Assembly (NCBI GenBank): GCA_026003895.1
Contig: BPIC01000003.1
Span: 487,148-551,147 of the forward strand
Length of the DNA stretch: 64,000 nucleotides
Direction: 5' to 3'
Origin: Dehalococcoidia bacterium
GTDB lineage: Bacteria; Chloroflexota; Dehalococcoidia; SpSt-223
Under the pieces are notes generated by a model. The model was given only the letters and a program-made list of their open reading frames with translations, was not told the origin of the DNA and did no database searches. Below are positions 1 to 64,000 of the stretch, in pieces; within the stretch, counting starts at the first letter, position 1; each line of letters opens with the position of its first letter. Made by a program: the position numbers and the translations under genes.

Positions 1-1676
1 GCCTGGCTCGGGTTCGCCATCGCTGCTTGGCCGCGCTCCCCGCGCCGCCCGGACGCGGCGATTCTTCCCGCGCTCGTGCTCGCCATCGCCTGGCTCGACG
101 GCCATCCCCAGGCTTGGCTGATCGTTGCCGTGGCCAGTCTGCTGAGCGGGGCGTGGTTCGGCGTGCAGGAGAGCCGGACATCTTCCCGGCGGTTCCTTTC
201 CCTCACACTCGCCGCGGCGGTTGGCCTCGGACTGGCGCTGGCGGCGGTGCAGGCCGTGCCAGCGGCGGAACTGCTTCTTCGCTCGGTGCGGGCTGGCGGG
301 CTGGAGGACGCCTTCGTCACACCCTACGACCCGCCGCCTTGGGCAGTGCTGCTGCTGCTCGCGCCGGACCTGCTTGGCACGCCAGCGGCGGGCGACTACC
401 GGGGACCGGTCGGCTTCTGGGAGTGGTGCTGGACGGTCGGGCTGCTCGCCCTGCCGTTCGCGGCGTTCGGGCGGCGTGGGCTGCCTTGGCTGCTCGTCGC
501 GGTTGGAGTCGTGCTCGCCTTTGTGCCGGGGCTGCCGGGAATAGGACCGGTTGGCCGACTGGCGGCAGGGGGGATCTGCTGCGTGGCGCTGGGCGCTTCC
601 TCGTCCTTGCGGATTTCGGACTGGCGCTCGGCGCGGCGGCGGGGCTGGCGCGTCTCGCGGCGCTGCCGCCGGCGGCGCGCCGGCGGGCAGCGTTCCTCAC
701 TGCCGCGGTCGGAGGCGGGATCGTCGCTGGCGCACTGCTGGGAATCGGACTCGGTGGCGCAGCGTTCCTGCGGAGCGGGCTGCTGCTTGGCGCAGCGGCA
801 GGGCTGATTGCGCTCGCCGGCCGCCGCCTCGGCCCACTGGTCGTCGCCGGCGCGGTCGCCATCGAGCTGCTGCTGTTCGCTCGGCCGCTGCTGCCACTCG
901 GCCCGGCAGGCTGGCCGGCCCCGCCGGCGGGTGGGCCCCTGCTGACGCCCGAACCCCTTTTCTTGGAGCGCTTCTTCGCCGCCTTTCCGCTCGCCGACTA
1001 TCGTCGGCCTTTTGCCTTCCCGGATGAAGCAGCCGCCCTGCCAAACCGCGGCTTGGTCGCTGGCCGGCGCGACGTCCTGCCCTACGACCCGCTCCGGCTG
1101 GCGTCCACCGCGCGTGCGCTCGCCGGAGCGGGCGAGGATCCGCGCGTGCTTGCCCGGCTCGGCGTGGCGGAGGTTGCCGGCCGCGGACTGATCACCGGGA
1201 CTCGGCCAATCGTCTCGTGGGCCGACCGTGCTCTCGTCGCGCCGGACGAAGCGACAGCCCTGCGCCGTCTTGCCGATCCGTCGCTTGGCGACGATACCAT
1301 CATTCTGACTGGCCGGCCGCCAGTCCCACCGCCCGAAGGTCCGCCGGCGGAGGCCCGCTCGCTCCAGATCCTCGAGCGCCGGCCGGGCTGGTACCGAATC
1401 GAGACGGCGAGCCCGCAGCCTGGCTTTTTGCGGGTCCTTGAGAGCGATTATCCCGGCTGGACGGCGAGGGTCGACGGCCGCCCCGCTCCCGTGGTCACCG
1501 CTGACGGCGTGTTCCTCGGCGTGCCGCTCTCGGCGGGGCAGCACCGGGTTGAGTTGGAGTATCGACCCACCTCGCTCTTCGTCGGAGCGGGGATCAGCGC
1601 CGCGGCTTGGCTCCTTGTTGGGCTCCTGCTTCTGCGCGGGCGATGGTCTCCCAGCCGAAGGAGGCGGCACCTATAA
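1..1676 (+). pseudogene. YfhO-like multi-pass membrane protein, 5'-partial and frameshifted
   Basis: The reading frame is open from base 1 in frame 1. It encodes hydrophobic segments typical of the YfhO family (large integral membrane proteins linked to cell-surface glycosylation). From about base 570 the family-like sequence continues in frame 3. The frame 3 part ends with the usual C-terminal beta-rich domain (motif YPGWTARVDGRPA, then LSAGQHRVELEYRP) and a last membrane helix. The switch falls at a run of six G at 568-573. Adding one G, or removing two, restores one continuous protein. It could be a true frameshift or a homopolymer sequencing error. The N-terminus lies before the window. 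The family assignment is fairly sure; the pseudogene status is not. Confidence 0.6.
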
Positions 1677-1677
1677 T
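1672..1677 (+). promoter_or_regulatory. Candidate -10 box (TATAAT) for lysA
   Basis: A perfect TATAAT overlaps the stop codon of the preceding membrane protein gene and lies 29 bases before the lysA ATG. A GAGGAAAGG ribosome-binding site sits between them. I see no good -35 hexamer at 16-18 bases, so this rests on the -10 alone. Confidence 0.4.
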
Positions 1678-1705
1678 CGGACCAGACCGCTGAGGAAAGG
1701 ATGCG

Positions 1706-3034
1706 ATGCTGAACGTCCACGGCCGCGACCTTGCCGCCGTCTTTCCCCTCACCGCGCAGGCGAGCGGCAATGGGATGAGCATCGGCGGGTGTGACCTTGC
1801 CGACCTCGCGCACCGCTTCGGCACCCCGCTCTACGTGTTCGACGAGGTGACCCTGCGGGCGCAACTGGGCGCCTTTCGTGACGAGTTCCGCGCCCGCTAC
1901 CCCGACGTGCTGCCGCTCTATGCGTCGAAGGCCTATGTCGGCTTCGCGCTGCTGCGCATCCTGCAGGAAGAGGGCTATGGGCTGGACGTCGTCTCGGGGG
2001 GTGAACTCGCCTTTGCTCGCGCCGTTGGCTATCCGGTCGAGACGATCTACTTCCACGGCAACAATAAGACCCCCCACGAACTGGCGGAAGCGCTCGCGAC
2101 CGGGATCGGCCGCTATGTTGTGGATAATTTCTACGAGCTGGACACGCTCGACCGGCTTGCCGGCGAACAGGGCGTCCGGGCGAAGGTGCTGCTCCGCGTC
2201 TCGCCCGGGATCGACCCGCACACGCACCACAAGACGACGACGGGCATCGTCGACAGCAAGTTCGGCTTCACCATCGCCAACGGCCAAGCGAGTGAGGCGC
2301 TGCGCCGGGCGGCGGCCGCGCCGAATCTCGATCTGATCGGCATCCACAGTCACCTCGGGTCGCCAATCTTTGAGATCGAGCCGTACGTCGAGGCGATCGA
2401 CGTTGTGCTGGACTTCATTGCCGCGCACCGCGATGTGCCCGGGTTCCGCCTCGACGAGCTCAGCCCGGGCGGCGGCTTTGCGATTCAATATCTCGCGGAT
2501 ACCCCGCCACCGACTCCGGCCGACTACGCCGAGGGCATTTTGCCGCCGCTCTGCGCCGCGCTCGACGGGCGCCAGCTCGGCCGGCCACGCCTCTTCATCG
2601 AGCCGGGGCGGGCGATCGTTGGCCGCGCTGGCGTCGCACTCTATACCGCCGGCGCCCGCAAGGAGATTCCTGGCGTCCGCACCTATGTCTCGGTCGACGG
2701 AGGGATGGCCGACAACATCCGGCCGGCGCTCTATGACTCGCGATACGAAGTCGCCGTGGTTAACCGGCTTGCCGAACCGGCGAGCGAGACGGTGACGATC
2801 GCCGGTAAATACTGCGAATCCGGCGATCTGTTGGCGCAGAACGTCGCCCTTCCGGCGATCGAGGCCGGGGACCTTGTTGCAATGCCAGCAGCCGGGGCAT
2901 ACGCGCCGGCGATGGCGTCGAACTACAACATGGCCGTCAAGCCGGCGATCGTGCTGGTGCGCGACGGCGAGGCGAGGCTCATCCGCCGCCGCGAGACCTA
3001 CGAGGATCTCATGCGGTGCGAGCTTGCCGACTAG
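1706..3034 (+). CDS. lysA: Diaminopimelate decarboxylase
   Basis: This cytoplasmic PLP enzyme makes the last step of lysine synthesis, meso-diaminopimelate to L-lysine plus CO2. The 442 residues fit the family length. The PLP lysine lies in the motif YASKAY near residue 75. The HSHLGS motif, the glycine-rich ELSPGGGF and the substrate motif CESGD are all present, and ASNYN follows near the C-terminus. The ATG at 1706 is preceded by GAGGAAAGG. The stop overlaps the start of the delta-prime gene by 11 bases, so the two genes are probably co-transcribed. Ornithine or arginine decarboxylase is unlikely because of CESGD and the overall motif set. Confidence 0.93.
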   Translation: MLNVHGRDLAAVFPLTAQASGNGMSIGGCDLADLAHRFGTPLYVFDEVTLRAQLGAFRDEFRARYPDVLPLYASKAYVGFALLRILQEEGYGLDVVSGGELAFARAVGYPVETIYFHGNNKTPHELAEALATGIGRYVVDNFYELDTLDRLAGEQGVRAKVLLRVSPGIDPHTHHKTTTGIVDSKFGFTIANGQASEALRRAAAAPNLDLIGIHSHLGSPIFEIEPYVEAIDVVLDFIAAHRDVPGFRLDELSPGGGFAIQYLADTPPPTPADYAEGILPPLCAALDGRQLGRPRLFIEPGRAIVGRAGVALYTAGARKEIPGVRTYVSVDGGMADNIRPALYDSRYEVAVVNRLAEPASETVTIAGKYCESGDLLAQNVALPAIEAGDLVAMPAAGAYAPAMASNYNMAVKPAIVLVRDGEARLIRRRETYEDLMRCELAD

Positions 3035-4088
3035 CTGGGGAATCGTCGGTCAGCGGGCCGCCGTCGCACTGCTCGAGCGGTCGATTCGTGAAGGCCGCCT
3101 CCGACACGCCTATCTGTTCACCGGCCCGCCCCAGGTTGGCAAGGGGACGCTCGCCCGGGCGCTTGCACAGGCGGTCAATTGCGAGCAAGCGGATCCGCCC
3201 TGCGGGGAATGTCGCAGCTGCCGGCGGATCGCTCGCGGGCTTCACCCGGATGTCGTGACACTCAGGCTGCTTGCCGATGAGAAGTCGGAGAGTGGTCGCC
3301 TACGCAAGAACATCGGCATCGCGCAGGTTCAGGATCTTCATGCCGAGCTCGCCTTGCAGCCCTATGAGGGACGCTCTCGCGTGGTGATCGTCGATGGAAC
3401 CGAGCGACTGTCCAGCGAGGCGTCGAATGCGCTCTTGAAGACGCTCGAAGAGCCTCCCGAGAAGGCACTCCTCATCCTTGTCACCAGCGAGCCAGACCGG
3501 CTTTTGCCGACGATCCGCTCCCGCTGCCAACGTCTCGATCTTCGGCTTGTGCCGGAGGCGGAGATCGCCGCCGAGCTGGAGCGTCGAGGAGCCGATCCGG
3601 CGCAGTCGGCACTTCTCGCCCGCTTGGCTGCTGGCCAGATCGGCTGGGCGATCGAGGCACTCGGCGACCCCGACCGGCTTGCCGTCCGGTCCGACCGGCT
3701 GGATGCCCTCCGCGCTGCACTGGACGAGAGGACGATCGCCCGGCTCGATCGGGCGGGCAAGCTGGCGGCGCGCTTTGCAGCGAGCCGCGAAGACGTCTAT
3801 GCCACGCTTGCGCTGTGGCAAGGCTGGCTGCGCGACGTGCTCGTCGTGGCGAGCGGTGGCCAGTTCGATCTGCTCCTCAACCCCGATCGCCAAGCCGAGA
3901 TTGAGTCCGCCGCTCGCGCGATCTCCCCGGCGGCGACCCGCGCGGCGATCGAGGCGCTCCGCCGCTGTCGCGAACAGCTCGAAGCGAACGTGAATGCCCG
4001 CCTTGCTCTCGAAGCCGCGCTCCTCGACCTTCCCCGCCTCGGCAGTCCCGCCCGGCGCGACGCTTCAAGTCCCAGCCCGCGTTCCTAA
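3024..4088 (+). CDS. holB: DNA polymerase III, delta-prime subunit
   Basis: This is a clamp-loader AAA+ subunit that helps place the beta clamp on DNA during replication. The sequence shows a P-loop (GPPQVGKGT) near residue 28, a zinc module (CGECRSC), the LLKTLEEPP motif typical of delta-prime and gamma/tau, and SRCQR as sensor/arginine-finger region. About 354 residues is normal for delta-prime and too short for tau. The chosen start is a TTG at 3024 that overlaps the lysA stop; the frame upstream reads through lysA without clear family sequence. The gene ends 20 bases before the convergent glcF stop. Confidence 0.85.
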   Translation: MPTSWGIVGQRAAVALLERSIREGRLRHAYLFTGPPQVGKGTLARALAQAVNCEQADPPCGECRSCRRIARGLHPDVVTLRLLADEKSESGRLRKNIGIAQVQDLHAELALQPYEGRSRVVIVDGTERLSSEASNALLKTLEEPPEKALLILVTSEPDRLLPTIRSRCQRLDLRLVPEAEIAAELERRGADPAQSALLARLAAGQIGWAIEALGDPDRLAVRSDRLDALRAALDERTIARLDRAGKLAARFAASREDVYATLALWQGWLRDVLVVASGGQFDLLLNPDRQAEIESAARAISPAATRAAIEALRRCREQLEANVNARLALEAALLDLPRLGSPARRDASSPSPRS

Positions 4089-4108
4089 AGAAGCAGGGAG
4101 ACGACTCG

Positions 4109-5425
4109 TTACCGGGCCGGGGCGAGGTCTGCCGCTCGCAGCGACGCGTCCAGCACCTGAACGGGATGATAGGTCGGCAGAGGATGGCCAGCGCGCGCCA
4201 AGGCGCTTGCAAGTTGGATGAGGCAGCCAGGGTTGGCGCTGGCGAGCGCCTCCGCGCCGCTGGCAATCACGTGCGCTGCCTTGCGGTCGCCGAGCGCCCG
4301 CGCTGGCGCAGGCTTGACGAGGTTGTAGATGCCGGCGCTGCCGCAGCAGATCTCTGCCTCGGGCAGCTCGACGACCTCGAGGCTGGGGACGCGCCCGAGG
4401 ACAGCGCGCGGCTGCTGGCGGATGCCCTGGCCGTGCTGGAGGTGACAGGCGTCGTGGTAAGCGACGCGGCGTGCGAGCGGATGGTAGTCGCCGATCGGCG
4501 TCAGCTCAGCGAGCAGCTCGGAGATGTCGCGAACGGTAGCGGAGAAGCGCGCCGCCCGGCGTGCCCAGCGTGGGTCATCGGCGAGCAGCTCGCCATAGTC
4601 CTTCAGCGCAGCGCCGCAGCCGGCCGCGTTCACGACGACACGATCGACGCCGGCGCCCTCGAATGCGGCGATCAACCGCCGTGCTCGGCCGATCGCGTCG
4701 TTCTCACGGCCGGCGTGCAACTCGAGTGCCCCGCAGCAGCCTTGATCGGGGACGATGACCTCGCAGCCTTCCGCTGCCAGCACGCGGGCGGTGGCGGCAT
4801 TCACGTCGCCGAAGAAGACTCGCTGGACGCAGCCAGCGACAAGCCCGACACGGAGCCGCAGCATCTTTTGGGGAGGCGTCCGGCGCGGCGGCATTTCCAT
4901 GCGCGATGGAAGGGGCGGGAGCAGCGATTCCATCGCTTGCAGGCGTTCGGGAAGCCGAGCAATCAGCCCTCGGCGAGCGAGAACGGCGCGGAGCCCGCTC
5001 ATTTCGTAGAAGCGAAGCAGCGGCAGCAGCGCCCGCAGCCGGCCCGGATGGGGAAAGAGCTGGAAGAGGGCCGCGCGAAACAGCCGGTCGGCCGGCGCCC
5101 GGGGCACGTTTCGCTCGACCTGGGCACGCGTTCGCTCGATCAGGCGGTCATACTGAACACCCGAGGGGCAGGCGGTGACGCAGGCGAGGCAGCCGAGGCA
5201 GTTGTCGAAATGCTCGACCGCCGTTGACGAGAGGCCGATGGCGCCTTCCGCGATTCCCGTCATCAGGTCGATCCGGCCGCGAGGTGAGTCGGGCTCGCTA
5301 CCCCAGAGGACGTAGGTCGGACAGGCCGGCAGGCAGAAGCCGCAATGAACGCAGTCGGCAAGCAGCCGTCGCTCCGGCGGGTGGTGCGCGTCGAAGCCGG
5401 GCCCAGCCGGCGGCGGGCTGCTCAT
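4109..5425 (-). CDS. glcF: Glycolate oxidase iron-sulfur subunit
   Basis: GlcF carries electrons from the flavin subunits of glycolate oxidase, which converts glycolate (or D-lactate) to glyoxylate at the membrane. Two 4Fe-4S motifs are visible near the N-terminus (CVHCGFCLPACP and CLGCLACVTACP). Two CCG domains follow (DQGCCGALELHAG and AEICCGSAGIY), as in GlcF and GlpC. The length, 438 residues, is normal. The start ATG lies within the glcE stop (ATGA), so translation is coupled. It is the last gene of the TetR-LLM-GlcD-GlcE-GlcF run. Confidence 0.9.
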   Translation of the reverse strand: MSSPPPAGPGFDAHHPPERRLLADCVHCGFCLPACPTYVLWGSEPDSPRGRIDLMTGIAEGAIGLSSTAVEHFDNCLGCLACVTACPSGVQYDRLIERTRAQVERNVPRAPADRLFRAALFQLFPHPGRLRALLPLLRFYEMSGLRAVLARRGLIARLPERLQAMESLLPPLPSRMEMPPRRTPPQKMLRLRVGLVAGCVQRVFFGDVNAATARVLAAEGCEVIVPDQGCCGALELHAGRENDAIGRARRLIAAFEGAGVDRVVVNAAGCGAALKDYGELLADDPRWARRAARFSATVRDISELLAELTPIGDYHPLARRVAYHDACHLQHGQGIRQQPRAVLGRVPSLEVVELPEAEICCGSAGIYNLVKPAPARALGDRKAAHVIASGAEALASANPGCLIQLASALARAGHPLPTYHPVQVLDASLRAADLAPAR

Positions 5426-6666
5426 GCGGTACTCAGCGGGACGAGCCGCCCCGGGTTGAGGATGCCGTTCGGATCGAAATGCTCGCGTACCCGCCGCATC
5501 AGCGGCAGGAGGTCCGGCGCAATGGTCCAGATATCGATCCGCGCTTTCACCGCCGGCGGCGCAGCGAGGACGACAAGCGTGCCATCGCGCGGCGCAAGCC
5601 GGGAGCGGAGCGAGGCGACCGTGGTGACCAGCTTCTCCGGCTCGCCTTCTAGGCGGACTTGGCCGATGCCGTGGGCGTGAATGACACCGGCCGCCGGCAG
5701 CCCGCAGGCAGCCACGGCGTCCAGAAGGGTTGGGATCTCGCTCGGGAGCACCGACACACGCATCACGACCGCCGGTTCGCTGCCGGTCCACGCAAGGGTG
5801 GCGGCATCCCGCCACACCGCCGCTGCCGATTCGGCTTCGAGGCGGTCGCTCGGAGATCCGGCGGCGTCCACAAGGCGGGCGATCTGGTCGCGGACACCTG
5901 CCTCACTACCGGCGAGGCGAACGATCACCATGCTGGCGCGGCCGCCAACGACGGCCGAGAGGGCAACCGGGCTGGCCGACGAGCGGAGGATGCGCAGCAG
6001 CAGCGTCCCGGGTGTCTCCGTCTGGTAGACGAGCGTCTGCTCTGCTCGCGGCAGCGAATGCAGGCGGAAGGTCGCCTCGACGACAACGCCCAGCGTGCCG
6101 AGCGCCCCGGTGAACAACTTTGGCAGGTCATAGCCGGCGACGTTCTTCACTACTTTGCCGCCGCTGCGTGTCACCACGCCGTCGGCGCGGACAACGGTGA
6201 TGCCCAAGATCAGGTCGCGCACGCCGCCGTACCGAAAGCGCAATGGGCCGCTGTCGTCGGTCGCAATCAGGCCGCCGATCGTGGTCTCTGCTGGCCAAGC
6301 GGGGTCGATGGCAAGCTGCTGACCGCGCTCAGCGAGCGCCGTTTGGAGGTTGGCCAGAGTCACGCCGGCTTGGACCGTCACGGTGAGATCGGACCAAGCG
6401 TGCTCGACGAGCGAGGCGAGGCCGTCGAGCGCGAGGACGATGCCGCCGCGCTCCGGCGGACATCCCCAACCGAGCCGTGCGCCGCCGCCGCGGGGGAAGA
6501 GCGCCTCGCCTGTCTCGTTCGCCCAGCTGACGAGGTTGGCGACCGCGTCGAGGGTGGGCGGGGCGACGATCGCACGCATCGCCACGCCGTCGATTGCGTC
6601 CTTGGCGGTCGCGGGGCGCACGCCACCGGGCGCGAGGCGGTCGAGCGTGTCGAGCATCGTGGTCAA
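5422..6666 (-). CDS. glcE: Glycolate oxidase FAD-binding subunit GlcE
   Basis: A second FAD-type (FAD_binding_4, vanillyl-alcohol oxidase fold) subunit of glycolate oxidase. It shows the PP-loop region RGGGARLGWG, then TIGGLIATDDSGPLRFRYG and the motif GGKVVKNVAGYDLPKL that is characteristic of GlcE. About 414 residues. Two starts are possible. A TTG at 6666 has GGAG five bases upstream and a TTGA overlap with the glcD stop. An ATG at 6657 has a poorer spacing. I prefer the TTG with low certainty. Its end overlaps glcF by four bases. Confidence 0.88.
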   Translation of the reverse strand: MTTMLDTLDRLAPGGVRPATAKDAIDGVAMRAIVAPPTLDAVANLVSWANETGEALFPRGGGARLGWGCPPERGGIVLALDGLASLVEHAWSDLTVTVQAGVTLANLQTALAERGQQLAIDPAWPAETTIGGLIATDDSGPLRFRYGGVRDLILGITVVRADGVVTRSGGKVVKNVAGYDLPKLFTGALGTLGVVVEATFRLHSLPRAEQTLVYQTETPGTLLLRILRSSASPVALSAVVGGRASMVIVRLAGSEAGVRDQIARLVDAAGSPSDRLEAESAAAVWRDAATLAWTGSEPAVVMRVSVLPSEIPTLLDAVAACGLPAAGVIHAHGIGQVRLEGEPEKLVTTVASLRSRLAPRDGTLVVLAAPPAVKARIDIWTIAPDLLPLMRRVREHFDPNGILNPGRLVPLSTA

Positions 6667-8114
6667 AACAACTCCGCGAGACCGGCCTCGACCAGCGGAT
6701 GTGGGCGATAGGGCCCCGGGCGCTCGCCACAGAGCCGGGGCGTCGGGAACACCTTGCCGGGGTTGCTCAAGGAGGCCGGATCGAGGGCGCAGCGCAGCCG
6801 CGCCATGGTGTCGAGGTCGGCGTCGGTGAACATCTTGGGCAAGTAGGCTTTCTTGTCAAGGCCGACGCCGTGTTCGCCGGTGATGCTGCCGCCGGCCGCG
6901 ATGCAGGCGAGCAGGATCTGTCCGGCGAGCTCGGTGGCGCGCTCGGTCTCGCCCGGCACGGCGGGGTCGAAGAGGACAAGAGGGTGGACATTGCCGTCGC
7001 CGGCGTGGAAGACGTTCGCTACCCGCAGCCCCGCCTCGGCGGAGAGCGCCGCGATCCGGCGCAGCACAGTTGGCAGCGCCGAGCGCGGCACGACGCCGTC
7101 TTGGACGTAATAGCCGGGGCTGAGGCGGCCCATCGCCGGCAGGGCAGCCTTGCGTCCTTTCCAAAACCGGGCGCGCTCCTCGGCCGTCGCGGCGATGCGC
7201 AGCTCGCTCGCGCCGTGCGCCCGGCAGATCGCAGCGACCTCTTCCACCTCGTGCGCGACCTCGATTGGGGCGCCGTCGAGCTCGACGAGGAGGAGGGCGC
7301 CGGCGTCGCGCGGATAGCCAGCGTGGACGGCGTCATCGGTGGCGACGATGGCGAAGTGGTCCATCATTTCGATTGCGGCGGGCAAGATCCCCTCGGCGAT
7401 GATCGCCGAAACCGCTGCACCGGCGTCATCGGTCGTTGCGAAGGCGGCCATCACCATTTGGATCGCTTCGGGCAGCCGGACGAGCCGCAGCGTCACCTCG
7501 ACAACGACGCCAAGCGTTCCTTCTGCGCCGACGACGACGCCGAGCAGGTCATAGCCGGGATGCTGCAGCGTGGCGCCGCCAAGCGTCACGAGATCGCCAC
7601 TGGGCAGGACGAGCTTGACGCCAAGGACATGGTTGACGGTGAAGCCGTATTTCAGGCAATGGGCGCCGCCGCTATTCTCCGCGACATTGCCGCCGATCGT
7701 GCACACCTGTTGGCTCGACGGGTCCGGCGCATAGAACAGCCCCGTGCCGGCGACTCGGCGCGACACGTCGAGATTGATCACGCCCGGTTGGACGACGATC
7801 CGCCCGTTCGCCACATCGAGATCGAGGATACGGTTCATGCGGGCGAGACCGATGAGGACGCCATCGGCCACCGGCACGGCGCCGCCGGAGAGGCCAGTGC
7901 CGCTGCCACGCGCAACGAAGGGGATGCGCTCCCGGTGGCAGAGCTGGACAATCGCTTGCACCTGCTCAGTGGTCTCGGGGAGAACGACGACGCCCGGACG
8001 CGTCCGATAGGCGTTCAGCCCATCGGTTTCGTACGTCCGCAACGATTCAGCGGCGGTGAGCACGGCGTGCATCCCGACAATCGCGCGTAGCTCGCCGACG
8101 ATCCGGTGGTCCAT
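6663..8114 (-). CDS. glcD: Glycolate oxidase subunit GlcD (FAD-linked oxidase)
   Basis: The catalytic flavoprotein of glycolate oxidase. Visible features are the FAD-binding PP loop GSGTGLSGGA, the DPSSQQVCTIGGNVAENSGG segment, the NVFHAGDGNVHP motif and the C-terminal GEHGVGLDKK, all typical of GlcD and D-lactate dehydrogenases of this family. Length is 483 residues. The start ATG at 8114 lies 14 bases after the LLM gene stop. With glcE and glcF it forms a complete enzyme. A glycerate kinase gene about 4 kb away would use the downstream C3 product. Confidence 0.92.
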   Translation of the reverse strand: MDHRIVGELRAIVGMHAVLTAAESLRTYETDGLNAYRTRPGVVVLPETTEQVQAIVQLCHRERIPFVARGSGTGLSGGAVPVADGVLIGLARMNRILDLDVANGRIVVQPGVINLDVSRRVAGTGLFYAPDPSSQQVCTIGGNVAENSGGAHCLKYGFTVNHVLGVKLVLPSGDLVTLGGATLQHPGYDLLGVVVGAEGTLGVVVEVTLRLVRLPEAIQMVMAAFATTDDAGAAVSAIIAEGILPAAIEMMDHFAIVATDDAVHAGYPRDAGALLLVELDGAPIEVAHEVEEVAAICRAHGASELRIAATAEERARFWKGRKAALPAMGRLSPGYYVQDGVVPRSALPTVLRRIAALSAEAGLRVANVFHAGDGNVHPLVLFDPAVPGETERATELAGQILLACIAAGGSITGEHGVGLDKKAYLPKMFTDADLDTMARLRCALDPASLSNPGKVFPTPRLCGERPGPYRPHPLVEAGLAELF

Positions 8115-8128
8115 GCTGGGAGGATAGC

Positions 8129-9247
8129 TTAGCGGAGGGGAACCTCGCTGGCCGTGAGCGCGGGCAGCACCTCGCGAGCGAACAACTCCATCGAGCGCCG
8201 CACCTTGGGGTAGGGCATGTTGCCGAAGTTCATCCACGCGATGACGTGGCCGATGCCGAGCGCTTGGAGATCGCGCAGCTGGCGCAGCACCGTGTCGGGC
8301 GTGCCGGCGATCATCCCCCCTTCGCTGTGCCGAATCACGTCCTCAGGGCTCGGCATCACCGGGGCGGCGGAGCCGTCGGGCAGCGAGCCGGTCTGAGGAG
8401 GAACGTAGACGCCGAGCCGGGCGCCCGTCTTGGGGTCGAGGGCGATCGAGGCGTTGCGGCGATGAACGCGCAAGCCCGTCTCGGTGTACCAGAGCAGCGG
8501 TGGCACGACGTCGGCCATTGCCTCGGCATCGCTGTCGGCGACGTGGATGCGGCGCAGGACGCCCAGTTGCCTTACCTCTTCGCGAAGGCGTTCCTCGGGG
8601 ACACCGAGCGACTGGCGCACCTCGCGATAGGTCGCGATTCGTGTGACGAGCTCCTCGTTCGGGCGGAAGCCGATCAAGGCGGGCAAGCCGAGCCGGGCGG
8701 CCCGCTGGAGCGACTCTTCGCCCGAGGAAGCGAGCATTAGTGGTGGGTGGGGGGTCGTGAAGGGCCGCGGTTTCAGCCGGACTTCCGGGATCTGCCAGTA
8801 GCGGCCTTGGTAGGAGAATGTCTCGTTGGCGAGCAGCCCCTGCACGATCGCGATCCCCTCCTCGAGGCGGGCCGTCCGCTCGTCGAGCGGCACGCCAAAC
8901 GCCTCGAACTCGTAGGGGCTGAAGCCCGGCCCGACGCCGACCCAGAGCCGTCCTTCACACAACTGGTCGACCCACGCGATCTCCTCAGCGAGCCGGATCG
9001 GATGGTGCAGTGGCACGACGGCGACGCCGTAGCCGATCCGCAGCCGGCGCGTCCGTTGGGCGACGGCGGCGGCGTAAACCGAGGGCGTGCCGATCAATCC
9101 ATACTCCGAGAGGTGATGCTCGGTTATCCAGACGGTGTGGAAGCCGTTGGCTTCGGCAAAGTCGACCTCCCAGAGCGCTTGCTCGATCACCTCGCGGTCG
9201 CTGACACCATCGGGCTGCGAGAGGAGTTGAAAAATGCCGATATCCAT
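8129..9247 (-). CDS. LLM-class flavin-dependent oxidoreductase
   Basis: A luciferase-like monooxygenase family protein (FMN or F420 dependent) of about 372 residues. It shows the N-terminal strand MDIGIFQ, the EHHLSEYG motif, and RLRIGYGVAVVPLHHPIR with EEIAWVDQLCEGRLWVGVG, all typical of bacterial LLM enzymes. The substrate cannot be told. It lies 19 bases after the TetR gene and 14 before glcD on the same strand, so it is probably in the glycolate operon. Why a luciferase-like enzyme would be co-regulated with glycolate oxidase is unclear. Confidence 0.85.
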   Translation of the reverse strand: MDIGIFQLLSQPDGVSDREVIEQALWEVDFAEANGFHTVWITEHHLSEYGLIGTPSVYAAAVAQRTRRLRIGYGVAVVPLHHPIRLAEEIAWVDQLCEGRLWVGVGPGFSPYEFEAFGVPLDERTARLEEGIAIVQGLLANETFSYQGRYWQIPEVRLKPRPFTTPHPPLMLASSGEESLQRAARLGLPALIGFRPNEELVTRIATYREVRQSLGVPEERLREEVRQLGVLRRIHVADSDAEAMADVVPPLLWYTETGLRVHRRNASIALDPKTGARLGVYVPPQTGSLPDGSAAPVMPSPEDVIRHSEGGMIAGTPDTVLRQLRDLQALGIGHVIAWMNFGNMPYPKVRRSMELFAREVLPALTASEVPLR

Positions 9248-9266
9248 CGCCGGTGGACCTCCCTTC

Positions 9267-9890
9267 TCAGTGCGCTTCGTCGAGATCGAGCACGGCTGTT
9301 GCAAGCTGCACCAGACAACGCGCGACGGTGGCCGGCGGCATGCCCCGGATTTCGTGCAGTTCGTGAAACGTGGCGAAGCTCGTGAGCAGCCAGAGCGTAT
9401 CGTAGACCTGCTGAGCCGTCGTTCCTCGCTTGATCCGGTTGGCCGCTTCCAAACGGCGGACGAGCCCCCACAAGATCGCCTCGCGCGCACCGGCGTGACC
9501 TGCAACGATTGCTTGCACATCGGGGTCGACAGAGGCGAGGGGAAGCACGGCGCGAAAGACCGGGAACTCGGCCGCCCAAAAGCGGGCGACCTCGTGGAGC
9601 ACGGCGACGACGGCCTCTGCCGGGTCTGGGCGTCCGTAGGCCGCGGCGAGGGAACGGCCCTCGGCGCGAGAGAGCGCGTCGTCGATCACCGCCTCAAGCA
9701 GGCCGCGCCGGCTGCCGAACTGGTAGTAGACCGTCGCCCGCGCGACGTCGGCACGACGGGCAACGTCGCCAAGGCTCGCGTGACGGATGCCCTCCTCGAC
9801 GAGGATCGCCCGCGCGGCATCGATCACCTTTTGGCGGGTCTCCTGGACGACGGCTCCGCGCCGCCCGAGCTGATAGGCACGCGGCGTCAT
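9267..9890 (-). CDS. TetR/AcrR-family transcriptional regulator
   Basis: A 207-residue repressor-type regulator. The N-terminal helix-turn-helix reads KVIDAARAILVEEGIRHASL followed by GDVARRADVARATVYYQFGSR, a standard TetR DNA-binding domain at residues 20-70. The rest is the helical ligand-binding domain. It is the first gene of a run with the LLM protein and glcDEF. A palindrome sits just after its own -10 box, so it most likely represses itself and the whole operon. The inducer is unknown; glycolate or a related acid is only a guess. Confidence 0.88.
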   Translation of the reverse strand: MTPRAYQLGRRGAVVQETRQKVIDAARAILVEEGIRHASLGDVARRADVARATVYYQFGSRRGLLEAVIDDALSRAEGRSLAAAYGRPDPAEAVVAVLHEVARFWAAEFPVFRAVLPLASVDPDVQAIVAGHAGAREAILWGLVRRLEAANRIKRGTTAQQVYDTLWLLTSFATFHELHEIRGMPPATVARCLVQLATAVLDLDEAH

Positions 9891-9907
9891 TGGCTCCTCA
9901 ATTTTGT

Positions 9908-9953
9908 CAGACAGTCTGTTTAAATTCTAGCAGCCTGAGCGGACGATGACCAA
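9908..9953 (-). promoter_or_regulatory. Promoter and operator of the TetR-LLM-glcDEF operon
   Basis: On the minus strand TTGGTC (9953-9948) and TAGAAT (9929-9924) are 18 bases apart, a good sigma-70-type pair. Directly downstream lies the inverted repeat CAGAC-A-GTCTG (9908-9918), a typical TetR operator placed over the transcription start. The TetR ATG follows at 9890. Confidence 0.6.
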
Positions 9954-10299
9954 CTGCGCGGCGACTCGCCTGTCGCCTGCAGCAGCCAGCCGAATCGCTC
10001 CGAGGAGGCCACCGCGATGCAATGGCCCTTCATGCCCGGTGTTCTCCGCCGCGTTGGCAGTGAGGGGGCAGCGTGATTCCTGCACCGCAGCCGGTTTGGA
10101 ACGAGCAGGGCGCTCGCGGCGATCGCTTCGCATCGAAAACTGTTCTATACTTGCGCGTCTCGGCGCACGCAGGAGTCATCCAGAAGCGCACGTCGTTCGT
10201 ATTCGTTCCGGTCGGCCTCAGGGAGCCTCGCCACGAAGGAGGTTGGCGGACCCTCCAGCGCGCCGGCAAATCGGCCCACGTACCACTAAAGGAGGTTGG
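9954..10299. other. Intergenic stretch before the cupredoxin genes
   Basis: No convincing gene is seen. A TATACT at 10146-10151 could be a -10 box for the cupredoxin genes, but no clear -35 is present. A strong ribosome-binding site (AAAGGAGG) ends the stretch seven bases before the ATG at 10300. Confidence 0.4.
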
Positions 10300-11526
10300 A
10301 TGATCCGATTTTCATCTTCGCGCGCGCTGATTGGTGCTGCCGGTCGATGGGCCGTGGCCAGCGCCGCAATTCTTGCGCTGAGCCTGCCCGCTGGCGTCGC
10401 GCAGGCTCAGGAAACGACTTGGCGCGTCCAAGTTGGCGCGACGGGGAACGCGCCGAACGTCGCAATCGATGGGATGTTTCCGAAATCGCTCACCATCCGG
10501 GTTGGGGATACGGTGACGTTCGAGCGCAACGTTCCTGGCCCGCCGCACACGGTCACGTTTCTCTCGGGTGCTCCGGCGCCGGAAACCTTCATCCCCGTCC
10601 CCGGTGGCCCGCCCGGCGCGATGATGGGCAACCCAGAGGCGCTCGGCCCGGCCGGCGGCCGCGTCTATCGTGGGCAAGGCATCGCGAACTCGGGCGCGAT
10701 GGGCTTGCTGCCGATCCCCGACGTCTACAGCCTGACCTTCGACACGCCGGGCGCTTTCACCTATCAGTGCTTGCTCCACCCGTTCCAAGTCGGGACGATC
10801 ATCGTGGTGGCTCCCGGTGGCGCACTGCCGGCGAATCAAGCCACGCCCGCCGAGGCGACGGCGCTTGGCCAGCAGCAGATTCAGGCAGACGCTGCTGAGT
10901 TGGCCCGGCTTGCTCAGCAGGAGGCGGGCCGGTATCCGCAGGCGAGCGGGATGCAAGTAACCGTTGGGGTCGACGTGCCCTCGCAGCTCGGCTCTGTGGC
11001 CTCGTATTTCCCGGCGACGCTGCGCGTGCGCGTCGGTGATACCGTCACCTGGGTGAACAATTCGCCCTACGAATTCCACACGGTCTCCTTCGGCTTTGGG
11101 CGGGAGCTACCGCCGCTCGTGCTGCCGGGTGGGATTGTCAATCCTGAGGCGGCCGCACCGTCCGGCGGGACGAGCTACGCCGGCGCTGGACGCGCCAACT
11201 CGGGGCTGCTCTTTGCTGGTCAGCGCTACACGCTCACCTTTACCCAGCCGGGGACGTATCCCTACATCTGCCTCGTCCATGAGGACCTGCACACCGGAGT
11301 CATCACTGTCGGCGAAGGCCCTGCTGGCCCCCAAGGCCCGCAAGGCCCGATGATGCCGGGTGGTCCGCAGGGACCGATGCCGGGGATGCCCGGTGGGCCG
11401 ATGATGCCCGGGATGCCGGGTGGGCCGATGACGCCGCCGGCCGGTCCGCCAGCGCAGCCGGGACAGCCCGGTCAGCAGGACCCGTTCCGGGCGATTTTCG
11501 AGCGCTTCCGGGGTCTGTTTGGCTAG
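10300..11526 (+). CDS. Secreted double-cupredoxin (plastocyanin-like) protein
   Basis: A signal peptide (basic start, hydrophobic core, cleavage near AQAQE at residues 33-37) leads a 408-residue exported protein. It contains two plastocyanin-like blue-copper domains. Each has a first histidine (PPHTVTF; EFHTVSF) and the copper-loop motif near its end (YQCLLHPFQVG; YICLVHEDLHTG). The tail from about residue 345 is a Gly-Pro-Met-rich, collagen-like repeat. The likely role is copper binding or electron transfer outside the membrane. The next gene, a one-domain cupredoxin, overlaps its stop. The start is set by AAAGGAGG. Confidence 0.8.
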   Translation: MIRFSSSRALIGAAGRWAVASAAILALSLPAGVAQAQETTWRVQVGATGNAPNVAIDGMFPKSLTIRVGDTVTFERNVPGPPHTVTFLSGAPAPETFIPVPGGPPGAMMGNPEALGPAGGRVYRGQGIANSGAMGLLPIPDVYSLTFDTPGAFTYQCLLHPFQVGTIIVVAPGGALPANQATPAEATALGQQQIQADAAELARLAQQEAGRYPQASGMQVTVGVDVPSQLGSVASYFPATLRVRVGDTVTWVNNSPYEFHTVSFGFGRELPPLVLPGGIVNPEAAAPSGGTSYAGAGRANSGLLFAGQRYTLTFTQPGTYPYICLVHEDLHTGVITVGEGPAGPQGPQGPMMPGGPQGPMPGMPGGPMMPGMPGGPMTPPAGPPAQPGQPGQQDPFRAIFERFRGLFG

Positions 11527-12064
11527 CCGGCCGACGTTTCGTCCTCTGCTTGCCGGGCTGGTGGCGGCGCTCGCCGCCAGCCTGCCGGTTGCCTTCGCTG
11601 CGCCCTCCTTTCAGGCGGTCGCAGCGACGGTCACCATCGTCGACGACGCGGTGACCATGCCGGCGACGGTCACGGTCCGTGCCGGTGAGCGTGTCCGCTT
11701 CATCAACCGCGGCGTCATCGGACACAATGTCGTTGCCGACAGCGGCCTCTTTCGATTGCCGACTCTTGCTCCCGGCGAAAGCGCCGAGGTGTCTTTTCCG
11801 GCTCCTGGCACGCTTGGGTTTTCGTGCACGCTGCACACCTCGCAGCGTGGCACCGTGGTCGTCCTTGATGCGCCCGCTGCTGAGCCGCCCGCTGCGCCAG
11901 TGGCGGAACCGCCAGTCGATCTACCGGGTGAGTTGCCCGCGGAGCCGCCCGGAGAGCCAGTGCCGGAGCCGCCGGTTGATCCGACGAGTGAGTTGCCGGC
12001 TGCGCCGCCTGCTGAGCCAACACCGCAGCCCACGGTCTTCCCCGACGATCCCATTGTGGAGTGA
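11519..12064 (+). CDS. Secreted single-cupredoxin protein with proline-rich tail
   Basis: A hydrophobic N-terminal signal segment is followed by one plastocyanin-like domain with GHNVVAD (first His) and FSCTLHTSQRG (Cys-His copper loop). After residue 120 the protein is a tail of Pro-Glu-rich repeats of the type AEPPVDLPGELP, probably a spacer in the cell wall or a low-complexity stalk. It starts with TTG at 11519 and overlaps the preceding cupredoxin by eight bases, so the two are likely co-translated. The stop overlaps the glycerate kinase start. Confidence 0.7.
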   Translation: MASRPTFRPLLAGLVAALAASLPVAFAAPSFQAVAATVTIVDDAVTMPATVTVRAGERVRFINRGVIGHNVVADSGLFRLPTLAPGESAEVSFPAPGTLGFSCTLHTSQRGTVVVLDAPAAEPPAAPVAEPPVDLPGELPAEPPGEPVPEPPVDPTSELPAAPPAEPTPQPTVFPDDPIVE

Positions 12065-13410
12065 GCGTGCCGGGAGCTCCGTTGCGATCCGAGGGGCCGC
12101 CCCCCATTCTGACGCGGGTGATCGAGGCGGCACTCGCCGCCGTCGATCCGGCCGCTGCGGTGCGGCGGGCGCTCACCGTTCGGCGTGACACGCTCGCCTT
12201 CGGTTCCCTCCTTCTGCCTTTGCGCTCCGTCCGCTGCATTGTCGTTGTCGGTGCGGGAAAGGCGGCCGCGCCGATGGCGGACGCAGTCGTCGACCTGCTG
12301 GCGCCGCGGCTCGTCGAAGGGGTGGTGATCGTTCCCTATGGCTATGCTGCGCCGGCTGGCTCGGTGGTGGTGCGTGAGGCCGGCCACCCCCTGCCGGATG
12401 CTGCAGGGGTGCGGGCGACCGCCGAGATCCTCGAACTGCTGGCTGGTGTCGACGAGCGCGACCTCGTGATTGCTGTGATCTCGGGCGGCGGTTCGTCGCT
12501 GCTTGTCGCCCCAGAACACGACCTCGAACTCGATGACCTCGTAGTTGTCAATGAAGCGCTGCTCCGCTCGGGGGCGCCGATCACCGCGGTGAACGCCGTT
12601 CGCAAGCGGCTGGACCGCGTGAAGGGTGGCGGGCTGGCGCGAGCCGCTGCGCCGGCGACGCTCATCGGGCTCGTCCTCTCGGACGTGATCGGCAGTCCGC
12701 TCGATGTTATCGCGTCTGGTCCGACCGTGCCCGACGAGGCGACATGGCAGGATGCCCTCGAGGTGGTGGGGCGCTATGGCTTGGCCGAGCGGTTGCCGGC
12801 TCGGGTGCTGGAACGGCTTCGGCGTGGCACAGCGGGATGGGAAGCGCCGCCGCTTGCTGCCGGCAATCCGGTCTTCGCGAACGCGCGCACAGCCGTCATC
12901 GCCGACAACCGGCTCGCTGCCCGGGCTGCCTGCCGAGCCGCCGAGGAGGCGGGGTTCGCTCCTCTACTCCTGACCACCTCGCTGGACGGTGAGGCGAGCG
13001 CTGCCGGGCGCGTGTTGGCGAGCGTGCTGCGCGAGGTGCGCGCCAGCGGTGCGCCGCTGGCGCCACCGTGCTGCCTTGTTGCCGGCGGCGAGACGACCGT
13101 CACTGTCCGTGGCGGGGGGCGCGGCGGGCGCAACCAAGAGCTGGCGCTCGGCGCGGCGCTCGGGCTCGCCGGTGTGCCGGATGTGCTGCTAGCGAGTGTC
13201 GGCACCGACGGCCGTGATGGCCCGACCGATGTCGCCGGGGCCTGGGTCGACGGCGCGACGGTAGCGCGGGCCGCCGGGCGCGGACTCGATGCCGTGGCAG
13301 CGCTGGCCGAGAACGATTCGTACCAGTTTTTCGCGGCGGCTGGCGGCCATCTTCGGCTTGGGCCAACGCGCACGAATGTGAACGACCTCGTCATCATGAT
13401 GGCGTTCTAA
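12061..13410 (+). CDS. Glycerate 2-kinase (MOFRL/GckA type)
   Basis: This cytoplasmic kinase phosphorylates glycerate to 2-phosphoglycerate. The 449-residue protein has the N-terminal domain with VVVGAGKAAAPMA and ISGGGSSLL, VRKRLDRVKGGGLA, and the C-terminal MOFRL domain with GGETTVTVRGGGRGGRNQE and GTDGRDGPT. These motifs define the family also called hydroxypyruvate reductase/GckA. The start is a GTG that overlaps the upstream stop. Together with the glcDEF genes it suggests use of glycolate through glyoxylate and glycerate; that link is inferred. Confidence 0.9.
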   Translation: MSVPGAPLRSEGPPPILTRVIEAALAAVDPAAAVRRALTVRRDTLAFGSLLLPLRSVRCIVVVGAGKAAAPMADAVVDLLAPRLVEGVVIVPYGYAAPAGSVVVREAGHPLPDAAGVRATAEILELLAGVDERDLVIAVISGGGSSLLVAPEHDLELDDLVVVNEALLRSGAPITAVNAVRKRLDRVKGGGLARAAAPATLIGLVLSDVIGSPLDVIASGPTVPDEATWQDALEVVGRYGLAERLPARVLERLRRGTAGWEAPPLAAGNPVFANARTAVIADNRLAARAACRAAEEAGFAPLLLTTSLDGEASAAGRVLASVLREVRASGAPLAPPCCLVAGGETTVTVRGGGRGGRNQELALGAALGLAGVPDVLLASVGTDGRDGPTDVAGAWVDGATVARAAGRGLDAVAALAENDSYQFFAAAGGHLRLGPTRTNVNDLVIMMAF

Positions 13411-13459
13411 GGCGTGCGCGGCCTAGGCACAGCGACCGGAGAGAGCGACAATTCCTCAG

Positions 13460-15445
13460 ATGGAAACGAGCGTCGAAAAACGAACGGAGCATCGCCGACC
13501 CGCCGATGTCGTGCATCGTGTGCGGCGGCGGCGGCCGGCGCACCCATTCGTGCGTTGGCTTCTTCACCAGCCGGACCGGTACTCGGAAGGCCCCTACGAA
13601 TCGCACGCGCGAAACCGCCATCCGTGGTGGCAGGTGATGTGCCTGACGGGCGTCGACTACTTTTCGACGTTGGGCTATCAGCCTGGGATCGCGGCGCTTG
13701 CTGCTGGTCTGCTGTCGCCCATCGCCACGTTGATCTTGGTGCTGTTGACTCTGCTCGGGGCCTTTCCGATCTACCGGCGGGTTGCGAGCGAAAGTCCACA
13801 CGGCGAGGGCTCGATCGCGATGCTCGAGCGGCTGCTCAGCTGGTGGAAGGGGAAGCTGTTTGTTCTTGTCTTGCTTGGGTTCGTCGCGACCGACTTCGTT
13901 ATCACGATCACGCTCTCGGCAGCCGATGCGACCGCCCACATCATCGAAAATCCGTTTGTCCCCGCGGCGCTGCACGGCCAAGCGGTGCCGATCACGCTGG
14001 TGCTGATTGGGGTGCTTGGCATCGTCTTTCTTCGCGGCTTTCGGGAGGCGATCGGGCTTGCCGTTGCGCTGGTGGCGACCTATCTCCTGCTGAACGCGAT
14101 CGTGCTGGGTGTCAGCTTCTACGAGCTGGTGACACACCCGCTGGCGCTGACCGACTGGGAGCGCGCCCTCTTCACCCAGCATGGCAGCCCGCTGGTGATG
14201 GTTGGAATCGCCTTGTTGCTCTTCCCGAAGCTGGCGCTTGGCCTTTCTGGATTCGAGACTGGCGTGGCGGTGATGCCGCTTGTCAAGGGCGGGCCCAACG
14301 ATGACCCAGCGCGGCCGGCGGGCCGGATCCGCAACACTCACAAGCTGCTCCTCACCGCTGCCCTCACCATGAGCGGCTATTTGCTGGCGAGTTCGCTCGT
14401 CACGACGACGCTGATCCCTCACGAGGAGTTTGAGGAAGGGGGCGCGGCCTATGGACGGGCGCTTGCCTACCTCGCGCATGCGTACCTTGGCGAATGGTTC
14501 GGCACGGCGTATGACCTGAGCACGATAGCCATCCTTTGGTTTGCCGGCGCATCGGCGATGGCCGGCCTGCTGAACATCGTGCCGCGCTACCTCCCGCGCT
14601 ACGGGATGGCCCCCGACTGGGCGCGCGCCACGCGACCGCTGGTGCTCGTGTTCGTCGCGGTCGCGTTTGCGGTGACGATCCTCTTCCGTGCGAGCGTTGA
14701 GGCGCAGGGCGGCGCCTATGCAACCGGGGTGCTCGTCCTGATGTCGTCGGCCGCTGTTGCGGTCACGCTCTCCGCCTGGCGAGCCCGGCAGCGAACGGTC
14801 TGGATCTACCTCGCCATCGCGCTCGTCTTTCTCTACACCACTGCCGTCAACGTTATCGAGCGGCCGGACGGCATCAAAATTGCCTCGTTTTTCATCGTGG
14901 CTATTCTGGTCACCTCGCTCGCGTCCCGGACGATGCGCTCGCTGGAGCTGCGGATCGATCGTGTCGAGGTGGATGAGACGGCGCGACGGTTCATCCGTGA
15001 AGCGGTGCGGCACGGCGAGATTCGCATCATCGCCAACCACCCGGATCAGCGGGACGGCCGCGAGTATCTGATCAAGGAGCGCGAAGAACGCGAGGCAAAC
15101 CACATTCCGCCCGGCGACCCGGTGCTGTTCTTCGAAGTCAAGGTGAGCGACGCGTCGGAGTTCGCGCCGACGCTGAAGATCAAGGGCGAACAGATTGGCC
15201 CGTATCGGGTGCTGACGGCCGAGCACTCCTCGGTGCCGAACGCGATTGCTGCTTTCTTGCTCTACGTCCGCAACACGACGGGCGCTCGGCCGCATGCCTA
15301 TTTCGGGTGGGTCGAGGGCAACCCGCTCGCCTATCTCGCTCGGTTCATCTTCTTCGGCGAGGGCGACATTGCCCCGGTGACGCGCGAGATTTTGCGCCGG
15401 GCAGAGCCAAACCCGAAACTGCGCCCGGCGATCCACGTCGGCTGA
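13460..15445 (+). CDS. APC-superfamily permease
   Basis: A 661-residue inner-membrane transporter with about 12 hydrophobic segments. The first conserved region reads [19 protein letters not shown], typical of amino-acid/polyamine/organocation permeases. The last 180 residues form a cytoplasmic soluble domain. Longer N- and C-terminal tails than usual place it in the group of large putative amino-acid permeases also confused with KUP-type potassium transporters. The substrate is not known. The gene is followed after eight bases by the convergent stop of the NarL-type regulator. Confidence 0.75.
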
Positions 15446-15453
15446 GGACGCGC

Positions 15454-16116
15454 CTAGCGCGGGACGTCGATCAGGCCTTGGCGGAGCGCGAGGGTGACCA
15501 CTTCCAGTTTGGAATGGGCATTGAACTTGTGCATGATGTTCTGGAAGTGGGTCCGGAGCGTGTGAGGGCTGATGACGAGCTTCTCGGCAATGGTGGCGTT
15601 GTCGTTGCCGGCGGCCAGCTCTTGGAGCACTTCGAGCTCGCGGTCGGTGAGCCGGACGCTCGGCTCGGCGCCGTTGACACGGCGATGGCGTTCGCGCAAG
15701 TCAGCGAGCAGGCGGCGCAAGCGCGCTCCGCTCAGCAGCATCTCGCCTTGCGAGGCGGCACGCACTGCGCCGATCACCTCGTCGAGGGCGCTCTCCTTCT
15801 GAATAAAGCCGCTCGCGCCGGCGTCGACCGCGTCGAGCACGGCGCGACTGCGCTCCGAGGCGGTGATGATGACGACCTTGGTCTCGGGCCGGGCGGCGCG
15901 AATCTCGCGGGTGGCGGCGACGCCGTCGAGCCCCGGCATTTGGATGTCCATTAGAACGACATCGGGTTGCAGCCGGGCAGCCTCACGGATGGCGCTGGCG
16001 CCGTCGTAGGCGAGCCCGACCACGTGGAAGTCCGGCTCATGGCTCAGCACGTCGCTCAGCGCCTGGGCAACGAGTTGATGATCGTCGGCGATCAGAACCC
16101 GGATCGGCGCAGTCAC
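15454..16116 (-). CDS. NarL/FixJ-family response regulator
   Basis: A 220-residue two-component regulator. The receiver domain has the acidic pair in LIADDHQ, the phospho-acceptor Asp in VVLMDIQMPGLDG and the switch Thr/Lys in VVIITASERS and GFIQKES. The C-terminal LuxR helix-turn-helix reads LTDRELEVLQELAAG, then IAEKLVISPHTLRTHFQNI. A GTG at 16116 with AAGGAGAGCG just upstream is the best start. No sensor kinase is adjacent, so it is an orphan here. Confidence 0.9.
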   Translation of the reverse strand: MTAPIRVLIADDHQLVAQALSDVLSHEPDFHVVGLAYDGASAIREAARLQPDVVLMDIQMPGLDGVAATREIRAARPETKVVIITASERSRAVLDAVDAGASGFIQKESALDEVIGAVRAASQGEMLLSGARLRRLLADLRERHRRVNGAEPSVRLTDRELEVLQELAAGNDNATIAEKLVISPHTLRTHFQNIMHKFNAHSKLEVVTLALRQGLIDVPR

Positions 16117-16154
16117 CGCTCTCCTTGCGTGTCCCCGAGGGTGGTCATGTGCCA

Positions 16155-16192
16155 ATAGAGTCACTCTATCCCTCGTGTAGCGTTGTCGTCAA
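16155..16192 (-). promoter_or_regulatory. Promoter with palindromes upstream of the NarL-type regulator
   Basis: On the minus strand TTGACG (16192-16187) and TAGAGT (16168-16163) are 18 bases apart. The -10 box lies inside the perfect palindrome ATAGAG-TCA-CTCTAT (16155-16169). The -35 box lies inside a second inverted repeat, AGCGTT-N6-AACGCT (16179-16196). The arrangement suggests repressor or self-regulation. Confidence 0.5.
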
Positions 16193-16226
16193 CGCTGCGG
16201 AGCTTGACCCTGCCTGTGCGGGTATG

Positions 16227-16811
16227 CTAGCTGCCGCACGCGTGGTGCGCTTGCGCCATCCCGATCCAATCGAGGTCGGGTGCCGGCGTGTCGAGATCGC
16301 CGACGAGGAGCATGTAGTTGCCGACGCCCCCGGTTTCGTCGAAGACGGCGAGATAGTAGGTGCCCGCCGCGAGCTCGGGATAAAAGCGGGGTCCCGCGAA
16401 GTACAGCAGGCGGGTGTCGGCGTCGACGTAGCGACCCCAGAACGGCGAAGCGACCGCGGCGACCGACATCCCCTCGGGAACCGAAAGGCCAGGATAAGCG
16501 GTCAGCTCGCTGACGCCTGGGCCGATCACCGCCAACTGTGGGCGAAACTCGCGGCAATTCGGTGAGTTTGGCACCAGCAGGAAGAGCGAGATGGTGCGCG
16601 CCTCTTCAAGCGTCACTTGGTAATACTGGACCGCGCCGGGAACGCTGAGCGCCCCGTACAACCCGGTCTGATACGTCACGTCAGTCAGGGGGTAGGCTGT
16701 CTCGATCAGGGGAGAATCTACGAACACTGGCGTGTGAGCCAGCGCTGGCTGCGCACCGAAAAGCAGGCAGATCGCCGCTACCAAGCCTGTCGTTCGAGAG
16801 CGCCATCGCAT
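16227..16811 (-). CDS. Small secreted protein of unknown function
   Basis: A 194-residue protein with a clear signal peptide (MRWRSRTTGLVAAICLLFG, cleavage after ALA near residue 25). The mature part is a beta-rich domain with many aromatic residues and repeated phrases such as AVFDETGGVGNYMLLVGDL, which resembles pre-peptidase C-terminal or other extracellular beta-sandwich domains. I do not recognise a family with certainty. It is alone on its strand, between the NarL-type regulator and the divergent metalloprotease-like gene. Confidence 0.6.
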   Translation of the reverse strand: MRWRSRTTGLVAAICLLFGAQPALAHTPVFVDSPLIETAYPLTDVTYQTGLYGALSVPGAVQYYQVTLEEARTISLFLLVPNSPNCREFRPQLAVIGPGVSELTAYPGLSVPEGMSVAAVASPFWGRYVDADTRLLYFAGPRFYPELAAGTYYLAVFDETGGVGNYMLLVGDLDTPAPDLDWIGMAQAHHACGS

Positions 16812-17202
16812 TGTCGGCCCCCAGTCTCGCGCACTCAAGCGCGTTGAGGCTTGCACCATAGCAAGGAGGCAGCCCGACGTCAACGGTTGCCAACCGCAAC
16901 AATACGCTGCCAATGCCCAACACGGACTACGGCCGGTGTGGCGCTGGCGTTTGGCCAGCGCTGTCTCATTCATTCGCTTCGAGTCGGCGACTCCGCTGGC
17001 AATCGGCAGGCGCCTCGCAGATCCGAGGGACGCGGCGTCTCGGTGCCTCTCGAAGGTCCGCTCGGCCATCGGCGACGTCCGTCGCGCGGATGTCCTGCCC
17101 GGATGGCTCGAAGGGCGCCGCGGGCCTCACCGCATCAGCCCTCGCCCCCGAGGTGTGGACGGCGTACAATGTGCATTGCCCCCAGCCGGGAGGAGGTCTG
17201 CC
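16812..17202. other. Divergent intergenic region
   Basis: No gene is seen between the two divergent secreted-protein genes. TACAAT at 17165-17170 is a possible -10 box for the plus-strand gene; I find no good -35. A strong ribosome-binding site (GGGAGGAGG) lies at 17188-17196. Confidence 0.35.
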
Positions 17203-19956
17203 GTGCGCGCGTTCCTCAGCCGGCCGCTCGTCCTCGGCGCCGCTGCGGCGGTCTTCCTCGTTGCTCTCGCGCTCCTCGCGCCCGGCGGGTCCGCGCCGTC
17301 TCGAGCCGCTCCGCTCGGCGCCGGGCTGGCCGGGACGGCGGTGGCCGATAGCTTTGTCCGGTCTGGGGTGGTGTCGGCCACTGCTGGCAGCGCGGTGCTC
17401 CTGCCAGTCGGCTTCGATGGCGAGGAGGTCCGCCGGCTGCTTGTCCGGTTTGACCTGAGCACTATCGCCGGTGACGCGCTCGTCGAGGGCGCGACGCTGT
17501 CGCTCCACCTCGCCAGCGCCAGTTTGGGCGGAGCACCAAGCGTGCCGATCAGCGCGACGATGGCGCTCTCTCCTTGGGTGGAGTCGACCGTCAGTTGGGC
17601 CAGCCAGCCGGCGCACGGTGCGCCGAGCGTGGCGACACATGTTCTGACCTCGACCGGCTGGTATAGCTGGGACGTCCGCCCGATTGTTCAGGCTTGGGTG
17701 AGCGGCGCCCCGAATTACGGCGTTGTCCTGCGGACGGTGACCGAGACGATCACCGGGACGCGCACCTTCCATTCTCGCGAGATCAGTTGCGTGGTCTCCC
17801 CGTGCTTCGAGCCGCGGCTGGTGGTCACCTTCACCGGCAGCACAACGACGCCGACGATCACCCCGACGGCCACCGAAACGCGGACGCCGACCGTAACCCG
17901 GACCCCAACCCGGACGCCGACGCCGTCGTCGCGCAATCTGTCGATCCGCACGCTGGAGGTGACCCAGGCGATCCAGTGCATCACTGAGGTGGCCGGGGCG
18001 CCCGCCGACCCGGCCTGTCCGGAGAATGGCCTGCCGCTGCTGAAGAACAAGACGCTGGCCGTGCGGATGTATCTCGATCTGAGCGGCACAAGCCTCCCGC
18101 AGCCGAACGTCAAGGGGCGGCTGACCAGCCGCCCCTGCGGTCAACCGTCGGGCGGCGTCGTTCATCCGCCGATCTGGCCGACGGCCCGTGTCCTGCCGAA
18201 CCAAACGTTGACGGAGACGCGGGCCATCACCAGCACCTCGCTCACGTTCCTCATCGATAAGGCGTACCTCGCTGGCGGCTGTCTCGATTTCGTGGGCGAG
18301 GTGAACCCCACCCGCGAAATCGCTGAGGCCCGCTACGACGACAACACGTTCGAACTGCGGGGCGTCCAGTTCCACGCGTCGAAGAACCTGAACATCAAGT
18401 TCGTCCGGGTGGACTACTACCCCGGTTTTCCGAACCCCTTCGATCCTCCAGCGCATAAAAAGCCCAGCTGGAGCACGATCGACTCGATGGTGCCGGTGGT
18501 TGCCAAACTCTTTCCCGTCGACCGCGTCGCGTGGTGGAAGGCAAGCAAAGAGGTGAACATCACGTTCTTCACGGTGTTCAAGGACTTTGCGACCAAAGAG
18601 GCGTGGTGGTATGTCCTGACGAAGCTCTGGACGATGAAGACAGCGACCTCCGATGAAGCGCCCGACATGCACTACTACGGCCTCGTCCATCCCTCGGTGC
18701 CGGATGGCGACATCAAGGGCTGGGGATCGGACGCAAACTGGAAAGTCGCCGCCGGGGTGGCGGGGAACGGCGGCATCCTCGCCCACGAGCTTGGCCACAA
18801 CGAGAACCGCAAGCACGCCCCCTGCGGTGGACCGGACGGCGTCGACCCGAACTGGCCCGATGATCGCTATCCGAAGGCTCAGATCATGGAGAGCGGCTTC
18901 GACGTCGACGAGCGCGTCCCCCGTCCTTGGAACGAGTGGGAGGACGTGATGGCGTACTGCGACAAGTGGATTACGCCCTACACCTACCGGGCGCTCTACG
19001 GTCGCTTTCAGTCGTCGCTCACCGCTGCTGCCGAGGGGGATCCGGTCGATCATCTGCTGGTCAGCGGGCTGGTGCTCGACGACGGACGGGTGCACCTGAA
19101 CGATTGGTATCACCAAGGTGCGCCGCTGAGCGCTGGCCCGGTCGCGGGGCAGCTCGCGATTGTGCTGCAGGGGGCCGACGGCCGAACGCTCGCCAGCCGG
19201 CACGTCGATCCGCACACCCATCTTGGCGCGGTGGGGACTGGCCCCTTCATGGCCCTCGTGCCCTATCACCCTGAGACGGCGCGGGTCGCCATCATGCGCT
19301 CGGGCGTCGAAGTGGCGGCGCGGCAGGTAAGCGCCGGCGTGCCTCAGGTGCGTCTCCTCGCGCCAAACGGCGGCGAGCGGATCGCGGCGGGAGATACCTT
19401 GACGGTGACGTGGTCGGCCAGCGACCCGGACGGCGAGGGGTTGCGGGCGCTCGTCCAGTTCAGCCGGGACGGCGGGCTGACATGGCAGGCCCTCGAGGCC
19501 GATTGGGAGGGGACGAGCCTCCCGATCGAGGCAGCGCAGCTCCCCGGTAGCGACCGGGCGCTGATCCGGGTCGTCGTGACCGATGGCATCAACGTCGGAC
19601 AAGACGTGTCCGACGCGGTCTTCAGCATCGAGCGGAAACCGCCGGAGGCTGTCATCTTCACGCCGGATGGAACGATCGTCGCCCCGGGCGCTGGCCTGCT
19701 GCTGCGTGGCGGGGCGTTCGACGCGGAGGACGGCCCGCTCGTGGAGGATGCGCTGCGCTGGGCTTCAGACCGCGACGGAGAGCTGGGAGGCGGCGAACAG
19801 GTTGTCGTTCAGCTTTCGCCCGGCGTTCACGTCGTTTCGCTCACCGCCCGCGACACTGATGGCGGCGAGACGACGGCGCGCGTCACGATCATTGTCGGGG
19901 AAACTCCCTCTCGCACCTTTGTCCCCGTGGCGCCGAACCACGCGCTGCCCGCCTGA
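17203..19956 (+). CDS. Large secreted protein with metalloprotease-like motif
   Basis: A 917-residue exported protein starting at a GTG after GGGAGGAGG. Order of parts: signal peptide (hydrophobic core VLGAAAAVFLVALALLA); a DNRLRE-type beta domain with LLVRFDLS and WDVRPIVQAW (about 45-210); a Thr-Pro-Arg-rich linker (220-245); a CARDB-like or unknown domain; then the zinc-site motif HELGHNENR near residue 530, resembling HExxH metalloproteases. The C-terminus holds two Ig-like domains (VRLLAPNGGERI region and the final 100 residues). It probably acts outside the cell; substrate unknown. The catalytic assignment rests on the HExxH-like motif alone. Confidence 0.6.
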   Translation: MRAFLSRPLVLGAAAAVFLVALALLAPGGSAPSRAAPLGAGLAGTAVADSFVRSGVVSATAGSAVLLPVGFDGEEVRRLLVRFDLSTIAGDALVEGATLSLHLASASLGGAPSVPISATMALSPWVESTVSWASQPAHGAPSVATHVLTSTGWYSWDVRPIVQAWVSGAPNYGVVLRTVTETITGTRTFHSREISCVVSPCFEPRLVVTFTGSTTTPTITPTATETRTPTVTRTPTRTPTPSSRNLSIRTLEVTQAIQCITEVAGAPADPACPENGLPLLKNKTLAVRMYLDLSGTSLPQPNVKGRLTSRPCGQPSGGVVHPPIWPTARVLPNQTLTETRAITSTSLTFLIDKAYLAGGCLDFVGEVNPTREIAEARYDDNTFELRGVQFHASKNLNIKFVRVDYYPGFPNPFDPPAHKKPSWSTIDSMVPVVAKLFPVDRVAWWKASKEVNITFFTVFKDFATKEAWWYVLTKLWTMKTATSDEAPDMHYYGLVHPSVPDGDIKGWGSDANWKVAAGVAGNGGILAHELGHNENRKHAPCGGPDGVDPNWPDDRYPKAQIMESGFDVDERVPRPWNEWEDVMAYCDKWITPYTYRALYGRFQSSLTAAAEGDPVDHLLVSGLVLDDGRVHLNDWYHQGAPLSAGPVAGQLAIVLQGADGRTLASRHVDPHTHLGAVGTGPFMALVPYHPETARVAIMRSGVEVAARQVSAGVPQVRLLAPNGGERIAAGDTLTVTWSASDPDGEGLRALVQFSRDGGLTWQALEADWEGTSLPIEAAQLPGSDRALIRVVVTDGINVGQDVSDAVFSIERKPPEAVIFTPDGTIVAPGAGLLLRGGAFDAEDGPLVEDALRWASDRDGELGGGEQVVVQLSPGVHVVSLTARDTDGGETTARVTIIVGETPSRTFVPVAPNHALPA

Positions 19957-19994
19957 CATGAGGGGCCGGGCACGGTGAGGATGAGGCACCGTGC

Positions 19995-20000
19995 TACACT
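19995..20000 (+). promoter_or_regulatory. Candidate -10 box for a leaderless comM transcript
   Basis: TACACT lies seven bases before the comM ATG, and no ribosome-binding site is present. That spacing would put the transcription start at the A of ATG. No matching -35 is clear, so it is a weak call. Confidence 0.35.
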
Positions 20001-20007
20001 GGCACCC

Positions 20008-21070
20008 ATGTTCGCCAAGGTGCGGTCGGCGGCGGTGACGGGGCTGCAGGCGTCGCTCGTCTCGGTGGAGGTGGACATCACCAACGGCCTGCCGGCGATG
20101 CACATCGTCGGTCTGCCCGACGCGATGGTGCAGGAATCCAAAGAGCGGGTCCGCGCTGCGATCCGCAATGCCGGCGCGAGTTTTCCGATGAAGCGCGTCG
20201 CGGTTAACTTGGCGCCGGCCGATATCCGCAAGGAAGGCCCGTCGTACGACTTGCCGATCGCGGTCGCTATCCTCGCCGCGACCGGCCAAGTCCAGCTCGA
20301 CCGGGACGATCGGCTCTATCTGGGTGAGCTTTCCTTCGAAGGAGACGTCCGGCCGACGAACGGCGTGCTGCCGATGGTGGCGCTCGCCCGCGCCGAGGGG
20401 ATCGAGGAAGTGATCGTGCCCTCGGCGAACGCTGCCGAGGCCGCGCTCGTGCCCGGCGTGCGCGTGCTGCCCGCCGACCACCTCGTGGCCATTATCGCCC
20501 ATCTCGCCGGCGGGGCGCCCATCGCTCCGCTCGAGCCGCGCGACCCCCTCTTGCTTGAGGACGACGTTGACGAATCGGTGGTCGACTTTGCCGAGATCAA
20601 AGGTCAGGAGCATGTCAAGCGAGCGCTCGAAGTCGCCGCGAGTGGCGGTCACAACGTCCTGATGACGGGACCACCGGGCAGCGGCAAGACGCTTCTCGCT
20701 CGGGCGTTGCCCGGCATCCTGCCGCCGCTCACGCTCGACGAGGCGCTCGAAGTCACGACGATTCATAGCGTGGCCGGCTTGGTTCGTCCTGACCGTCCGC
20801 TCATTCGCCGTCGGCCGTTTCGGGCGCCGCACCATACCACGAGTTATGCTGCGCTTGTCGGCGGAGGCCGCAAGCCCGGCCCGGGCGAGATGAGCCTTGC
20901 CAACCGTGGTGTCCTGTTTCTTGATGAGCTGCCAGAGTTTCCCGGCAACGCGCTCGAAGCGATGCGTCAGCCGCTCGAAGACAAGGTGATTACGATCAGC
21001 CGCGTCCAAGGCTCGGTCGAATATCCCGCGAACGTGATGTTGGTTGCCGCGCAGAATCCGTGCCCCTGCG
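20008..21070 (+). pseudogene. comM: Mg-chelatase-like competence protein ComM/YifB, 3' part missing
   Basis: ComM is a AAA+ branch-migration helicase used in natural transformation. The sequence matches the family from its first residues ([14 protein letters not shown]) through the Lon-like N-domain, the P-loop [11 protein letters not shown], the FRAPHHTTS motif, LFLDELPEF and AAQNPCPC. The following Gly and the zinc and C-terminal regions (about 150 residues in relatives) are absent. Homology stops at base 21070, after the first G of the expected Gly codon. The frame runs on into foreign sequence until 21351. comM is a known insertion site for large islands, for example AbaR-type elements in Acinetobacter. 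An assembly joint is the alternative. Confidence 0.85.
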
Positions 21071-21085
21071 TCGGCAAATACCATA
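21061..21085. other. Junction between comM and the accessory region
   Basis: The last comM-like codons end at 21070 and the first island gene starts at 21086. The 15 bases between contain no transposon end that I recognise and no promoter. The other junction, with the rest of comM, is not in the window. Confidence 0.6.
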
Positions 21086-21820
21086 GTGCCGAATCAAGTC
21101 GCCCGGGAACTTGTCATCACCGTCCCGCTGCCCGACGACCGGGGGCGGAGCGGCGACGGCCGGCCGAAGGTCCGCCGCTTCCGCAGCCACTGGCTCGAGC
21201 TCGGCCGACGACTCCGCGACTTCCGTGCCCGCTATGGCGTGACGCAGTCGGAGATCGCCCGGGCGATCGGCGCGGGCGACGCCTCGACGGTGGCGCAGTG
21301 GGAGAGCGGCGTGAACGTCCCCGAGGGGCTCCGACGGGAACACCTGATTGAGCTGCTGGACGGACAACGCTGGCCCGAGTTGCGCGCGGCCGCGCTCGCG
21401 GGTGACGGGCTGCCCGCGGCGTGGGACCGAGGTGCGCGCTGGTACCGCCGGGCCTCGCGCGAACGGCGCCAGCGCGAGACGGTCGGCGCCGCCGTGGCGG
21501 CCGTGCTGGCGCACCTGCGAGACGTCGCGTCGCCGGAGGCCCTGCGCCAGCGCTACTGCGCGCACGACGGCGAATGGGTGCGCGGCGTAGCGGTCCGGTG
21601 CGGGCTCGAGGAGGAGCAGTTGGTCGACCTGCGCCGCATCGAAGACGCGGCCTACGGGCTGCGGTGCCTCGAGATTGAGCACGATCGACAGTTCGACCTG
21701 CGGAAGTCCCTCGTGCCCCAAGTGTCGCTCGGCTTGCCCGACCAGGAGGAGGATCGGGCCTCAAACGGGGCAGCGTCCTCGACGGAGGCCGCGCGCCCGA
21801 AGGGGACTCGGGATGGCTGA
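21086..21820 (+). CDS. XRE-type helix-turn-helix protein
   Basis: A 244-residue protein. Residues 36-85 hold an XRE/Cro-type helix-turn-helix ([20 protein letters not shown], then STVAQWESG). The remaining two thirds are helical and acidic, without a family I recognise. The GTG at 21086 is only 15 bases inside the accessory region, so the gene probably depends on transcription from comM or from a promoter not visible here. Its stop overlaps the next start by eight bases. It most likely regulates the neighbouring nuclease genes. Confidence 0.7.
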
Positions 21821-22181
21821 GCAGTCCGAACGGACAGGGCGATCGAGCGGCGCTGGCGGCCGCGCTCCCCGTGCCGAGGGTTGGCGGACGCGGGCCGAGC
21901 AGGCCCACGGGGGCCTGGTTCCGGATCCATCTCTGACGCTGACGGCCTCGGAGATCGGCGCCTACACCTTCTGCCCGCAGGCCTGGTACCTCCAGCGGTG
22001 CCGCGTGCCGGTCACCGCCATGGCCGAGGAACGCCGTCGGTCCGGCAGCGCCACGCACCGGGAGATCGGGCGTCAGACCGACCTCGTCCGGGCGGCGGGC
22101 GCATTGCGGACTATCCTGCTGTTCGCCATCGGCGTCCTGCTGGTCCTGCTGGTGGCGCTCGTGCTCAGGGGGCTCGGATGA
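21813..22181 (+). CDS. N-terminal half of a split, membrane-anchored Cas4-like nuclease
   Basis: A 122-residue protein. Residues 45-60 (SEIGAYTFCPQAWYL) match the start of Cas4/Dna2-type nucleases, including the first iron-sulfur Cys (C54). H82 in GSATHREIG matches the family's conserved His motif. At this point the normal nuclease would continue, but instead a single hydrophobic helix follows (99-118) and the protein ends. The nuclease core and the other three Cys are in the next gene, whose ATG overlaps this stop (ATGA). Neither half could form the iron-sulfur site alone. Confidence 0.65.
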   Translation: MAEQSERTGRSSGAGGRAPRAEGWRTRAEQAHGGLVPDPSLTLTASEIGAYTFCPQAWYLQRCRVPVTAMAEERRRSGSATHREIGRQTDLVRAAGALRTILLFAIGVLLVLLVALVLRGLG

Positions 22182-22735
22182 GTGCCGAGCTACTCCTGCT
22201 CTGCCTGGTACTCGCCATGGCGGCCTACGTCCTGCTGGCCCGTTGGACACGGCACCGCCGCAGTGCGCTCGGCATAACCGACGGCGTGGTCGTCTCGGCC
22301 GACGATTCGCTCATCCGCGCGCCTACCCTACGTTCGGAGCGGCTGGGGCTGGTCGGCCGGTGCGACCATCTGCTGCGGGTGGGCGGGGCCTACGTGCCGG
22401 TGGAGCAGAAGCCGAGCGCGCGGCGCCTCCAGCAATCGCACATCCTCCAGGTCGGGGCGCTGTGTCTGTTGGTCCAGGAGGTCTACGGCGTCCGTCCGCC
22501 CTACGGCGTCGTGGTGCTGGCCGGCGGATCGCGGGAACGCGTGGTGTTCACCGAGGAGCTGGAGCGGGGGGTGGTGCGCACGATGGCCGAGATGCGCCGG
22601 ATACTGGAGAATGGTGAGGCACCCGGTCCCCGGTGGGTGCCCGCCAAGTGCCGCGCCTGCGGCTACCATCCCGTCTGTTGGGAGGACGAGGACGCCGGCG
22701 CGGCCGGCGACCGGTTCGCGCAGCGGGTGGGCTGA
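22178..22735 (+). CDS. C-terminal half of a split, membrane-anchored Cas4-like nuclease
   Basis: A 185-residue protein that begins with one membrane helix (residues 4-22) and then continues the Cas4-like fold. Catalytic PD-(D/E)XK residues are visible: D63 in LVGRCDHLL and E76-x-K78 in PVEQKPS. A QhxxY-like segment follows (Q91 to Y103). Three Cys remain at the C-terminus (C158, C161, C167 in KCRACGYHPVCW), as in Cas4. Translation is coupled to the first half by an ATGA overlap. The pair could form one heterodimeric nuclease held at the membrane. No cas1 or cas2 is near. Confidence 0.68.
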   Translation: MSAELLLLCLVLAMAAYVLLARWTRHRRSALGITDGVVVSADDSLIRAPTLRSERLGLVGRCDHLLRVGGAYVPVEQKPSARRLQQSHILQVGALCLLVQEVYGVRPPYGVVVLAGGSRERVVFTEELERGVVRTMAEMRRILENGEAPGPRWVPAKCRACGYHPVCWEDEDAGAAGDRFAQRVG

Positions 22736-22801
22736 AGCCTGCATCGGCCTTCGACTCATCGTGCAGCCGACGGCAGAGCGAACCGGCCGAGAGCGGCGGA
22801 G

Positions 22802-23794
22802 GTGCACGTCGCCGAGGAGGAGGGCCGGTTGGAACAGGGGGCGGTGCGCCAATCGGGAAACGTCGAGACGCGCCGCGCACGTCGAGGTGACGGGCTTGCG
22901 TCTCCTGGGCTCGGGGTGGTCGAGCAGCGGCCCGATGCACCCCGCTTCGGCACCCTTGGCCGCCTCGACTACGACGCGCTCACCGACGCGCTCTGTTGCC
23001 ACATCTGCGGCCAGTGGAAGCGCAACCTGGCCCAACACGCGCGCTTGGCCCATCGGCTCAGCGCCGACGCGTACCGCGCCCTCGCCGGCCTGAACCGGAC
23101 GACGAAGCTCGTCACGCCGACCATGCGGACGCGCCTGCGCGAGGTGGGCGTCCCCGTGATCGAACGGTTACGCGCCGAGGGCCGGCTCAGGCGCTGGGAC
23201 GAGGACCGGGAGAAGTTCCGGCGGGACAAGGCGGCGGCGGTGGAGGCGATCCGGCAGGGGCTGCGGCAGGAGGGGCGACGCCGCCGCAGCGAGGCCTTCA
23301 CCACAGCCGACGAGCGCCGGGATCGAGCCGAGCGGCGGCGCCAGCGCAACCTGGCGGGGCTCGACCGGGCGGCTCCCGCGGCGATCGCGGCCGGCATCCG
23401 CCGGGCGGCCGGCGAGCGCGCGTGCGAGCGGTGTGGCCAGCGGTACGCGGCCACCGCCACCCGGCAGCGGTACTGCCCCGCCTGCCGGATCGAAGCCGAG
23501 CGCGAGCATGGCCGCGACTCGGCCCGGCGGGCGCGGCTGCGGAAAAAGGTCGGCGAGGCCGCTGCCCCACGGCGCACGCCTCCGACCGCCAGGGACACCA
23601 GCCGCGTGGCGGTCTGTCCCCGCTGCCGCCGGCCCTTCCGGGCTGCCTCCCACCGGGACAGGTACTGCCCGCCCTGCCGGCCGGAGGCGGCCCGCGCGTA
23701 CCAGCGCGAGTGGAAGGCGCACCAGCGAGCCGACCAGGCCAAGCCTACAGTGTCCGACGTGGGTTCAAGTAATCGAGAAGTAATCGAGAAGTAA
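22802..23794 (+). CDS. MucR/Ros-like zinc-finger protein with two extra zinc ribbons
   Basis: About 330 residues. Residues 60-100 match the MucR/Ros transcription regulator core: C66, C69, H79 and H84, followed by LSADAYRALAGL. The middle is a highly charged Arg/Glu helix region. Two zinc-ribbon motifs follow (CERCGQRYAAT with CPAC, and CPRCRRPFRAA with CPPC). The start is uncertain: a GTG at 22802 is used, but a start nearer the zinc finger is possible. It likely binds DNA and may regulate the nuclease and helicase genes beside it. Confidence 0.65.
   Translation: MHVAEEEGRLEQGAVRQSGNVETRRARRGDGLASPGLGVVEQRPDAPRFGTLGRLDYDALTDALCCHICGQWKRNLAQHARLAHRLSADAYRALAGLNRTTKLVTPTMRTRLREVGVPVIERLRAEGRLRRWDEDREKFRRDKAAAVEAIRQGLRQEGRRRRSEAFTTADERRDRAERRRQRNLAGLDRAAPAAIAAGIRRAAGERACERCGQRYAATATRQRYCPACRIEAEREHGRDSARRARLRKKVGEAAAPRRTPPTARDTSRVAVCPRCRRPFRAASHRDRYCPPCRPEAARAYQREWKAHQRADQAKPTVSDVGSSNREVIEK
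23768..23794 (+). repeat. Short tandem repeat at the end of the MucR-like gene
   Basis: AGTAATCGAGA occurs twice in tandem, followed by AGTAA, and forms the last codons and stop of the gene. Probably a slippage product. Confidence 0.7.
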
Positions 23795-23815
23795 CTGAGC
23801 GAGGGGTCGCCAGCC

Positions 23816-24130
23816 ATGGCGAAGCTCAAGAAGTCCGATCAGCAGCAGCTCTGGGTCGAGGCGCAGCGGCGATGCCGGCTCTCCGACGAGGCCGTGCGCA
23901 TGGCCAAGGAGCTGGGCCTCAGCCCGCGGAGCCTGATCAAGAACATCCCGTCGCCGAAGCAGCAGTGGAAGGCGCCCGTGGAGGACTGGGTGCGCCAGAT
24001 CTACGAGAAGCGCCACGGCGCTACGTCGCGCCGGCAACCGACGAACCCGGCCGCGGATCAGCAGCCTGAGTCCAGGGCAACTCCGGCACCTAGTTCCCTG
24101 GTGGCTGGCCGCGAGGTGCAGCGCCGATGA
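23816..24130 (+). CDS. Small conserved protein of unknown function
   Basis: A 104-residue, strongly basic protein. The first 70 residues look like a conserved domain (SDEAVRMAKELGLSPRSLIKN, then WKAPVEDWVRQIYEKRHG). I recall similar short proteins as uncharacterised in many bacteria but cannot name the family. The last 35 residues are low complexity. The start ATG at 23816 has GAGGGG upstream. It lies between the MucR-like gene and the helicase and may be a DNA-binding accessory factor. Confidence 0.6.
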   Translation: MAKLKKSDQQQLWVEAQRRCRLSDEAVRMAKELGLSPRSLIKNIPSPKQQWKAPVEDWVRQIYEKRHGATSRRQPTNPAADQQPESRATPAPSSLVAGREVQRR

Positions 24131-24370
24131 TCACCGCCCTGTCTGCCGAGGAGGCGATAGACCGACCAGCATGGGACAATAGAGAGTAGGCGAGGTGGCG
24201 GACGCAGCATTCGATCGACGCTGCGTCGGCAGGCGCTCATCCAGGTCACTCGGACCTCGCTCCCTCGTAGACGGAGCCTCCGAAGCCCGCTGTGGCAAGG
24301 AGGCTCGAATTGGGCATCAGGGTCCGCCGGGCGGTACGCGGGCTTGAGGGCGGACAAGGAGAAGCACACG
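24131..24370. other. Intergenic region before the helicase with an inverted repeat
   Basis: No gene is seen. GACGCAGC (24201-24208) and GCTGCGTC (24220-24227) form a perfect 8-base inverted repeat with an 11-base gap, which could be an operator or a hairpin. AAGGAG at 24356-24361 is the ribosome-binding site for the GTG start of the helicase. Confidence 0.45.
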
Positions 24371-26887
24371 GTGCCAATCGACTTTGGCAAGATAGCCGCG
24401 CCGAAGGCGGCGGCGCGGCCCACAGACCCGATCGCCCTGTTCCAATCTCTGCGTGTCACCGATCCCGCGATCAATGATCTCTGGCTCGCGCAGGGCGACG
24501 CGCTGCGCGAGTGGGATAGCCGTCGGGCGGTGCCTGACATCGCCATCGTCCTGAATACCGGCGCAGGCAAGACGCTGGTCGGCCTGCTCGCGGCGCAGTC
24601 GCTCGTCAACGAGACCAACGGCCATGTCGTTTACGCCTGTAGCTCGATCCAGCTCGTCCAGCAGACGGCGAGCAAGGCGCGCGGCTACGGCCTCAGCGTC
24701 ACCACGTACGTCGGCGGGAACTTCAGCAACGACCTCTACCGGCAGGCCTTGGCCCCGTGCATCACCACATACCACGCGCTCTTCAACGGCCGCTCACGCT
24801 TCTTCGACGAGGATCTCAGCGCCGTGGTGTTCGACGACGCGCACACGGCCGGGCATCTCCTGCGAGACCAGTTCACGCTGCGCATCGGGCGGGAGGCTCT
24901 TCCTCAGACCTTCAGCCAGCTCGTCCAACTCTTCCGGCCGTACTTCACCCGTATCGGCAAGGACACGGGCTACATCGAGACCCAGGATCGCCTTGATGCC
25001 GCCACGTCCTGGTTCGTCCCGCCGTTCGCAGTGAAGCCGCAGCTCGCTGAACTCCAACGGATTCTGCGCGAGGCTTCGCTCGGCGCGGTGACCGAGACGA
25101 CCTTCGCGTGGGAGTACCTGCGGGACCACCTCGATTCGTGCGCCGTGTTCGTCTCGGGTGCGGAGGTATCGTTTACACCGCCCGTCGTGCCCGTGCGCAC
25201 GCTGCCGTACTTCGGTGACGGCGTCCGGCGGCTCTATCTCTCGGCCACGCTCGCGGCGAAGGACGCCTTCTTGCGGGCGTTTGGCCGCGAGCCCGATCCG
25301 GTCATTACCCCGTCCACGACGGCGGGCGAGTGCGAGCGTCTGGTCCTCATTCCCGCTCTGCATCGGAGTGGCGGCCGGGCGGCAAGCGACAGCGAGGTGG
25401 CAAAGCGCATCGTCAGGGACCATAAGTGCCTGGTGCTGGTGCCGACGCGTCGTCGGGCGCAGGTGTGGGATAGCATCGCGACCAAGTACGACGACAGCGT
25501 TGCCGAGCAGGTTGAGGAGTTCAAGCGGGCCGGCTCCCCAGCGTGCTTGGTCTTGACCGCGCGCTACGACGGGGTCGACCTGCCGGGCGACACCTGCCGC
25601 GTCCTGGTGATCGACGATCTGCCGACAGGCCTCAACCCGCTCGAGCGCTATTTGTGGGAGCGTCTGGGGCTGCTCAAACTCCTGCGATCGACGATCGCCT
25701 CGCGCGTGGTGCAAAGTTTCGGACGCATCTCCCGCGGGATGAGCGATCACGGCGTCGTGGTGCTGACGGGCCGCAAGCTGGTCGAGTGGATCCTCTCCCC
25801 GAAGAACCAAGCCTTGCTGCCGGAATTCCTGCAGCGCCAGCTCCAGCTCGGCATCCACCTCTCACGCCAGCTGGACACGGTGGACGAGTTGGTGGACGCG
25901 GCCCACCAATGCCTGTCCCGCGACGAGGGCTGGACCGCCTTCTACCAGCGCACCATGGAAGACCTGGGGGCGACAACCCAGCCCGTGGAGGATGCCGAGG
26001 AGATCCTCCGGATTACCCGAGCCGAGCTCGACTTCGGCCACGCGTTGTGGGCACGCGAGTACGCGGACGCGGCGAAGGCGCTTGAGCGCGACCTGGAGCA
26101 GACCTTCACCGCAAGCCGACCGACCGGCGCGTGGCACGCCCTGTGGCTCGGCTACTGTTACGACCTGCTGGGAGATGCCACCCGGGCCCGCGAGCTGTAC
26201 GAGCGCGCTCACCGGGCGGAGAGGAACATCCCGCCGTTCGATGTCCAAGGCGATGTCCAGACGCAGGCCGGGCACCCGGCTCAGGTGCTCGCCGTTGCCG
26301 CCTCGCTCCAGCGCGGCACCCAGGCACACCTGGAGCTGCCGAGGCACTTCGACACCGAGCTCGCGGCGCTGGACGGGACGGGGACGGTGCCCCAGGTGGA
26401 GGCCGCCCTCGAGGCGCTGGGACAGTACCTCGGCCTCGAGGCCCGCCGGCCCGATAACGAGTCCGGCACGGGGCCGGATGTCCTCTGGACCACCCCAGGC
26501 GGTCCCGCACTGAGCATGGAGGCCAAGACGGGGAAGGGAGAGGGCGCTGTCTACAAGAAGGAGGATCTGGGCCAGCTCCGGGACCATCATCAGTGGGTCC
26601 GCGGCCAGCTGGGGGCGGTCGAGGTCCACTCGGCGTTCGTCGGACCGGCGGCGCGTGCGTCGCCAGATGCCAATCCCGACCCGGAGATGGTGGTGATCGA
26701 GCTCGAGGCGTTCCGTGGCGTCCGCGATCGCCTGCGAGCGGCGCTCGTCGACATCTGTGCCGCGGCCGTGCCCGCAACGGCTCCGTCGGTAGTCCACGAT
26801 GTCTTCGCGGAGCGCGGGTTGCTCTGGCCGGGGATCTACGATGAGCTTCCCAAGCACGTCCTGCGGGAGATTCCGCCGGGGCGGTGA
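24371..26887 (+). CDS. SF2 helicase fused to a PD-(D/E)XK nuclease domain
   Basis: An 838-residue protein. Motif I is LNTGAGKT (61-68) and motif II is a DDAH variant (155-158). The second helicase domain has LTARYDGVDLPG and VVQSFGRISRG, resembling the XPD/DinG-type C-terminal domain. A TPR-like helix pair lies near 580-620 (LGYCYDLLGDATRARELYER). The C-terminus carries a restriction-type site: D703 in GPDVLW and E717-A-K719 in LSMEAKTGK. The GTG start follows AAGGAG; an upstream TTG at 24344 is the alternative. It probably unwinds and cuts foreign DNA. It converges with the Argonaute-nuclease pair, 93 bases away. Confidence 0.75.
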   Translation: MPIDFGKIAAPKAAARPTDPIALFQSLRVTDPAINDLWLAQGDALREWDSRRAVPDIAIVLNTGAGKTLVGLLAAQSLVNETNGHVVYACSSIQLVQQTASKARGYGLSVTTYVGGNFSNDLYRQALAPCITTYHALFNGRSRFFDEDLSAVVFDDAHTAGHLLRDQFTLRIGREALPQTFSQLVQLFRPYFTRIGKDTGYIETQDRLDAATSWFVPPFAVKPQLAELQRILREASLGAVTETTFAWEYLRDHLDSCAVFVSGAEVSFTPPVVPVRTLPYFGDGVRRLYLSATLAAKDAFLRAFGREPDPVITPSTTAGECERLVLIPALHRSGGRAASDSEVAKRIVRDHKCLVLVPTRRRAQVWDSIATKYDDSVAEQVEEFKRAGSPACLVLTARYDGVDLPGDTCRVLVIDDLPTGLNPLERYLWERLGLLKLLRSTIASRVVQSFGRISRGMSDHGVVVLTGRKLVEWILSPKNQALLPEFLQRQLQLGIHLSRQLDTVDELVDAAHQCLSRDEGWTAFYQRTMEDLGATTQPVEDAEEILRITRAELDFGHALWAREYADAAKALERDLEQTFTASRPTGAWHALWLGYCYDLLGDATRARELYERAHRAERNIPPFDVQGDVQTQAGHPAQVLAVAASLQRGTQAHLELPRHFDTELAALDGTGTVPQVEAALEALGQYLGLEARRPDNESGTGPDVLWTTPGGPALSMEAKTGKGEGAVYKKEDLGQLRDHHQWVRGQLGAVEVHSAFVGPAARASPDANPDPEMVVIELEAFRGVRDRLRAALVDICAAAVPATAPSVVHDVFAERGLLWPGIYDELPKHVLREIPPGR

Positions 26888-26980
26888 CTACCGCCCAGGA
26901 GGCGCCGACGCCGGTAGGCCTCGGGCACGGCCATCCCTCAGGCCGTCGCGCTGCCGTACCGAGGCGTGCGGTGAACCGCA

Positions 26981-28447
26981 TCACTCCGCTGCCGCCATCG
27001 GCCGACGTGTTGGTGAGGGTGCCGCGGCGGCGTCGGGATCGGTCGGCGCCTTCTTGGTCCGGCCGCGCGATCGCCGACCCGGTGTCCCTTCACCATCGCC
27101 CGGCTGCGCCGGCAATTGGCTCGGTCGCGAGACGACAACGACATCCTCGATCTGGGGCAGCTTCCGCAGGCCCATCTCGGTCAGGCCGTGCTCCTGGACG
27201 GACGCGGACTCGTCGTAGATGAACACCAAGATGCGGTCGTAGCGATCGCGCGTCTCCAGGAGGTAGGCGACCGAGTCCTCCATGATCTCCTTCTCGACCG
27301 CCTTGAAGTCGCCCGCCTTGCGGGCATACTTGGCTTCGATCAGTAAGCGCAGCGACGGGATGCCGAAGTCGGCGCGATAGGTGCTGTGGCCGACCTTGGG
27401 CAGGGTCTCCTCGTCGACCACGTCATCGAAGACTGAGCGCAGGATGAGCCAGAGGATGTCTTGGACCTCACGCTCGGCGGTGATCTCCCAGCGGATGGGG
27501 TGCTTGACCGCAGCGGGGTCGTCCCAGCGCCACCGGCGCATGGCGGCCTCGAAGCGCCGCAGCACGGCTGCGACGTGGCTGCGCGACAGCACGAGCTCGT
27601 CCGCGCTCCGCACGAGGGACGCGTGGACGGCGCTCCAGACGAGGGCAGCACGGGCGGCCCCGAGCGCGGAGGGGTCCGCGACGGCCGCCGCGTCCAGCAC
27701 GCGCGCCTGAAGCCTCGACAGGTCGACGCGCGGGTCGACGAGCAGCAGCGCCCCGCGCCGGCTCCCCCACTCCAGCAGCGCACGCTCCGCCACGTCGCGG
27801 TATTGGCGGACGTCGTCGATGGTGTCGGCGTCGCCGGTAAGGGTCCACCGGATGTACCCGTAGAGCAGGGCGTGGTACGGCGTCGCGGCGCGACACCGGG
27901 GGTCGTCGAGCACGCTCACCAGCCAGGCGCGGGTCTCGTCACCCCCCTTGCCGAGGGCCACGGTGGCCAGGGCGATGCCGAGGAACAGCAGCGGGTCGAA
28001 GGCGAAGGAGACGCGGTCTTCGGGGAAGGGATCCCGCAGCCGCAGCTTCGCCAATCCGTCGGCGAGCCGCGTGACGACCGGAGGGGGCGCTGTGGCGCGG
28101 AAGTGCCGGAGCCCGTAGCCCAGCGCGGCGAGGGTCGGCATGTGCCCGAGACGATCGGCGTTCGCGGCGAGCCAGGCCGGCGTGGCCGGGTTGACATCCC
28201 AGGCGAGTGGGAAGTCGGGCTCATCGTGCAGCACGTGGTAGGCGAACAGCCCCTCGACGTTGCCCGGCGCGTTCGCGCCCGCCACGCGGTCAACCAGGGC
28301 GCGCTGTTGCGCCCCGAGAGGGGCGACGATCGCGGACGGCCCGCGGGATTCGGGGGATCGGCCGCCGCGGGCTTTCGCGTCGCACCCTCCGGCCGCACCC
28401 AGGCCACCTCCAGCGCCGTCATCAGGCGCCGCGTCTTTCGCGCTCAT
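26981..28447 (-). CDS. Argonaute-associated PD-(D/E)XK nuclease
   Basis: A 488-residue protein. The first 340 residues are mostly helical and not recognised. The C-terminal domain is a restriction-endonuclease fold: D360 and E371-A-K373 (SLRLLIEAKYARK), then EDSVAYLLE and ILVFIYDES. The last 45 residues are a Pro/Arg/Ala-rich tail. The ATG lies within the stop of the Argonaute gene (ATGA), so the two are made together. Published long-B Argonaute systems with dead PIWI domains use such a linked nuclease as effector, often for cell suicide on infection. By analogy this is the probable effector. Confidence 0.75.
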   Translation of the reverse strand: MSAKDAAPDDGAGGGLGAAGGCDAKARGGRSPESRGPSAIVAPLGAQQRALVDRVAGANAPGNVEGLFAYHVLHDEPDFPLAWDVNPATPAWLAANADRLGHMPTLAALGYGLRHFRATAPPPVVTRLADGLAKLRLRDPFPEDRVSFAFDPLLFLGIALATVALGKGGDETRAWLVSVLDDPRCRAATPYHALLYGYIRWTLTGDADTIDDVRQYRDVAERALLEWGSRRGALLLVDPRVDLSRLQARVLDAAAVADPSALGAARAALVWSAVHASLVRSADELVLSRSHVAAVLRRFEAAMRRWRWDDPAAVKHPIRWEITAEREVQDILWLILRSVFDDVVDEETLPKVGHSTYRADFGIPSLRLLIEAKYARKAGDFKAVEKEIMEDSVAYLLETRDRYDRILVFIYDESASVQEHGLTEMGLRKLPQIEDVVVVSRPSQLPAQPGDGEGTPGRRSRGRTKKAPTDPDAAAAPSPTRRPMAAAE

Positions 28448-30825
28448 AGGAACCACCGGCTCGTGCGCAGCATCGTGGCGAGGGCATCGGGGTTCCAATT
28501 CCGGACATGCCGGAGCCGTCCCAAGAGCGAGGCGATCAGGTCCGAGTAGAGGATGGTCACCGGCCTGTTCGTTGGGAACAGACTGCGCCACGAGAGCGAC
28601 GTGAACCGGTACAGCTGGCCTGCCAGGTACTCCAAGTCCTGGAACGTCGACTCGCGGTGCAGCTTCAGCAAGAGTGGGCGCGGTGCGCCCTGGAGCGGGG
28701 TCATCAGGCCCCGCGGGCCGATCGTGGTCAGGAGGATCTCCGACCGACCGAGCGGGACGGCGTAGCCGCGGTCCGGCACGTACTCGCCCTTCCGCTGTCC
28801 CCGCAGCTGCGGGTCGGCCACCTGCCAGTCCTGCACGCCCTCGCTATTTCGGTCGAAGAGCATCCACTCGTGCTGCTCGCTCACGTGCAGGAACGCGAAT
28901 TCGACGCGATAGTCATCGACCATTCCCTCTACAAGCCGCTTGACGGCCTGCGCCTCGATGTCCTTTAGGGGCTTGAATACGTGGAACACCAGCCGGATGG
29001 CGTCGCCGGTCTGCCAGGCGTTCCGCGCGCGGACCCAGTCCACCGTAGTGCGGAGTGTGGCGAGTAGCTCGTCCGGGTACTCGTCGTAGGGCACCTCGCG
29101 CGACGTGTTGTGGAGCAGGTAGTTCCCGTCAGCCGTGAAGACGGTAGTAATCCCCACGACGCGCTCGGCCCCGGTCAGGCGTCCCGCGCCGAGCGAGGCA
29201 CTGCCGATCCCGATCACCAACTCCTGCGCCAGGCTCTGGGCCGCGTTGATGACGAACGGGATGCCGCCGAGCTTGGCGTAGGAGGCCAGGGCGATGCCGC
29301 TGAGGGTGTAGGGCACGCCGCGCTCGAGGTGGGGCGGCACCCGGATCGTCTCGATGGTGACCTCCTGCACCGGCACGCCTTGCGACATGAAGGCGGACTT
29401 CGCCACCAGGTACGGGTCGTCGTCCCCGCGGAGCTCCTTGTGCTCCTCCTTGATGATCACGAAGGCGAGGTGGGGCTTCGGGGTTAACCTCAGCGCGTCC
29501 AGGCAAGCCTGGCGGTAGCTGGCCGCCTCGCGCGGCCCGGGCTCGAACGCCTCGATGTGGAACGTGCAGTCGCTCAGGCGGTACTTGCGGATGAAGCCCT
29601 GCGCGAAGGTCTTGGCGTTGGGCACGCCCTGCTTGAGCTTGCGCAGGAAGACCTCGGCATCGCCCTGAAAAGCCTTCGGGGTCACCACGGCGATGTGCGG
29701 CCGCTTGGGCGTGAAGACCTCCGCGTCGAACGGCCCGAAGTCCTCCATCCCCTGGTCGTGCGACCGGGCGGTCTTGGTGCCGGCCGGGTCGAAGACGAAC
29801 GTCGGCGAGCGGAAGCGGCGGTACGTCCCCCCATCCATCCCCTGCTTCAGCGGGGACGGGGCGGCGACGGTGCATGAGAGGCCGTCCGCCAGCGCGAGCG
29901 CCCCCCGGCCCTTCAGCCAGTCGGCGATCTCGGCCACCCGGCGGTCGCGGCCCTTCGCGCCCACCACGCCGAAAACCTCCAGGTCGAGCTGGCGCAAGAT
30001 GCCCTCAGGGTTCGGGACACCACTCAGCCGGACGGCGGCGGCGAAGTTCTCCACGCGTGCCTCCAGCCAGGCCCGATCGGCCGGCACTTCCGACAGCCGG
30101 GGCGCATCGCCGAGGATGAGCCGATCTCCGTTGACCGCGTCCACGCGCCCTTCGGTGCGCCGGCGGGTCGCCGGATCGCGTCGCGCATCGCGGGCCAGTT
30201 CATCCTCCTCGGCGAGCACGTAGCGGCCGCGCACGTCCATACCCCGAGCGAGCAGCGCGGCGACGGTGCAATCGATCTCGCGGCGTGTCTTGAAGCCGAC
30301 CAGGATGCCGAACTGTGGTCCTCCCCGGCCGTGGAGCACACGGGCGTCGAGCGTGTACTGCGGGTAGACGTGCAGCCAGGCCACCGCCGGTGCGCCGTCA
30401 CCTGCGCTTCGCGCCAGGAGGTCGCGTCGTGGCTGGCGCGCGACGAAGGACGGCGGGTTGAAGTCCAGGAGCCGATATCCCCAGGCCACGAGCGATCGGA
30501 TGAGGGCCTCCTGGACGAGGCGACGCACCAGACCCGCGGACTGGCGCACCCCGAAGCTCGCCGGCGCGCCGATCGGTGGTGCATCGGGCGTCAGCGGGAC
30601 GCACGCGATCTCGTCGCCCTGGCGGCGGAAGACGTGCGTCGCCGCGTGCTCGGCGCGGAGGAGCGCCAACTGGTCGGACGACTCGAACGGGAGCAGGCCC
30701 CCGGCGAACTCCTCGGCCGACAGGGTGAGGGGCAGGAAATTGAGGACAAGGTCGGGCTCCGCCGGTGGGCGGTAGTTCGTCGGCGGACGACGGCGGAAGT
30801 CGCGATTCACGGCCCCTCTCGCCAT
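28444..30825 (-). CDS. Long prokaryotic Argonaute with inactive PIWI (RsAgo-like, long-B)
   Basis: A 793-residue guide-binding protein. The C-terminal half closely follows Rhodobacter sphaeroides Ago as I recall it: VVGITTVFTADGNYLL, RESTFQDLEYLA, FTSLSWRS and a final RWFL. The MID pocket for a 5'-phosphate guide is kept (Y472, K476, Q487, K518). The first catalytic Asp is replaced by G541 in LVIGIGSA, and the second Asp position in FHVFKP is not acidic, so slicing is not expected. It likely finds foreign DNA with a guide and recruits the linked nuclease. Start: ATG 30825 overlaps the upstream gene by 19 bases; GTG 30810 is an alternative. Confidence 0.9.
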   Translation of the reverse strand: MARGAVNRDFRRRPPTNYRPPAEPDLVLNFLPLTLSAEEFAGGLLPFESSDQLALLRAEHAATHVFRRQGDEIACVPLTPDAPPIGAPASFGVRQSAGLVRRLVQEALIRSLVAWGYRLLDFNPPSFVARQPRRDLLARSAGDGAPAVAWLHVYPQYTLDARVLHGRGGPQFGILVGFKTRREIDCTVAALLARGMDVRGRYVLAEEDELARDARRDPATRRRTEGRVDAVNGDRLILGDAPRLSEVPADRAWLEARVENFAAAVRLSGVPNPEGILRQLDLEVFGVVGAKGRDRRVAEIADWLKGRGALALADGLSCTVAAPSPLKQGMDGGTYRRFRSPTFVFDPAGTKTARSHDQGMEDFGPFDAEVFTPKRPHIAVVTPKAFQGDAEVFLRKLKQGVPNAKTFAQGFIRKYRLSDCTFHIEAFEPGPREAASYRQACLDALRLTPKPHLAFVIIKEEHKELRGDDDPYLVAKSAFMSQGVPVQEVTIETIRVPPHLERGVPYTLSGIALASYAKLGGIPFVINAAQSLAQELVIGIGSASLGAGRLTGAERVVGITTVFTADGNYLLHNTSREVPYDEYPDELLATLRTTVDWVRARNAWQTGDAIRLVFHVFKPLKDIEAQAVKRLVEGMVDDYRVEFAFLHVSEQHEWMLFDRNSEGVQDWQVADPQLRGQRKGEYVPDRGYAVPLGRSEILLTTIGPRGLMTPLQGAPRPLLLKLHRESTFQDLEYLAGQLYRFTSLSWRSLFPTNRPVTILYSDLIASLLGRLRHVRNWNPDALATMLRTSRWFL

Positions 30826-31751
30826 GACGGCGGCCCGATCGAACGCCGGCCCTGTTCCACGTCCAGCGAGCGCAGGAACAGCTCCACCACCGCCGCCGCG
30901 TCCTGCCGGTGGCGGGCGTCCAGGTCGCGGCGTCCGGGGTCGGCCAGGAACCGCGCGTAACTGATCGGGCCGTCCTTCCGCGCGCCGGGTGTCCGCTCGT
31001 CCGAGGCGAAGCGGGTGCGCAGGATCTCCAGTGCCCGGGGCAGGAGCAGCTCCTCGGGCCAGCGCGCGAGGTGCTCGGCGAACCGGGCCGCCACGTCCTC
31101 CGGCCCGCGGCCGAAGTGCATCAGGCAGTAGATCAGGTCGTAGGCGTCCTTCTCCTCGAACCTGTCCTCATAGGCGAGCGCCTTGAGGACGACGAATGGT
31201 ACGACGTTGGCGACACGGACCGTCTCGGTGGCGACCCCGCGCTCATCAAGCAGCGTGGCGGTGAGCTCCACCTCGACGTGGTCCGCGACGACCAGGTGCG
31301 CGCCGGGGATCTTCAGCGCCGACAGCCGCCGCTCGCCCGGCAGCTCCGCGACCTGCCCGCCTTCACCCAGGTCAGCGTCGCAAAGCAGATCCACGACGAC
31401 CGTGACCCCGTCCCCCACGGGCTTGCGCCACGAGAAGTGCTGCACCCGTCCCTCCTCGTTCGTCCCGCGGACGAAGCCCAACGCCCGGAGGTTCTGCTCC
31501 AGCCGGCGGTAGGCCTCGACGCTGGCCAACACCTGGAGGTCCAGCACCAAGTCGACGTCCGTCGTGCCCGCATGCGGCGGCGGCCCCGGCTGGCCCTCGG
31601 GCGGCCGAGCGATGAGGTAGCGGGGCACCAGGCCGCCGGCCAGGTAGACGCCGGTTTTCCAGGGGCCGAGCCCCCGCAGCAGCGTCACCAGCGTCCGCTC
31701 GCACAGCTCGGCGTGGAGCGCGGTGTAGCCCCCTTGGTGCTTCGGCTTCAC
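30807..31751 (-). CDS. AbiEii-like nucleotidyltransferase (type IV toxin-like)
   Basis: A 314-residue protein with the minimal nucleotidyltransferase core: GGLVPRYLI near residue 40 and the DxD site TTDVDLVLD near residue 70. A helical C-terminal half has AYEDRFEEKDAYDLIY, typical of the AbiEii/AbiGii group. AbiE toxins inactivate targets by nucleotide transfer, and the partner antitoxin is a winged-helix protein. Such a partner lies directly upstream. The gene runs straight into the Argonaute gene with a 19-base overlap, so all four genes are probably one operon. The start is GTG. Confidence 0.75.
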   Translation of the reverse strand: MKPKHQGGYTALHAELCERTLVTLLRGLGPWKTGVYLAGGLVPRYLIARPPEGQPGPPPHAGTTDVDLVLDLQVLASVEAYRRLEQNLRALGFVRGTNEEGRVQHFSWRKPVGDGVTVVVDLLCDADLGEGGQVAELPGERRLSALKIPGAHLVVADHVEVELTATLLDERGVATETVRVANVVPFVVLKALAYEDRFEEKDAYDLIYCLMHFGRGPEDVAARFAEHLARWPEELLLPRALEILRTRFASDERTPGARKDGPISYARFLADPGRRDLDARHRQDAAAVVELFLRSLDVEQGRRSIGPPSWREGP

Positions 31752-31779
31752 GGCTCATCCTCACCCATCGGTCGCCCCG

Positions 31780-32799
31780 TCAGTAGCCGAGCCGCTCGGC
31801 GCGGAGGTGGCGGGCCTGATCTTTGCCACGCTGCGGCCACGCCCACAGGTCCACATAGAGTTGGACGTCGCTCGCCACCCAGAACCCTTGCACCTGTCGC
31901 CGGAAGAGGAGCGGCGAGCGCTCGCGCGTCATGAGGAACGTCACCGCCTCGCCCTCCTCGACGGGCAGCAGATCGCTCGCCCGCGCCATCCCCTCCAGCC
32001 GGCCGGCGGCGCCGGCAGGCACGAGCACCCAGGCCCGCTCGGCGTCCGTCCCGTAGGGGGCGACGAGCCGCGCTCCGGAGCCGAGCGTCAAGGCGTGCTC
32101 AATGCCGGCGCCGGCGAGGGCGTCCGTGGCGGCGTGCAGGAGCTCGACGGGCTCGCGCACCCAGCGGTGGAAGCGCCGGGCCTCGTACTCGGCCAGGGAA
32201 TGCGCGGCCGCCCAGGCGTCCAGCAGGGCACCGGGCTCGCGGAGCACGCGCACAGCGCGTGGCCCCTTGCCCGCCTTGTCCATCCAGAGCTGCGCCTCGA
32301 GGAACGTACAGACCTGATGCACCGTCGAGAGCGAGACCTGCGCGCACTGGGCCAGCTCGCTGACGTGCCAGGTGCGGCCGGGCTCCAGCAGCAGCGCGTG
32401 GAGGACCTGGGCGGTGCTGCCCCGGTAGACGTTGCGCAGGACGCGCGGTCGCCCCGCGGGGACCGGTCGGTCGACCCAGAAGAAGGCCCACGGCAGGTCG
32501 ATGTAGATGCTGCCCCCGGCGTCCCAGTAGGCCAACTTGTGCCGCCGCAGCAGCTCACGGCTGGCCTCGGAGATGGCCGGGGCCGCCAGGAGCGGCACGT
32601 CGGCGACGGGCTGCTCGAGGCGGCGCAGGCCGTCGAGCTGCCAAATCGCCTGCTGCACGTCGCGGGGGTAGCCGCTCGCCTTGGCCTCGACCAAGAACCG
32701 GACAGGTCGACCCTTCACCTCGCCGAGGACGGCGAGATCCAAGGCGCGGCCGTCGACGCGTGGTTCCGGGTCAACGGAGCGGATCTCGACATCGGGCAA
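31780..32799 (-). CDS. AbiEi-like antitoxin/regulator with winged helix
   Basis: About 340 residues. The N-terminal 60 residues look like a restriction-fold remnant (ALDLAVLG, then FLVEAKAS). A winged-helix region follows near 130-180 (HVSELAQCAQVSLSTVHQVCTFL). This order is seen in proteins annotated as type IV antitoxin AbiEi family. It is first in the operon and an 18-base palindrome lies upstream, which fits self-repression. The start is unclear: TTG at 32799 is used, but the frame is open to 32871 and an AGGAG lies eight bases before an in-frame ATC at 32838. No standard start codon fits that site. Confidence 0.68.
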   Translation of the reverse strand: MPDVEIRSVDPEPRVDGRALDLAVLGEVKGRPVRFLVEAKASGYPRDVQQAIWQLDGLRRLEQPVADVPLLAAPAISEASRELLRRHKLAYWDAGGSIYIDLPWAFFWVDRPVPAGRPRVLRNVYRGSTAQVLHALLLEPGRTWHVSELAQCAQVSLSTVHQVCTFLEAQLWMDKAGKGPRAVRVLREPGALLDAWAAAHSLAEYEARRFHRWVREPVELLHAATDALAGAGIEHALTLGSGARLVAPYGTDAERAWVLVPAGAAGRLEGMARASDLLPVEEGEAVTFLMTRERSPLLFRRQVQGFWVASDVQLYVDLWAWPQRGKDQARHLRAERLGY

Positions 32800-32868
32800 C
32801 TGGGCGAGGGCTTCGGCGACGGCGCGCGACAGGTCGATGGCGTCTGCTCCTACGGCTAGGACGAGCTA

Positions 32869-32886
32869 TTTCGCTGTACAGCGAAA
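32869..32886. promoter_or_regulatory. Perfect palindrome, probable operator of the toxin-antitoxin/Argonaute operon
   Basis: TTTCGCTGTACAGCGAAA reads the same on both strands (18 of 18 bases). It lies about 70 bases before the AbiEi-like start, in the gap between that gene and the plus-strand fragment at 33022. AbiEi proteins bind inverted repeats in their own promoters, so this is the likely binding site. Confidence 0.65.
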
Positions 32887-33021
32887 ATACCACATCGCCC
32901 GAAAGAAGGCAAGGCTCCGCCGCTCATCGCTCGGGCCGCGTGGCCAAGGAACTGAGGTCAAGACGCGGAACGTGATGCCGCTGCACTGCATCACCATCCG
33001 GGGGTTGGCTTCGTAGCCCAC

Positions 33022-33462
33022 GTGCTTGTCCAGCGTGGCTACCCCGAAGCGGTCGGTCTGGGCCTGCCGGAGCCGGAGTTCTGGGAGGACGGTTTCAGCT
33101 TCGTGATCACCTTCCGCAGCATCGCCCCGCGTGAGGGGGTTGCGCCGACGCCTGACGCCTTCCGGGCGCTGTTGGAACAGAGGGAGATCACCGATCGGCT
33201 GGACCGCGGGCTACTGCACGCACGGGAGCACGGGACCATCGCTCGTCGCGAGTACGTGGCGGTGACCGGCGTGTCAGAGCGGATGGCGGCGAACGACCTC
33301 GCCGATCTGGTGCGCAAGGGCCTGCTTGAGGCCACGGGCGGGCGGGGCCGGCGGGACTGCGTACCGCTTGCGCCACGAGGCAGGCTGAGAATCGTGCTGC
33401 CCATTGCACGATACTTGCACGATTCCTGCCCGTTCGCGGCGCGTCGGTCCCTCCAGCGATAG
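33022..33462 (+). pseudogene. C-terminal remnant of an AlbA/RecG-like transcriptional regulator
   Basis: The 146-residue reading frame resembles only the end of RecG-like/AlbA_2 ATP-binding regulators: GLPEPEFWEDGFSFVITF, then a winged helix (TIARREYVAVTGVSERMAAN, then DLADLVRKGLLE). The ATPase parts are missing upstream, where no matching sequence is seen. It is best read as a truncated gene, although a free-standing winged-helix protein cannot be ruled out. No clear ribosome-binding site precedes the GTG. Confidence 0.55.
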
Positions 33463-33466
33463 GGCT

Positions 33467-33667
33467 ATGAGCAAGCAATCACTCTGCCGCATCTGCAAGA
33501 AGCGGCCGCCCTGGAAGTACAAGAACTGCCCGCCAGGGATCTGCAAGCGTTGCTACCACAAGCACGTCTGGCCTGAGCGACCTGCGGTACGGAAGCAACG
33601 TCCGCGCGGCGACGAGGAAGCGGACGCGGCCGAGTGGGACGGAACCGAGCCGCCTGCGACCGGCTAA
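33467..33667 (+). CDS. Small cysteine-rich protein
   Basis: A 66-residue protein with five Cys in the first 30 residues (CRICKKRPPW, then CPPGICKRCY), likely one zinc site. The tail is charged and low complexity. No known family is recognised. The ATG follows AGGGCT. Its stop overlaps the convergent stop of the FAD oxidoreductase gene (CTAA shared). It may be a small DNA-binding protein. Confidence 0.5.
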   Translation: MSKQSLCRICKKRPPWKYKNCPPGICKRCYHKHVWPERPAVRKQRPRGDEEADAAEWDGTEPPATG

Positions 33668-35067
33668 CCTTGGTCGGACTGCCCTACACCCACGGCCGCG
33701 ACCTCCGCCTCGCGCCGCTGGTCCAATGCCTTCGCCCAGGCCTGAGCGGCCGCGTGCACCGGGTCCCATGGGCTGCTGACGGGTGGGGTGTAACTCAGGT
33801 CGAGGTCGTTGAGCTCCTCGACACGCATGCCGTGGAAGAGGGCGGTGGCGTAGATGTCGATCCGCTTGGCCACCTCGGAGCGATACGGCCCCACCATCTG
33901 CACCCCAAGCAGGCGTCCGCTCTGCCGGTCTCCGGTGACGCGGATCAGCAACTCCTCGGCGCCCGGGTAGTACCGCTTGTGATCCCAGATGGTGACCTGG
34001 GTGGCAACGGGGTCGAAGCCAGCCTCCGACGCCTCATGGTCGCGAAGCCCCGTGCGCGCCGCCACCAGTTCGAACACCTTCACCACCTGCGTGCCTAGGC
34101 TCCCCGCGAACTCGCGCTCTCCCCCCGCCGCATTCTCGCCGGCCACTCGCCCCTGCTTGTGCGCGGTCGTGCCAAGCGGCAGGTAGGCATACCGCCCCAG
34201 CAGGCGGTGCCAGGTCTCGACGCAGTCGCCGGCGGCATAGACGCCGGGGAGATTGGTCTCCATCCGGCCGTTTACTCGGATCGCACCTTTGATCCCGGTC
34301 GATACGCCCGCCGCCGCGGCCAACTCGCTGTTGGGCCGGACGCCGACGGCGACCAGCACGACGTCCCCGCTCCGCTCAAAGCCAGCGGGGCCCGCGACCA
34401 CCAGGCGCGAGCCCTCCGCCCGGATGGCCTGCACGGGCATCCCGTTGATCACTTCCACCTCGTGGCGGCCGAGCTCCACTTCCAACACTCGGCCGAGGCT
34501 TGGGGCCACGGTCGGCAGCACCGAAGGGGAGCGTCCGACGAGCGTGACGCGCAGGCCGCGCAGCGTCAAGGCATCGGCCATCTCCAGGCCGATGTAGCCG
34601 GAGCCGACAATCACCACCGACTCGGGGCGCTCCCTCAGCAGGTGCTCGTGCACCAGGAAGCTGTCTTCCATGGTGTGGAGCGGGAACACCCCTGGCAGAT
34701 CCAGCCCGGGGATGTCGGGCCACACCGGCACGGCCCCCGTGCCGATCACCAGCCGGTCATAGGGGAGCTGCCGCGCCTGGCCTCGCCGGTCCACTACCGT
34801 CACGGTTTGCCCGGCCGGGTCGATCTGGGAGGCGACGTGCTCCAGCAGGAGCCCAACGCCCTCGCGCTCGATCTCGGCGACGGTGCGATGGGCCAACAGC
34901 TGCGGGTCGGGCACCTCGCCGCTCACGTAGAACGGCAGCCCGCAGATGCTGTAGTTGGGGAAGGCGTCGGCCACGACCACGGTCACCTCCAGGTCCGGCG
35001 CCACCTCCCGCGCCCGGAGCGCCGCGCCGGTCCCCGCGTCGCTACCGCCGATGATCACCAGACGCAC
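33664..35067 (-). CDS. FAD/NAD(P)-dependent disulfide oxidoreductase
   Basis: A 467-residue flavoprotein of the CoA-disulfide reductase/NADH oxidase group. FAD site IIGGSDAGTGAA at the N-terminus; redox Cys in YSICGLPFYVSG near residue 44; NAD site VIVGSGYIGLEMA near 155; second FAD motif VYAAGDC; and the C-terminal dimer domain. The GTG start has GGAGG six bases upstream and lies inside the end of the aquaporin gene. It is the last gene of the arsenic operon. It may support thiol or arsenical redox chemistry; the substrate is not known. Confidence 0.82.
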   Translation of the reverse strand: MRLVIIGGSDAGTGAALRAREVAPDLEVTVVVADAFPNYSICGLPFYVSGEVPDPQLLAHRTVAEIEREGVGLLLEHVASQIDPAGQTVTVVDRRGQARQLPYDRLVIGTGAVPVWPDIPGLDLPGVFPLHTMEDSFLVHEHLLRERPESVVIVGSGYIGLEMADALTLRGLRVTLVGRSPSVLPTVAPSLGRVLEVELGRHEVEVINGMPVQAIRAEGSRLVVAGPAGFERSGDVVLVAVGVRPNSELAAAAGVSTGIKGAIRVNGRMETNLPGVYAAGDCVETWHRLLGRYAYLPLGTTAHKQGRVAGENAAGGEREFAGSLGTQVVKVFELVAARTGLRDHEASEAGFDPVATQVTIWDHKRYYPGAEELLIRVTGDRQSGRLLGVQMVGPYRSEVAKRIDIYATALFHGMRVEELNDLDLSYTPPVSSPWDPVHAAAQAWAKALDQRREAEVAAVGVGQSDQG

Positions 35068-35857
35068 ATTCGGCCTCCGATCCCCTGTCACCTGAGACAC
35101 CGTGAGGGACGACCGCCTCCCTGGCCACGGCGGCGATGCCCGGATAGAGCAGGCGGACGGTCCCGACACCAAGCACGCCGCCGAGCGCCTGGAAGAGCAC
35201 AAAGGCTGGCGCCGAGCTGGGACTGATGCCGGCGAACGTATCCGAGAGCGTGCGGGCGATCGTGACGGCCGGGTTGGCGAAGCTCGTCGAGGAGGTGAAG
35301 AAGTAGGCACCGGCGATGTAGGCGCCGACCGCGAACGGGGCCGCCGTGCTGCGGCCCGAGCGGACGACCCCGAACACCACCAGGATGAGGCCGAAGGTGG
35401 CGACCACTTCCCCCAACCACAGCCCCGCGCCTGTCCGCACCGTCGCTGCCACCTGCACGGGCGGCAGGGCGAACATCAGGTTGGCGAGTACCGCGCCCGC
35501 GAGGGCGCCGACGACCTGCGCGATCGCATACACGACGGCTGTCGTGGCCCTGAGGCCGCCAAAGACCCGATCCGCCAGGGTCACGACCGGATTGAGATGG
35601 GCGCCGGAGACCGGCCCTACGGCAAGGATGATGGCGACCAGCGCGGCCGCCGTCGCTGCGGCGTTCTCCAGGAGCTGGAGTCCGACATCACCAGGGCTGA
35701 GCCGCTGGGCCGCGATGCCGGAGCCAATCACGGCCACCAGGAGCAGCGCCGTCCCGACGAATTCGGCCACCGCCTGGCGCAGGAGCGTCGCGGTGCTCAA
35801 CCGCGAGCGTGCTGGGTGACCGAGAACCGGTCCATTCTCTCTTGCCGGCGCCCTCAT
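35042..35857 (-). CDS. Aquaporin-family channel (arsenite efflux candidate)
   Basis: A 271-residue MIP channel with six hydrophobic helices and both half-helix motifs: GAHLNPVVT (an NPV variant of NPA) and FANPAVTIAR. In other bacteria (AqpS of Sinorhizobium) an aquaporin replaces the ArsB pump, so that arsenite made by ArsC leaves by diffusion. The same set is present here: three ArsC domains and no ArsB or Acr3. The ATG has GAGGGAG upstream. The stop lies inside the start of the oxidoreductase gene. Confidence 0.82.
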   Translation of the reverse strand: MRAPARENGPVLGHPARSRLSTATLLRQAVAEFVGTALLLVAVIGSGIAAQRLSPGDVGLQLLENAAATAAALVAIILAVGPVSGAHLNPVVTLADRVFGGLRATTAVVYAIAQVVGALAGAVLANLMFALPPVQVAATVRTGAGLWLGEVVATFGLILVVFGVVRSGRSTAAPFAVGAYIAGAYFFTSSTSFANPAVTIARTLSDTFAGISPSSAPAFVLFQALGGVLGVGTVRLLYPGIAAVAREAVVPHGVSGDRGSEAECASGDHRR

Positions 35858-35904
35858 GATCGCTCCCTCGTTTTCTGCCCTGTCGGCCAGCGGCATCTCG
35901 GAGG

Positions 35905-36387
35905 CTACCTCCGCTCAGTGGCGCGCAGGATGCAGACGAGGCACGCGGCCCGATGCAGCACGTACTCCGACACGCTGCCGAGCAGCGCCCGCTCCAGCGC
36001 CGATTTGCTGGCCGCGGCCATTACGATGGCGTCGGCCCCTCGCTCCTTCGCCAGACGCACGATCGCCTCACCGGGCCGGCCGCGCGCGACCAGCGTCGTG
36101 GCGGGAACGCCGTGTCGCCTCGCCAGGTCCGCCACCGCGCCAGTCGCCCGCTCACCTTCCTCGGCCAGGACGTCCGCGCCGCCGGTCAGGTAGAGGCCGG
36201 TCTGGCCGACGAGCTTCTCATCGACGACGAAGACCGCCAGGAGCGCCGCACCGGCATGCTTCGCCAGGGCTACCGCATGCAGACTGGCCGGCCAGGATGC
36301 GGAGGACCCATCGGTCGGGTTGAGGACCAGGGAATACTTCGGCAGTACGCCCGGATCGGAGTCCGGCGTCGGCTGTCCGCCGGTCAT
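35905..36387 (-). CDS. Universal stress protein (UspA family)
   Basis: A 160-residue UspA domain. The nucleotide-binding features are NPTDGSSAS near the N-terminus and the C-terminal GADAIVMAAASKSALERALLGS with VSEYVLHRA, a variant of the G-2x-G-9x-G(S/T) motif. It is in the middle of the arsenic operon with gaps of 41 and 47 bases to its neighbours. It may respond to metal or oxidative stress. The start ATG follows GGGAGGTGAAG. Confidence 0.85.
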   Translation of the reverse strand: MTGGQPTPDSDPGVLPKYSLVLNPTDGSSASWPASLHAVALAKHAGAALLAVFVVDEKLVGQTGLYLTGGADVLAEEGERATGAVADLARRHGVPATTLVARGRPGEAIVRLAKERGADAIVMAAASKSALERALLGSVSEYVLHRAACLVCILRATERR

Positions 36388-36428
36388 TTCGCTTCACCTC
36401 CCTGGCGGCCGGTCATCCAGGACGGCGC

Positions 36429-37127
36429 CTATCGCGCGCTCAAGACGCCCAGTTCGGCCAGGAGCCGTTCGACGTGCGCGCGGATCGCGTCGCGGATCTC
36501 GCGCACCTTCTCGAGCGGCTGACCGGCCGGATCCTCGATCGACCAGTCCTCGTACTTCTTGAATGGATACAACCGGCAAGCATCGCCGCAGCCCATCGTG
36601 ACCACCACGTCGGCCGCCCGCACCACCTCGTCGGCGAGCGGCTTGGGGAACTCCTGCGAAAGGTCTACGCCCAACTCGCGCATCACTTCGACCGCGGCCG
36701 GGTCGATCTGCTTGGCCGGCGCCGACCCGGCCGAGTGGGCCTCGATCGCCCCGCCGCTCAGGTGCTGGGCCAGGGCGGCGGCTATCTGCGAGCGGGCGGC
36801 GTTCCGCACGCAGACGAACAGGATGTGCGGCCGGTCCACTGGCCGCAGGCCCTCCACCCCAGCCAGCGCCAGCAGCCGCTCGCGGGTGAAGCGGTACGCG
36901 AAGATCGGCAGGTATCGCTTGACGCGAGCGCCGGTTAGCCAGCCCACCGACTCGCGGGCGCAGCGGTCGATGGTCTCCCGGCTGAACATGCCGCGGAACT
37001 CATCGGCAAGCCGCTCGACCTCCCGCCTCAGCAGGTCGTCGGTCTCAGGATCGAGGGAGGCCTCCCCCATCTGAGCCTTGTCGTTCCCACCCAATGCCTT
37101 ACCTCTGGTGGTCTTGTCGCGAGCCAC
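36429..37127 (-). CDS. arsC: Arsenate reductase with N-terminal helical domain
   Basis: A 232-residue protein. Residues 30-85 form a helical domain (three-helix bundle type, with [16 protein letters not shown]), as found in actinobacterial ArsC fusions. The rest is a low-molecular-weight phosphatase-type arsenate reductase with the CX5R loop [10 protein letters not shown] and AHSAGSAPA. The Cys needed for thiol relay is probably C178 or nearby ([12 protein letters not shown]). The GTG start overlaps the upstream arsC by 29 bases; ATG at 37070 is an alternative. It reduces arsenate to arsenite. Confidence 0.85.
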
Positions 37128-37545
37128 TCGCGATCAGTTCGGTCTCGGTGCGCTCGCGGACGGCGTCACGCACCTGCCGATAGACGGCAAGCTGCTGATC
37201 TTCGCTGCCGGTTGCCTTCGACGGATCCGGGAACGACCAGTGCAGCCGCTCGCCGCCGCCGGGGAAGAGTGGACAGGCCTCGGCGGCCTGGTCGCACACG
37301 GTGATGACCCAATCGAACGGCTGGCCGAGGTACTCCTCGATGGTCTTGGAGCGCTGGCCCGAGATGTCGATCCCGACCTCCGCCATCGCGCGGATGGCCA
37401 GCGGGCGCACCTGAGTGGCCTCGGTGCCCGCGCTGTGGGCCTCGAAGCGATCGCCGGCGAGGTGACGCAGCCAGCCCTCGGCCATCTGCGACCGCGCGGA
37501 GTTGTGGGTGCACACGAACAGAACGCGCTGTTTCTTGTTGGTCAT
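37099..37545 (-). CDS. arsC: Arsenate reductase (LMW-PTP type)
   Basis: A 148-residue cytoplasmic enzyme. The CX5R active loop is [10 protein letters not shown], followed by AHSAGTEA, and the relay Cys pair lies in [17 protein letters not shown]. It matches thioredoxin-coupled arsenate reductases. The ATG overlaps the stop of the ArsR-ArsC fusion (ATGA) and has GAGGAG upstream, so expression is coupled. It is the second of three ArsC domains in this operon. Confidence 0.92.
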
Positions 37546-38375
37546 AGCTCCTCCCGGCCATCACGTGCTGCGGCGGGCGAGGCAATCCGGCGCAGGCGCT
37601 GCCCCGTAGCGGGGTGCGGCAGGCTCAGCAGGTAGCGGACGCGCGTCAGGAGCTCCCGGCGGACCTGCTCGAAGACACGCCGCTGCTCCTCTTCGTCCTG
37701 GACCGCCACCGGGTCGGGCAGGCTCCAGTGAATCCGCGTGGGATCACCCGGGAAGACCGGACAGGTCTCGCGGACCCGGTCGCAGACGGTGATCACGTAG
37801 TCGAAGTGCTGTCCGATAAACGCGTCCATGGCCTTTGACGCGTGGCGGCTCGGGTCCAGGCCCCACTCCTCCATCAGCTCGGCAGTGACGGGGTGGACGC
37901 CGGTCGGCTGCGAGCCGGCGCTGTAGACCTCGACCTGGTCGGCGCCGAGTTGCCGCAGGATAGCCTCGGCGAGCTGCGAGCGTGCGCTGTTGTGCGTGCA
38001 CAGGAAGAGCACCCGCAGCGGCCGGCCGGGTTGGGTCGGGGCCGAAGACGCCTCCGGCTCGCACGCGATGCCGGGATGCAGCGTGCTGCCAGCCTGCGCG
38101 TACAGCGCGTGCAGCCGTTCCAGGTCGATGCTGTAATAGACATCGCGCGCATCCCAACCGCCCCGGCGGTCTCGAAGGAGCCCCAGGGAGCGCAGCTGCT
38201 TGAGGTGGTAGGACACGGCGTTCTGGGGCGCTTGGAGACGCTCCACGATTTCCCCTGCTCGCAGGTCGGTCAGCGCCAGCAGCCGAACGATCGCGAGTCG
38301 GGTCTCGTCGGCGAGCGCCCTGAAGAACGCTGCGACATCGGACGTGGGGAACGCCACCGCATGGATTGCCACCAT
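37542..38375 (-). CDS. ArsR-ArsC fusion: arsenic-responsive repressor joined to arsenate reductase
   Basis: One polypeptide of about 277 residues. The first 100 form an ArsR winged helix ([16 protein letters not shown], then [17 protein letters not shown]). Residues 120-250 form an LMW-type ArsC (CX5R loop [34 protein letters not shown]). The sensor thus carries its own reductase. It is the first gene of the operon and faces an ArsR-like operator. The ATG at 38375 is chosen; a GTG at 38393 would add six residues. The C-terminal 40 residues are low complexity. Confidence 0.85.
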
Positions 38376-38408
38376 GCCACTACCCCGGATCACTTCAAAG
38401 AAAGTTGA

Positions 38409-38451
38409 ATCAATTCCATTTGATATTACTCCCGCGAGCGGATGCCGTCAA
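38409..38451 (-). promoter_or_regulatory. Promoter and ArsR-type operator of the arsenic operon
   Basis: On the minus strand TTGACG (38451-38446) and TAATAT (38428-38423) are exactly 17 bases apart. Starting at the end of the -10 box is the inverted repeat ATCAA-N6-TTGAT (38424-38409), in an AT-rich island within GC-rich DNA. This matches the size and position of ArsR operators. The fusion gene starts about 35 bases further. Confidence 0.75.
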
Positions 38452-38725
38452 GCCTCTGGGGAGTGCCGTGGAAGGGCCCACCGCCGAGGGCGGAACCGCC
38501 TCCCGAGCAGGGGCACGCAGGTGGCATCGGTCTGTGGAGGCCCGTCTTGTGGCGATGGCGGTGTGGGCCGACCTTCCACGTGCCCGGTGACACGTGCTGA
38601 GGATCACACAAGCATCGCGCAGTTCATTGCGCGATCACTGCCCGATGGATGCATGCTCGGCGCCACGGAGCGCCCGATGTGGCAGGACCAGAGGCGTTCG
38701 CGCCCCACCCGCAGTCGCGCAGGGC
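38452..38725. other. Gap between the arsenic operon and the PRTRC-type cassette
   Basis: No gene, repeat or promoter that I can support is seen on either strand. Base composition is like the surrounding DNA. Confidence 0.4.
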
Positions 38726-38784
38726 AAACAAAAAGGCCGGCTCATACAGGGAGGGGAAAGATCCCCGCTCCCGATGAGCCGGCC
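38726..38784 (-). terminator. Rho-independent terminator of the PRTRC-type operon
   Basis: GGCCGGCTCAT (38735-38745) pairs with ATGAGCCGGCC (38774-38784). The loop contains a second stem (GGGAG and GGGG against CCCC and CTCCC). Read on the minus strand, the hairpin is followed by TTTTTGTTTG. It lies 20 bases after the SNF2 helicase stop. Confidence 0.85.
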
Positions 38785-38803
38785 TCGTGCTTCGGTTCCC
38801 GGG

Positions 38804-41086
38804 CTAAGAGCTGAACAGGGCTAATTGCCCTTCGGGGGTCGGCCTCGACCGTCGCTTCCGAGGTCGGAGCAGCTGGGCCAGCTCCGCGAAGGTCACGACC
38901 TTGCCGACCGGCGGCGCGTTCGCCGAAGGCGACAGCGCTCGGTCGGTGGCGAACAGCGGCAGGTCGTCCAGCGGCCCGGGCTCCACGGGCGCCGAGCGCA
39001 CCGGGAACGGCGTCGGCTCCCGCGGCATCTCGGCCTCCTCGTTCCAGTCGCCCTCCACCAGCAGCTCGTCCGCCTCGTCCTCGCTCCGGCGGGCCTCGGC
39101 GAACAACGCTTCGAGGGAGTGCGCCCGGCCGTCACTACCTTCGCCCGGCTCCGCGAGCCGCCGCGCCAACGCCAGGTAGACGTCGCCCCCGTCGCCGTCC
39201 AGTGCGGCCAGTCCGTCCTCGGGCAGCTCGCCCTCGACCATCAGCGAGGCGCGCGTCTTGGCCGCCACCAGCGCCAGCGCCTCGGCCTGGAGCGTGCCGG
39301 CGTAGGTCAGGAACGTGACCTCGACCGGGTGGCGCTGCCCGATCCGCCAGGATCGGCGGCTGGCCTGGCGCAGGACGTAGACCGAGTAGTCGACCTCGGC
39401 CCAGACGACGCTGGGAAAGTCCACCAGGTCCAACCCGGTCTGCACCAGGCGCGGATTCGTGACGAGGATGTCCAGCCCCTCGCGCACGCGGGCGGCGACC
39501 CAGTCCTCGCGGCGTTCGGCCGGGACCGTGTCCGCCTTGAGCACGGCCACCCGGAAGCCGGCCCGCTCAAGCACCGACCGCAGCCGCGGCGTGATGTCCC
39601 GCAGATTGGTGTGGGTCGCGTAGACCAGCACGCGTCTCCCGCGCCCGCGCTCCCGCCGTACGAGATCGACCAGCGCCCGCTCCTTCGGGTACAGCCGGTC
39701 CTCCGGCAGCGCCGGCGCGTGGGCGAGCACCTCGTTCGAGCGCGGGTCGAGGACCGTCTCTTCGCGCGTGCAGGCATCGGGATACGCGAGCAACGCCTGG
39801 AGGTAAGTGCCGAGCAGGCGCTTGGAGCCGGCCCGGAGCGCCTGCTGCACCGCGGACCGCAGGTCGGTCGCGAGCTGACGGTAGCAATGCGCCTGGGATG
39901 GCTCGTCGGGTTCGGCCGCTTCGTCGAGCGGGACCAGCAGCACCTGCTCCTTGTACGTGGGCAGGTGTTTCGCCACGTCCCGCAGCCGCAGGAAGACGGT
40001 GTTGCCGACGAGGTGGAACAGGATCGGCGGGGTGACGCCCGGCTTCTCGACCACGCGCGTCAGGTAGGTGCGCCGCTTGGACTGGCGCCCGTCGTCGGCG
40101 CGCGCGTCCGGGTCCCGCTTGGTGATGCGCGCCAGGTAGCCGTAGCGCGCGACCCACTTCGCCTCGTCGCCGTGGGCGAACTCCGCCCGGATGGCGGGGC
40201 TGAAGCGGTACAGGAGGTGGAAGAGGGTGGACGCGTAGCCGCCCAGCAGCGTGCCGGTCAGCACGAGCGTCTTCCCGCACGCCTCGGCCAGCGCCGCCCC
40301 GGCCAGCCCCTGCGCGGTGCCCTTCCCCTTAAGTTCATGCACCTCGTCCACGATGAGCAGGTCGAAGTGGCCGCGCATGCGCCGCAGCAGGTAGTCGGCG
40401 AGGGGGACCCGACGGGGACCCGTCCGGTCGGCCTCCCAGAGCGCGCCGCCGCACGCGTCGCAGCGCCGCTTCTTCCGCTCCAGGTCGGCCCACGCGAGCG
40501 GCACGCCCTCGTCGTCGACGATCGGCGCGAAGCAGGACGGGCAGCAGTGGAGGCGGGCGACGGCGCCAGTCTCGTCGCGCACCGCCGCCCCGCCCGGGCC
40601 GCGCGCGAGCCGGGTGACCGCGGCCGGCCGCCAGCGATAGCCCAGCTTCGCCTGCTCGCGGGAGCAGATCACGAACTCGACCGAGCCGCCCAGGCGGCGC
40701 GCCCGCTCGAGGTCCCGGAGCGTGCGGACGATCGCGATGCGGGCGCCCGGCACGGTGCGCTCGATCTCCCGTCGCCACTTGCGGACCAGATGCGGCGGGC
40801 AGAGCAGGAACACGCGCCGGCACCCGGCGAGGTACGCCGCGGCCGCCGCGCAGTACGACTTCCCGCAGCCCATCTCCCCGACGACGATCGTCCCCGCCTG
40901 GCGCTGGAGCGAGAGCGCCGTCGCTCGGATCGCATCGGCCTGGGCGCCGAGCGGCCGCCTGAGCAGACGGCGGAGGTCGAAGCCGCACGCGCGGCGCGTC
41001 TCGGCGTCGTAGAGCGGCGGGTAGGTCCGCACCACGGCGTCGGTGATCGCGTCGCGGTAGCTATCGAGAAAATCTGCGAGTCTCAC
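38804..41086 (-). CDS. SNF2-family DEAD/DEAH helicase of the PRTRC-type cassette
   Basis: A 760-residue SF2 ATPase. Motif I is VVGEMGCGKSY near residue 70; motif II is DEVHE near 250, with a zinc insertion before it (CCPSC and CDACGG). The second domain has VYATHTNLRDITP, VTNPRLVQTGLDL and the SNF2-type box WRIGQRHPVEV. The C-terminus ends in EGQLALFSS, which looks like a beta-clamp binding motif. The GTG start overlaps the methyltransferase stop (GTGA). It probably remodels DNA for replication or transfer of a mobile element. It is the last gene before the terminator. Confidence 0.82.
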   Translation of the reverse strand: MRLADFLDSYRDAITDAVVRTYPPLYDAETRRACGFDLRRLLRRPLGAQADAIRATALSLQRQAGTIVVGEMGCGKSYCAAAAAYLAGCRRVFLLCPPHLVRKWRREIERTVPGARIAIVRTLRDLERARRLGGSVEFVICSREQAKLGYRWRPAAVTRLARGPGGAAVRDETGAVARLHCCPSCFAPIVDDEGVPLAWADLERKKRRCDACGGALWEADRTGPRRVPLADYLLRRMRGHFDLLIVDEVHELKGKGTAQGLAGAALAEACGKTLVLTGTLLGGYASTLFHLLYRFSPAIRAEFAHGDEAKWVARYGYLARITKRDPDARADDGRQSKRRTYLTRVVEKPGVTPPILFHLVGNTVFLRLRDVAKHLPTYKEQVLLVPLDEAAEPDEPSQAHCYRQLATDLRSAVQQALRAGSKRLLGTYLQALLAYPDACTREETVLDPRSNEVLAHAPALPEDRLYPKERALVDLVRRERGRGRRVLVYATHTNLRDITPRLRSVLERAGFRVAVLKADTVPAERREDWVAARVREGLDILVTNPRLVQTGLDLVDFPSVVWAEVDYSVYVLRQASRRSWRIGQRHPVEVTFLTYAGTLQAEALALVAAKTRASLMVEGELPEDGLAALDGDGGDVYLALARRLAEPGEGSDGRAHSLEALFAEARRSEDEADELLVEGDWNEEAEMPREPTPFPVRSAPVEPGPLDDLPLFATDRALSPSANAPPVGKVVTFAELAQLLRPRKRRSRPTPEGQLALFSS

Positions 41087-42147
41087 GCCGCCCTGGCCTC
41101 CGGGTCCGGCTCGGCCGCCGCCGCGCCGCCCTGCTCGACCACCTCCACCGCGCCCGAGTCGAGGTCGAGGACGGCGACGGAGGTGCGCAGCACCTCGCAC
41201 TGCACCTCGGTGTGCTCGTCGTCGCTCTCCATCCGGACGAGCTCCTTGCGCGTGCGGCCCTTCACCAGCACGCGCCGCTCGCCCTGGTGCAGCGCCACAT
41301 TGTTGAGCAGCCCCGCCGCGATCAGCAGGGCGAGGTGGCCGCGCCGGAGCGGCATCAGCGGCCGCACCGGCCGCTCGTCGGGGGGCCAGAGCTGCTCGGC
41401 GAAGGCCGGCTGCGCCCAGACCCCCCGCCGCCGCGCCTCCCGCGCGGCCAGGTGCGGGTCGAAGGCCAGCGGCGCGAAGAGGATCTCGCCGCGCGCCAGC
41501 GCCGGCACCACGACCGCCGCGTCGTCCGGCTCGTCGGGGAGCGGCGGGAGATCGGCCGCGCTCCACGCCTCGAGCCGCGCCTGGGTCTCGGCGTCGGGGG
41601 TGGCCTGCCCCTTCTTCTTCGCGAGCAGCGCGATCTGGCGGAAGGCGCCGAACTCGGGGTCGGGGAAGCGGTACGCCCGGAAGTCGGTGTAGTGGGCCGC
41701 CAGGTAGCGGGCCGAGACGGCGAGGCGCGCCTGGGGGATCAGGAACTCCAGCACCCCGCCGGGGCAGAGGGCCCGCGAGAGGCTGGTCAGGAAGGCGTGC
41801 TCGAGGCGGCGCTTCTCGTCGTCCGCGTCGTAAGGCGGGTTGAGCCAGAGCAGCGAGAAGGCGCCGTTGGCCAGGCGGACCGAGAAGGCGCTGGTGGCCA
41901 GCAGGTGGTCGAGGCGGGCGCGGCACTGGCCCGCTCGCTCCTCATTGATCTCGATCCCGTAGCTCTCGCCGCCGAGCGCGCGGGCCATCGTCGCCGCCGG
42001 CTCGCCGGTGCCGGCGCAGGGGTCGAGCACGCGGACCACCCGCCTGGCACCGGCGGCCGTGGCGGTCAGCTGGCGGCAGAGCGCCGCGACCACGCGGGGC
42101 GGCGTGGGGAAGAAGAGTCCCTCGGCGACCGCTTCAAGCCGTGCCAT
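41083..42147 (-). CDS. DUF6094-type SAM-dependent methyltransferase
   Basis: A 354-residue protein. SAM-binding motif VLDPCAGTGE near residue 38; catalytic NPPY motif (WLNPPYDADDE) near 95, typical of adenine-N6 or cytosine-N4 DNA methyltransferases. The second half is a less conserved target-recognition-like region. Proteins of this kind occur in plasmid and ICE gene sets together with a SNF2 helicase and PRTRC genes. It may protect the element's DNA. The ATG at 42147 lies inside the end of the LAGLIDADG gene (14-base overlap). Confidence 0.75.
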   Translation of the reverse strand: MARLEAVAEGLFFPTPPRVVAALCRQLTATAAGARRVVRVLDPCAGTGEPAATMARALGGESYGIEINEERAGQCRARLDHLLATSAFSVRLANGAFSLLWLNPPYDADDEKRRLEHAFLTSLSRALCPGGVLEFLIPQARLAVSARYLAAHYTDFRAYRFPDPEFGAFRQIALLAKKKGQATPDAETQARLEAWSAADLPPLPDEPDDAAVVVPALARGEILFAPLAFDPHLAAREARRRGVWAQPAFAEQLWPPDERPVRPLMPLRRGHLALLIAAGLLNNVALHQGERRVLVKGRTRKELVRMESDDEHTEVQCEVLRTSVAVLDLDSGAVEVVEQGGAAAAEPDPEARAA

Positions 42148-42760
42148 AGAGCTTCCTCCACTTCCTTTCCAGCCGGTAGCCATTGTCGGAATACATCCAG
42201 TCGCGGATGCGCCGGCTGAGGAGAACGCCATACAGCAGGTAGAACTCGTCCGGTCGGTTCGATCGGCGGTTCGGCACACGGCTGCCCAGTCCGTGCCGCT
42301 CGAAATCGGCCGCCAGCCCCTCCAAGAATGCTCTCGACCTGCTGTAGAAGATCACGCGTGGTTTACCTCTGGTGTGAAAGCTCACGCTCCCATCACCGTC
42401 GAAGTAGCCTCGAACGAACGGCGCCAGATAGGGGCCCGGAACCTCAGGGAACCGCATCGTGCCGCTGTGTCGCCCTGGTTCTAGGCCGAGTTCGGCCAGG
42501 CGGTGGACCACCCCCACGCCGCTGATGCGGATCGCCCAGGTATGGCTGAACCGGACCAGCCGCACGTGGCTGCAGCCTATCAGTTCCCGGAGACCGAGCA
42601 GGAAGCCCTGGTCGGCACTGCCGAGTTCGAGCCGGTATGTCCTATACGCTCGGTCTACGGCCACGTGCCCATCGGCGAACGCGTAGCCGAGCACGTAGGC
42701 CATCGGCGGCGACCACTCGTCGAAGAACCCCGCGACCGCCTGGCTCGCGAGGCGACTCAT
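42134..42760 (-). CDS. LAGLIDADG-family homing endonuclease-like protein
   Basis: A 208-residue protein with two LAGLIDADG motifs: LGYAFADGHV (about 24-33) and VRGYFDGDGSV (about 117-127), each with the catalytic acidic residue. The spacing fits a single-chain enzyme. It is not inside an intein or a group I intron that I can see. It is a free-standing gene with an ATGA overlap to the gene before it and a 14-base overlap to the methyltransferase. It could mobilise this spot or have become a regulator. Confidence 0.8.
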   Translation of the reverse strand: MSRLASQAVAGFFDEWSPPMAYVLGYAFADGHVAVDRAYRTYRLELGSADQGFLLGLRELIGCSHVRLVRFSHTWAIRISGVGVVHRLAELGLEPGRHSGTMRFPEVPGPYLAPFVRGYFDGDGSVSFHTRGKPRVIFYSRSRAFLEGLAADFERHGLGSRVPNRRSNRPDEFYLLYGVLLSRRIRDWMYSDNGYRLERKWRKLYGTA

Positions 42761-43065
42761 CGCTTGTTGACCCCCGCGCTGACGCGCTCCAGGGCGGCCG
42801 GCCGCCACTGGATGCCCGTGGCGCGGAGAGTCCGGCTGCGGCGCAGCCAGGCGTTGGCCTCGCGGTAGTCGGCGACATAGGCCCCCACCCTGGAGCCATA
42901 GTCGAACGTCGCGACCACGAGCGCGGGGCGCGGGTGCAGCTCCGGCCGTGCCGGGTCGTAAGCGTAGGAGCCGTCCAGGTCCACGATGCGGGCGGACCGG
43001 GCGCTCAGCCAGCGGAACGACCGGAGCGCGATGGCGGTACTCGGTCCATGAGAGAGTCTGGGCAT
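42757..43065 (-). CDS. Hypothetical protein in the PRTRC-type cassette
   Basis: A 102-residue basic protein with a strong ribosome-binding site (AAAGGAGG) before the ATG at 43065. It has no motif I recognise. The middle reads LVVATFDYGSRVGAYVADYR. The stop overlaps the LAGLIDADG start (ATGA). It is in the same operon as the helicase and methyltransferase. Confidence 0.55.
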   Translation of the reverse strand: MPRLSHGPSTAIALRSFRWLSARSARIVDLDGSYAYDPARPELHPRPALVVATFDYGSRVGAYVADYREANAWLRRSRTLRATGIQWRPAALERVSAGVNKR

Positions 43066-43229
43066 CAGTGCCTCCTTTCGGTGTGACAGTGCGCGGGCGC
43101 CGGCCGCCGACCGTCTCGAGGTCCGGCCGAGCGCCCCGGCGGCGGGCAGTCGTCGGGGTCGGGTTGTGGTCCTCGTCGTAGAAGCCGCACCACGCACGGC
43201 ATCGGCCTGGACGGCGCGACGCGGCGTGG

Positions 43230-43856
43230 CTAGCCCGCCGGACCAGTCGGGGTCGCGGCGCTGCCACCGTCGAGACGCAGCACGCCGGCGCGCACGGCAG
43301 CCGAGACGTCGGCCACCAGCGCGTCGGGGTCCGGGCTGCACCGATAGGCGGCGATCCCCTCGGCCTCGAGGGCGACGGCCTCGCCCGCCCGGAGGGCGCG
43401 CTCCCACAGCCAGGTGCACCAGCCCGCGTGGAGCGGCAGGTCCACCCGGCGGTCGAGGAAGCGGAAGTGGAGCAGCGGTGCCTCCTCGCCCGTGCGCGGC
43501 AGAAGGAGGAAGTCGTCGCGCACGGCGGTGTGGCGGGCGGCCTCGGGCAGCAGCGCGAGTTGGTGGCCGCCCGCGGCCGGCAGACTGGCCGTGAAGGAGC
43601 GCCAGGCGCGCGGGCCTTCCGGCGCGAGGGCGCAGAAGTGGACCTGGCCCAGCGCCTCGCGACTCAGCGTGGCGAGCTCGCCTTTCACCAGCCGCGCCCA
43701 GAGCGCCTTCAGCGCCTGCTGCGATCCGAGCAGCGAGAGGAACCAGAGCCGCATCCGGCGGGCGGCCAGGTCGGGGTCCGGCTCCCAGGCGAAGGCGTCG
43801 ACCGTCGCGCTGAAGCCGCCGGCCTGGAGGACCGAGAGGGCCTTACTCTCAGGCAT
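43230..43856 (-). CDS. Hypothetical protein in the PRTRC-type cassette
   Basis: A 208-residue protein without a recognised domain. It contains ALEAEGIAAYRCSPDPDALV near the C-terminus and a Trp-rich segment HAGWCTWLWERALRAG. The ATG has AGGAG seven bases upstream. An 18-codon reading frame with its own strong ribosome-binding site precedes and overlaps it. The 164 bases between its end and the next gene hold no clear signal. Confidence 0.55.
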   Translation of the reverse strand: MPESKALSVLQAGGFSATVDAFAWEPDPDLAARRMRLWFLSLLGSQQALKALWARLVKGELATLSREALGQVHFCALAPEGPRAWRSFTASLPAAGGHQLALLPEAARHTAVRDDFLLLPRTGEEAPLLHFRFLDRRVDLPLHAGWCTWLWERALRAGEAVALEAEGIAAYRCSPDPDALVADVSAAVRAGVLRLDGGSAATPTGPAG

Positions 43857-43905
43857 GCCGGGGCTCCTCGCGAGCGTATGAGAGCGGTCTGAACGGGTTG
43901 GGCAT
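43849..43905 (-). CDS. Possible 18-codon leader peptide
   Basis: GGAGGTG followed seven bases later by ATG opens a short frame (first residues MPNPFRPLSYARE) whose TGA lies inside the first codons of the next gene. It may couple translation of that gene. The ribosome-binding site is better than chance, but nothing else supports it as a real protein. Confidence 0.35.
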   Translation of the reverse strand: MPNPFRPLSYAREEPRHA

Positions 43906-43924
43906 AGAGCACCTCCACTACAGA

Positions 43925-43951
43925 GACGGGGAGCCCGTTCCGGCTCCCCGT
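43925..43951 (-). terminator. Hairpin inside the PRTRC-type operon
   Basis: GACGGGGAGCC (43925-43935) pairs with GGCTCCCCGTC (43941-43951) over a five-base loop. No T-run follows on either strand, so it could act as a weak terminator, a pause, or an mRNA processing or stability element after the ThiF gene. Confidence 0.5.
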
Positions 43952-43981
43952 CGCGTGGTCTCGCGGGCCGCTGGGGCGGTG

Positions 43982-44857
43982 TCAGGCCCGCCGCGCCCGC
44001 GGGGCCACCGCGTTGACGTGCAGCCCGGCGATGGCGGCCACGGTCTTCGGCTCGGCGGGGACGCAGCGGAGCGTCCCGTCGTCGAGGTCGAAGTAGCTCG
44101 CCATCCAGCCGCAGGTCCGGCTGAGGAGCTTCTCGACATAGCTCGCCGCCAGCGCGGCCACGACCTGGTTGATGGTCGGGCCCTGGTCGCCGCTGGCGAC
44201 CGCCTCCGCACAGTCGGGCAGCGGCCGCGGCTCGGGCGGCGCGTCGAGCAGGTCGGGCCGTTGCAGGCTGGGCGCGGGCAGCGCCCGGCACAGCTCGCCG
44301 GACGCGACGAACGCCCCGCGCAGCGCCTCCGGGCGCGTCGCGTTGCCGAGCAGCACCTGGCCGCTGTTGCGGCCATTGCCGGTATCGAGCCACCATACGG
44401 GCTGCGGCGGGCGGGGGTAGGCGTAGCCCCAACGGCGCTCGTCGAGGGTGGCAGCGATGGCCCGGCGCGCCCCGCCGTTGTCGACGCAGCCGATCAGGAG
44501 ATCGAGCCGGCTGCGGGCGTCGCCGAAGACCTGCGCGTGCAGGTCGCCGTCGTAGGGCAGGACCGAGTAGCCCACCTCGCGCCCGAACCGCCGGGCGAGC
44601 CGCTCGGCCAGGACCTCGGCTTTGAAGCGGCCCACGTCGGCCTTATCGAAGGTCTGGCGCGCCACGTTGTGCGGCTCGACCCGGTCGGGATCAATGAGGT
44701 AGAGCCGGGCGGACCGGCCGAGCAGGAGCCGGCAGACCGCCTCGGCCAGGAAGCCGCCGGTGCCGCCGCAGCCGACGACCACGATGGTCGCCTCGCGCTC
44801 GTAGCGCACGAGCTGCGTGCCGTCGCCGGTCGGGCTGGGGTCAATCCGGTACGCCAT
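43982..44857 (-). CDS. PRTRC system ThiF-family protein
   Basis: A 291-residue E1-like protein. The nucleotide-binding motif is IVVVGCGGTGGFLAEAV near residue 25, followed by LYLIDPDRVEPHNVARQTF, as in ThiF/MoeB/E1 enzymes. ThiF-like enzymes adenylate the C-terminus of ubiquitin-like proteins; the target here is not known. It overlaps protein A by 17 bases. The PRTRC (ParB-related, ThiF-related) cassette is a named set found on plasmids and integrative elements. Confidence 0.85.
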   Translation of the reverse strand: MAYRIDPSPTGDGTQLVRYEREATIVVVGCGGTGGFLAEAVCRLLLGRSARLYLIDPDRVEPHNVARQTFDKADVGRFKAEVLAERLARRFGREVGYSVLPYDGDLHAQVFGDARSRLDLLIGCVDNGGARRAIAATLDERRWGYAYPRPPQPVWWLDTGNGRNSGQVLLGNATRPEALRGAFVASGELCRALPAPSLQRPDLLDAPPEPRPLPDCAEAVASGDQGPTINQVVAALAASYVEKLLSRTCGWMASYFDLDDGTLRCVPAEPKTVAAIAGLHVNAVAPRARRA

Positions 44858-45458
44858 CGCCGTCGGTCCCCGCGGGCGGGTCGAAGTGGACGTCGCGGAA
44901 CGGGCCACGGTCGCCCTCGAAGACCGCCTCCCACGGCACCGGCAGGAAGTAGCCGTAGACGCCCACCCGCAGCGCCACCTCCGGTCGCTCGGTGCCGAGC
45001 CGGCCGATTACGCCGTACAGGCCGAACCCCTGCTCGTCGGCGTCGTCGGTCCGGCTGAAGCAGGCGGGATAGACGCCGTGGGAGTGGATCTCGAGCAGGA
45101 CGTCGGCCAGCGGTCGGTAGACCACCCGCAGCCGCCCGGCGACCTGGGTCGGCCGCAGGAGCTGATAGCCCGACGGCTCCACGCTCACGGCCAGGAGCAG
45201 CTCGCGCTCGGGCCGGGCGCCGGCGGCCGCGACGATCTGGCCCCAGAGGCACTGGGGGAGCCGCCCGCGCCGAAGCGCGAAGCAGGGGTGGAGGGACGGT
45301 AGCCCCCGGACAGTCGCGCGCGCCACCGGGACCCGCGCGGCCAGGTGCAGGCCCTCGGTCGCGACGTACAGCCCGTCGCCGGCCAGCAGGTAGTCGTAGG
45401 CCAGCCCCCGACGCGGCGGGGGGCCGTCGCGGGCGACCAGGTACTCGACCAGCGCCAT
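44841..45458 (-). CDS. PRTRC system protein A-like, JAB/MPN-type
   Basis: A 205-residue protein. The metal-binding JAMM signature is visible: LEIHSHGVY, then S and D in FSRTDDADEQG, followed by GLYGVIGRL. JAB-type proteins remove ubiquitin-like proteins from targets and often pair with a ThiF-type enzyme, which is the next gene here. The ATG is two bases after the protein B stop. The pairing suggests a prokaryotic ubiquitin-like conjugation pathway, but no modifier protein is obvious. Confidence 0.75.
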   Translation of the reverse strand: MALVEYLVARDGPPPRRGLAYDYLLAGDGLYVATEGLHLAARVPVARATVRGLPSLHPCFALRRGRLPQCLWGQIVAAAGARPERELLLAVSVEPSGYQLLRPTQVAGRLRVVYRPLADVLLEIHSHGVYPACFSRTDDADEQGFGLYGVIGRLGTERPEVALRVGVYGYFLPVPWEAVFEGDRGPFRDVHFDPPAGTDGDGVPD

Positions 45459-45460
45459 CG

Positions 45461-46102
45461 TCAGCCGCCGATCGTGAGCGCGTCGGCGACCCGCAGCGCC
45501 GGCACGAGGTCGTCGAGCGGGTAGGCGCGCTCGCCATCGAGCTCGGCCCACAGGGCGCCGACGTCGTCGGGGTGCCGCTGCGACTTGCCGCGGGCGGTAT
45601 CGCCGGTCGCGGAGAAGTAGGAGCGGAAGAACTCCTCGGGCACGCGCGCCGGGTCCGACGGGAAGGCATGCGAGCCGGTGCAGACCCGCCCGGAGCCGAA
45701 GACGTTGTACGCCGGCGCGTGATAGAGCTGGTCGTCGGGCGTCTTCGGCCGTGCCTTCGCCGCGAAGACGTAGGGTGCCTGGCGCGCCGGCAGGCAGAGG
45801 AAGAGGAGCCCGGGCAGCGGCAGGCGCAGGCGGCGCGGCGGTGCGTCGTAGCGCTCGCGCAGGCGCACACTCCAGACCCGTGGCTCGCGCCAGACGGCCA
45901 CCCGTTCGCCGCTCGCGGTCCTGGCCCACCAGAGCGTGTCCGGTGGCAGGATGCCGCTCGCCAGGTCGAGCTCGCGGGCGAGCGCGTGGGCGACGTCGAG
46001 GGCGGAGACGAGTTTGGTGCGGACCACGCCGCCGGCGTAGTCGTGCAGCACCACGCTCTCGCCATGGAAGTCGAGGCGCAGCCGCAGCGGGTCTTCCCGC
46101 AC
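45461..46102 (-). CDS. PRTRC system protein B-like
   Basis: A 213-residue protein that resembles PRTRC protein B in layout: an N-terminal beta region (LRLRLDFHGESVVLHDYAGG), a middle with WWARTASGERVAVW, LPLPGLLFLCLP, and a C-terminal YNVFGSGRVCTGS. Its biochemical role is not known. The start is uncertain: GTG at 46102 is chosen because family-like sequence begins there. An ATG at 46207 would overlap the upstream gene by about 97 bases. Confidence 0.7.
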   Translation of the reverse strand: MREDPLRLRLDFHGESVVLHDYAGGVVRTKLVSALDVAHALARELDLASGILPPDTLWWARTASGERVAVWREPRVWSVRLRERYDAPPRRLRLPLPGLLFLCLPARQAPYVFAAKARPKTPDDQLYHAPAYNVFGSGRVCTGSHAFPSDPARVPEEFFRSYFSATGDTARGKSQRHPDDVGALWAELDGERAYPLDDLVPALRVADALTIGG

Positions 46103-46109
46103 CTCGGCA

Positions 46110-46985
46110 TCAGGCGGCAGCGCCCAGCGGTAGGGGGAGGGACTCGGCGTCCTCCGGCTCGTCGTGCGGGACCGGGAGGAGCCCGTGTTCGGTGATCTCG
46201 CAGGCATAAAACCTCCGCATGCGTTCGTACTCCAGGTAGGCGTCGCGCCCGAGCGCGGCAGCGAGCAGCCGCTCGAAGCGCGCCGCCGGGTCCGCCTCCA
46301 GCCAGCGGGCGAGCTCGCCGGTGCGGTCGAGGAGCTCCCTGGCCAGCCGCCAGTGGTCGGCCAGCTCCAGGACGTTCTCGCGCGTCCACTCGATGTCGGC
46401 GACCGTCTGCTCGTCCACATCGAGGAAGACGCTGCCGGTGTCCCCCCAGAGCCAGTCGGCGTACTCCGCCGCCGCGGCGTAGGGGGTGCCGTCCAGTCGC
46501 TCGTGCAGTTCGGCCGGCGTCAGGCCGGCCTCCGGGAGCTCGGCGAGGAGCGCGCGCGGCACGTGCGCCTCGGCCGCGTCGAGCAGCGCGACCCGACTGT
46601 CGTAGCCGCTCTCGTACGGCTGGGCGCAGAGGGCGAACAGCAGCAGCTCGCCGGGAGACAGGTCGAGCTCATGGAAGCGGTCGTACGACCAGGCGTTCCT
46701 GACGAACGGGATGCCGCAGAGGACCTGCTCATACTCGTCGTACTCGTAGACCGGGAAGTACTCGGCCTCGACCTTGTGCAGGAACGCCCAGACGCGGGCG
46801 CTCTCGCGGTCTCCGTCGCGCCCGGTGGCTGCCAGGATCTCCGCCTCGGCCTCGGGGAACACGTCCCGGACGAGCTGGCGGAACGCCAGATAGGCGCCGT
46901 GGCGCTCGAGGAGGTCGACGACGGACGACGGCGCGACCGGCGCCCGCCGCAGCGCCTCCCCGAGCGCCTCCAGGCTCGGGATCAC
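46110..46985 (-). CDS. Hypothetical acidic protein in the PRTRC-type cassette
   Basis: A 291-residue, Glu/Leu-rich and mostly helical protein with no recognised domain. It has many Tyr residues in the first half (EYFPVYEYDEYEQ) and a helix-rich end. The GTG start overlaps the protein C stop (GTGA). Its place between C and B is where other cassettes may carry extra genes. Function unknown. Confidence 0.6.
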   Translation of the reverse strand: MIPSLEALGEALRRAPVAPSSVVDLLERHGAYLAFRQLVRDVFPEAEAEILAATGRDGDRESARVWAFLHKVEAEYFPVYEYDEYEQVLCGIPFVRNAWSYDRFHELDLSPGELLLFALCAQPYESGYDSRVALLDAAEAHVPRALLAELPEAGLTPAELHERLDGTPYAAAAEYADWLWGDTGSVFLDVDEQTVADIEWTRENVLELADHWRLARELLDRTGELARWLEADPAARFERLLAAALGRDAYLEYERMRRFYACEITEHGLLPVPHDEPEDAESLPLPLGAAA

Positions 46986-47389
46986 CGCGCCGGGAGCTGG
47001 CGCAGCGCCTCCGTCGCCTGCTGGGTCGCCCGCGCGTAGGCCCGCGCCTCGGCCAGCGCCAGGTTGAGCTCCGGCTGGCGGGCGGCCGCCCGGTCGGCGT
47101 CGAGCTCGCCGTCGCCGTCGAGCAGGTCGGCGGCGAGGTCGAAGATGCGGAGCCGCCTGGCCGGGACCCGGCGCAGGACGGCGACGACGTCGCGCGAGCG
47201 CCGGCGGCCTTTCGTGCCGATCCGCTTGGTGAAGGTCACGACGGTGTCCTCGGCGCGCTGATCCTCGCGCGTATCGGCGTTGGCCAGCTCCGGGAAGAAT
47301 TCGGCGAGCTGCTTGCGCACCTCGTCGACCGCCAGCTTCGGGTCCGGGTCGGGGAACTCCCGGCCGTCGTAGACGAACACGCGTGCCAT
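46982..47389 (-). CDS. PRTRC system protein C-like
   Basis: A 135-residue protein. The first 70 residues resemble PRTRC protein C (VFVYDGREFPDPDPKLAVDE, then LAEFFPELANAD, and VTFTKRIGTKG). The last 60 residues are an Ala/Arg-rich helical extension. The ATG at 47389 has AGGAGG upstream. It is a small cytoplasmic protein of unknown action; a role as the ubiquitin-like partner of ThiF is a speculation. Confidence 0.72.
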   Translation of the reverse strand: MARVFVYDGREFPDPDPKLAVDEVRKQLAEFFPELANADTREDQRAEDTVVTFTKRIGTKGRRRSRDVVAVLRRVPARRLRIFDLAADLLDGDGELDADRAAARQPELNLALAEARAYARATQQATEALRQLPAR

Positions 47390-47411
47390 GTGAACCTCCT
47401 GGAAGGTGGAC

Positions 47412-47828
47412 TCAGCCGAAGAGCGAGAGCTGGCCGGGGCGGGCCGGCTCTCCGGTCGCGTCGGGGATCGGCCCCGCAGCCTCCGGCTCAGGAGGAGCGG
47501 GCGGGAGCGATGCCGGCGGGCCGCTCGGTCGGGCGGGGCGGGCCCTGGGCGCCGGCCGCACCGTCGGGTTGCGCGGGTGTGTCTGCCAGCGGTCCTCCGC
47601 CTCGGCGACGAGCGCCGGGACCTCGTCGAGGGCGCCCTGCAGGTCGCCCGCCTCGGCCGAGCGCAGCAGTGGGTCGCAGCCGTCCGCCCCGAGCGCCAGG
47701 AGGGCGCGGTAGCCCGCCCCCTCGACCGGCCGCAGCGTCACGACGAGCTTGAGCGACCGGCGCGGCGTCGGCGCCGCCGGTCCGGCCGCAGCCATCTCGG
47801 CACCAGGCGGCTCATCGGTTGCCTCCAC
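47412..47828 (-). CDS. PRTRC system E-like protein with C-terminal clamp-type motif
   Basis: A 138-residue protein, first of the operon. The core (RSLKLVVTLRPVEGAGYRALL, then ALGADGCDPLLRS) has the look of PRTRC protein E or a related partner. A Pro-rich tail follows. It ends with PGQLSLFG, a good match to the beta-clamp motif QL(S/D)LF. The start is uncertain: GTG at 47828 or an ATG 33 bases later. Confidence 0.55.
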   Translation of the reverse strand: MEATDEPPGAEMAAAGPAAPTPRRSLKLVVTLRPVEGAGYRALLALGADGCDPLLRSAEAGDLQGALDEVPALVAEAEDRWQTHPRNPTVRPAPRARPARPSGPPASLPPAPPEPEAAGPIPDATGEPARPGQLSLFG

Positions 47829-48201
47829 AGTCCCGGCGCGGGCGCCGTCCGCCGGCTGCCGGGGCGGGGCGCAGCCGCAGCCGTCGGCCGCCCGGACGCC
47901 GTGGGCCGGCAGCTTGGGCCTCGGCAGTCGCCGCCGTGCCAGCCCCGGCCTCGGCCGCTGCCTGGCCAGCGGGCCGATTCCCGTGACCTCCGGGCATGGA
48001 CACGTGCGGCGACCGGCGGAGGGTGCCAGTAGCGGAAACAGCGGGGCGCCGACCTGGTGGGCGGTGTGCCCCTATGATCAGGGAGAAGGCGCCGCCGCCG
48101 AAATCCCCGGGCCGCGCCGGACCGAACCGGGTCCGAGGCACACACTGGTCTCGGCTGGTCGTTCGCCAGTCATCGGCACCGCCCCTCGCGCTGCGTCGGC
48201 C
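47829..48201. other. Gap upstream of the PRTRC-type operon
   Basis: The operon promoter should lie here, but I cannot pick one with confidence. A 109-codon open frame on the minus strand (47812-48141) is Gly/Arg/Ala-rich low complexity and is not accepted as a gene. Confidence 0.4.
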
Positions 48202-49554
48202 TCACTGCCGCGGCAGGCGGGAGCTGATGAGCGGAGCCTTGCCGGCAGCGGTTCTCGGAATGGCTGCCACTCGGCGCACCATGACCCGCGGCACGACGAT
48301 GCCCTGTGCCGCGAGTTCGTGCTCCAGGGTGGCTGCCAACTGCTCGTCGGCCAGCGAGCCGTCGGCTGAGCCAGCGAGCAACACGTGCAGCCCATCGGGT
48401 TCCTGCACCACCTGCCATTCCGCCACCGGGGCGGCCTCCATCACGCGGTGGAAGACGTTCGGGTGGATGGCCGCCTGCCCGCCTGCGACCGCGGGGAAGT
48501 GGAGCACGTCCTCGGCGCGCCCCTGGATACCGTCGAGCAGCGCGAAAGGCCGCCCGCACGCGCATCCGCCGGTACCCAGTCGCAGGCTGTCGCTCATCTC
48601 GTAGCGGATGAGCGGCTGGGTGCGACTGAACAGCACCGTGACCAGCACCTTGTCACCGTAGAGGCCGGTCGACACCGGCCGATTGTGCTCGTCGACGACC
48701 TCGGCGATGACGAGATCCTCGAACAGGTGCATCCGATGATGCTCGCACTCCGAGGCAATGCCGGCGCTCTCGGTCGCGGCGTAGACGTTGAAGGGCGCTC
48801 GTCCCCAGGCCTCGGTCACGCGCCGTCGGGTCTCGTCGGTGAGCACCTCGGACGCGGTGAACACCACGCGCGGCGAGATGCGCAGACGGCCGGCGAGCTG
48901 CTCTCCCGCGAGCAGCCGAGCCATCGAGGCGTAGGCCACGAGTGTCTCGGGCTGCCAGACGTTCAATCGCTCGACGACGGAGTCGGTCGGGTCGGTGGCG
49001 TCCAGGCGCAACGTCGGCACCCACCAACTGCGCAGCGTCGCACCAACGCGCGCCGACTGATGCCACGGCGTCGTGGTGCTGACGACCGCGAGCTTCATCC
49101 GCCTCGTCAGGCCGGCCCGCGCACCGCCCCAGTCGTTCGCGCGGGCATAGGAGGCGAGCACGGTGATCCATTCCGCGAGGTTCGACAGGAACAGACCCCG
49201 CCGGCCGGTGCTGCCCGAGGTGGCGCTGAGCCAGTACCGACCCAGGAAGCGCTCGTCTCCTTGTAGCGTCGCCAAGTGGGCCTCCACGTCCCGCAGGCGG
49301 ATGGCGCGGTCCGTTACCAGCTCGTCGAAGTGTTCCATCGCGAGGGCCTTCGTAAGGACCGGCAATTCAGGCAACGGTCGGTCGGTCAGGCCGCGGTGGA
49401 ACCGCTGGTAGAAGGGCGAGCGCGCGTAGGCGTATTGGCGGAGGGCGGCCAGCGAGCGGGCCTGGTGGGCCTCCAGTTGTGGGCGCACCCAGCGCTCGTG
49501 CCGGCGGAGTTGGCGGCGCAGCCACAGCAATCGGGCCATGATTCGGACGTCCAT
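48202..49554 (-). CDS. Phenylacetate-CoA-ligase-like adenylate-forming enzyme (PaaK family)
   Basis: A 450-residue cytoplasmic enzyme of the AMP-forming family. Motifs seen: the P-loop-like SATSGSTGRRGLFLS near residue 120, YAATESAGIASECE near 260 (the acid and ester recognition region), LIRYEMSD near 325, and a C-terminal RTAAGKAPLI with the catalytic Lys. A Cys pair (GGCACGRPF) follows the LIRYEMSD region, as in PaaK-like proteins. The substrate is unknown. The ATG at 49554 has ACGGAG upstream. It stands alone between the PRTRC-type cassette and the stress region. Confidence 0.82.
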   Translation of the reverse strand: MDVRIMARLLWLRRQLRRHERWVRPQLEAHQARSLAALRQYAYARSPFYQRFHRGLTDRPLPELPVLTKALAMEHFDELVTDRAIRLRDVEAHLATLQGDERFLGRYWLSATSGSTGRRGLFLSNLAEWITVLASYARANDWGGARAGLTRRMKLAVVSTTTPWHQSARVGATLRSWWVPTLRLDATDPTDSVVERLNVWQPETLVAYASMARLLAGEQLAGRLRISPRVVFTASEVLTDETRRRVTEAWGRAPFNVYAATESAGIASECEHHRMHLFEDLVIAEVVDEHNRPVSTGLYGDKVLVTVLFSRTQPLIRYEMSDSLRLGTGGCACGRPFALLDGIQGRAEDVLHFPAVAGGQAAIHPNVFHRVMEAAPVAEWQVVQEPDGLHVLLAGSADGSLADEQLAATLEHELAAQGIVVPRVMVRRVAAIPRTAAGKAPLISSRLPRQ

Positions 49555-50106
49555 TGGTTTTCTCCGTTCTTCGGTGGCGGCTTCGCGGGCGACGAGGTCG
49601 ATCCGCACCCGAGTCGAGGGCCGCACAGCCGGCCGGGGCTGGCCCCGACCGTGCGCCGAGGGTCGCGGTGCGGGAGCCACGAGCCTCTCCCGCTCGCGAC
49701 CGGCAACTCCTCGTGGAGCGGGCCAATCTCGCGGGTGCACTCGTATTCGCCCCCTGTCCGGACGACAGCCCGATGGGCACGGCTTCGCCCGCCGCCGGTC
49801 CGCCAGTCCCTGCCAAACCCGCCAAACGCGACCACCGGTGAGCCCGCCGTGGTCGCATCAGGGCGGAAGTTGCAGCGGACGACCTTGCCCTGCAGGACCA
49901 GGAGCATGGTGGGCGTCTGCCGCGCGGCCCTTCGCCACCAGGATGGCCTCCTGGTGGCCGGCGGACCTGGTCACGGCAGGGTCCTCCCGGGCGCGGCCGC
50001 AAGCAGAACTGAAGCATCTCTGCCCTGACCACCGGCTCGTCACCCGCCGCAGCTGTCGTCGTCGCCCACATCTCTCGCCGTCGACCGCCGGCGCCAGCGT
50101 CGGCGC
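49555..50106. other. Gap upstream of the PaaK-like gene
   Basis: About 550 bases without a convincing gene. Open frames on the minus strand are Arg/Pro/Ser-rich and show no domain. It may hold decayed sequence. Confidence 0.4.
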
Positions 50107-50527
50107 TTACGTTCCCGTCCAGTACAGCGCCACCGCGCTTGCCCACAGCAGCCCGAAGCCAAAGAGCAACCACTTGAAATCCGAGTCGATGAGGAAATTG
50201 ACGGCGGCCATCCACCCGATCGAGGTCATTCCCGCCACGGCAACAATCGCGGCCACGCCGCGGGCCCGCGTGCGGAAAGAGGTGAGGGCGATGTAGAGGG
50301 TGACGAGGGCCGGTAGTGAAGATGTAGCCACCCATCACCCAGAAGACGCGCCGCAGCCAGCTCTGAAGCCCGGGGGCCGCCACCGCGAGGTCCGCGGCCG
50401 ATGCCCCCATGTACCGGGGATCTTCCGGCAGGAGCGGCGGCCGCAAGAGGACGAAGTACAGGCCCAGGCCGATCAGGCTCAGGCCGGCCAGCGAAAGAAC
50501 GGTTGAGGAAGGCGGCAGCGACTTCAC
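50107..50527 (-). pseudogene. Small four-helix membrane protein, frameshifted
   Basis: The first frame encodes two hydrophobic segments and ends its family-like sequence with FWVMGGYIFTTG. The sequence then continues in another frame (LVTLYIALTSFR, then two more membrane helices and a WASAVALYWTGT end). One extra or missing base near 50310 in a short C-run would join them into about 140 residues. I do not know the family. A sequencing error cannot be excluded. Confidence 0.55.
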
Positions 50528-50792
50528 CGCAATCCGACCTGAAAGGCGTCGACGCGGTGGCCCTCACGCCCAGCTGTCCGTCGTGGTGAGGCCAGGTTTC
50601 CCGCCCCCGGGCGGGACCGGGGCACGGCCTGCGGTCCGGACAGCGGTCTTGTCCCCTCGGTCATGGCGTCTCCTCGGGGACGAGCCCTGCAGCTGCCGAG
50701 CTCATCGACGCCTCTCTGGCGCCCCGACCGTGGCGCGAAGTTCTCCACGTTAGCCCAATGCCGTACTCCGCCGCCGGGTGGCTTGCGCGGTG

Positions 50793-51023
50793 TCATCGCA
50801 CAGTCGGTTCGCCGGCCCGGAAGCCCACGCGTTCGACGGCAACGACGAGCTGCTCAGCGCGGGCGAGCGCCGGGTCATACTCGACGTACGCCATCTCGGT
50901 CGCCGGATTGACGTAGGCCCGGCTCACCCCCGGCACCTTTGCCAAGGCGCGCTCCACGGTCAACGCCCCGCCGCCCCCGCATCCCAGGCCGTAGATTGCC
51001 ATAGTGAGACGCTCGGTCCGCAT
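50793..51023 (-). CDS. HMA-domain protein with altered metal site
   Basis: A 76-residue heavy-metal-associated fold (ferredoxin-like): beta strand TMAIYGLGC, helix ALTVERALAKVPGVSRA, strand AYVEYDP, helix ARAEQLVVAVERVGF. The usual GMxCxxC metal loop is changed to GLGCGGGG, so only one of the two Cys remains. It may bind metal weakly or as a dimer, or have lost metal binding. It is expressed from a promoter with four 11-base repeats (51075-51114) and lies just after the two-component kinase gene. Confidence 0.75.
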   Translation of the reverse strand: MRTERLTMAIYGLGCGGGGALTVERALAKVPGVSRAYVNPATEMAYVEYDPALARAEQLVVAVERVGFRAGEPTVR

Positions 51024-51059
51024 CGTCTGACCTCACTCTCCTCAGCCGCTCCTGCGAGC

Positions 51060-51114
51060 AGTATCAGGCCGCCTCCTGAGGGGGACCTGAGGCGGGCCTG
51101 AAGCTTCCCTGAGG
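51060..51114 (-). promoter_or_regulatory. Four 11-bp repeats and -10 box before the HMA gene
   Basis: On the plus strand CCTGAGG (51075), CCTGAGG (51086), CCTGAAG (51097) and CCTGAGG (51108) start exactly 11 bases apart. Read on the minus strand, nine bases after the last repeat comes GATACT (51065-51060), a -10 box. The repeats thus replace the -35 region, the layout of an OmpR/PhoB-type activator site. Confidence 0.8.
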
Positions 51115-51142
51115 AGCCGGCGGATGCAGGGCGGGTGCGCGC

Positions 51143-52624
51143 TCAGGGGGGAGGCGACGTGCGGTGGTCGGCCATCGTCTGTGTCCCCGTTCCGGCCCTC
51201 GCTCGAGCGCCGACGGGGAGGCGAACCGTGGCGATGGTGCCCTTCTCGGGCTCGCTCGCGAGCGTGAGCTCCCCCCCGTGCTGCTCGGCGATCCAGCGGG
51301 CGATGGGGAGGCCGAGCCCGGTGCCGCTGGGGTCCCGGGCCCGGGCCGGGTCGGCGCGGTAGAAGCGCTCGAAGACGTGGGGCAGGTCGTGCGCCGCGAT
51401 GCCCACTCCGGTATCGCGGACGGTGACCTCCGCGGCCGTCCCGTTCCGGCTGAGTCCGAGCGTGACCTGTCCGGTCGGCGGCGTGTACTTGAGCGCGTTG
51501 TCGAGCAGGATGAGCAGGAGTTGCCGCAGCCGGTCCGGGTCGCCCTCAACCAGCGCCGGCTCCAACTTGGCGACGTCGAACCGCTGCCCTCGCGCCAGGT
51601 GGCGCGCCTCGCCCAAGACGTCCAGCACCACCCGGTCGAGCTCGACGAGCTGCCGGCGGAGCGGCACGCCGGCGTCGGCGCGGGCCAGCATCAGCAGGTC
51701 GGCCACCAAGACCGCGAGGCGGCGGGCCTCCCGGGCGGCCTCGCCCACTGCCTCCTGCTGCTCGCTGGTCGGCATGTTCGGCCGGCGCTCGAGCAGCTCG
51801 AGGTTCGCCTGGATGGCGGTGAGCGGCGCCCGCAGCTCATGTGAGGCATCGCTGACGAAGCGCTGCTCCGACCGGTATGCGCGCTCCAGACTGGCCAGCA
51901 TCTCGTTGAAGGTAGCCGCCAGGCGCCCCAGTTCGTCCTGTTGGGGGCCGACCGCCACTCGACGATCGAAACCGCGCGAGCGCGCGATCGCGGCGGCCGT
52001 CTCCGTGAGCGCCGCCACCGGCCGCAGGGCGCGGCCGGCCAGCAGCACCGCGGCCACGAAGGTCAGGCCCGCGCCCGCCACCACGAGCAGGGCCACCAGC
52101 AGGCGGAATCGCGCGACGGAGGCATCGATCCGCTCGAGCGGTGCCGCCGCCAGGAGGAAGCGGGCCGACCCATCGGTCGGCAGCACGTACAGCCGCCAGC
52201 GGTGGCCGTCGGGCCCGGTGGTCAGCCCGAACGCGCCACGGCCGGGGTCTTCGGAGATGAGGGCGGGCGCCAGGCGCACGACCGGGTCGAACGGCGGTCC
52301 GGACGGCCGCGCGATGATGGCGCCTGGGTCGACCGGGGGCACCAGCCCGGCGCTCGGCGACTCGGCCAGGACCTGACCGCCGGGCCCGTAGACTCGCAGC
52401 GCGGCGTCGGGCGCGGCGGGTACCGCCAGCGGGCCCGCTAGATCGGCAGACGACCCGGCCCCTGTGTATTCCTCGACGACGTGCTCGGCCGCACTCCGCA
52501 GCGCCCGGTCCAGGTCATCGTAGTGCGCGCGGGTATGCGCCGCGTAGGCGGCCATGGTCACCATGGCACAGCACAAGAAGGCGAGCCCGCCGTAATACAG
52601 CGCCAGGCGCCAGCGGATGGGCAC
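51143..52624 (-). CDS. Sensor histidine kinase of an OmpR-type two-component system
   Basis: A 493-residue inner-membrane kinase. Membrane helix 1 at 8-30; an exported sensor domain of about 150 residues; helix 2 near 172-196; HAMP; H-box FVSDASHELRAPLTAIQ near residue 262; N-box LLILLDNALKYTP; G1 VRDTGVGI and G2 GTGLGL. It autophosphorylates on His and passes the phosphate to the regulator directly upstream. The GTG start is two bases after the regulator stop. The signal is unknown; the regulated genes hint at metal or envelope stress. Confidence 0.92.
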   Translation of the reverse strand: MPIRWRLALYYGGLAFLCCAMVTMAAYAAHTRAHYDDLDRALRSAAEHVVEEYTGAGSSADLAGPLAVPAAPDAALRVYGPGGQVLAESPSAGLVPPVDPGAIIARPSGPPFDPVVRLAPALISEDPGRGAFGLTTGPDGHRWRLYVLPTDGSARFLLAAAPLERIDASVARFRLLVALLVVAGAGLTFVAAVLLAGRALRPVAALTETAAAIARSRGFDRRVAVGPQQDELGRLAATFNEMLASLERAYRSEQRFVSDASHELRAPLTAIQANLELLERRPNMPTSEQQEAVGEAAREARRLAVLVADLLMLARADAGVPLRRQLVELDRVVLDVLGEARHLARGQRFDVAKLEPALVEGDPDRLRQLLLILLDNALKYTPPTGQVTLGLSRNGTAAEVTVRDTGVGIAAHDLPHVFERFYRADPARARDPSGTGLGLPIARWIAEQHGGELTLASEPEKGTIATVRLPVGARARAGTGTQTMADHRTSPPP

Positions 52625-52626
52625 GG

Positions 52627-53301
52627 CTACTCCTCCCGGAGCACGTACCCCGTGCCGCGCAGCGTGTGGATCAGCCGCGGCTCGCCCTCGGCCTCGAGCT
52701 TCTGGCGGAGCTGCTTCACGTACACCTCCAGGACGTTCGTGCTGCCGTCGAAGTCGTAGCCCCAGACCCGGTCCATCAGCATGTCTTTGGGCAGCACTCG
52801 CCTCGGATGCTCGAGGAATTGGCGCAGGAGATCGTACTCGGTCGTGGTGAGGCCGATATCCCGCGCTCCGCGCCGCGCTCGCCGCGTACCGGTATCCAGG
52901 CTGAGGTCCGCGAACCGGAGCACCGGTGGCTGTTCGGCCTCGTGTCGCCGGAGCAGCGCCCGCACGCGGGCGAGGAGGACTGCGAAGGTGAATGGCTTCA
53001 CCACATAGTCGTCGGCTCCCTGCTCCAGCCCCCGGACCTGATCGGCCGGGGCGTCCTTGGCCGTGAGCAGGAGGACCGGGAGTCGAGGGTCGGCCGCCCG
53101 CAGTCGCTGGAGCACCTCGAGCCCATCGAGGCCGGGCATCATGATGTCGAGGATCACCAGGTCCGGCGGCCGGTCGCGGGCGATGGCCAGCCCCTCGGCC
53201 CCCGAGCTGGCCGTGTCCACAGCAAAGCCCTCGTAGGACAGGCCGCGTTTCAGGACGCTGGTTACGGCCGGATCGTCGTCAATCACCAATGCGCGCTGCA
53301 T
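52627..53301 (-). CDS. OmpR/PhoB-family response regulator
   Basis: A 224-residue activator. Receiver domain: acidic pair in VIDDDPAV, phospho-Asp in LVILDIMMPGLDG, Thr and Lys in LLLTAKDAP. C-terminal winged helix: LTTTEYDLLRQFLEHPRRVL, then VEVYVKQLRQKLE-type end with HTLRGTGYVLREE. It is translated with the kinase. Proteins of this family bind tandem repeats spaced 11 bases apart, and four such arrays lie nearby (51075, 53579, 56736, 61501), so it is the best candidate for their binder. Start ATG 53301. Confidence 0.93.
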   Translation of the reverse strand: MQRALVIDDDPAVTSVLKRGLSYEGFAVDTASSGAEGLAIARDRPPDLVILDIMMPGLDGLEVLQRLRAADPRLPVLLLTAKDAPADQVRGLEQGADDYVVKPFTFAVLLARVRALLRRHEAEQPPVLRFADLSLDTGTRRARRGARDIGLTTTEYDLLRQFLEHPRRVLPKDMLMDRVWGYDFDGSTNVLEVYVKQLRQKLEAEGEPRLIHTLRGTGYVLREE

Positions 53302-53578
53302 GCACAGTGCCCTCCGCTTGTCGCCGGCCGACGCGGCGCGTCGAGCGCTGTGTATGCGAGCGGCGAAATCCGCCGGGTGACTCCGCCAGGGGACAGCGTC
53401 AGAGGCCGGCAGGCGGTTCCGCGGGTGTGCCACGCTTCGGCGGCATCACGCCATACCCTCCGGGCGGGCGCAGCGGGCTGCGCCTTCACCAACAGCACTC
53501 GCCTCGATGATGCGGCGAAGCCGGGTTCTCGATCGGTATTGTACCACCGGGCCAGCAGCCGGGGCCTCGCCACGCGCG

Positions 53579-53630
53579 CTCAGCCCGGCCTCAGCCCCCC
53601 CTCAGGCTTGATTCAGCCACCACCGATACG
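53579..53630 (+). promoter_or_regulatory. Four 11-bp repeats and -10 box before the UbiB-family gene
   Basis: CTCAG (53579), CTCAG (53590), CTCAG (53601) and TTCAG (53612) start exactly 11 bases apart. About eight bases after the last repeat comes GATACG (53625-53630), a plausible -10 box. The gene starts at 53664. This is the same layout as at the HMA promoter. Confidence 0.78.
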
Positions 53631-53663
53631 CTGTGACTACCAACGCACGCGGCGGGGAGTGGC

Positions 53664-55337
53664 ATGGCGAACGCGCGCGAGGCTGGTCACCGGCTCCGCT
53701 ACCGTCAGATCACGGATATCCTGACCCGCCACGGGCTCGGCTACCTGGCCGGCGCCGTCGGCGTGGAGCGGTTCGCGCCGTTCCACAAGGGATTGCTGGG
53801 GCATGCTCGGCGCGCAGAACCCTATACGCGGCCTGAGCACGTCCGGCTGGCATTCGAGGAGCTCGGGGCCACCTTCATCAAGCTTGGCCAGATCCTGTCG
53901 ACCCGCGCCGACCTGCTGCCGCCCGAGTACCAGGCGGAGTTGGCCAAGCTGCAGGACGCTGCCCCGTCGGTGCCGTCGGCCGTGGTGCAGGAGGCGCTCG
54001 TCGCGGAGCTCGGCGTCCCGATCGAGGCCGCGTTCGCGAGCTTTGACCCCGCGCCGCTGGCCGCGGCCTCGATCGGCCAGGCCCACGCCGCGACCCTCCT
54101 GGATGGGACCGAGGTCGTGGTCAAGGTGCGCCGACCCGGCGTCGTCGAGCAGGTCGAGGAGGACCTCGAGGTCCTGCAGAACCTGGCCGCGGCGGCAAGT
54201 CGCCGCTGGGAGGTGGCCGACCAGTACGACCTGGTCGGGCTGGCCCAGGAGTTCGCCCAGACCCTCCGGGCCGAGCTCGACTACCTCCGCGAGGGTCGGA
54301 GCGCCGAGCGCTTCGACTCGAGCTTCGCCGACGATCCGGACGTCCACATCCCGCGGGTGTTCTGGGAAACCACCAGCTCGCGAGTGCTGACCCTGGAACG
54401 GGTTCGCGGGATCAAGATCAGCGACGTGGCCGCGCTCGACGCCGCGGGTATCGAGCGGGCTGCCTTGGCCCAACGGGCGGCGCGCATCGTCCTGAAGATG
54501 GTGTTCGAAGACGGCTTCTTCCACGCCGATCCGCACCCCGGCAACTTCTTCGTCGAGCCGGGCGGTCGGATCGGGCTGATCGACTTCGGCATGGTCGGGA
54601 CGGTCGACGAGCGCACGCAGGAGCAGCTCGTGCGGCTGCTCCTGGCCATCACCAGCCAGGAGGCCGATCGGCTCGTGGACGCCTTCCTGGAGCTTGGCGT
54701 CGCGCGGCAGCGCGTCGACCGCGGCCTGCTGCGGCAGGACCTGGAGCATCTGGTCTCGCGCTACTACGGCCGGCCACTCGGGGAGATCGCGCTGGCTTCG
54801 CTGCTCAACGACAGCCTGGACGTCGTCCGGCGCCACCACCTGCAGCTCCCGCCGAACCTGATGCTGCTGCTCAAGACGGCCGCGATGTGCGAAGGGCTGG
54901 CGGCGCAGCTCGACCCCTCCTTCCGTTTGACGACGGTGCTGGTGCCCTATGCCGAGCAGCTGATGCTGCGGCAGTATTCGCCCTTCGTCTGGGGGCGACG
55001 CCTGGGAGAGGCCGGCCTCGAGGCGGCCCAACTCGGCGCCGAACTCCCGCGACATCTGCGGCGGCTGATCGCCGACCTGGAGCGCGGCAATCTCGAGGTG
55101 GGCATGCGGCCGACCGGCTTAGAGCCGCTGGTGCGCCGACTCGAGCTACTGGCCAACCGGATCGTGCTCGGCATTCTGGCCGCGGCCTTCATCAACGGCC
55201 TGGCGATCCTGATGTCGGTCTACCACCCGCGGGGCCTGGAGCAGTGGGCCGGAGCCCTCTTCGCCATAGGGTTCGTGCTGGCCGGTGTGTTGGGCGCCTA
55301 CCTGGCGGTCAGCATTCTGCGCTCCGGGCGGGCCTGA
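53664..55337 (+). CDS. AarF/UbiB/ABC1-family protein kinase-like protein
   Basis: A 557-residue atypical kinase. The KxGQ motif FIKLGQILSTRADLLP lies near residue 70; the Ala-rich loop AAASIGQAHAA near 133; the catalytic region HADPHPGNFFV near 290; and IDFGMVG (DFG) near 308. Two hydrophobic segments end the protein (LANRIVLGILAAAFINGLAI region and the last 25 residues). Relatives support quinone or lipid metabolism at membranes. It has its own repeat-type promoter. Start ATG 53664 with GGGGAG upstream. Confidence 0.9.
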   Translation: MANAREAGHRLRYRQITDILTRHGLGYLAGAVGVERFAPFHKGLLGHARRAEPYTRPEHVRLAFEELGATFIKLGQILSTRADLLPPEYQAELAKLQDAAPSVPSAVVQEALVAELGVPIEAAFASFDPAPLAAASIGQAHAATLLDGTEVVVKVRRPGVVEQVEEDLEVLQNLAAAASRRWEVADQYDLVGLAQEFAQTLRAELDYLREGRSAERFDSSFADDPDVHIPRVFWETTSSRVLTLERVRGIKISDVAALDAAGIERAALAQRAARIVLKMVFEDGFFHADPHPGNFFVEPGGRIGLIDFGMVGTVDERTQEQLVRLLLAITSQEADRLVDAFLELGVARQRVDRGLLRQDLEHLVSRYYGRPLGEIALASLLNDSLDVVRRHHLQLPPNLMLLLKTAAMCEGLAAQLDPSFRLTTVLVPYAEQLMLRQYSPFVWGRRLGEAGLEAAQLGAELPRHLRRLIADLERGNLEVGMRPTGLEPLVRRLELLANRIVLGILAAAFINGLAILMSVYHPRGLEQWAGALFAIGFVLAGVLGAYLAVSILRSGRA

Positions 55338-55382
55338 ACTTCCGAGCTGGCCGTCTGACGCCGCGACTCTCGCCGACACGAA

Positions 55383-55416
55383 GACGGGCCGCGATCCCCA
55401 CGATTCGCGGCCCGTC
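55383..55416. terminator. Hairpin between two convergent genes
   Basis: GACGGGCCGCGA (55383-55394) pairs with TCGCGGCCCGTC (55405-55416) over a 10-base loop. It follows the UbiB-family stop by 46 bases and precedes the beta-propeller gene stop (read from the other side). No T-run is present, so it may serve both strands. Confidence 0.6.
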
Positions 55417-55466
55417 GGCTCTGCTTGCGGTGGGCGGCTCCGGGGCTCCGCAGCCACCCAACACGA

Positions 55467-56654
55467 TCAATGCTGCATACCAGGCATCGGCGCGTCGTCC
55501 GTGTGTTCGGGCAACGTCAGCTTGATCTCCGGCGCGGCGGCCGGTGCCGGCGGCAGCGATGAGAAGCTGATCCCGTTCGGCCCGGCGCCGGTCGGGATGG
55601 TGGCGACCACGCCCCCTTCGAGCAGGTCGATCACCGAGACGTTGTCGGCGTAGATGTTGCTGATGTAGGCATGGCGGCTCGACGGGTCGATGACGACGCC
55701 GTGCGCGCCAAGACCGGTTTCGACCGTGCGGACGACCTCGAAGCGGCCCGTGTCGACGATCGAGACGGTTGTGCTCGGATTGCTCCGCGTGCCCTGGTTG
55801 GCTACCAGCAGGAACTTGTCGTCCGGGCTGACGTACACCTGAATCGGGCCGACGCCCACCTGGAGCTTCCCGAGCAGCGCCCGCGACGCCACATCCAGCT
55901 TGCCGACGGCGTTCTCGGCATTCAGCGAGAAGTACGCGAACCGGCCATCGGCCGAGAAGCCGACCTGGACGGGGCTCTGGCCGACTTCAACGTCAGCGAT
56001 GTTCGCGTTGCTGGCGGTGTCGATGATGCTGAGCGTCCTGTCCCTGGCGTTGGCGACGTAGACCCACTTCCCATCCGGGCTCGGGCGCAGGCCGTGCGGG
56101 TACTCGCCGACCGGGATGGTCGCGATGGCCTGCATGGTCGCGACGTCGATCGCGGTGACGGTGTTGTCGTCGCCGTTGGTCGCGTAGGCGGTCCTCCCGT
56201 CCGGCGTCAGGATGATGTGGGCCGGCTCGTTGCCGGTGGGGACGGTGCCGAGTAGGCGGTAGGTCGCCGCGTCGATGCTCAGCGCGAGCTTCTCGTGGCC
56301 GCTGACCGCCCAGACGGTCTGTCCATCAGGCGCGACCTGCAGGTTGTGCGGCCCCTCGACCCCGGTCAGGCGGGTGACGACTTGGTTGGTGGCGGCGTCG
56401 ATCACGGTCAGGCCGTTGCCGTATTCGTCGGCCACCCAGACGGTACCCTGCACCACGCCGACGTGGCCCGCGCTGACCTGGGACTGCGCTCCTGGATGGT
56501 GCTGCTCGTGGCCGCCGGCCTGGGCAACTGCCTCCTGAGCCGCGGCCCGCATGGCGAAGCCAAGACTCGAGCCGCCGACGGTCACGGGGAGCGAGGCCAG
56601 GCCGCCCGCCAGAGCCAGCCCGAGCAAGAGCGTGCGGACGTTGACGCGTTTCAT
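55467..56654 (-). CDS. Secreted YVTN-type beta-propeller protein with Met/His-rich end
   Basis: A 395-residue exported protein with signal peptide (RTLLLGLALAGGLASLPV). A His-rich segment (GGHEQHHPGAQ) follows the cleavage site. The rest is a seven-bladed propeller built of about 42-residue repeats such as GRTAYATNGDDNTVTAIDV and GKWVYVANARDRTLSIIDT. The tail ends in DDAPMPGMQH, Met- and His-rich, which could bind copper. It is under the same 11-base repeat-type promoter as the HMA gene. Role: possible metal binding or surface interaction. Confidence 0.82.
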   Translation of the reverse strand: MKRVNVRTLLLGLALAGGLASLPVTVGGSSLGFAMRAAAQEAVAQAGGHEQHHPGAQSQVSAGHVGVVQGTVWVADEYGNGLTVIDAATNQVVTRLTGVEGPHNLQVAPDGQTVWAVSGHEKLALSIDAATYRLLGTVPTGNEPAHIILTPDGRTAYATNGDDNTVTAIDVATMQAIATIPVGEYPHGLRPSPDGKWVYVANARDRTLSIIDTASNANIADVEVGQSPVQVGFSADGRFAYFSLNAENAVGKLDVASRALLGKLQVGVGPIQVYVSPDDKFLLVANQGTRSNPSTTVSIVDTGRFEVVRTVETGLGAHGVVIDPSSRHAYISNIYADNVSVIDLLEGGVVATIPTGAGPNGISFSSLPPAPAAAPEIKLTLPEHTDDAPMPGMQH

Positions 56655-56719
56655 GCTGGTTTCCTCCTCCCGACCTGTCAGCACGGGCCAGCTGGCAGAT
56701 CGGTTCTCAGGTTGTGTAG

Positions 56720-56773
56720 AGGGTAAGTCGCGAAGCTGAGCGCAGGATGAGGCACAGCTGTGCGCTGCCTGAG
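56720..56773 (-). promoter_or_regulatory. Four 11-bp repeats and -10 box before the beta-propeller gene
   Basis: On the plus strand CTGAG (56736), ATGAG (56747), CTGTG (56758) and CTGAG (56769) start exactly 11 bases apart. Read on the minus strand, nine bases after the CTCAGC repeat comes TACCCT (56725-56720), a TANNNT -10 box. The gene ATG is at 56654. Confidence 0.75.
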
Positions 56774-56836
56774 GAACGCCACACGGTCTTGCGCGCGCGT
56801 CGATCACTCCGATCGAATGGGTCGTGCGCAGCGTCG

Positions 56837-57082
56837 CTACCGAGGCGCTCCGACCGACTGACGTCCCGCTCCTGCCGGTGTGGGCCGTCGGGTCAGGTAT
56901 TCCTCCACCTCGACGCCCCAGAAGACCACAGAACTCAGGACGAGGCTGAGGGCCAGGTCTTGCGGCGACTAGGCCATAGTGTCAAAGAAGTCCTGGAGAA
57001 ACGGCACGTACACCACGGCCCGGATGGCGGCGTTCATGCCTGGCGCGACGCCGCCACTCGTCACGACCGCGACCCGCCTCAT
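56837..57082 (-). pseudogene. Chimeric remnant: start of pfkA joined to end of a P-type cation ATPase
   Basis: The ATG overlaps the LDH stop (ATGA). The first 24 codons match the N-terminus of 6-phosphofructokinase (VVTSGGVAPGMNAAIRAVV, with the usual Asp after GG changed to Val). The sequence then switches to the last part of a cation-transport P-type ATPase (VYVPFLQDFFDT), an in-frame TAG follows at 56969-56971, and the ATPase-like sequence continues (SPQDLALSLVLSSVVFWGVE) to a stop at 56837. The switch lies in a shared AVV stretch. It marks a deletion that removed most of both genes. Confidence 0.75.
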
Positions 57083-58044
57083 GCCTCGCCCTCGCGGAGG
57101 TGGCCGATGATCCCCTTGAGCACGTCGGCCGAGCGGCGCAGCCGGGCGACCTCATCGTCGCTCAGGGGCAGTCGCAGGACCTGCGCCAGGCCGCGGCGGT
57201 CCACGACCGTCGGCAGGCTCAGGCAGACGTCGCGGATGCCGTAGTAGCCCTCAACCAGGCTGGAGACCGACAGCACGGTGCCCTGGTCGCGCAGGATCGC
57301 CTCGACGATGCGCAGCAGCCCGGCCGCGACCGCGTAGTAGGTGGCACCCTTGCGGCGGATGATCTCGTAGGCGGCGTCTCGGGTCTGGCGGAAGATCTCG
57401 TCCATCGCGGCGCGCTGGAAGGCCAGGCCCTGGGCCGCGCAGAAGTCGGCCAGGCGCATGCCGGCGATGTTGGCCAGCGACCAGACCGGCACCTCGCTGT
57501 CGCCGTGCTCGCCGATGATGTAGGCGTGGACGCTGCGGGAGTCGATGCCGAAGTGCTGGCTCAGCAGGTGGCGGAAGCGGGCGGTGTCGAGGATCGTGCC
57601 GGAGCCGATCACGCGCTCCTTCGGCAGGCCGGAGAGCTGCAGCGAGGCGTAGGTCAGCACGTCGACCGGATTCGTCGCAATCAGGAGGATGCCGTCGGGG
57701 TTGTGGCCAGTCACTGCGGGCACGACCTGGCGGAAGATGGCCGCGTTGCGCTGCAGGAGGTCGAGGCGACTCTCGCCCGGCCGCTGGTTCGCGCCGGCCG
57801 CGACGACGGTCACCGCTGCCCCGGCGCAGTCGGCGTAGTCGCCGGCCCAGACACGCGTCGGGCGGGCGAAGGGTACGGCGTGGTTCAGGTCCATCGCTTC
57901 GCCCTCGGCCCTGGCTCGGTCGACATCGATGAGCACGATCTCTACCGCCAGGCCGCTGAGCAGCAGGGCGTAGGCGAAGGTGGCGCCTACGTTCCCGACG
58001 CCCACAATGGCAACCCGGGTCGGATACGGGCGTATTTGCAGCAC
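57079..58044 (-). CDS. ldh: L-lactate dehydrogenase
   Basis: A 321-residue NAD-dependent enzyme that interconverts pyruvate and L-lactate. NAD site VAIVGVGNVGATFAYAL; GANQRPGES with the Gln that favours pyruvate over oxaloacetate; ATNPVDVLTY; and the active-site IGEHGDSEVPVWS are all seen. Its stop overlaps the ATG of a broken pfkA fragment, suggesting it once formed a fermentation operon with pfkA. The GTG at 58044 is used as start. Malate dehydrogenase is less likely because of the Gln. Confidence 0.93.
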   Translation of the reverse strand: MLQIRPYPTRVAIVGVGNVGATFAYALLLSGLAVEIVLIDVDRARAEGEAMDLNHAVPFARPTRVWAGDYADCAGAAVTVVAAGANQRPGESRLDLLQRNAAIFRQVVPAVTGHNPDGILLIATNPVDVLTYASLQLSGLPKERVIGSGTILDTARFRHLLSQHFGIDSRSVHAYIIGEHGDSEVPVWSLANIAGMRLADFCAAQGLAFQRAAMDEIFRQTRDAAYEIIRRKGATYYAVAAGLLRIVEAILRDQGTVLSVSSLVEGYYGIRDVCLSLPTVVDRRGLAQVLRLPLSDDEVARLRRSADVLKGIIGHLREGEA

Positions 58045-58380
58045 GTGGTCTCAACTCGCTTTCAGGCCAAAACCGGCCCGGAGGCTGTGCTGAGGGCCGC
58101 TGCTCGACTCGGTGCTGGAGCCCGGGCCGATAGCCGCCCCCGCCGCGTAGTGCTCGATCTGCCACAGCAGCGCGGCATCAGGTTGATGCTCAGCCGGACG
58201 CCCCTCTGCTCGGGCACCAGGGCCGCCAGCGAGTGGTCGTCGCGGGTGGCGTGCAGCGGCCCCCGCGGCTCGGGGTAGCTGCCCACCTCGTAGCCGGACG
58301 AGGCGTCCTTGGAAGCCTGCGCTACTCATGCGAGCGGAGGGGCAGGGGGCGCGCAGGCTCGTCCATGGCCGCAGTCATCC
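58045..58380. other. Gap upstream of ldh
   Basis: A frame on the minus strand (58051-58329) has some protein-like stretches (YPEPRGPLHATRDDHSLAAL) but in a second frame, so it may be a decayed gene. I do not recognise it. No promoter is clear. Confidence 0.35.
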
Positions 58381-59403
58381 TCACCCACCCCGTCGCATCC
58401 CCTCGTCTTGGTCGATCGCACGACGAAGCGCAGCCGCGGTGTCTTCGGGCCGCGAGGGGTTGACGAGCATGCCCGAGCCGAGCTCGAAGCCGGCCGCCGT
58501 CGAGAGGCGCGGGACGATGCGCAGGTGCCAGACGAAGTACTCGCGGCCCTCATCGCCGACCGGCGCGCTCTGGATGACGTAGTTGTAGTCCGGATCGCCG
58601 AGCTCGCGGCTCAGGCCGCTGAGCACCGAGCGGAGAATCGAGGCCAGGTCATTCAACGCGTCGTCGTCGGCGTCTCCGAACGAGGGCTGGTGGAAGCGAG
58701 GCATGATCCAGGTCTCGAAGGGTGAGGCCGAGGCGAACGGCTGGAAGGCCACGAAGCGCGCGCCCTCCAGGACGACGCGCCGCCCGTCGCTCAACTCCCG
58801 ACCGAGGATGTCGACGTAGAGGCAGGTACCGAGGTCATCGTAGTGCTGCATGGCCACGTCGAAGCGCTGGCGGATCTGGACCGGGACGACCGGGCTGGCG
58901 ACGATCTGGGAGTGTGGGTGGGCCAGCGAGGTGCCGGCGCCCGGCCCGTGGTTGCGAAAGACGATGACCAGCGCGCTCCCCCCGGCGCGCAGCTCTCGAT
59001 AACGGGCGCGGTAGGCTTCCAGCACGTTTCGCACCGCCGCATCATCCGCCCGAGCCAGATCGGCGCCGTGGTCGGACGATTCGATCACGACTTCGTGCCA
59101 TCCGACGCCCGGCATCGCCACGAAGCCCTCGGGGCTGACGTGCCGGCGAGCGCTGCCATCGCCGGCCAGCAGCGCGAACTTGTTCGGCACGACCCGCACT
59201 CGCCAGTTGCCGTCCGGCCCGTCGAGACGCCACAGCTCGCCCGGCGTCTCAGCCTCACGCCCCGGGCAGAACGGGCAAGCTGCATCACCTGGGAGCCGGC
59301 CCCGCTGAGCGCGGAACACATCCGGCCGCCGGCCGCGTTCCGGGGCGATGACCACCCAGTTCCGCGTGGATGGATCCTGGCGGAGCTCGGTCATGGCTGC
59401 CAT
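58381..59403 (-). CDS. galT: Galactose-1-phosphate uridylyltransferase
   Basis: A 340-residue enzyme of the Leloir pathway that swaps UMP between UDP-glucose and galactose-1-phosphate. The catalytic HxHxQ motif is SLAHPHSQIVASP near residue 162. The first zinc site pair is CPFCPG near residue 43, and the second-site His is in FHQPSF. The gene begins directly after the glycosyltransferase stop. Some relatives act on other sugar phosphates (ADP-glucose type), so the exact substrate is not proven. Confidence 0.88.
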   Translation of the reverse strand: MAAMTELRQDPSTRNWVVIAPERGRRPDVFRAQRGRLPGDAACPFCPGREAETPGELWRLDGPDGNWRVRVVPNKFALLAGDGSARRHVSPEGFVAMPGVGWHEVVIESSDHGADLARADDAAVRNVLEAYRARYRELRAGGSALVIVFRNHGPGAGTSLAHPHSQIVASPVVPVQIRQRFDVAMQHYDDLGTCLYVDILGRELSDGRRVVLEGARFVAFQPFASASPFETWIMPRFHQPSFGDADDDALNDLASILRSVLSGLSRELGDPDYNYVIQSAPVGDEGREYFVWHLRIVPRLSTAAGFELGSGMLVNPSRPEDTAAALRRAIDQDEGMRRGG

Positions 59404-60855
59404 TCACTCGCCGCTCCGGGGTGCTGCGGCCACGGCCCGCAGGAAGCGCTCGGGTGCGCCGGTGAACTGCTGGCGGCAGGCTTCCGAGCAGAAGGCATAG
59501 CGTCGCCCTTGGTGTTCGATGGCTAGCGCCGTGCTCGGGTCGAGCTGCATGCCGCAGACCGGGTCGCGTAGCTCGCCCGCCAGGCCGACTTTGGCCGCCG
59601 GGGCCGCAGCGACTGAAGGCGTCCCGAGCAGGGAGCCGTACAGCCGGAGCTCGTCGGCGATGAGCCGGGTCAGGAGGAAGCGCTCCCGCACCAAGTCCCG
59701 CCCGCGTTCCGCAAGCGCCCGGCCGTGGTCGGGGTGTCGGAGCAGCCAGAGCGTCCGTTCGGCGCAGGCTTCGACGGAGTCCACCAGGAAGCCACCCGCC
59801 GCGCCCTGGAGCTGCAGCGGGATGCCCCCGGCCCGACCGGCCACGACGGGGGTCCCCTTCCAGAGGGTCTCGGACACCACGAGACCGAACCCTTCGCGGA
59901 GCGACTTCTGGATGACCACGTCCGACAGGCGTTGGAAGGCGTTGACCTCGACGTTGCCGACACCGGTCAGGTTGGTAAAGAGGTGGATGCTCGGATCGAG
60001 CCTTGCCGCGTCTCGAATCTGGCGGTACACGTCCCAACCCTCCGGGTCATCGAGCGCCATCGAGCCGACCAGCGCCAGCTGCAGGTCGGGGACCTCGGCC
60101 TTGACGAGGCGATAGGCGGCGATCACGCCGAGCGGATCTTTCCAGGGGTCGAAGCGGCTGACCTGGGTCACGAGCGGCTTGTCGACCTCCACTCCGATCC
60201 ATTGCAGCACGCGCCGGGCGAGGCCCGCGCCGAGCTCGATGTTCTTCGGGCTCTCCGGGTCGATGGCCGGTGGGATGATCTCGACGCGGCCAACCGGGAA
60301 GTCAGGCGGGACGAAGCCGCCGAGCGTGAAGACCGCCGCGTCGTAGCCGACCAGGTACGGCCGCAGGAAGCCCCAGACCTGGGGGTTCGGCTCGGAGGTG
60401 TCGATGTGGCAGCGCCAGATCCACTGCGCCGCGCCCTTGCCGTGCAGCTCGAGCAGCGCCAACGGCTGCGGGTCGTGCACGATGATGAGGTCGTACTGCT
60501 CCTCGAGCAGCCGCGCGTTGCGGGTGGCGTTCGCGAGATACGTCTCCTGCTCGGCCGCCGTCAGCTCGCGCCCGGCGCCCTGCAGGCCGTTGTGCATGGC
60601 TTTGGTGACCGAGAAGAAGGCCTCGTCGCCGGTGATCAACTTCCAGTCGGCCGCCAATCCGAGGTCGCGCAAGAGCGGGATCTCGGAGCGCAGGATCTCG
60701 GCCACGCCGCCTCCGTAGGGCGTGGCGTTCAGGTGGAGCACGCGGGCGCCGCGCAGCGGGGCCGCCAGCGCGCGGAGTTGCGCGACAGGCGCGGCCCCGG
60801 CGCTCGCCTCATAGCAGTCGATGCACTGCACCCCAACATCGACGGTCTCAAGCAT
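59404..60855 (-). CDS. Trehalose-synthase-like glycosyltransferase fused to a YHS domain
   Basis: A 483-residue protein. Residues 1-420 form a GT4-type glycosyltransferase of the trehalose synthase (TreT) group: [31 protein letters not shown], and the nucleotide-sugar motif [19 protein letters not shown]. The last 50 residues are a YHS metal-binding domain (DPVCGMQLD, then [12 protein letters not shown]). The enzyme would make trehalose from glucose and a nucleotide sugar. The YHS part suggests metal sensing or metal binding. The ATG at 60855 overlaps the small membrane gene. Confidence 0.82.
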
Positions 60856-60961
60856 GCGCGTCCTCCCCCTGTCGCCTGGCACCCGCCACCAGCCGCCCCA
60901 GGATTAGGCCGATTAGTACGACGATCAGGCCGGGGATCGGCAGCCACAACTCGGGGAGCAT
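60848..60961 (-). CDS. Small single-span membrane protein
   Basis: A 37-residue frame: one hydrophobic helix ([20 protein letters not shown]) and a charged end (RRQGEDAHA). Its stop overlaps the glycosyltransferase ATG, so it may couple translation. The start is uncertain (ATG 60961, or ATG 60988 giving 46 residues). No strong ribosome-binding site precedes either. Confidence 0.45.
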
Positions 60962-61110
60962 GCGGTCAGCACGGCGCCAGTGGAGCATCGGGCCGGACCG
61001 CTTGACCCCGATCGGGATCACCGACGCGGTCCAGTCCCGCAGCGTGGTGCCTCTCGAGTCGCACCGAGTCAGGGACGCCCGCCCCGCCGTCCGCTGTGGT
61101 GCCCGCCGGC

Positions 61111-61419
61111 TCAACGGCGGGCCCAGGTGTTGTAGAGCCACGCGAAAGCAGCGGTTCCGAGCCAGACCGAGCCACCAAAGGTGACCAGTCCAACGATGAA
61201 CTCACCCGGTCGGAACCACGCACCCGTTGGGCGCAGGGGGTCTAGCGAGAGGCCGTGGAACCAAGGCTGGAAGACCCAGATCAGCGCTTCCGGCGCCACG
61301 AGGGCAAGCGCCGCGCAGATCAGATACCCGGCCAGTGCCACCGTTGCGGCAGCGTTGGCCAACGCCCGCGCCTCGAGCCTCATGGCGAGGTCCGCCTGCT
61401 CTCGTGCGATGCTAGCCAT
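61111..61419 (-). CDS. DUF5676-like small membrane protein
   Basis: A 102-residue protein with two to three membrane helices. The end (FGGSVWLGTAAFAWLYNTWA) and the WFHGLSLDPL segment resemble DUF5676 family membrane proteins, which are often found near metal-resistance genes. A very strong ribosome-binding site (AAAGGAGG) precedes the ATG at 61419. It is probably first in an operon with the small membrane protein, glycosyltransferase and galT, driven by the 11-bp repeat promoter upstream. Confidence 0.65.
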   Translation of the reverse strand: MASIAREQADLAMRLEARALANAAATVALAGYLICAALALVAPEALIWVFQPWFHGLSLDPLRPTGAWFRPGEFIVGLVTFGGSVWLGTAAFAWLYNTWARR

Positions 61420-61484
61420 CGCAACCTCCTTTCGGCCGAGGAGTCGTTCGGGCCGGCGCGCGGGCCCCTGCCCCGGTCGTTCCC

Positions 61485-61538
61485 AGCGTACGGCGGCAGC
61501 CTTAGCGCAGCCTGAGGCGAGACTGAGGACTACCTGAG
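61485..61538 (-). promoter_or_regulatory. Four 11-bp repeats and -10 box before the DUF5676-like gene
   Basis: On the plus strand CTTAG (61501), CTGAG (61512), CTGAG (61523) and CTGAG (61534) start exactly 11 bases apart. Read on the minus strand, nine bases after the last repeat is TACGCT (61490-61485), a TANNNT -10 box. The gene starts at 61419. Confidence 0.78.
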
Positions 61539-62054
61539 GAAGCGGACGGGTATCGGACACGAGTCGGAAGCGGGCACGCCGGGTCGCGCCGGCTGAGCGG
61601 GTCGTCAATTGCTTCCGGGAACGAGGACCGCGCCCCGGCTACCACGACGCAGGATCGCCCCGCCGGTCGAGCTGTCGCCGAGGTGCTCCTCCGAGAACGC
61701 TGACCGCTCAGGACGACGCCGGCGGGGGAGTGGCGGGACCACGACGCGAGGAACAAGCCGAACCTGGACACGACAAGGGCCAGGGCCCGCGTGACGACGC
61801 TCGATCTCTCGACGGGCGGCGAAACTACCGGCCCGTTGCAGCGGTAATCACGCGAGTTGAGCCGGAAGGGGCAGGCCCAGACGGAGGTTCCTCTACATGT
61901 AGCCGTCGAACTGGTGGTAGACGCAGGCGGTGGCGGCAGACCCAGGCGGTGGCGGCTCACCATCCCACCGGCCGGACCCGAGAGACCCCCTTCGCGGCCT
62001 CCCGAACGTTCGGGGTGCCTCTCCTGCTGCCCGTTGAGGTGGAACGCACTCCTC
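61539..62054. other. Gap between two minus-strand operons
   Basis: No gene is accepted. A 19-base near-perfect direct duplication (CAGGCGGTGGCGGC core) occurs at 61920-61938 and 61939-61957. Open frames here are low complexity. Confidence 0.4.
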
Positions 62055-62885
62055 TCAGAGTCCGGAGGCGTGGATGTACTGCGACACCTCGACGTTGTAG
62101 GCGACATGCTCCAGGCTCACCACAAGCCAGGGCCTCGCCTGGTCAAGCCAGGTCACGGCCGCGGGCGATGGGAGGCGGAGCCCGTGGAAGGTCAGCCAGC
62201 CCAGGGGCTCGATCCGCCACGGGAGCTTGGCCGCGTCCCGCGCCGCACGGTAGCGCAATGCCTCCATCGACCGGATGAGCCCGGTCTGCTCGTCGAAGGC
62301 CACGGTGAAGTTGTCCTCCGCCTCGCCGAAGGGCACGACCAGGCGCGCACTCGTCCGGTCGATCGCCTCCCACCTCACCCTTGGATCGGTGGCGATGATG
62401 GAGGGCAGCCAGATCGACTCTCCCCAGAGACTCAGATTGGCGGCCATGTCGACCTCCGGCTCGTTCGCGACCACCCCGAAGGGCAGCTCCATCCGGGCGT
62501 GGCCGTCCAGGTAGGCCTCGTGCACCTTGAGCACGGGCATGCCGAACCAGGTGCACTCGATGTAGTGCCGGTACCCGCGGCCCGCCTCGTGGGTGAAGCG
62601 GATGCGGGTGGGGAACGTCAGCCCCGCGAATCGCAAGCGTCCTCTGCCGGTGAGCACCGCCGATTCGATGATCGGCACTCGGTTTCCCAGGGCCGCGCGG
62701 AAGTAGCGGTCCACGGGCGCGGGCAGGTCCGCCGGCAACGCAACGGTCTCCGGCCTCACTGTCGATTCCGGGTATGGGGCGAATGAGGCCGGCTCGACTT
62801 TCAGCCCTAACCACCCTGCCCCGAGCAGTGCGCCCAGCCCTGCGGTAGTTCCGATTCCGATGCTGGTCATCCGCTGCATGGTCAT
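62055..62885 (-). CDS. DUF6544-like protein
   Basis: A 276-residue protein with one N-terminal hydrophobic segment (TTAGLGALLGAGWLGLKV). The rest is a soluble beta-rich domain with TFPTRIRFTHEAGRGYRHYI and LWGESIWLPSIIATDP, which I recall from the DUF6544 family. Function unknown. The chosen start is ATG 62885; the open frame extends further upstream because it is joined to a transposase remnant. It is alone between two other minus-strand genes. Confidence 0.6.
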   Translation of the reverse strand: MTMQRMTSIGIGTTAGLGALLGAGWLGLKVEPASFAPYPESTVRPETVALPADLPAPVDRYFRAALGNRVPIIESAVLTGRGRLRFAGLTFPTRIRFTHEAGRGYRHYIECTWFGMPVLKVHEAYLDGHARMELPFGVVANEPEVDMAANLSLWGESIWLPSIIATDPRVRWEAIDRTSARLVVPFGEAEDNFTVAFDEQTGLIRSMEALRYRAARDAAKLPWRIEPLGWLTFHGLRLPSPAAVTWLDQARPWLVVSLEHVAYNVEVSQYIHASGL

Positions 62886-62899
62886 GCTCCCGATGCTGT

Positions 62900-63055
62900 G
62901 CTCGGGCGCCTCGGCTGGCGTCCGGTCGGTCTCGTGCCATAGCCGGAGGTACCGCTTGAGCGTCGTCGACGACACACCGAACACCAGCACCACCTGGCCC
63001 CACGGCACCCGACGGCGACGGCCGCGAGCGCTCGCACCCCGAGGTCCCGGAAGAG
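62900..63055 (-). pseudogene. Remnant of an IS630-type transposase (N-terminal helix-turn-helix)
   Basis: The frame that runs into the DUF6544-like gene starts with VLVFGVSSTTLKRYLRLWHE, the helix-turn-helix of IS630-type transposases. Slightly upstream, in another frame, LGVRALAAVAVGC resembles the preceding helix. No catalytic DDE part remains. It is a short, frameshifted fossil. Confidence 0.5.
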
Positions 63056-63294
63056 GCGTTCAGGCCCCGAGGGTCGCACCCGCGTCAGTTGCTGGGCGAG
63101 CTGCTGAAGGGGTCTGCAAAGGCGCGGGTCAGGTTGCACCGTAGCTGTCAGGCAAGTCACGTCAAGAGGCTGCCGAAGCAGCGTTCCCGGCCCCGGATGC
63201 TCCCATGCGGGTCACCCGGATGTCGCGTCATTGACAGTGTGCTCGCCATCTCGAACGGCCGGGCCGGTGGCCAGCATGAGGGCGCCCATCGGCC

Positions 63295-63738
63295 TCAGCC
63301 CGCCACCTCGTCGGCGATGCGGAACACCGGGTGGCGGGCCGCCTCGGCCGCGAACGCCTCGACCGGCGCGTCCGGCGACGCATCGAAGTAGGGTCGGGTG
63401 ATCGGCACGCGCGTCGCGTACAGCCTGAGCACGGGGGCTGCGTCCGAAGGGGCGAGCTCCTCGATCTTCACCGTCTCCGAGCGGCGGCCACGCGCGAGGG
63501 TGACCTGCCCGGCCGCCCGCACGTTGCGGACCCAATTGACCGGGCCGTACGGCGCCACGAGCCACCTGCGGCCGCCCTCCTCCACGAGCGTCACCGGGGT
63601 GGTGTGCGGCCGGCCGCTCTTGCGCCCGCGCACGGTGAGCAGATAGGTCGTGTTCGGCGCTACGCCGAGCCGCAGCAAGGCGCGCATCAGCCGGTTCGCG
63701 AGCTTCCGTTGGAAGTTGAGTCTGTAGGTGCGTGCCAC
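63295..63738 (-). CDS. Deazaflavin-dependent nitroreductase-family protein
   Basis: A 147-residue F420H2-dependent reductase-like protein (DDN family, split-barrel fold). The sequences LLTVRGRKSGRPHTTPV and VAPYGPVNWVRNVRAAG are the typical cofactor-binding signature. Proteins of this family reduce quinones or nitro compounds using reduced F420. The GTG at 63738 is used as start. The presence suggests that the host makes F420 or a similar cofactor, in line with the LLM protein in region 1. Confidence 0.85.
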   Translation of the reverse strand: MARTYRLNFQRKLANRLMRALLRLGVAPNTTYLLTVRGRKSGRPHTTPVTLVEEGGRRWLVAPYGPVNWVRNVRAAGQVTLARGRRSETVKIEELAPSDAAPVLRLYATRVPITRPYFDASPDAPVEAFAAEAARHPVFRIADEVAG

Positions 63739-63795
63739 GGGTCGCGTACTCCGAGACCACCCTCAGTCACCACACGGGCGCAGCGGCTGCAGCGG

Positions 63796-64000
63796 CTAAC
63801 GCACGCCTTGCCACAGCGCCCGCTCCGCGGAGCGAGGATCGTCCACGACCTCCGACGTTGTGTCGAAGCGCATGGTTGCCCGGCGGCTGAGCTCGTACTG
63901 CGGCCAACCGCAGTCTCCATTGGTGGCAAACGCCACCCAGGCGGCGTGCACCGTGTCGGCGAGCTGTTGGGGAGGGTCGGACCCGAGAAGCGGCCCCAGC
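63796..64000 (-). CDS. C-terminal end of a type-B carboxylesterase (partial)
   Basis: The minus-strand frame enters from the right edge of the window and ends at 63796. The 67 visible residues read like the end of carboxylesterase/para-nitrobenzyl esterases (HAAWVAFATNGDCGWPQYEL, then MRFDTTSEVVDDPRSAERAL). The catalytic part lies outside. No conclusion about the substrate is possible. Confidence 0.72.
   Translation of the reverse strand, partial: LGPLLGSDPPQQLADTVHAAWVAFATNGDCGWPQYELSRRATMRFDTTSEVVDDPRSAERALWQGVR

Follow-up and report, generated by a model that had tools for sequence, protein, structure and literature searches.

Comparison with described systems

The boxes of Escherichia coli PhoB and Bacillus subtilis PhoP are situated close to the -10 element, and the B. 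subtilis PhoP box is composed of four repeats with TTAACA-type half-sites. Both regulators differ from the system described here in their phosphate signal. According to the accessible part of PMC4415409, the E. coli PHO box also comprises direct repeats with an 11-nt unit, on which the effector domains bind head-to-tail, but its half-site is CTGTCAT. The cre/blr tag of CreB/BlrA, TTCACNNNNNNTTCAC, is likewise a pentamer-N6-pentamer direct repeat, one letter off TTCAG; it differs in having two half-sites and, as far as the accessible text goes, beta-lactamase and cre-regulon genes as targets (PMC3660660). In Pseudomonas aeruginosa, PhoP binds a box with TTCAG repeats 11 bp apart, GTTCAGNNNNNRTTCAG (PMC3156716, accessible part). 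The present system shares this half-site spacing and an OmpR/PhoB-family regulator with P. aeruginosa PhoP, whose known targets, in the available portion of the literature, are Mg2+ and polymyxin genes and not copper genes.

An unbiased pattern scan of contigs retrieved, as a positive control, Pseudomonas TTCAG arrays beside regulators among the matches listed; these loci hold the half-site four to five times next to a homologous regulator. Two of these regulators that were tested are PhoP-like, though below the cut-off of the PhoP model. The regulators in these Pseudomonas loci are only 35–37% identical to ours. The first 80 matches listed contain 13 Pseudomonas/Halopseudomonas loci, and in 10 of them TANNNT follows the last half-site at 11 nt instead of 10 nt. 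Our literature search, with subscription journals mostly outside its reach, returned no report of a CTCAG or YTCAG x4 operator, nor of a copper two-component regulon in Chloroflexota. Binding by means of tandem 11-bp repeats is already known in kind from P. aeruginosa PhoP; what is new is the proposed regulon together with its regulator and a rigid grammar of four sites.

A two-component system and its proposed mechanism

The window (the whole stretch of 64,000 nucleotides from a Dehalococcoidia bacterium that was analyzed) encodes the following pair:

52627..53301, (-): OmpR/PhoB-type response regulator with receiver and Trans_reg_C domains, the proposed activator
51143..52624, (-): HAMP-HisKA-HATPase sensor kinase, its proposed partner

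Judging from the DNA, we consider it likely that this pair belongs to a self-contained copper-type regulon, in which the regulator would switch on eight predicted promoters. The kinase would phosphorylate the regulator, which is predicted to bind four YTCAG half-sites at 11-bp steps. Two head-to-tail dimers may then occupy a single helical face of the DNA beside RNA polymerase and stand in for a missing -35 contact (class II activation), with copper or a similar soft metal as the putative signal.

Both domains of the regulator exceed their cut-offs (PF00072, 110.9 bits; PF00486, 93.3 bits), which places it in the OmpR/PhoB family. Scores for narrower families fall short of their cut-offs: the regulator has 236.3 bits against the CopR/CusR/SilR model TIGR01387 (curated cut-off 279.2) and 204.7 bits against the PhoB model TIGR02154 (curated cut-off 296.2), and the kinase 191.6 bits against the CopS/CusS/SilS model TIGR01386 (curated cut-off 292.55). 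CopRS/CusRS/SilRS is nonetheless the best-scoring NCBIfam model for the regulator and has copper genes as targets, as predicted here; this likeness was judged by model score and target genes, and the present system, scoring below both cut-offs, differs in its many separate array-bearing promoters.

Arrays and promoter geometry

51076..51113, (-): array 1, preceding the HMA gene and made up of four YTCAG half-sites; 1 mismatch to CTCAG-N6 x4
51060..51065, (-): -10-like hexamer GATACT of array 1, N10 from the half-sites; array and hexamer 51060..51113
53579..53616, (+): array 2, four half-sites upstream of the UbiB-like gene; 1 mismatch to CTCAG-N6 x4
53627..53632, (+): -10-like hexamer TACGCT of array 2, N10 from the half-sites; array and hexamer 53579..53632
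56736..56773, (-): array 3, four half-sites upstream of the YNCE-like beta-propeller gene; 2 mismatches, the weakest of the four
56720..56725, (-): -10-like hexamer TACCCT of array 3, N10 gap; array and hexamer 56720..56773
61501..61538, (-): array 4, four half-sites upstream of the DUF5676, TreT-YHS and galT genes; 1 mismatch
61485..61490, (-): -10-like hexamer TACGCT of array 4, N10 gap; array and hexamer 61485..61538

All four arrays reported in the initial annotation, with half-sites at 11-bp steps, were recovered in place, while 100 dinucleotide shuffles of the window gave no match to CTCAG-N6 x4 at up to three mismatches. Their description as identical does not hold: conservation is limited to YTCAG, with N6 spacers that vary from copy to copy. 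The gap to the -10 box, given as nine nucleotides and as seven to eight at the fourth promoter, measures 10 nt in all four window arrays, which exceeds the earlier figures by one and, at the fourth promoter, by two to three. At the ldh promoter, where at most weak repeats had been noted, no matrix score reaches 12, i.e., there is no array.

The distance between the last TCAG and the -10-like hexamer equals 10 nt in all eight arrays of the genome. An alignment of 24 arrays from seven genomes of the same class (this one included) and Ktedonobacter, selected without regard to the -10 element, shows A at hexamer position 2 in 24/24 and T at position 6 in 23/24, so that NANNNT occurs at N10 in 23 of 24. 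Four candidates had been left out of this alignment (L023:15155, L025:3863, L066:4927 and L102:4651); at N10, they carry A at position 2 in four cases and T at position 6 in three. Places found later by their half-sites only have N10-NANNNT in 18 out of 20 (17/18 and 1/2), the exceptions being G190:4717 (N9) and G008:C241. As a negative control, nine single look-alike places were taken from genomes without the regulator's nearest homologues (those not among the nine with the highest regulator scores), and none has it. No -35 consensus beyond half-site 3 was found in the aligned array promoters. An operator beside the -10 element at fixed spacing, without a -35 consensus of its own, is the layout of class II sigma-70 activators.

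Operators serving repression instead of activation are improbable. P. aeruginosa PhoP does repress through TTCAG boxes, yet these lie between the -10 element and the start codon (PMC3156716, accessible part), whereas the present arrays lie upstream of the -10 element at the place of the -35, in one fixed distance and orientation, as for activators. Slippage of tandem repeats, or iterons without a role in transcription, can be given hardly any credence: although many loci in the unbiased contig scan are plain 11-bp tandem repeats (among the matches listed), the copies in the window and in related loci have unlike spacers and keep both their distance to the -10 element and their gene context, and look-alikes elsewhere do not have the 10-nt spacing.

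Clustering of arrays in the genome

The genome contains eight arrays: four in the window, three further along the same contig (L023:5880, L023:8822 and L023:13323) and the eighth on another contig, C4, at its start (L024:577). Seven of the eight fall within about 25,000 nt. Another candidate, L023:15155, was dropped with a score of only 14.9.

Equally good arrays are not scattered at random over the genome, as the scans cluster and their controls are low. With at most one mismatch, TCAG x3 yields 21 matches (13 at C3:538–565 kb, two at the C4 start and six elsewhere), against five in the whole genome for the reversed pattern; matches outside the C3 cluster and the C4 start are at background level. 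TCAG x4 at the same tolerance yields seven matches, all at C3:538–563 kb or the C4 start (control: zero); array 3, having two mismatches, falls outside this set. In the window plus 23 loci, TCAG has 38 matches (overlapping registers counted) versus 0–1 for each of the 22 other orders of the four letters, TCAG and its reverse complement excepted.

Association of regulator and arrays across genomes

Among 393 genomes of the same class, the set with at least two non-tandem YTCAG arrays coincides with the nine genomes whose regulator scores highest (312–480 bits, 65–100% identity), a score threshold that was noticed after the fact; none of the remaining 384 genomes has as many. In 9/9 top genomes, the contig of the regulator itself carries arrays. 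When 36 regulators were placed in a tree, a single clade of 13 members (support 97/94) took in all ten that have strong CTCAG arrays. Within that clade, Candidatus Chlorohelix lacks a full array, D. deserti has a degenerate one only, and G028 has arrays in other letters (TTAAG). The genome scan found no TCAG x4 array in G033 and G381 (regulator 65–66%), nor in two same-genus genomes with a 61–62% homologue; G026, outside the top nine with a 62% regulator, has a single good array with N10-TACGCT.

The genome itself holds 36 matches to the regulator, and its paralogues have similar arrays nearby in the letters CTTAG/CTCAC, which would allow another OmpR-family regulator of the cell to bind the YTCAG arrays. 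We regard this as unlikely, since it is the orthologue of the protein at 52627–53301 that tracks YTCAG arrays over the 393 genomes, and the two same-genus genomes with a more distant homologue have none of the x4 type. The genes of regulator and kinase lie amid the targets, as the initial annotation noted. No window array faces the response regulator gene; the neighbouring array faces UbiB. A recognition-helix code was sought across the CTCAG-clade regulators and no simple one emerged, because their helices differ among themselves (KQLRQK, RYLRNK, HSLRRK).

Genes behind the arrays and the putative signal

The gene that comes first after each window array is listed with the number of that array, followed by two further genes.

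50793..51023, (-): array 1, small heavy-metal-associated (HMA) protein
53664..55337, (+): array 2, UbiB/ABC1-type atypical kinase
55467..56684, (-): array 3, YNCE-like beta-propeller
61111..61419, (-): array 4, DUF5676 membrane protein
59404..60882, (-): TreT-like glycosyltransferase with a C-terminal YHS domain, putatively in the array 4 operon
58381..59403, (-): GalT-like uridylyltransferase, putatively in the array 4 operon

Arrays are kept upstream of related genes in other families. A UbiB gene stands behind an array in this genome, in G088 (L142) and, by resemblance, in G005; a DUF5676 gene here and in G088 (L142); a small HMA protein here and, by resemblance, in G005; and a YHS-HMA P-type ATPase in G005, G056 and Ktedonobacter. 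With arrays that are neither random in the genome nor lost upstream of related genes, and that track the orthologous regulator over the 393 genomes, their interpretation as OmpR/PhoB-type operators is supported, binding by the regulator being predicted from the sequence.

The genes recurring across families are those for cupredoxins, the YHS-HMA-CPC P-type ATPase, HMA, DUF5676 and UbiB; DUF2933 is found behind arrays as well. No other first genes recur as often in the scanned set as cupredoxins (five arrays: L058, L060, L231, L232 and L233) and P-type ATPases with a CPC motif (three arrays: L057, L102 and L235, the YHS match in L102 being below its cut-off). In Alteromonas, DUF2933 and cupredoxin genes adjoin copper ATPases (PMC8478169, accessible part). 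No phosphate gene occurs among the scanned genes behind arrays. The earlier suggestion of metal or envelope stress thereby narrows, by gene content only, to copper-type metal handling.

Real OmpR-family operators might also answer to envelope, redox or carbon/energy stress, with copper genes as only part of the output. No Met/Cys metal motif common to the kinase sensor domains was seen by eye, and arrays also precede a number of genes without a link to copper: UbiB, UbiE-like methyltransferases, PEP synthase, MacB, a PPIase (as second gene) and, by putative operon, sugar-nucleotide enzymes. Moreover, an HtrA-like protease adjoins a regulator that is more distant (L107, 50%) and has a TTCAG array. 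Given the prevalence of cupredoxins and P-type ATPases as first genes, and the Alteromonas neighbourhoods, we hold such a signal to be possible, though clearly less probable than copper or a similar soft metal.

Pieces of phosphoketolase and acetate kinase were observed near the contig end, and no array was found to drive either.

Probable horizontal spread

The stretch in which the regulon lies also occurs in another family, and two same-genus genomes match it only in part; the regulon is therefore likely to spread horizontally together with its own regulator. A misbinned foreign contig is disfavoured, as blocks within 1–16 kb of the window and at C3:297–305 kb match two same-genus genomes at 67–79% over long stretches. 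Combined with the matches of window 39–47 kb and of the kinase-regulator-UbiB stretch to G088, from another family, this makes an acquired stretch more likely than a foreign contig.

A wider operator grammar

Strict CTCAG scanning on its own misses weaker members, and it was therefore supplemented by a position-weight matrix and by a scan without fixed letters (4 x YTNAN, N10, NANNNT). The latter matches in nine of 19 loci (14 matches, three of them in the window) and nowhere in the reversed sequence; the ten loci without a match include the plasmids of Chlorohelix, D. deserti and T. roseum as well as G033. In a later set, three of four loci match. The unbiased contig scan gave at least 119 stretches, of which the first 80 and the other 39 were examined, and is not a census; many of those listed are tandem repeats or lone matches that are uninformative on the regulon. 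A few other contigs among the listed matches (e.g., L105, L112, L156, L168 and L193) have non-tandem arrays with TANNNT at N10.

Paralogues seem to reuse the four-site grammar with other letters. A joint reading, which we put forward tentatively and at somewhat less than even odds, is that the OmpR-family regulators of this group share one grammar (four YTNAN at 11-bp steps, exactly 10 nt, -10), each clade with its own letters (CTCAG, CTCAT/CTAAG, CTTAG/CTCAC, TTAAG, CTAAT), so that the DNA of uncultured bacteria would suffice to pair regulators with their genes. On this reading, the CTCAG clade would be a portable regulon in which genes of quinone (UbiB/UbiE-like) and carbon metabolism (TreT, GalT, PEP synthase) share their control with copper defence.

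For the little-studied Chloroflexota, sequence alone yields a candidate regulator, operator and target list for a two-component system. Genes of unknown function (DUF5676, DUF2933, SLOG, the YNCE propeller and the UbiB-like kinase) become tied to predicted copper handling, and the rigid four-site, 10-nt geometry may help to find the promoters that belong to other orphan OmpR-family regulators in this phylum.

Array Structure and Promoter Geometry

The four arrays proposed in the initial annotation each comprise four YTCAG-type half-sites at 11-bp steps, with no match in 100 shuffles. The accompanying gene pair encodes an OmpR/PhoB-family response regulator adjoining a HAMP-type kinase.

51076–51113, minus strand: array 1
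51143–52624, minus strand: HAMP-type kinase gene
52627–53301, minus strand: response regulator gene
53579–53616, plus strand: array 2
56736–56773, minus strand: array 3
61501–61538, minus strand: array 4

Across the window and 23 further loci, TCAG gives 38 four-copy matches (overlapping registers counted), while 22 permutations of its letters (TCAG and its reverse complement excluded) give zero or one each. Additional arrays lie on the same contig beyond the window (L023:5880, L023:8822 and L023:13323) and at the start of another contig (L024:577). Beyond these places, no four-copy array (≤1 mismatch) occurs in the genome, and three-copy arrays (six matches) stay at the level of a reversed-pattern control (five). 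Equally good arrays are thus not scattered throughout the genome.

An alignment was made of 24 arrays picked by half-sites only, eight from this genome and 16 from relatives. At 10 nt past the last TCAG, a -10-like hexamer carries A at position 2 in 24/24 and T at position 6 in 23/24; full TANNNT occurs 14 times at this offset and twice at others. Four weaker candidates, excluded in advance, have the A in 4/4 and the T in 3/4. Among places found later by half-sites only in a scan of 393 same-class genomes, 17 of 18 obey N10-NANNNT, the sole failure being G190:4717 (N9). Two further places, of which G023:C94 obeys and G008:C241 does not, bring the later total to 18/20. As a control, nine single look-alikes were read in genomes that do not rank among the top nine by regulator score; the layout occurs in 0/9. 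The spacings of nine and seven to eight first suggested therefore collapse into a single value, 10. No -35 consensus was found in the alignment except half-site 3 itself.

Association with the Regulator

Any match to TCAG x4 (≤1 mismatch), including tandem repeats and TGTCAG-type sites, occurs in 37/393 genomes. Non-tandem YTCAG places were defined by C or T in at least 2/3 of the visible preceding bases and no spacer pair sharing more than 4/6 letters. At least two such places occur in nine genomes (G000, G088, G056, G005, G190, G248, G023, G004 and G008) and in 0/384 of the remainder. These nine are exactly the top nine by regulator score (312–480 bits), and the regulator's own contig bears arrays in 9/9. 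At a regulator identity of at least 65%, 9/11 genomes qualify versus 0/382 others (Fisher p ~1e-16, with the threshold set post hoc).

In a tree of 36 regulators, rooted by midpoint only, the ten with strong CTCAG arrays fall in one 13-member clade (support 97/94). Its other members are D. deserti, with a degenerate array and N10-TACTGT, G028, with an array in TTAAG letters, and Candidatus Chlorohelix, where no full array was found. The TTCAG-array regulators of L107, three Bacillota and P. aeruginosa are distant and lie outside this clade. At L107:3907-5335, a Chloroflexia contig, the TTCAG x4 array stands immediately upstream of an HtrA-like protease, adjoining a 50% identical regulator.

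Other 11-bp arrays were also encountered. Repeated GTCAG/TGTCAG-type arrays in G377, G267, G349, G339 and others of the class are possibly phosphate-type operators. Perfect or near-perfect YTCAG tandem repeats occur in L082, L088, L093, L109, L145 and others (Alistipes, Cupriavidus, Pusillimonas, Oxalobacteraceae and Bacteroidota contigs); the DNA examined around them gave no match to the regulator.

Related Layouts and Known Systems

The four-site N10 layout also turns up close to paralogous regulators, written there in different letters.

Half-site letters near paralogous regulators
CTTAG/CTCAC: L063, L065
CTTAG/TTCAG: L066
CTTAG: L071
CTCAT/CTAAG: L239–L241
TTAAG: L064
CTAAT: L074

Reversed sequence gives no match to the layout. 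It is absent from 10/19 loci scanned, and clade-specific letters on a shared layout are therefore a lead, not a rule. At L065:12521 and L063:12125 (this genome and a same-genus genome), CTTAG, CTTAG, TTCAC and CTCAC precede N10 and TACAGT near a 61% homologue of the regulator.

The presumed mode of binding has known precedents: half-site and 11-bp step agree with the PhoP box published for P. aeruginosa (GTTCAGNNNNNRTTCAG; PMC3156716), and PhoB boxes (direct repeats of 11 nt; PMC4415409) and the cre/blr tag (TTCAC-N6-TTCAC; PMC3660660) are alike. The pattern scan also recovered, among the matches listed, similar arrays adjoining homologous regulators in Pseudomonas. In Pseudomonas/Halopseudomonas, however, TANNNT stands at 11 nt in 10/13 loci among the matches listed, rather than at 10 nt. 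Two Pseudomonas regulators tested are PhoP-like, under the PhoP model cut-off; the window's regulator and kinase likewise score under the CopR and CopS cut-offs. No report of the regulon itself was found in the literature searched.

A Possibly Acquired Stretch

Blocks in window 1–16 kb share 78–79% identity with same-genus G002 and 69–74% with G001. The kinase, regulator and UbiB genes align along most of their length to G088, from another family (74–77%), but only partially to the two same-genus genomes, whose matches look like paralogues. Positions 43711–47438 (ThiF-domain gene, 43982–44908) match two separate G088 contigs at 72% and the same-genus genomes in one short match only; they may be part of the same acquired stretch. 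Elsewhere, 24344–30825 combines a helicase, a DpnII/MboI-type nuclease and a Piwi-domain protein, resembling a prokaryotic Argonaute defence cluster.

Array-Linked Genes and Proposed Mechanism

Genes behind arrays (G numbers, same-class genomes)
Cupredoxin: G004, G008, G088, G190, G248
YHS-HMA P-type ATPase with CPC motif: G005, G056, Ktedonobacter
HMA protein: this genome, G023; G005 by resemblance
UbiB: this genome, G088; G005 by resemblance
DUF5676: this genome, G088
DUF2933: G056
Redoxin: G008
UbiE-like methyltransferase: G088, G248
YNCE propeller: this genome
SLOG protein: this genome
PEP synthase/PPDK-like: G088
SPW-repeat protein: G088
MacB-like: G026
PPIase: G008 (second gene)

Several array-linked genes have no Pfam match, and some of these are lipoprotein-like. 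Behind L023:13323 in this genome, the reading frames are interrupted and contain fragments of YHS, HMA and ATPase. Near this contig end, L023:10660-13271 and 15436-18969 (C3:560-569 kb) hold a P-type ATPase, phosphoketolase and acetate kinase in several broken frames, reflecting either decay or assembly errors. The commonest recurring theme is copper-type; DUF2933 and cupredoxin genes likewise adjoin copper ATPases in Alteromonas (PMC8478169).

The anatomy of the arrays and their genomic tie to the regulator are direct observations, alongside which we infer regulator binding, promoter activation and a copper signal. No shared metal motif is obvious by eye in the kinases, so the sensing of copper may be indirect. 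In the likeliest mechanism, two dimers of the phosphorylated regulator would line up head to tail along one face of the helix, filling the four half-sites, and recruit RNA polymerase to a -10-only promoter.
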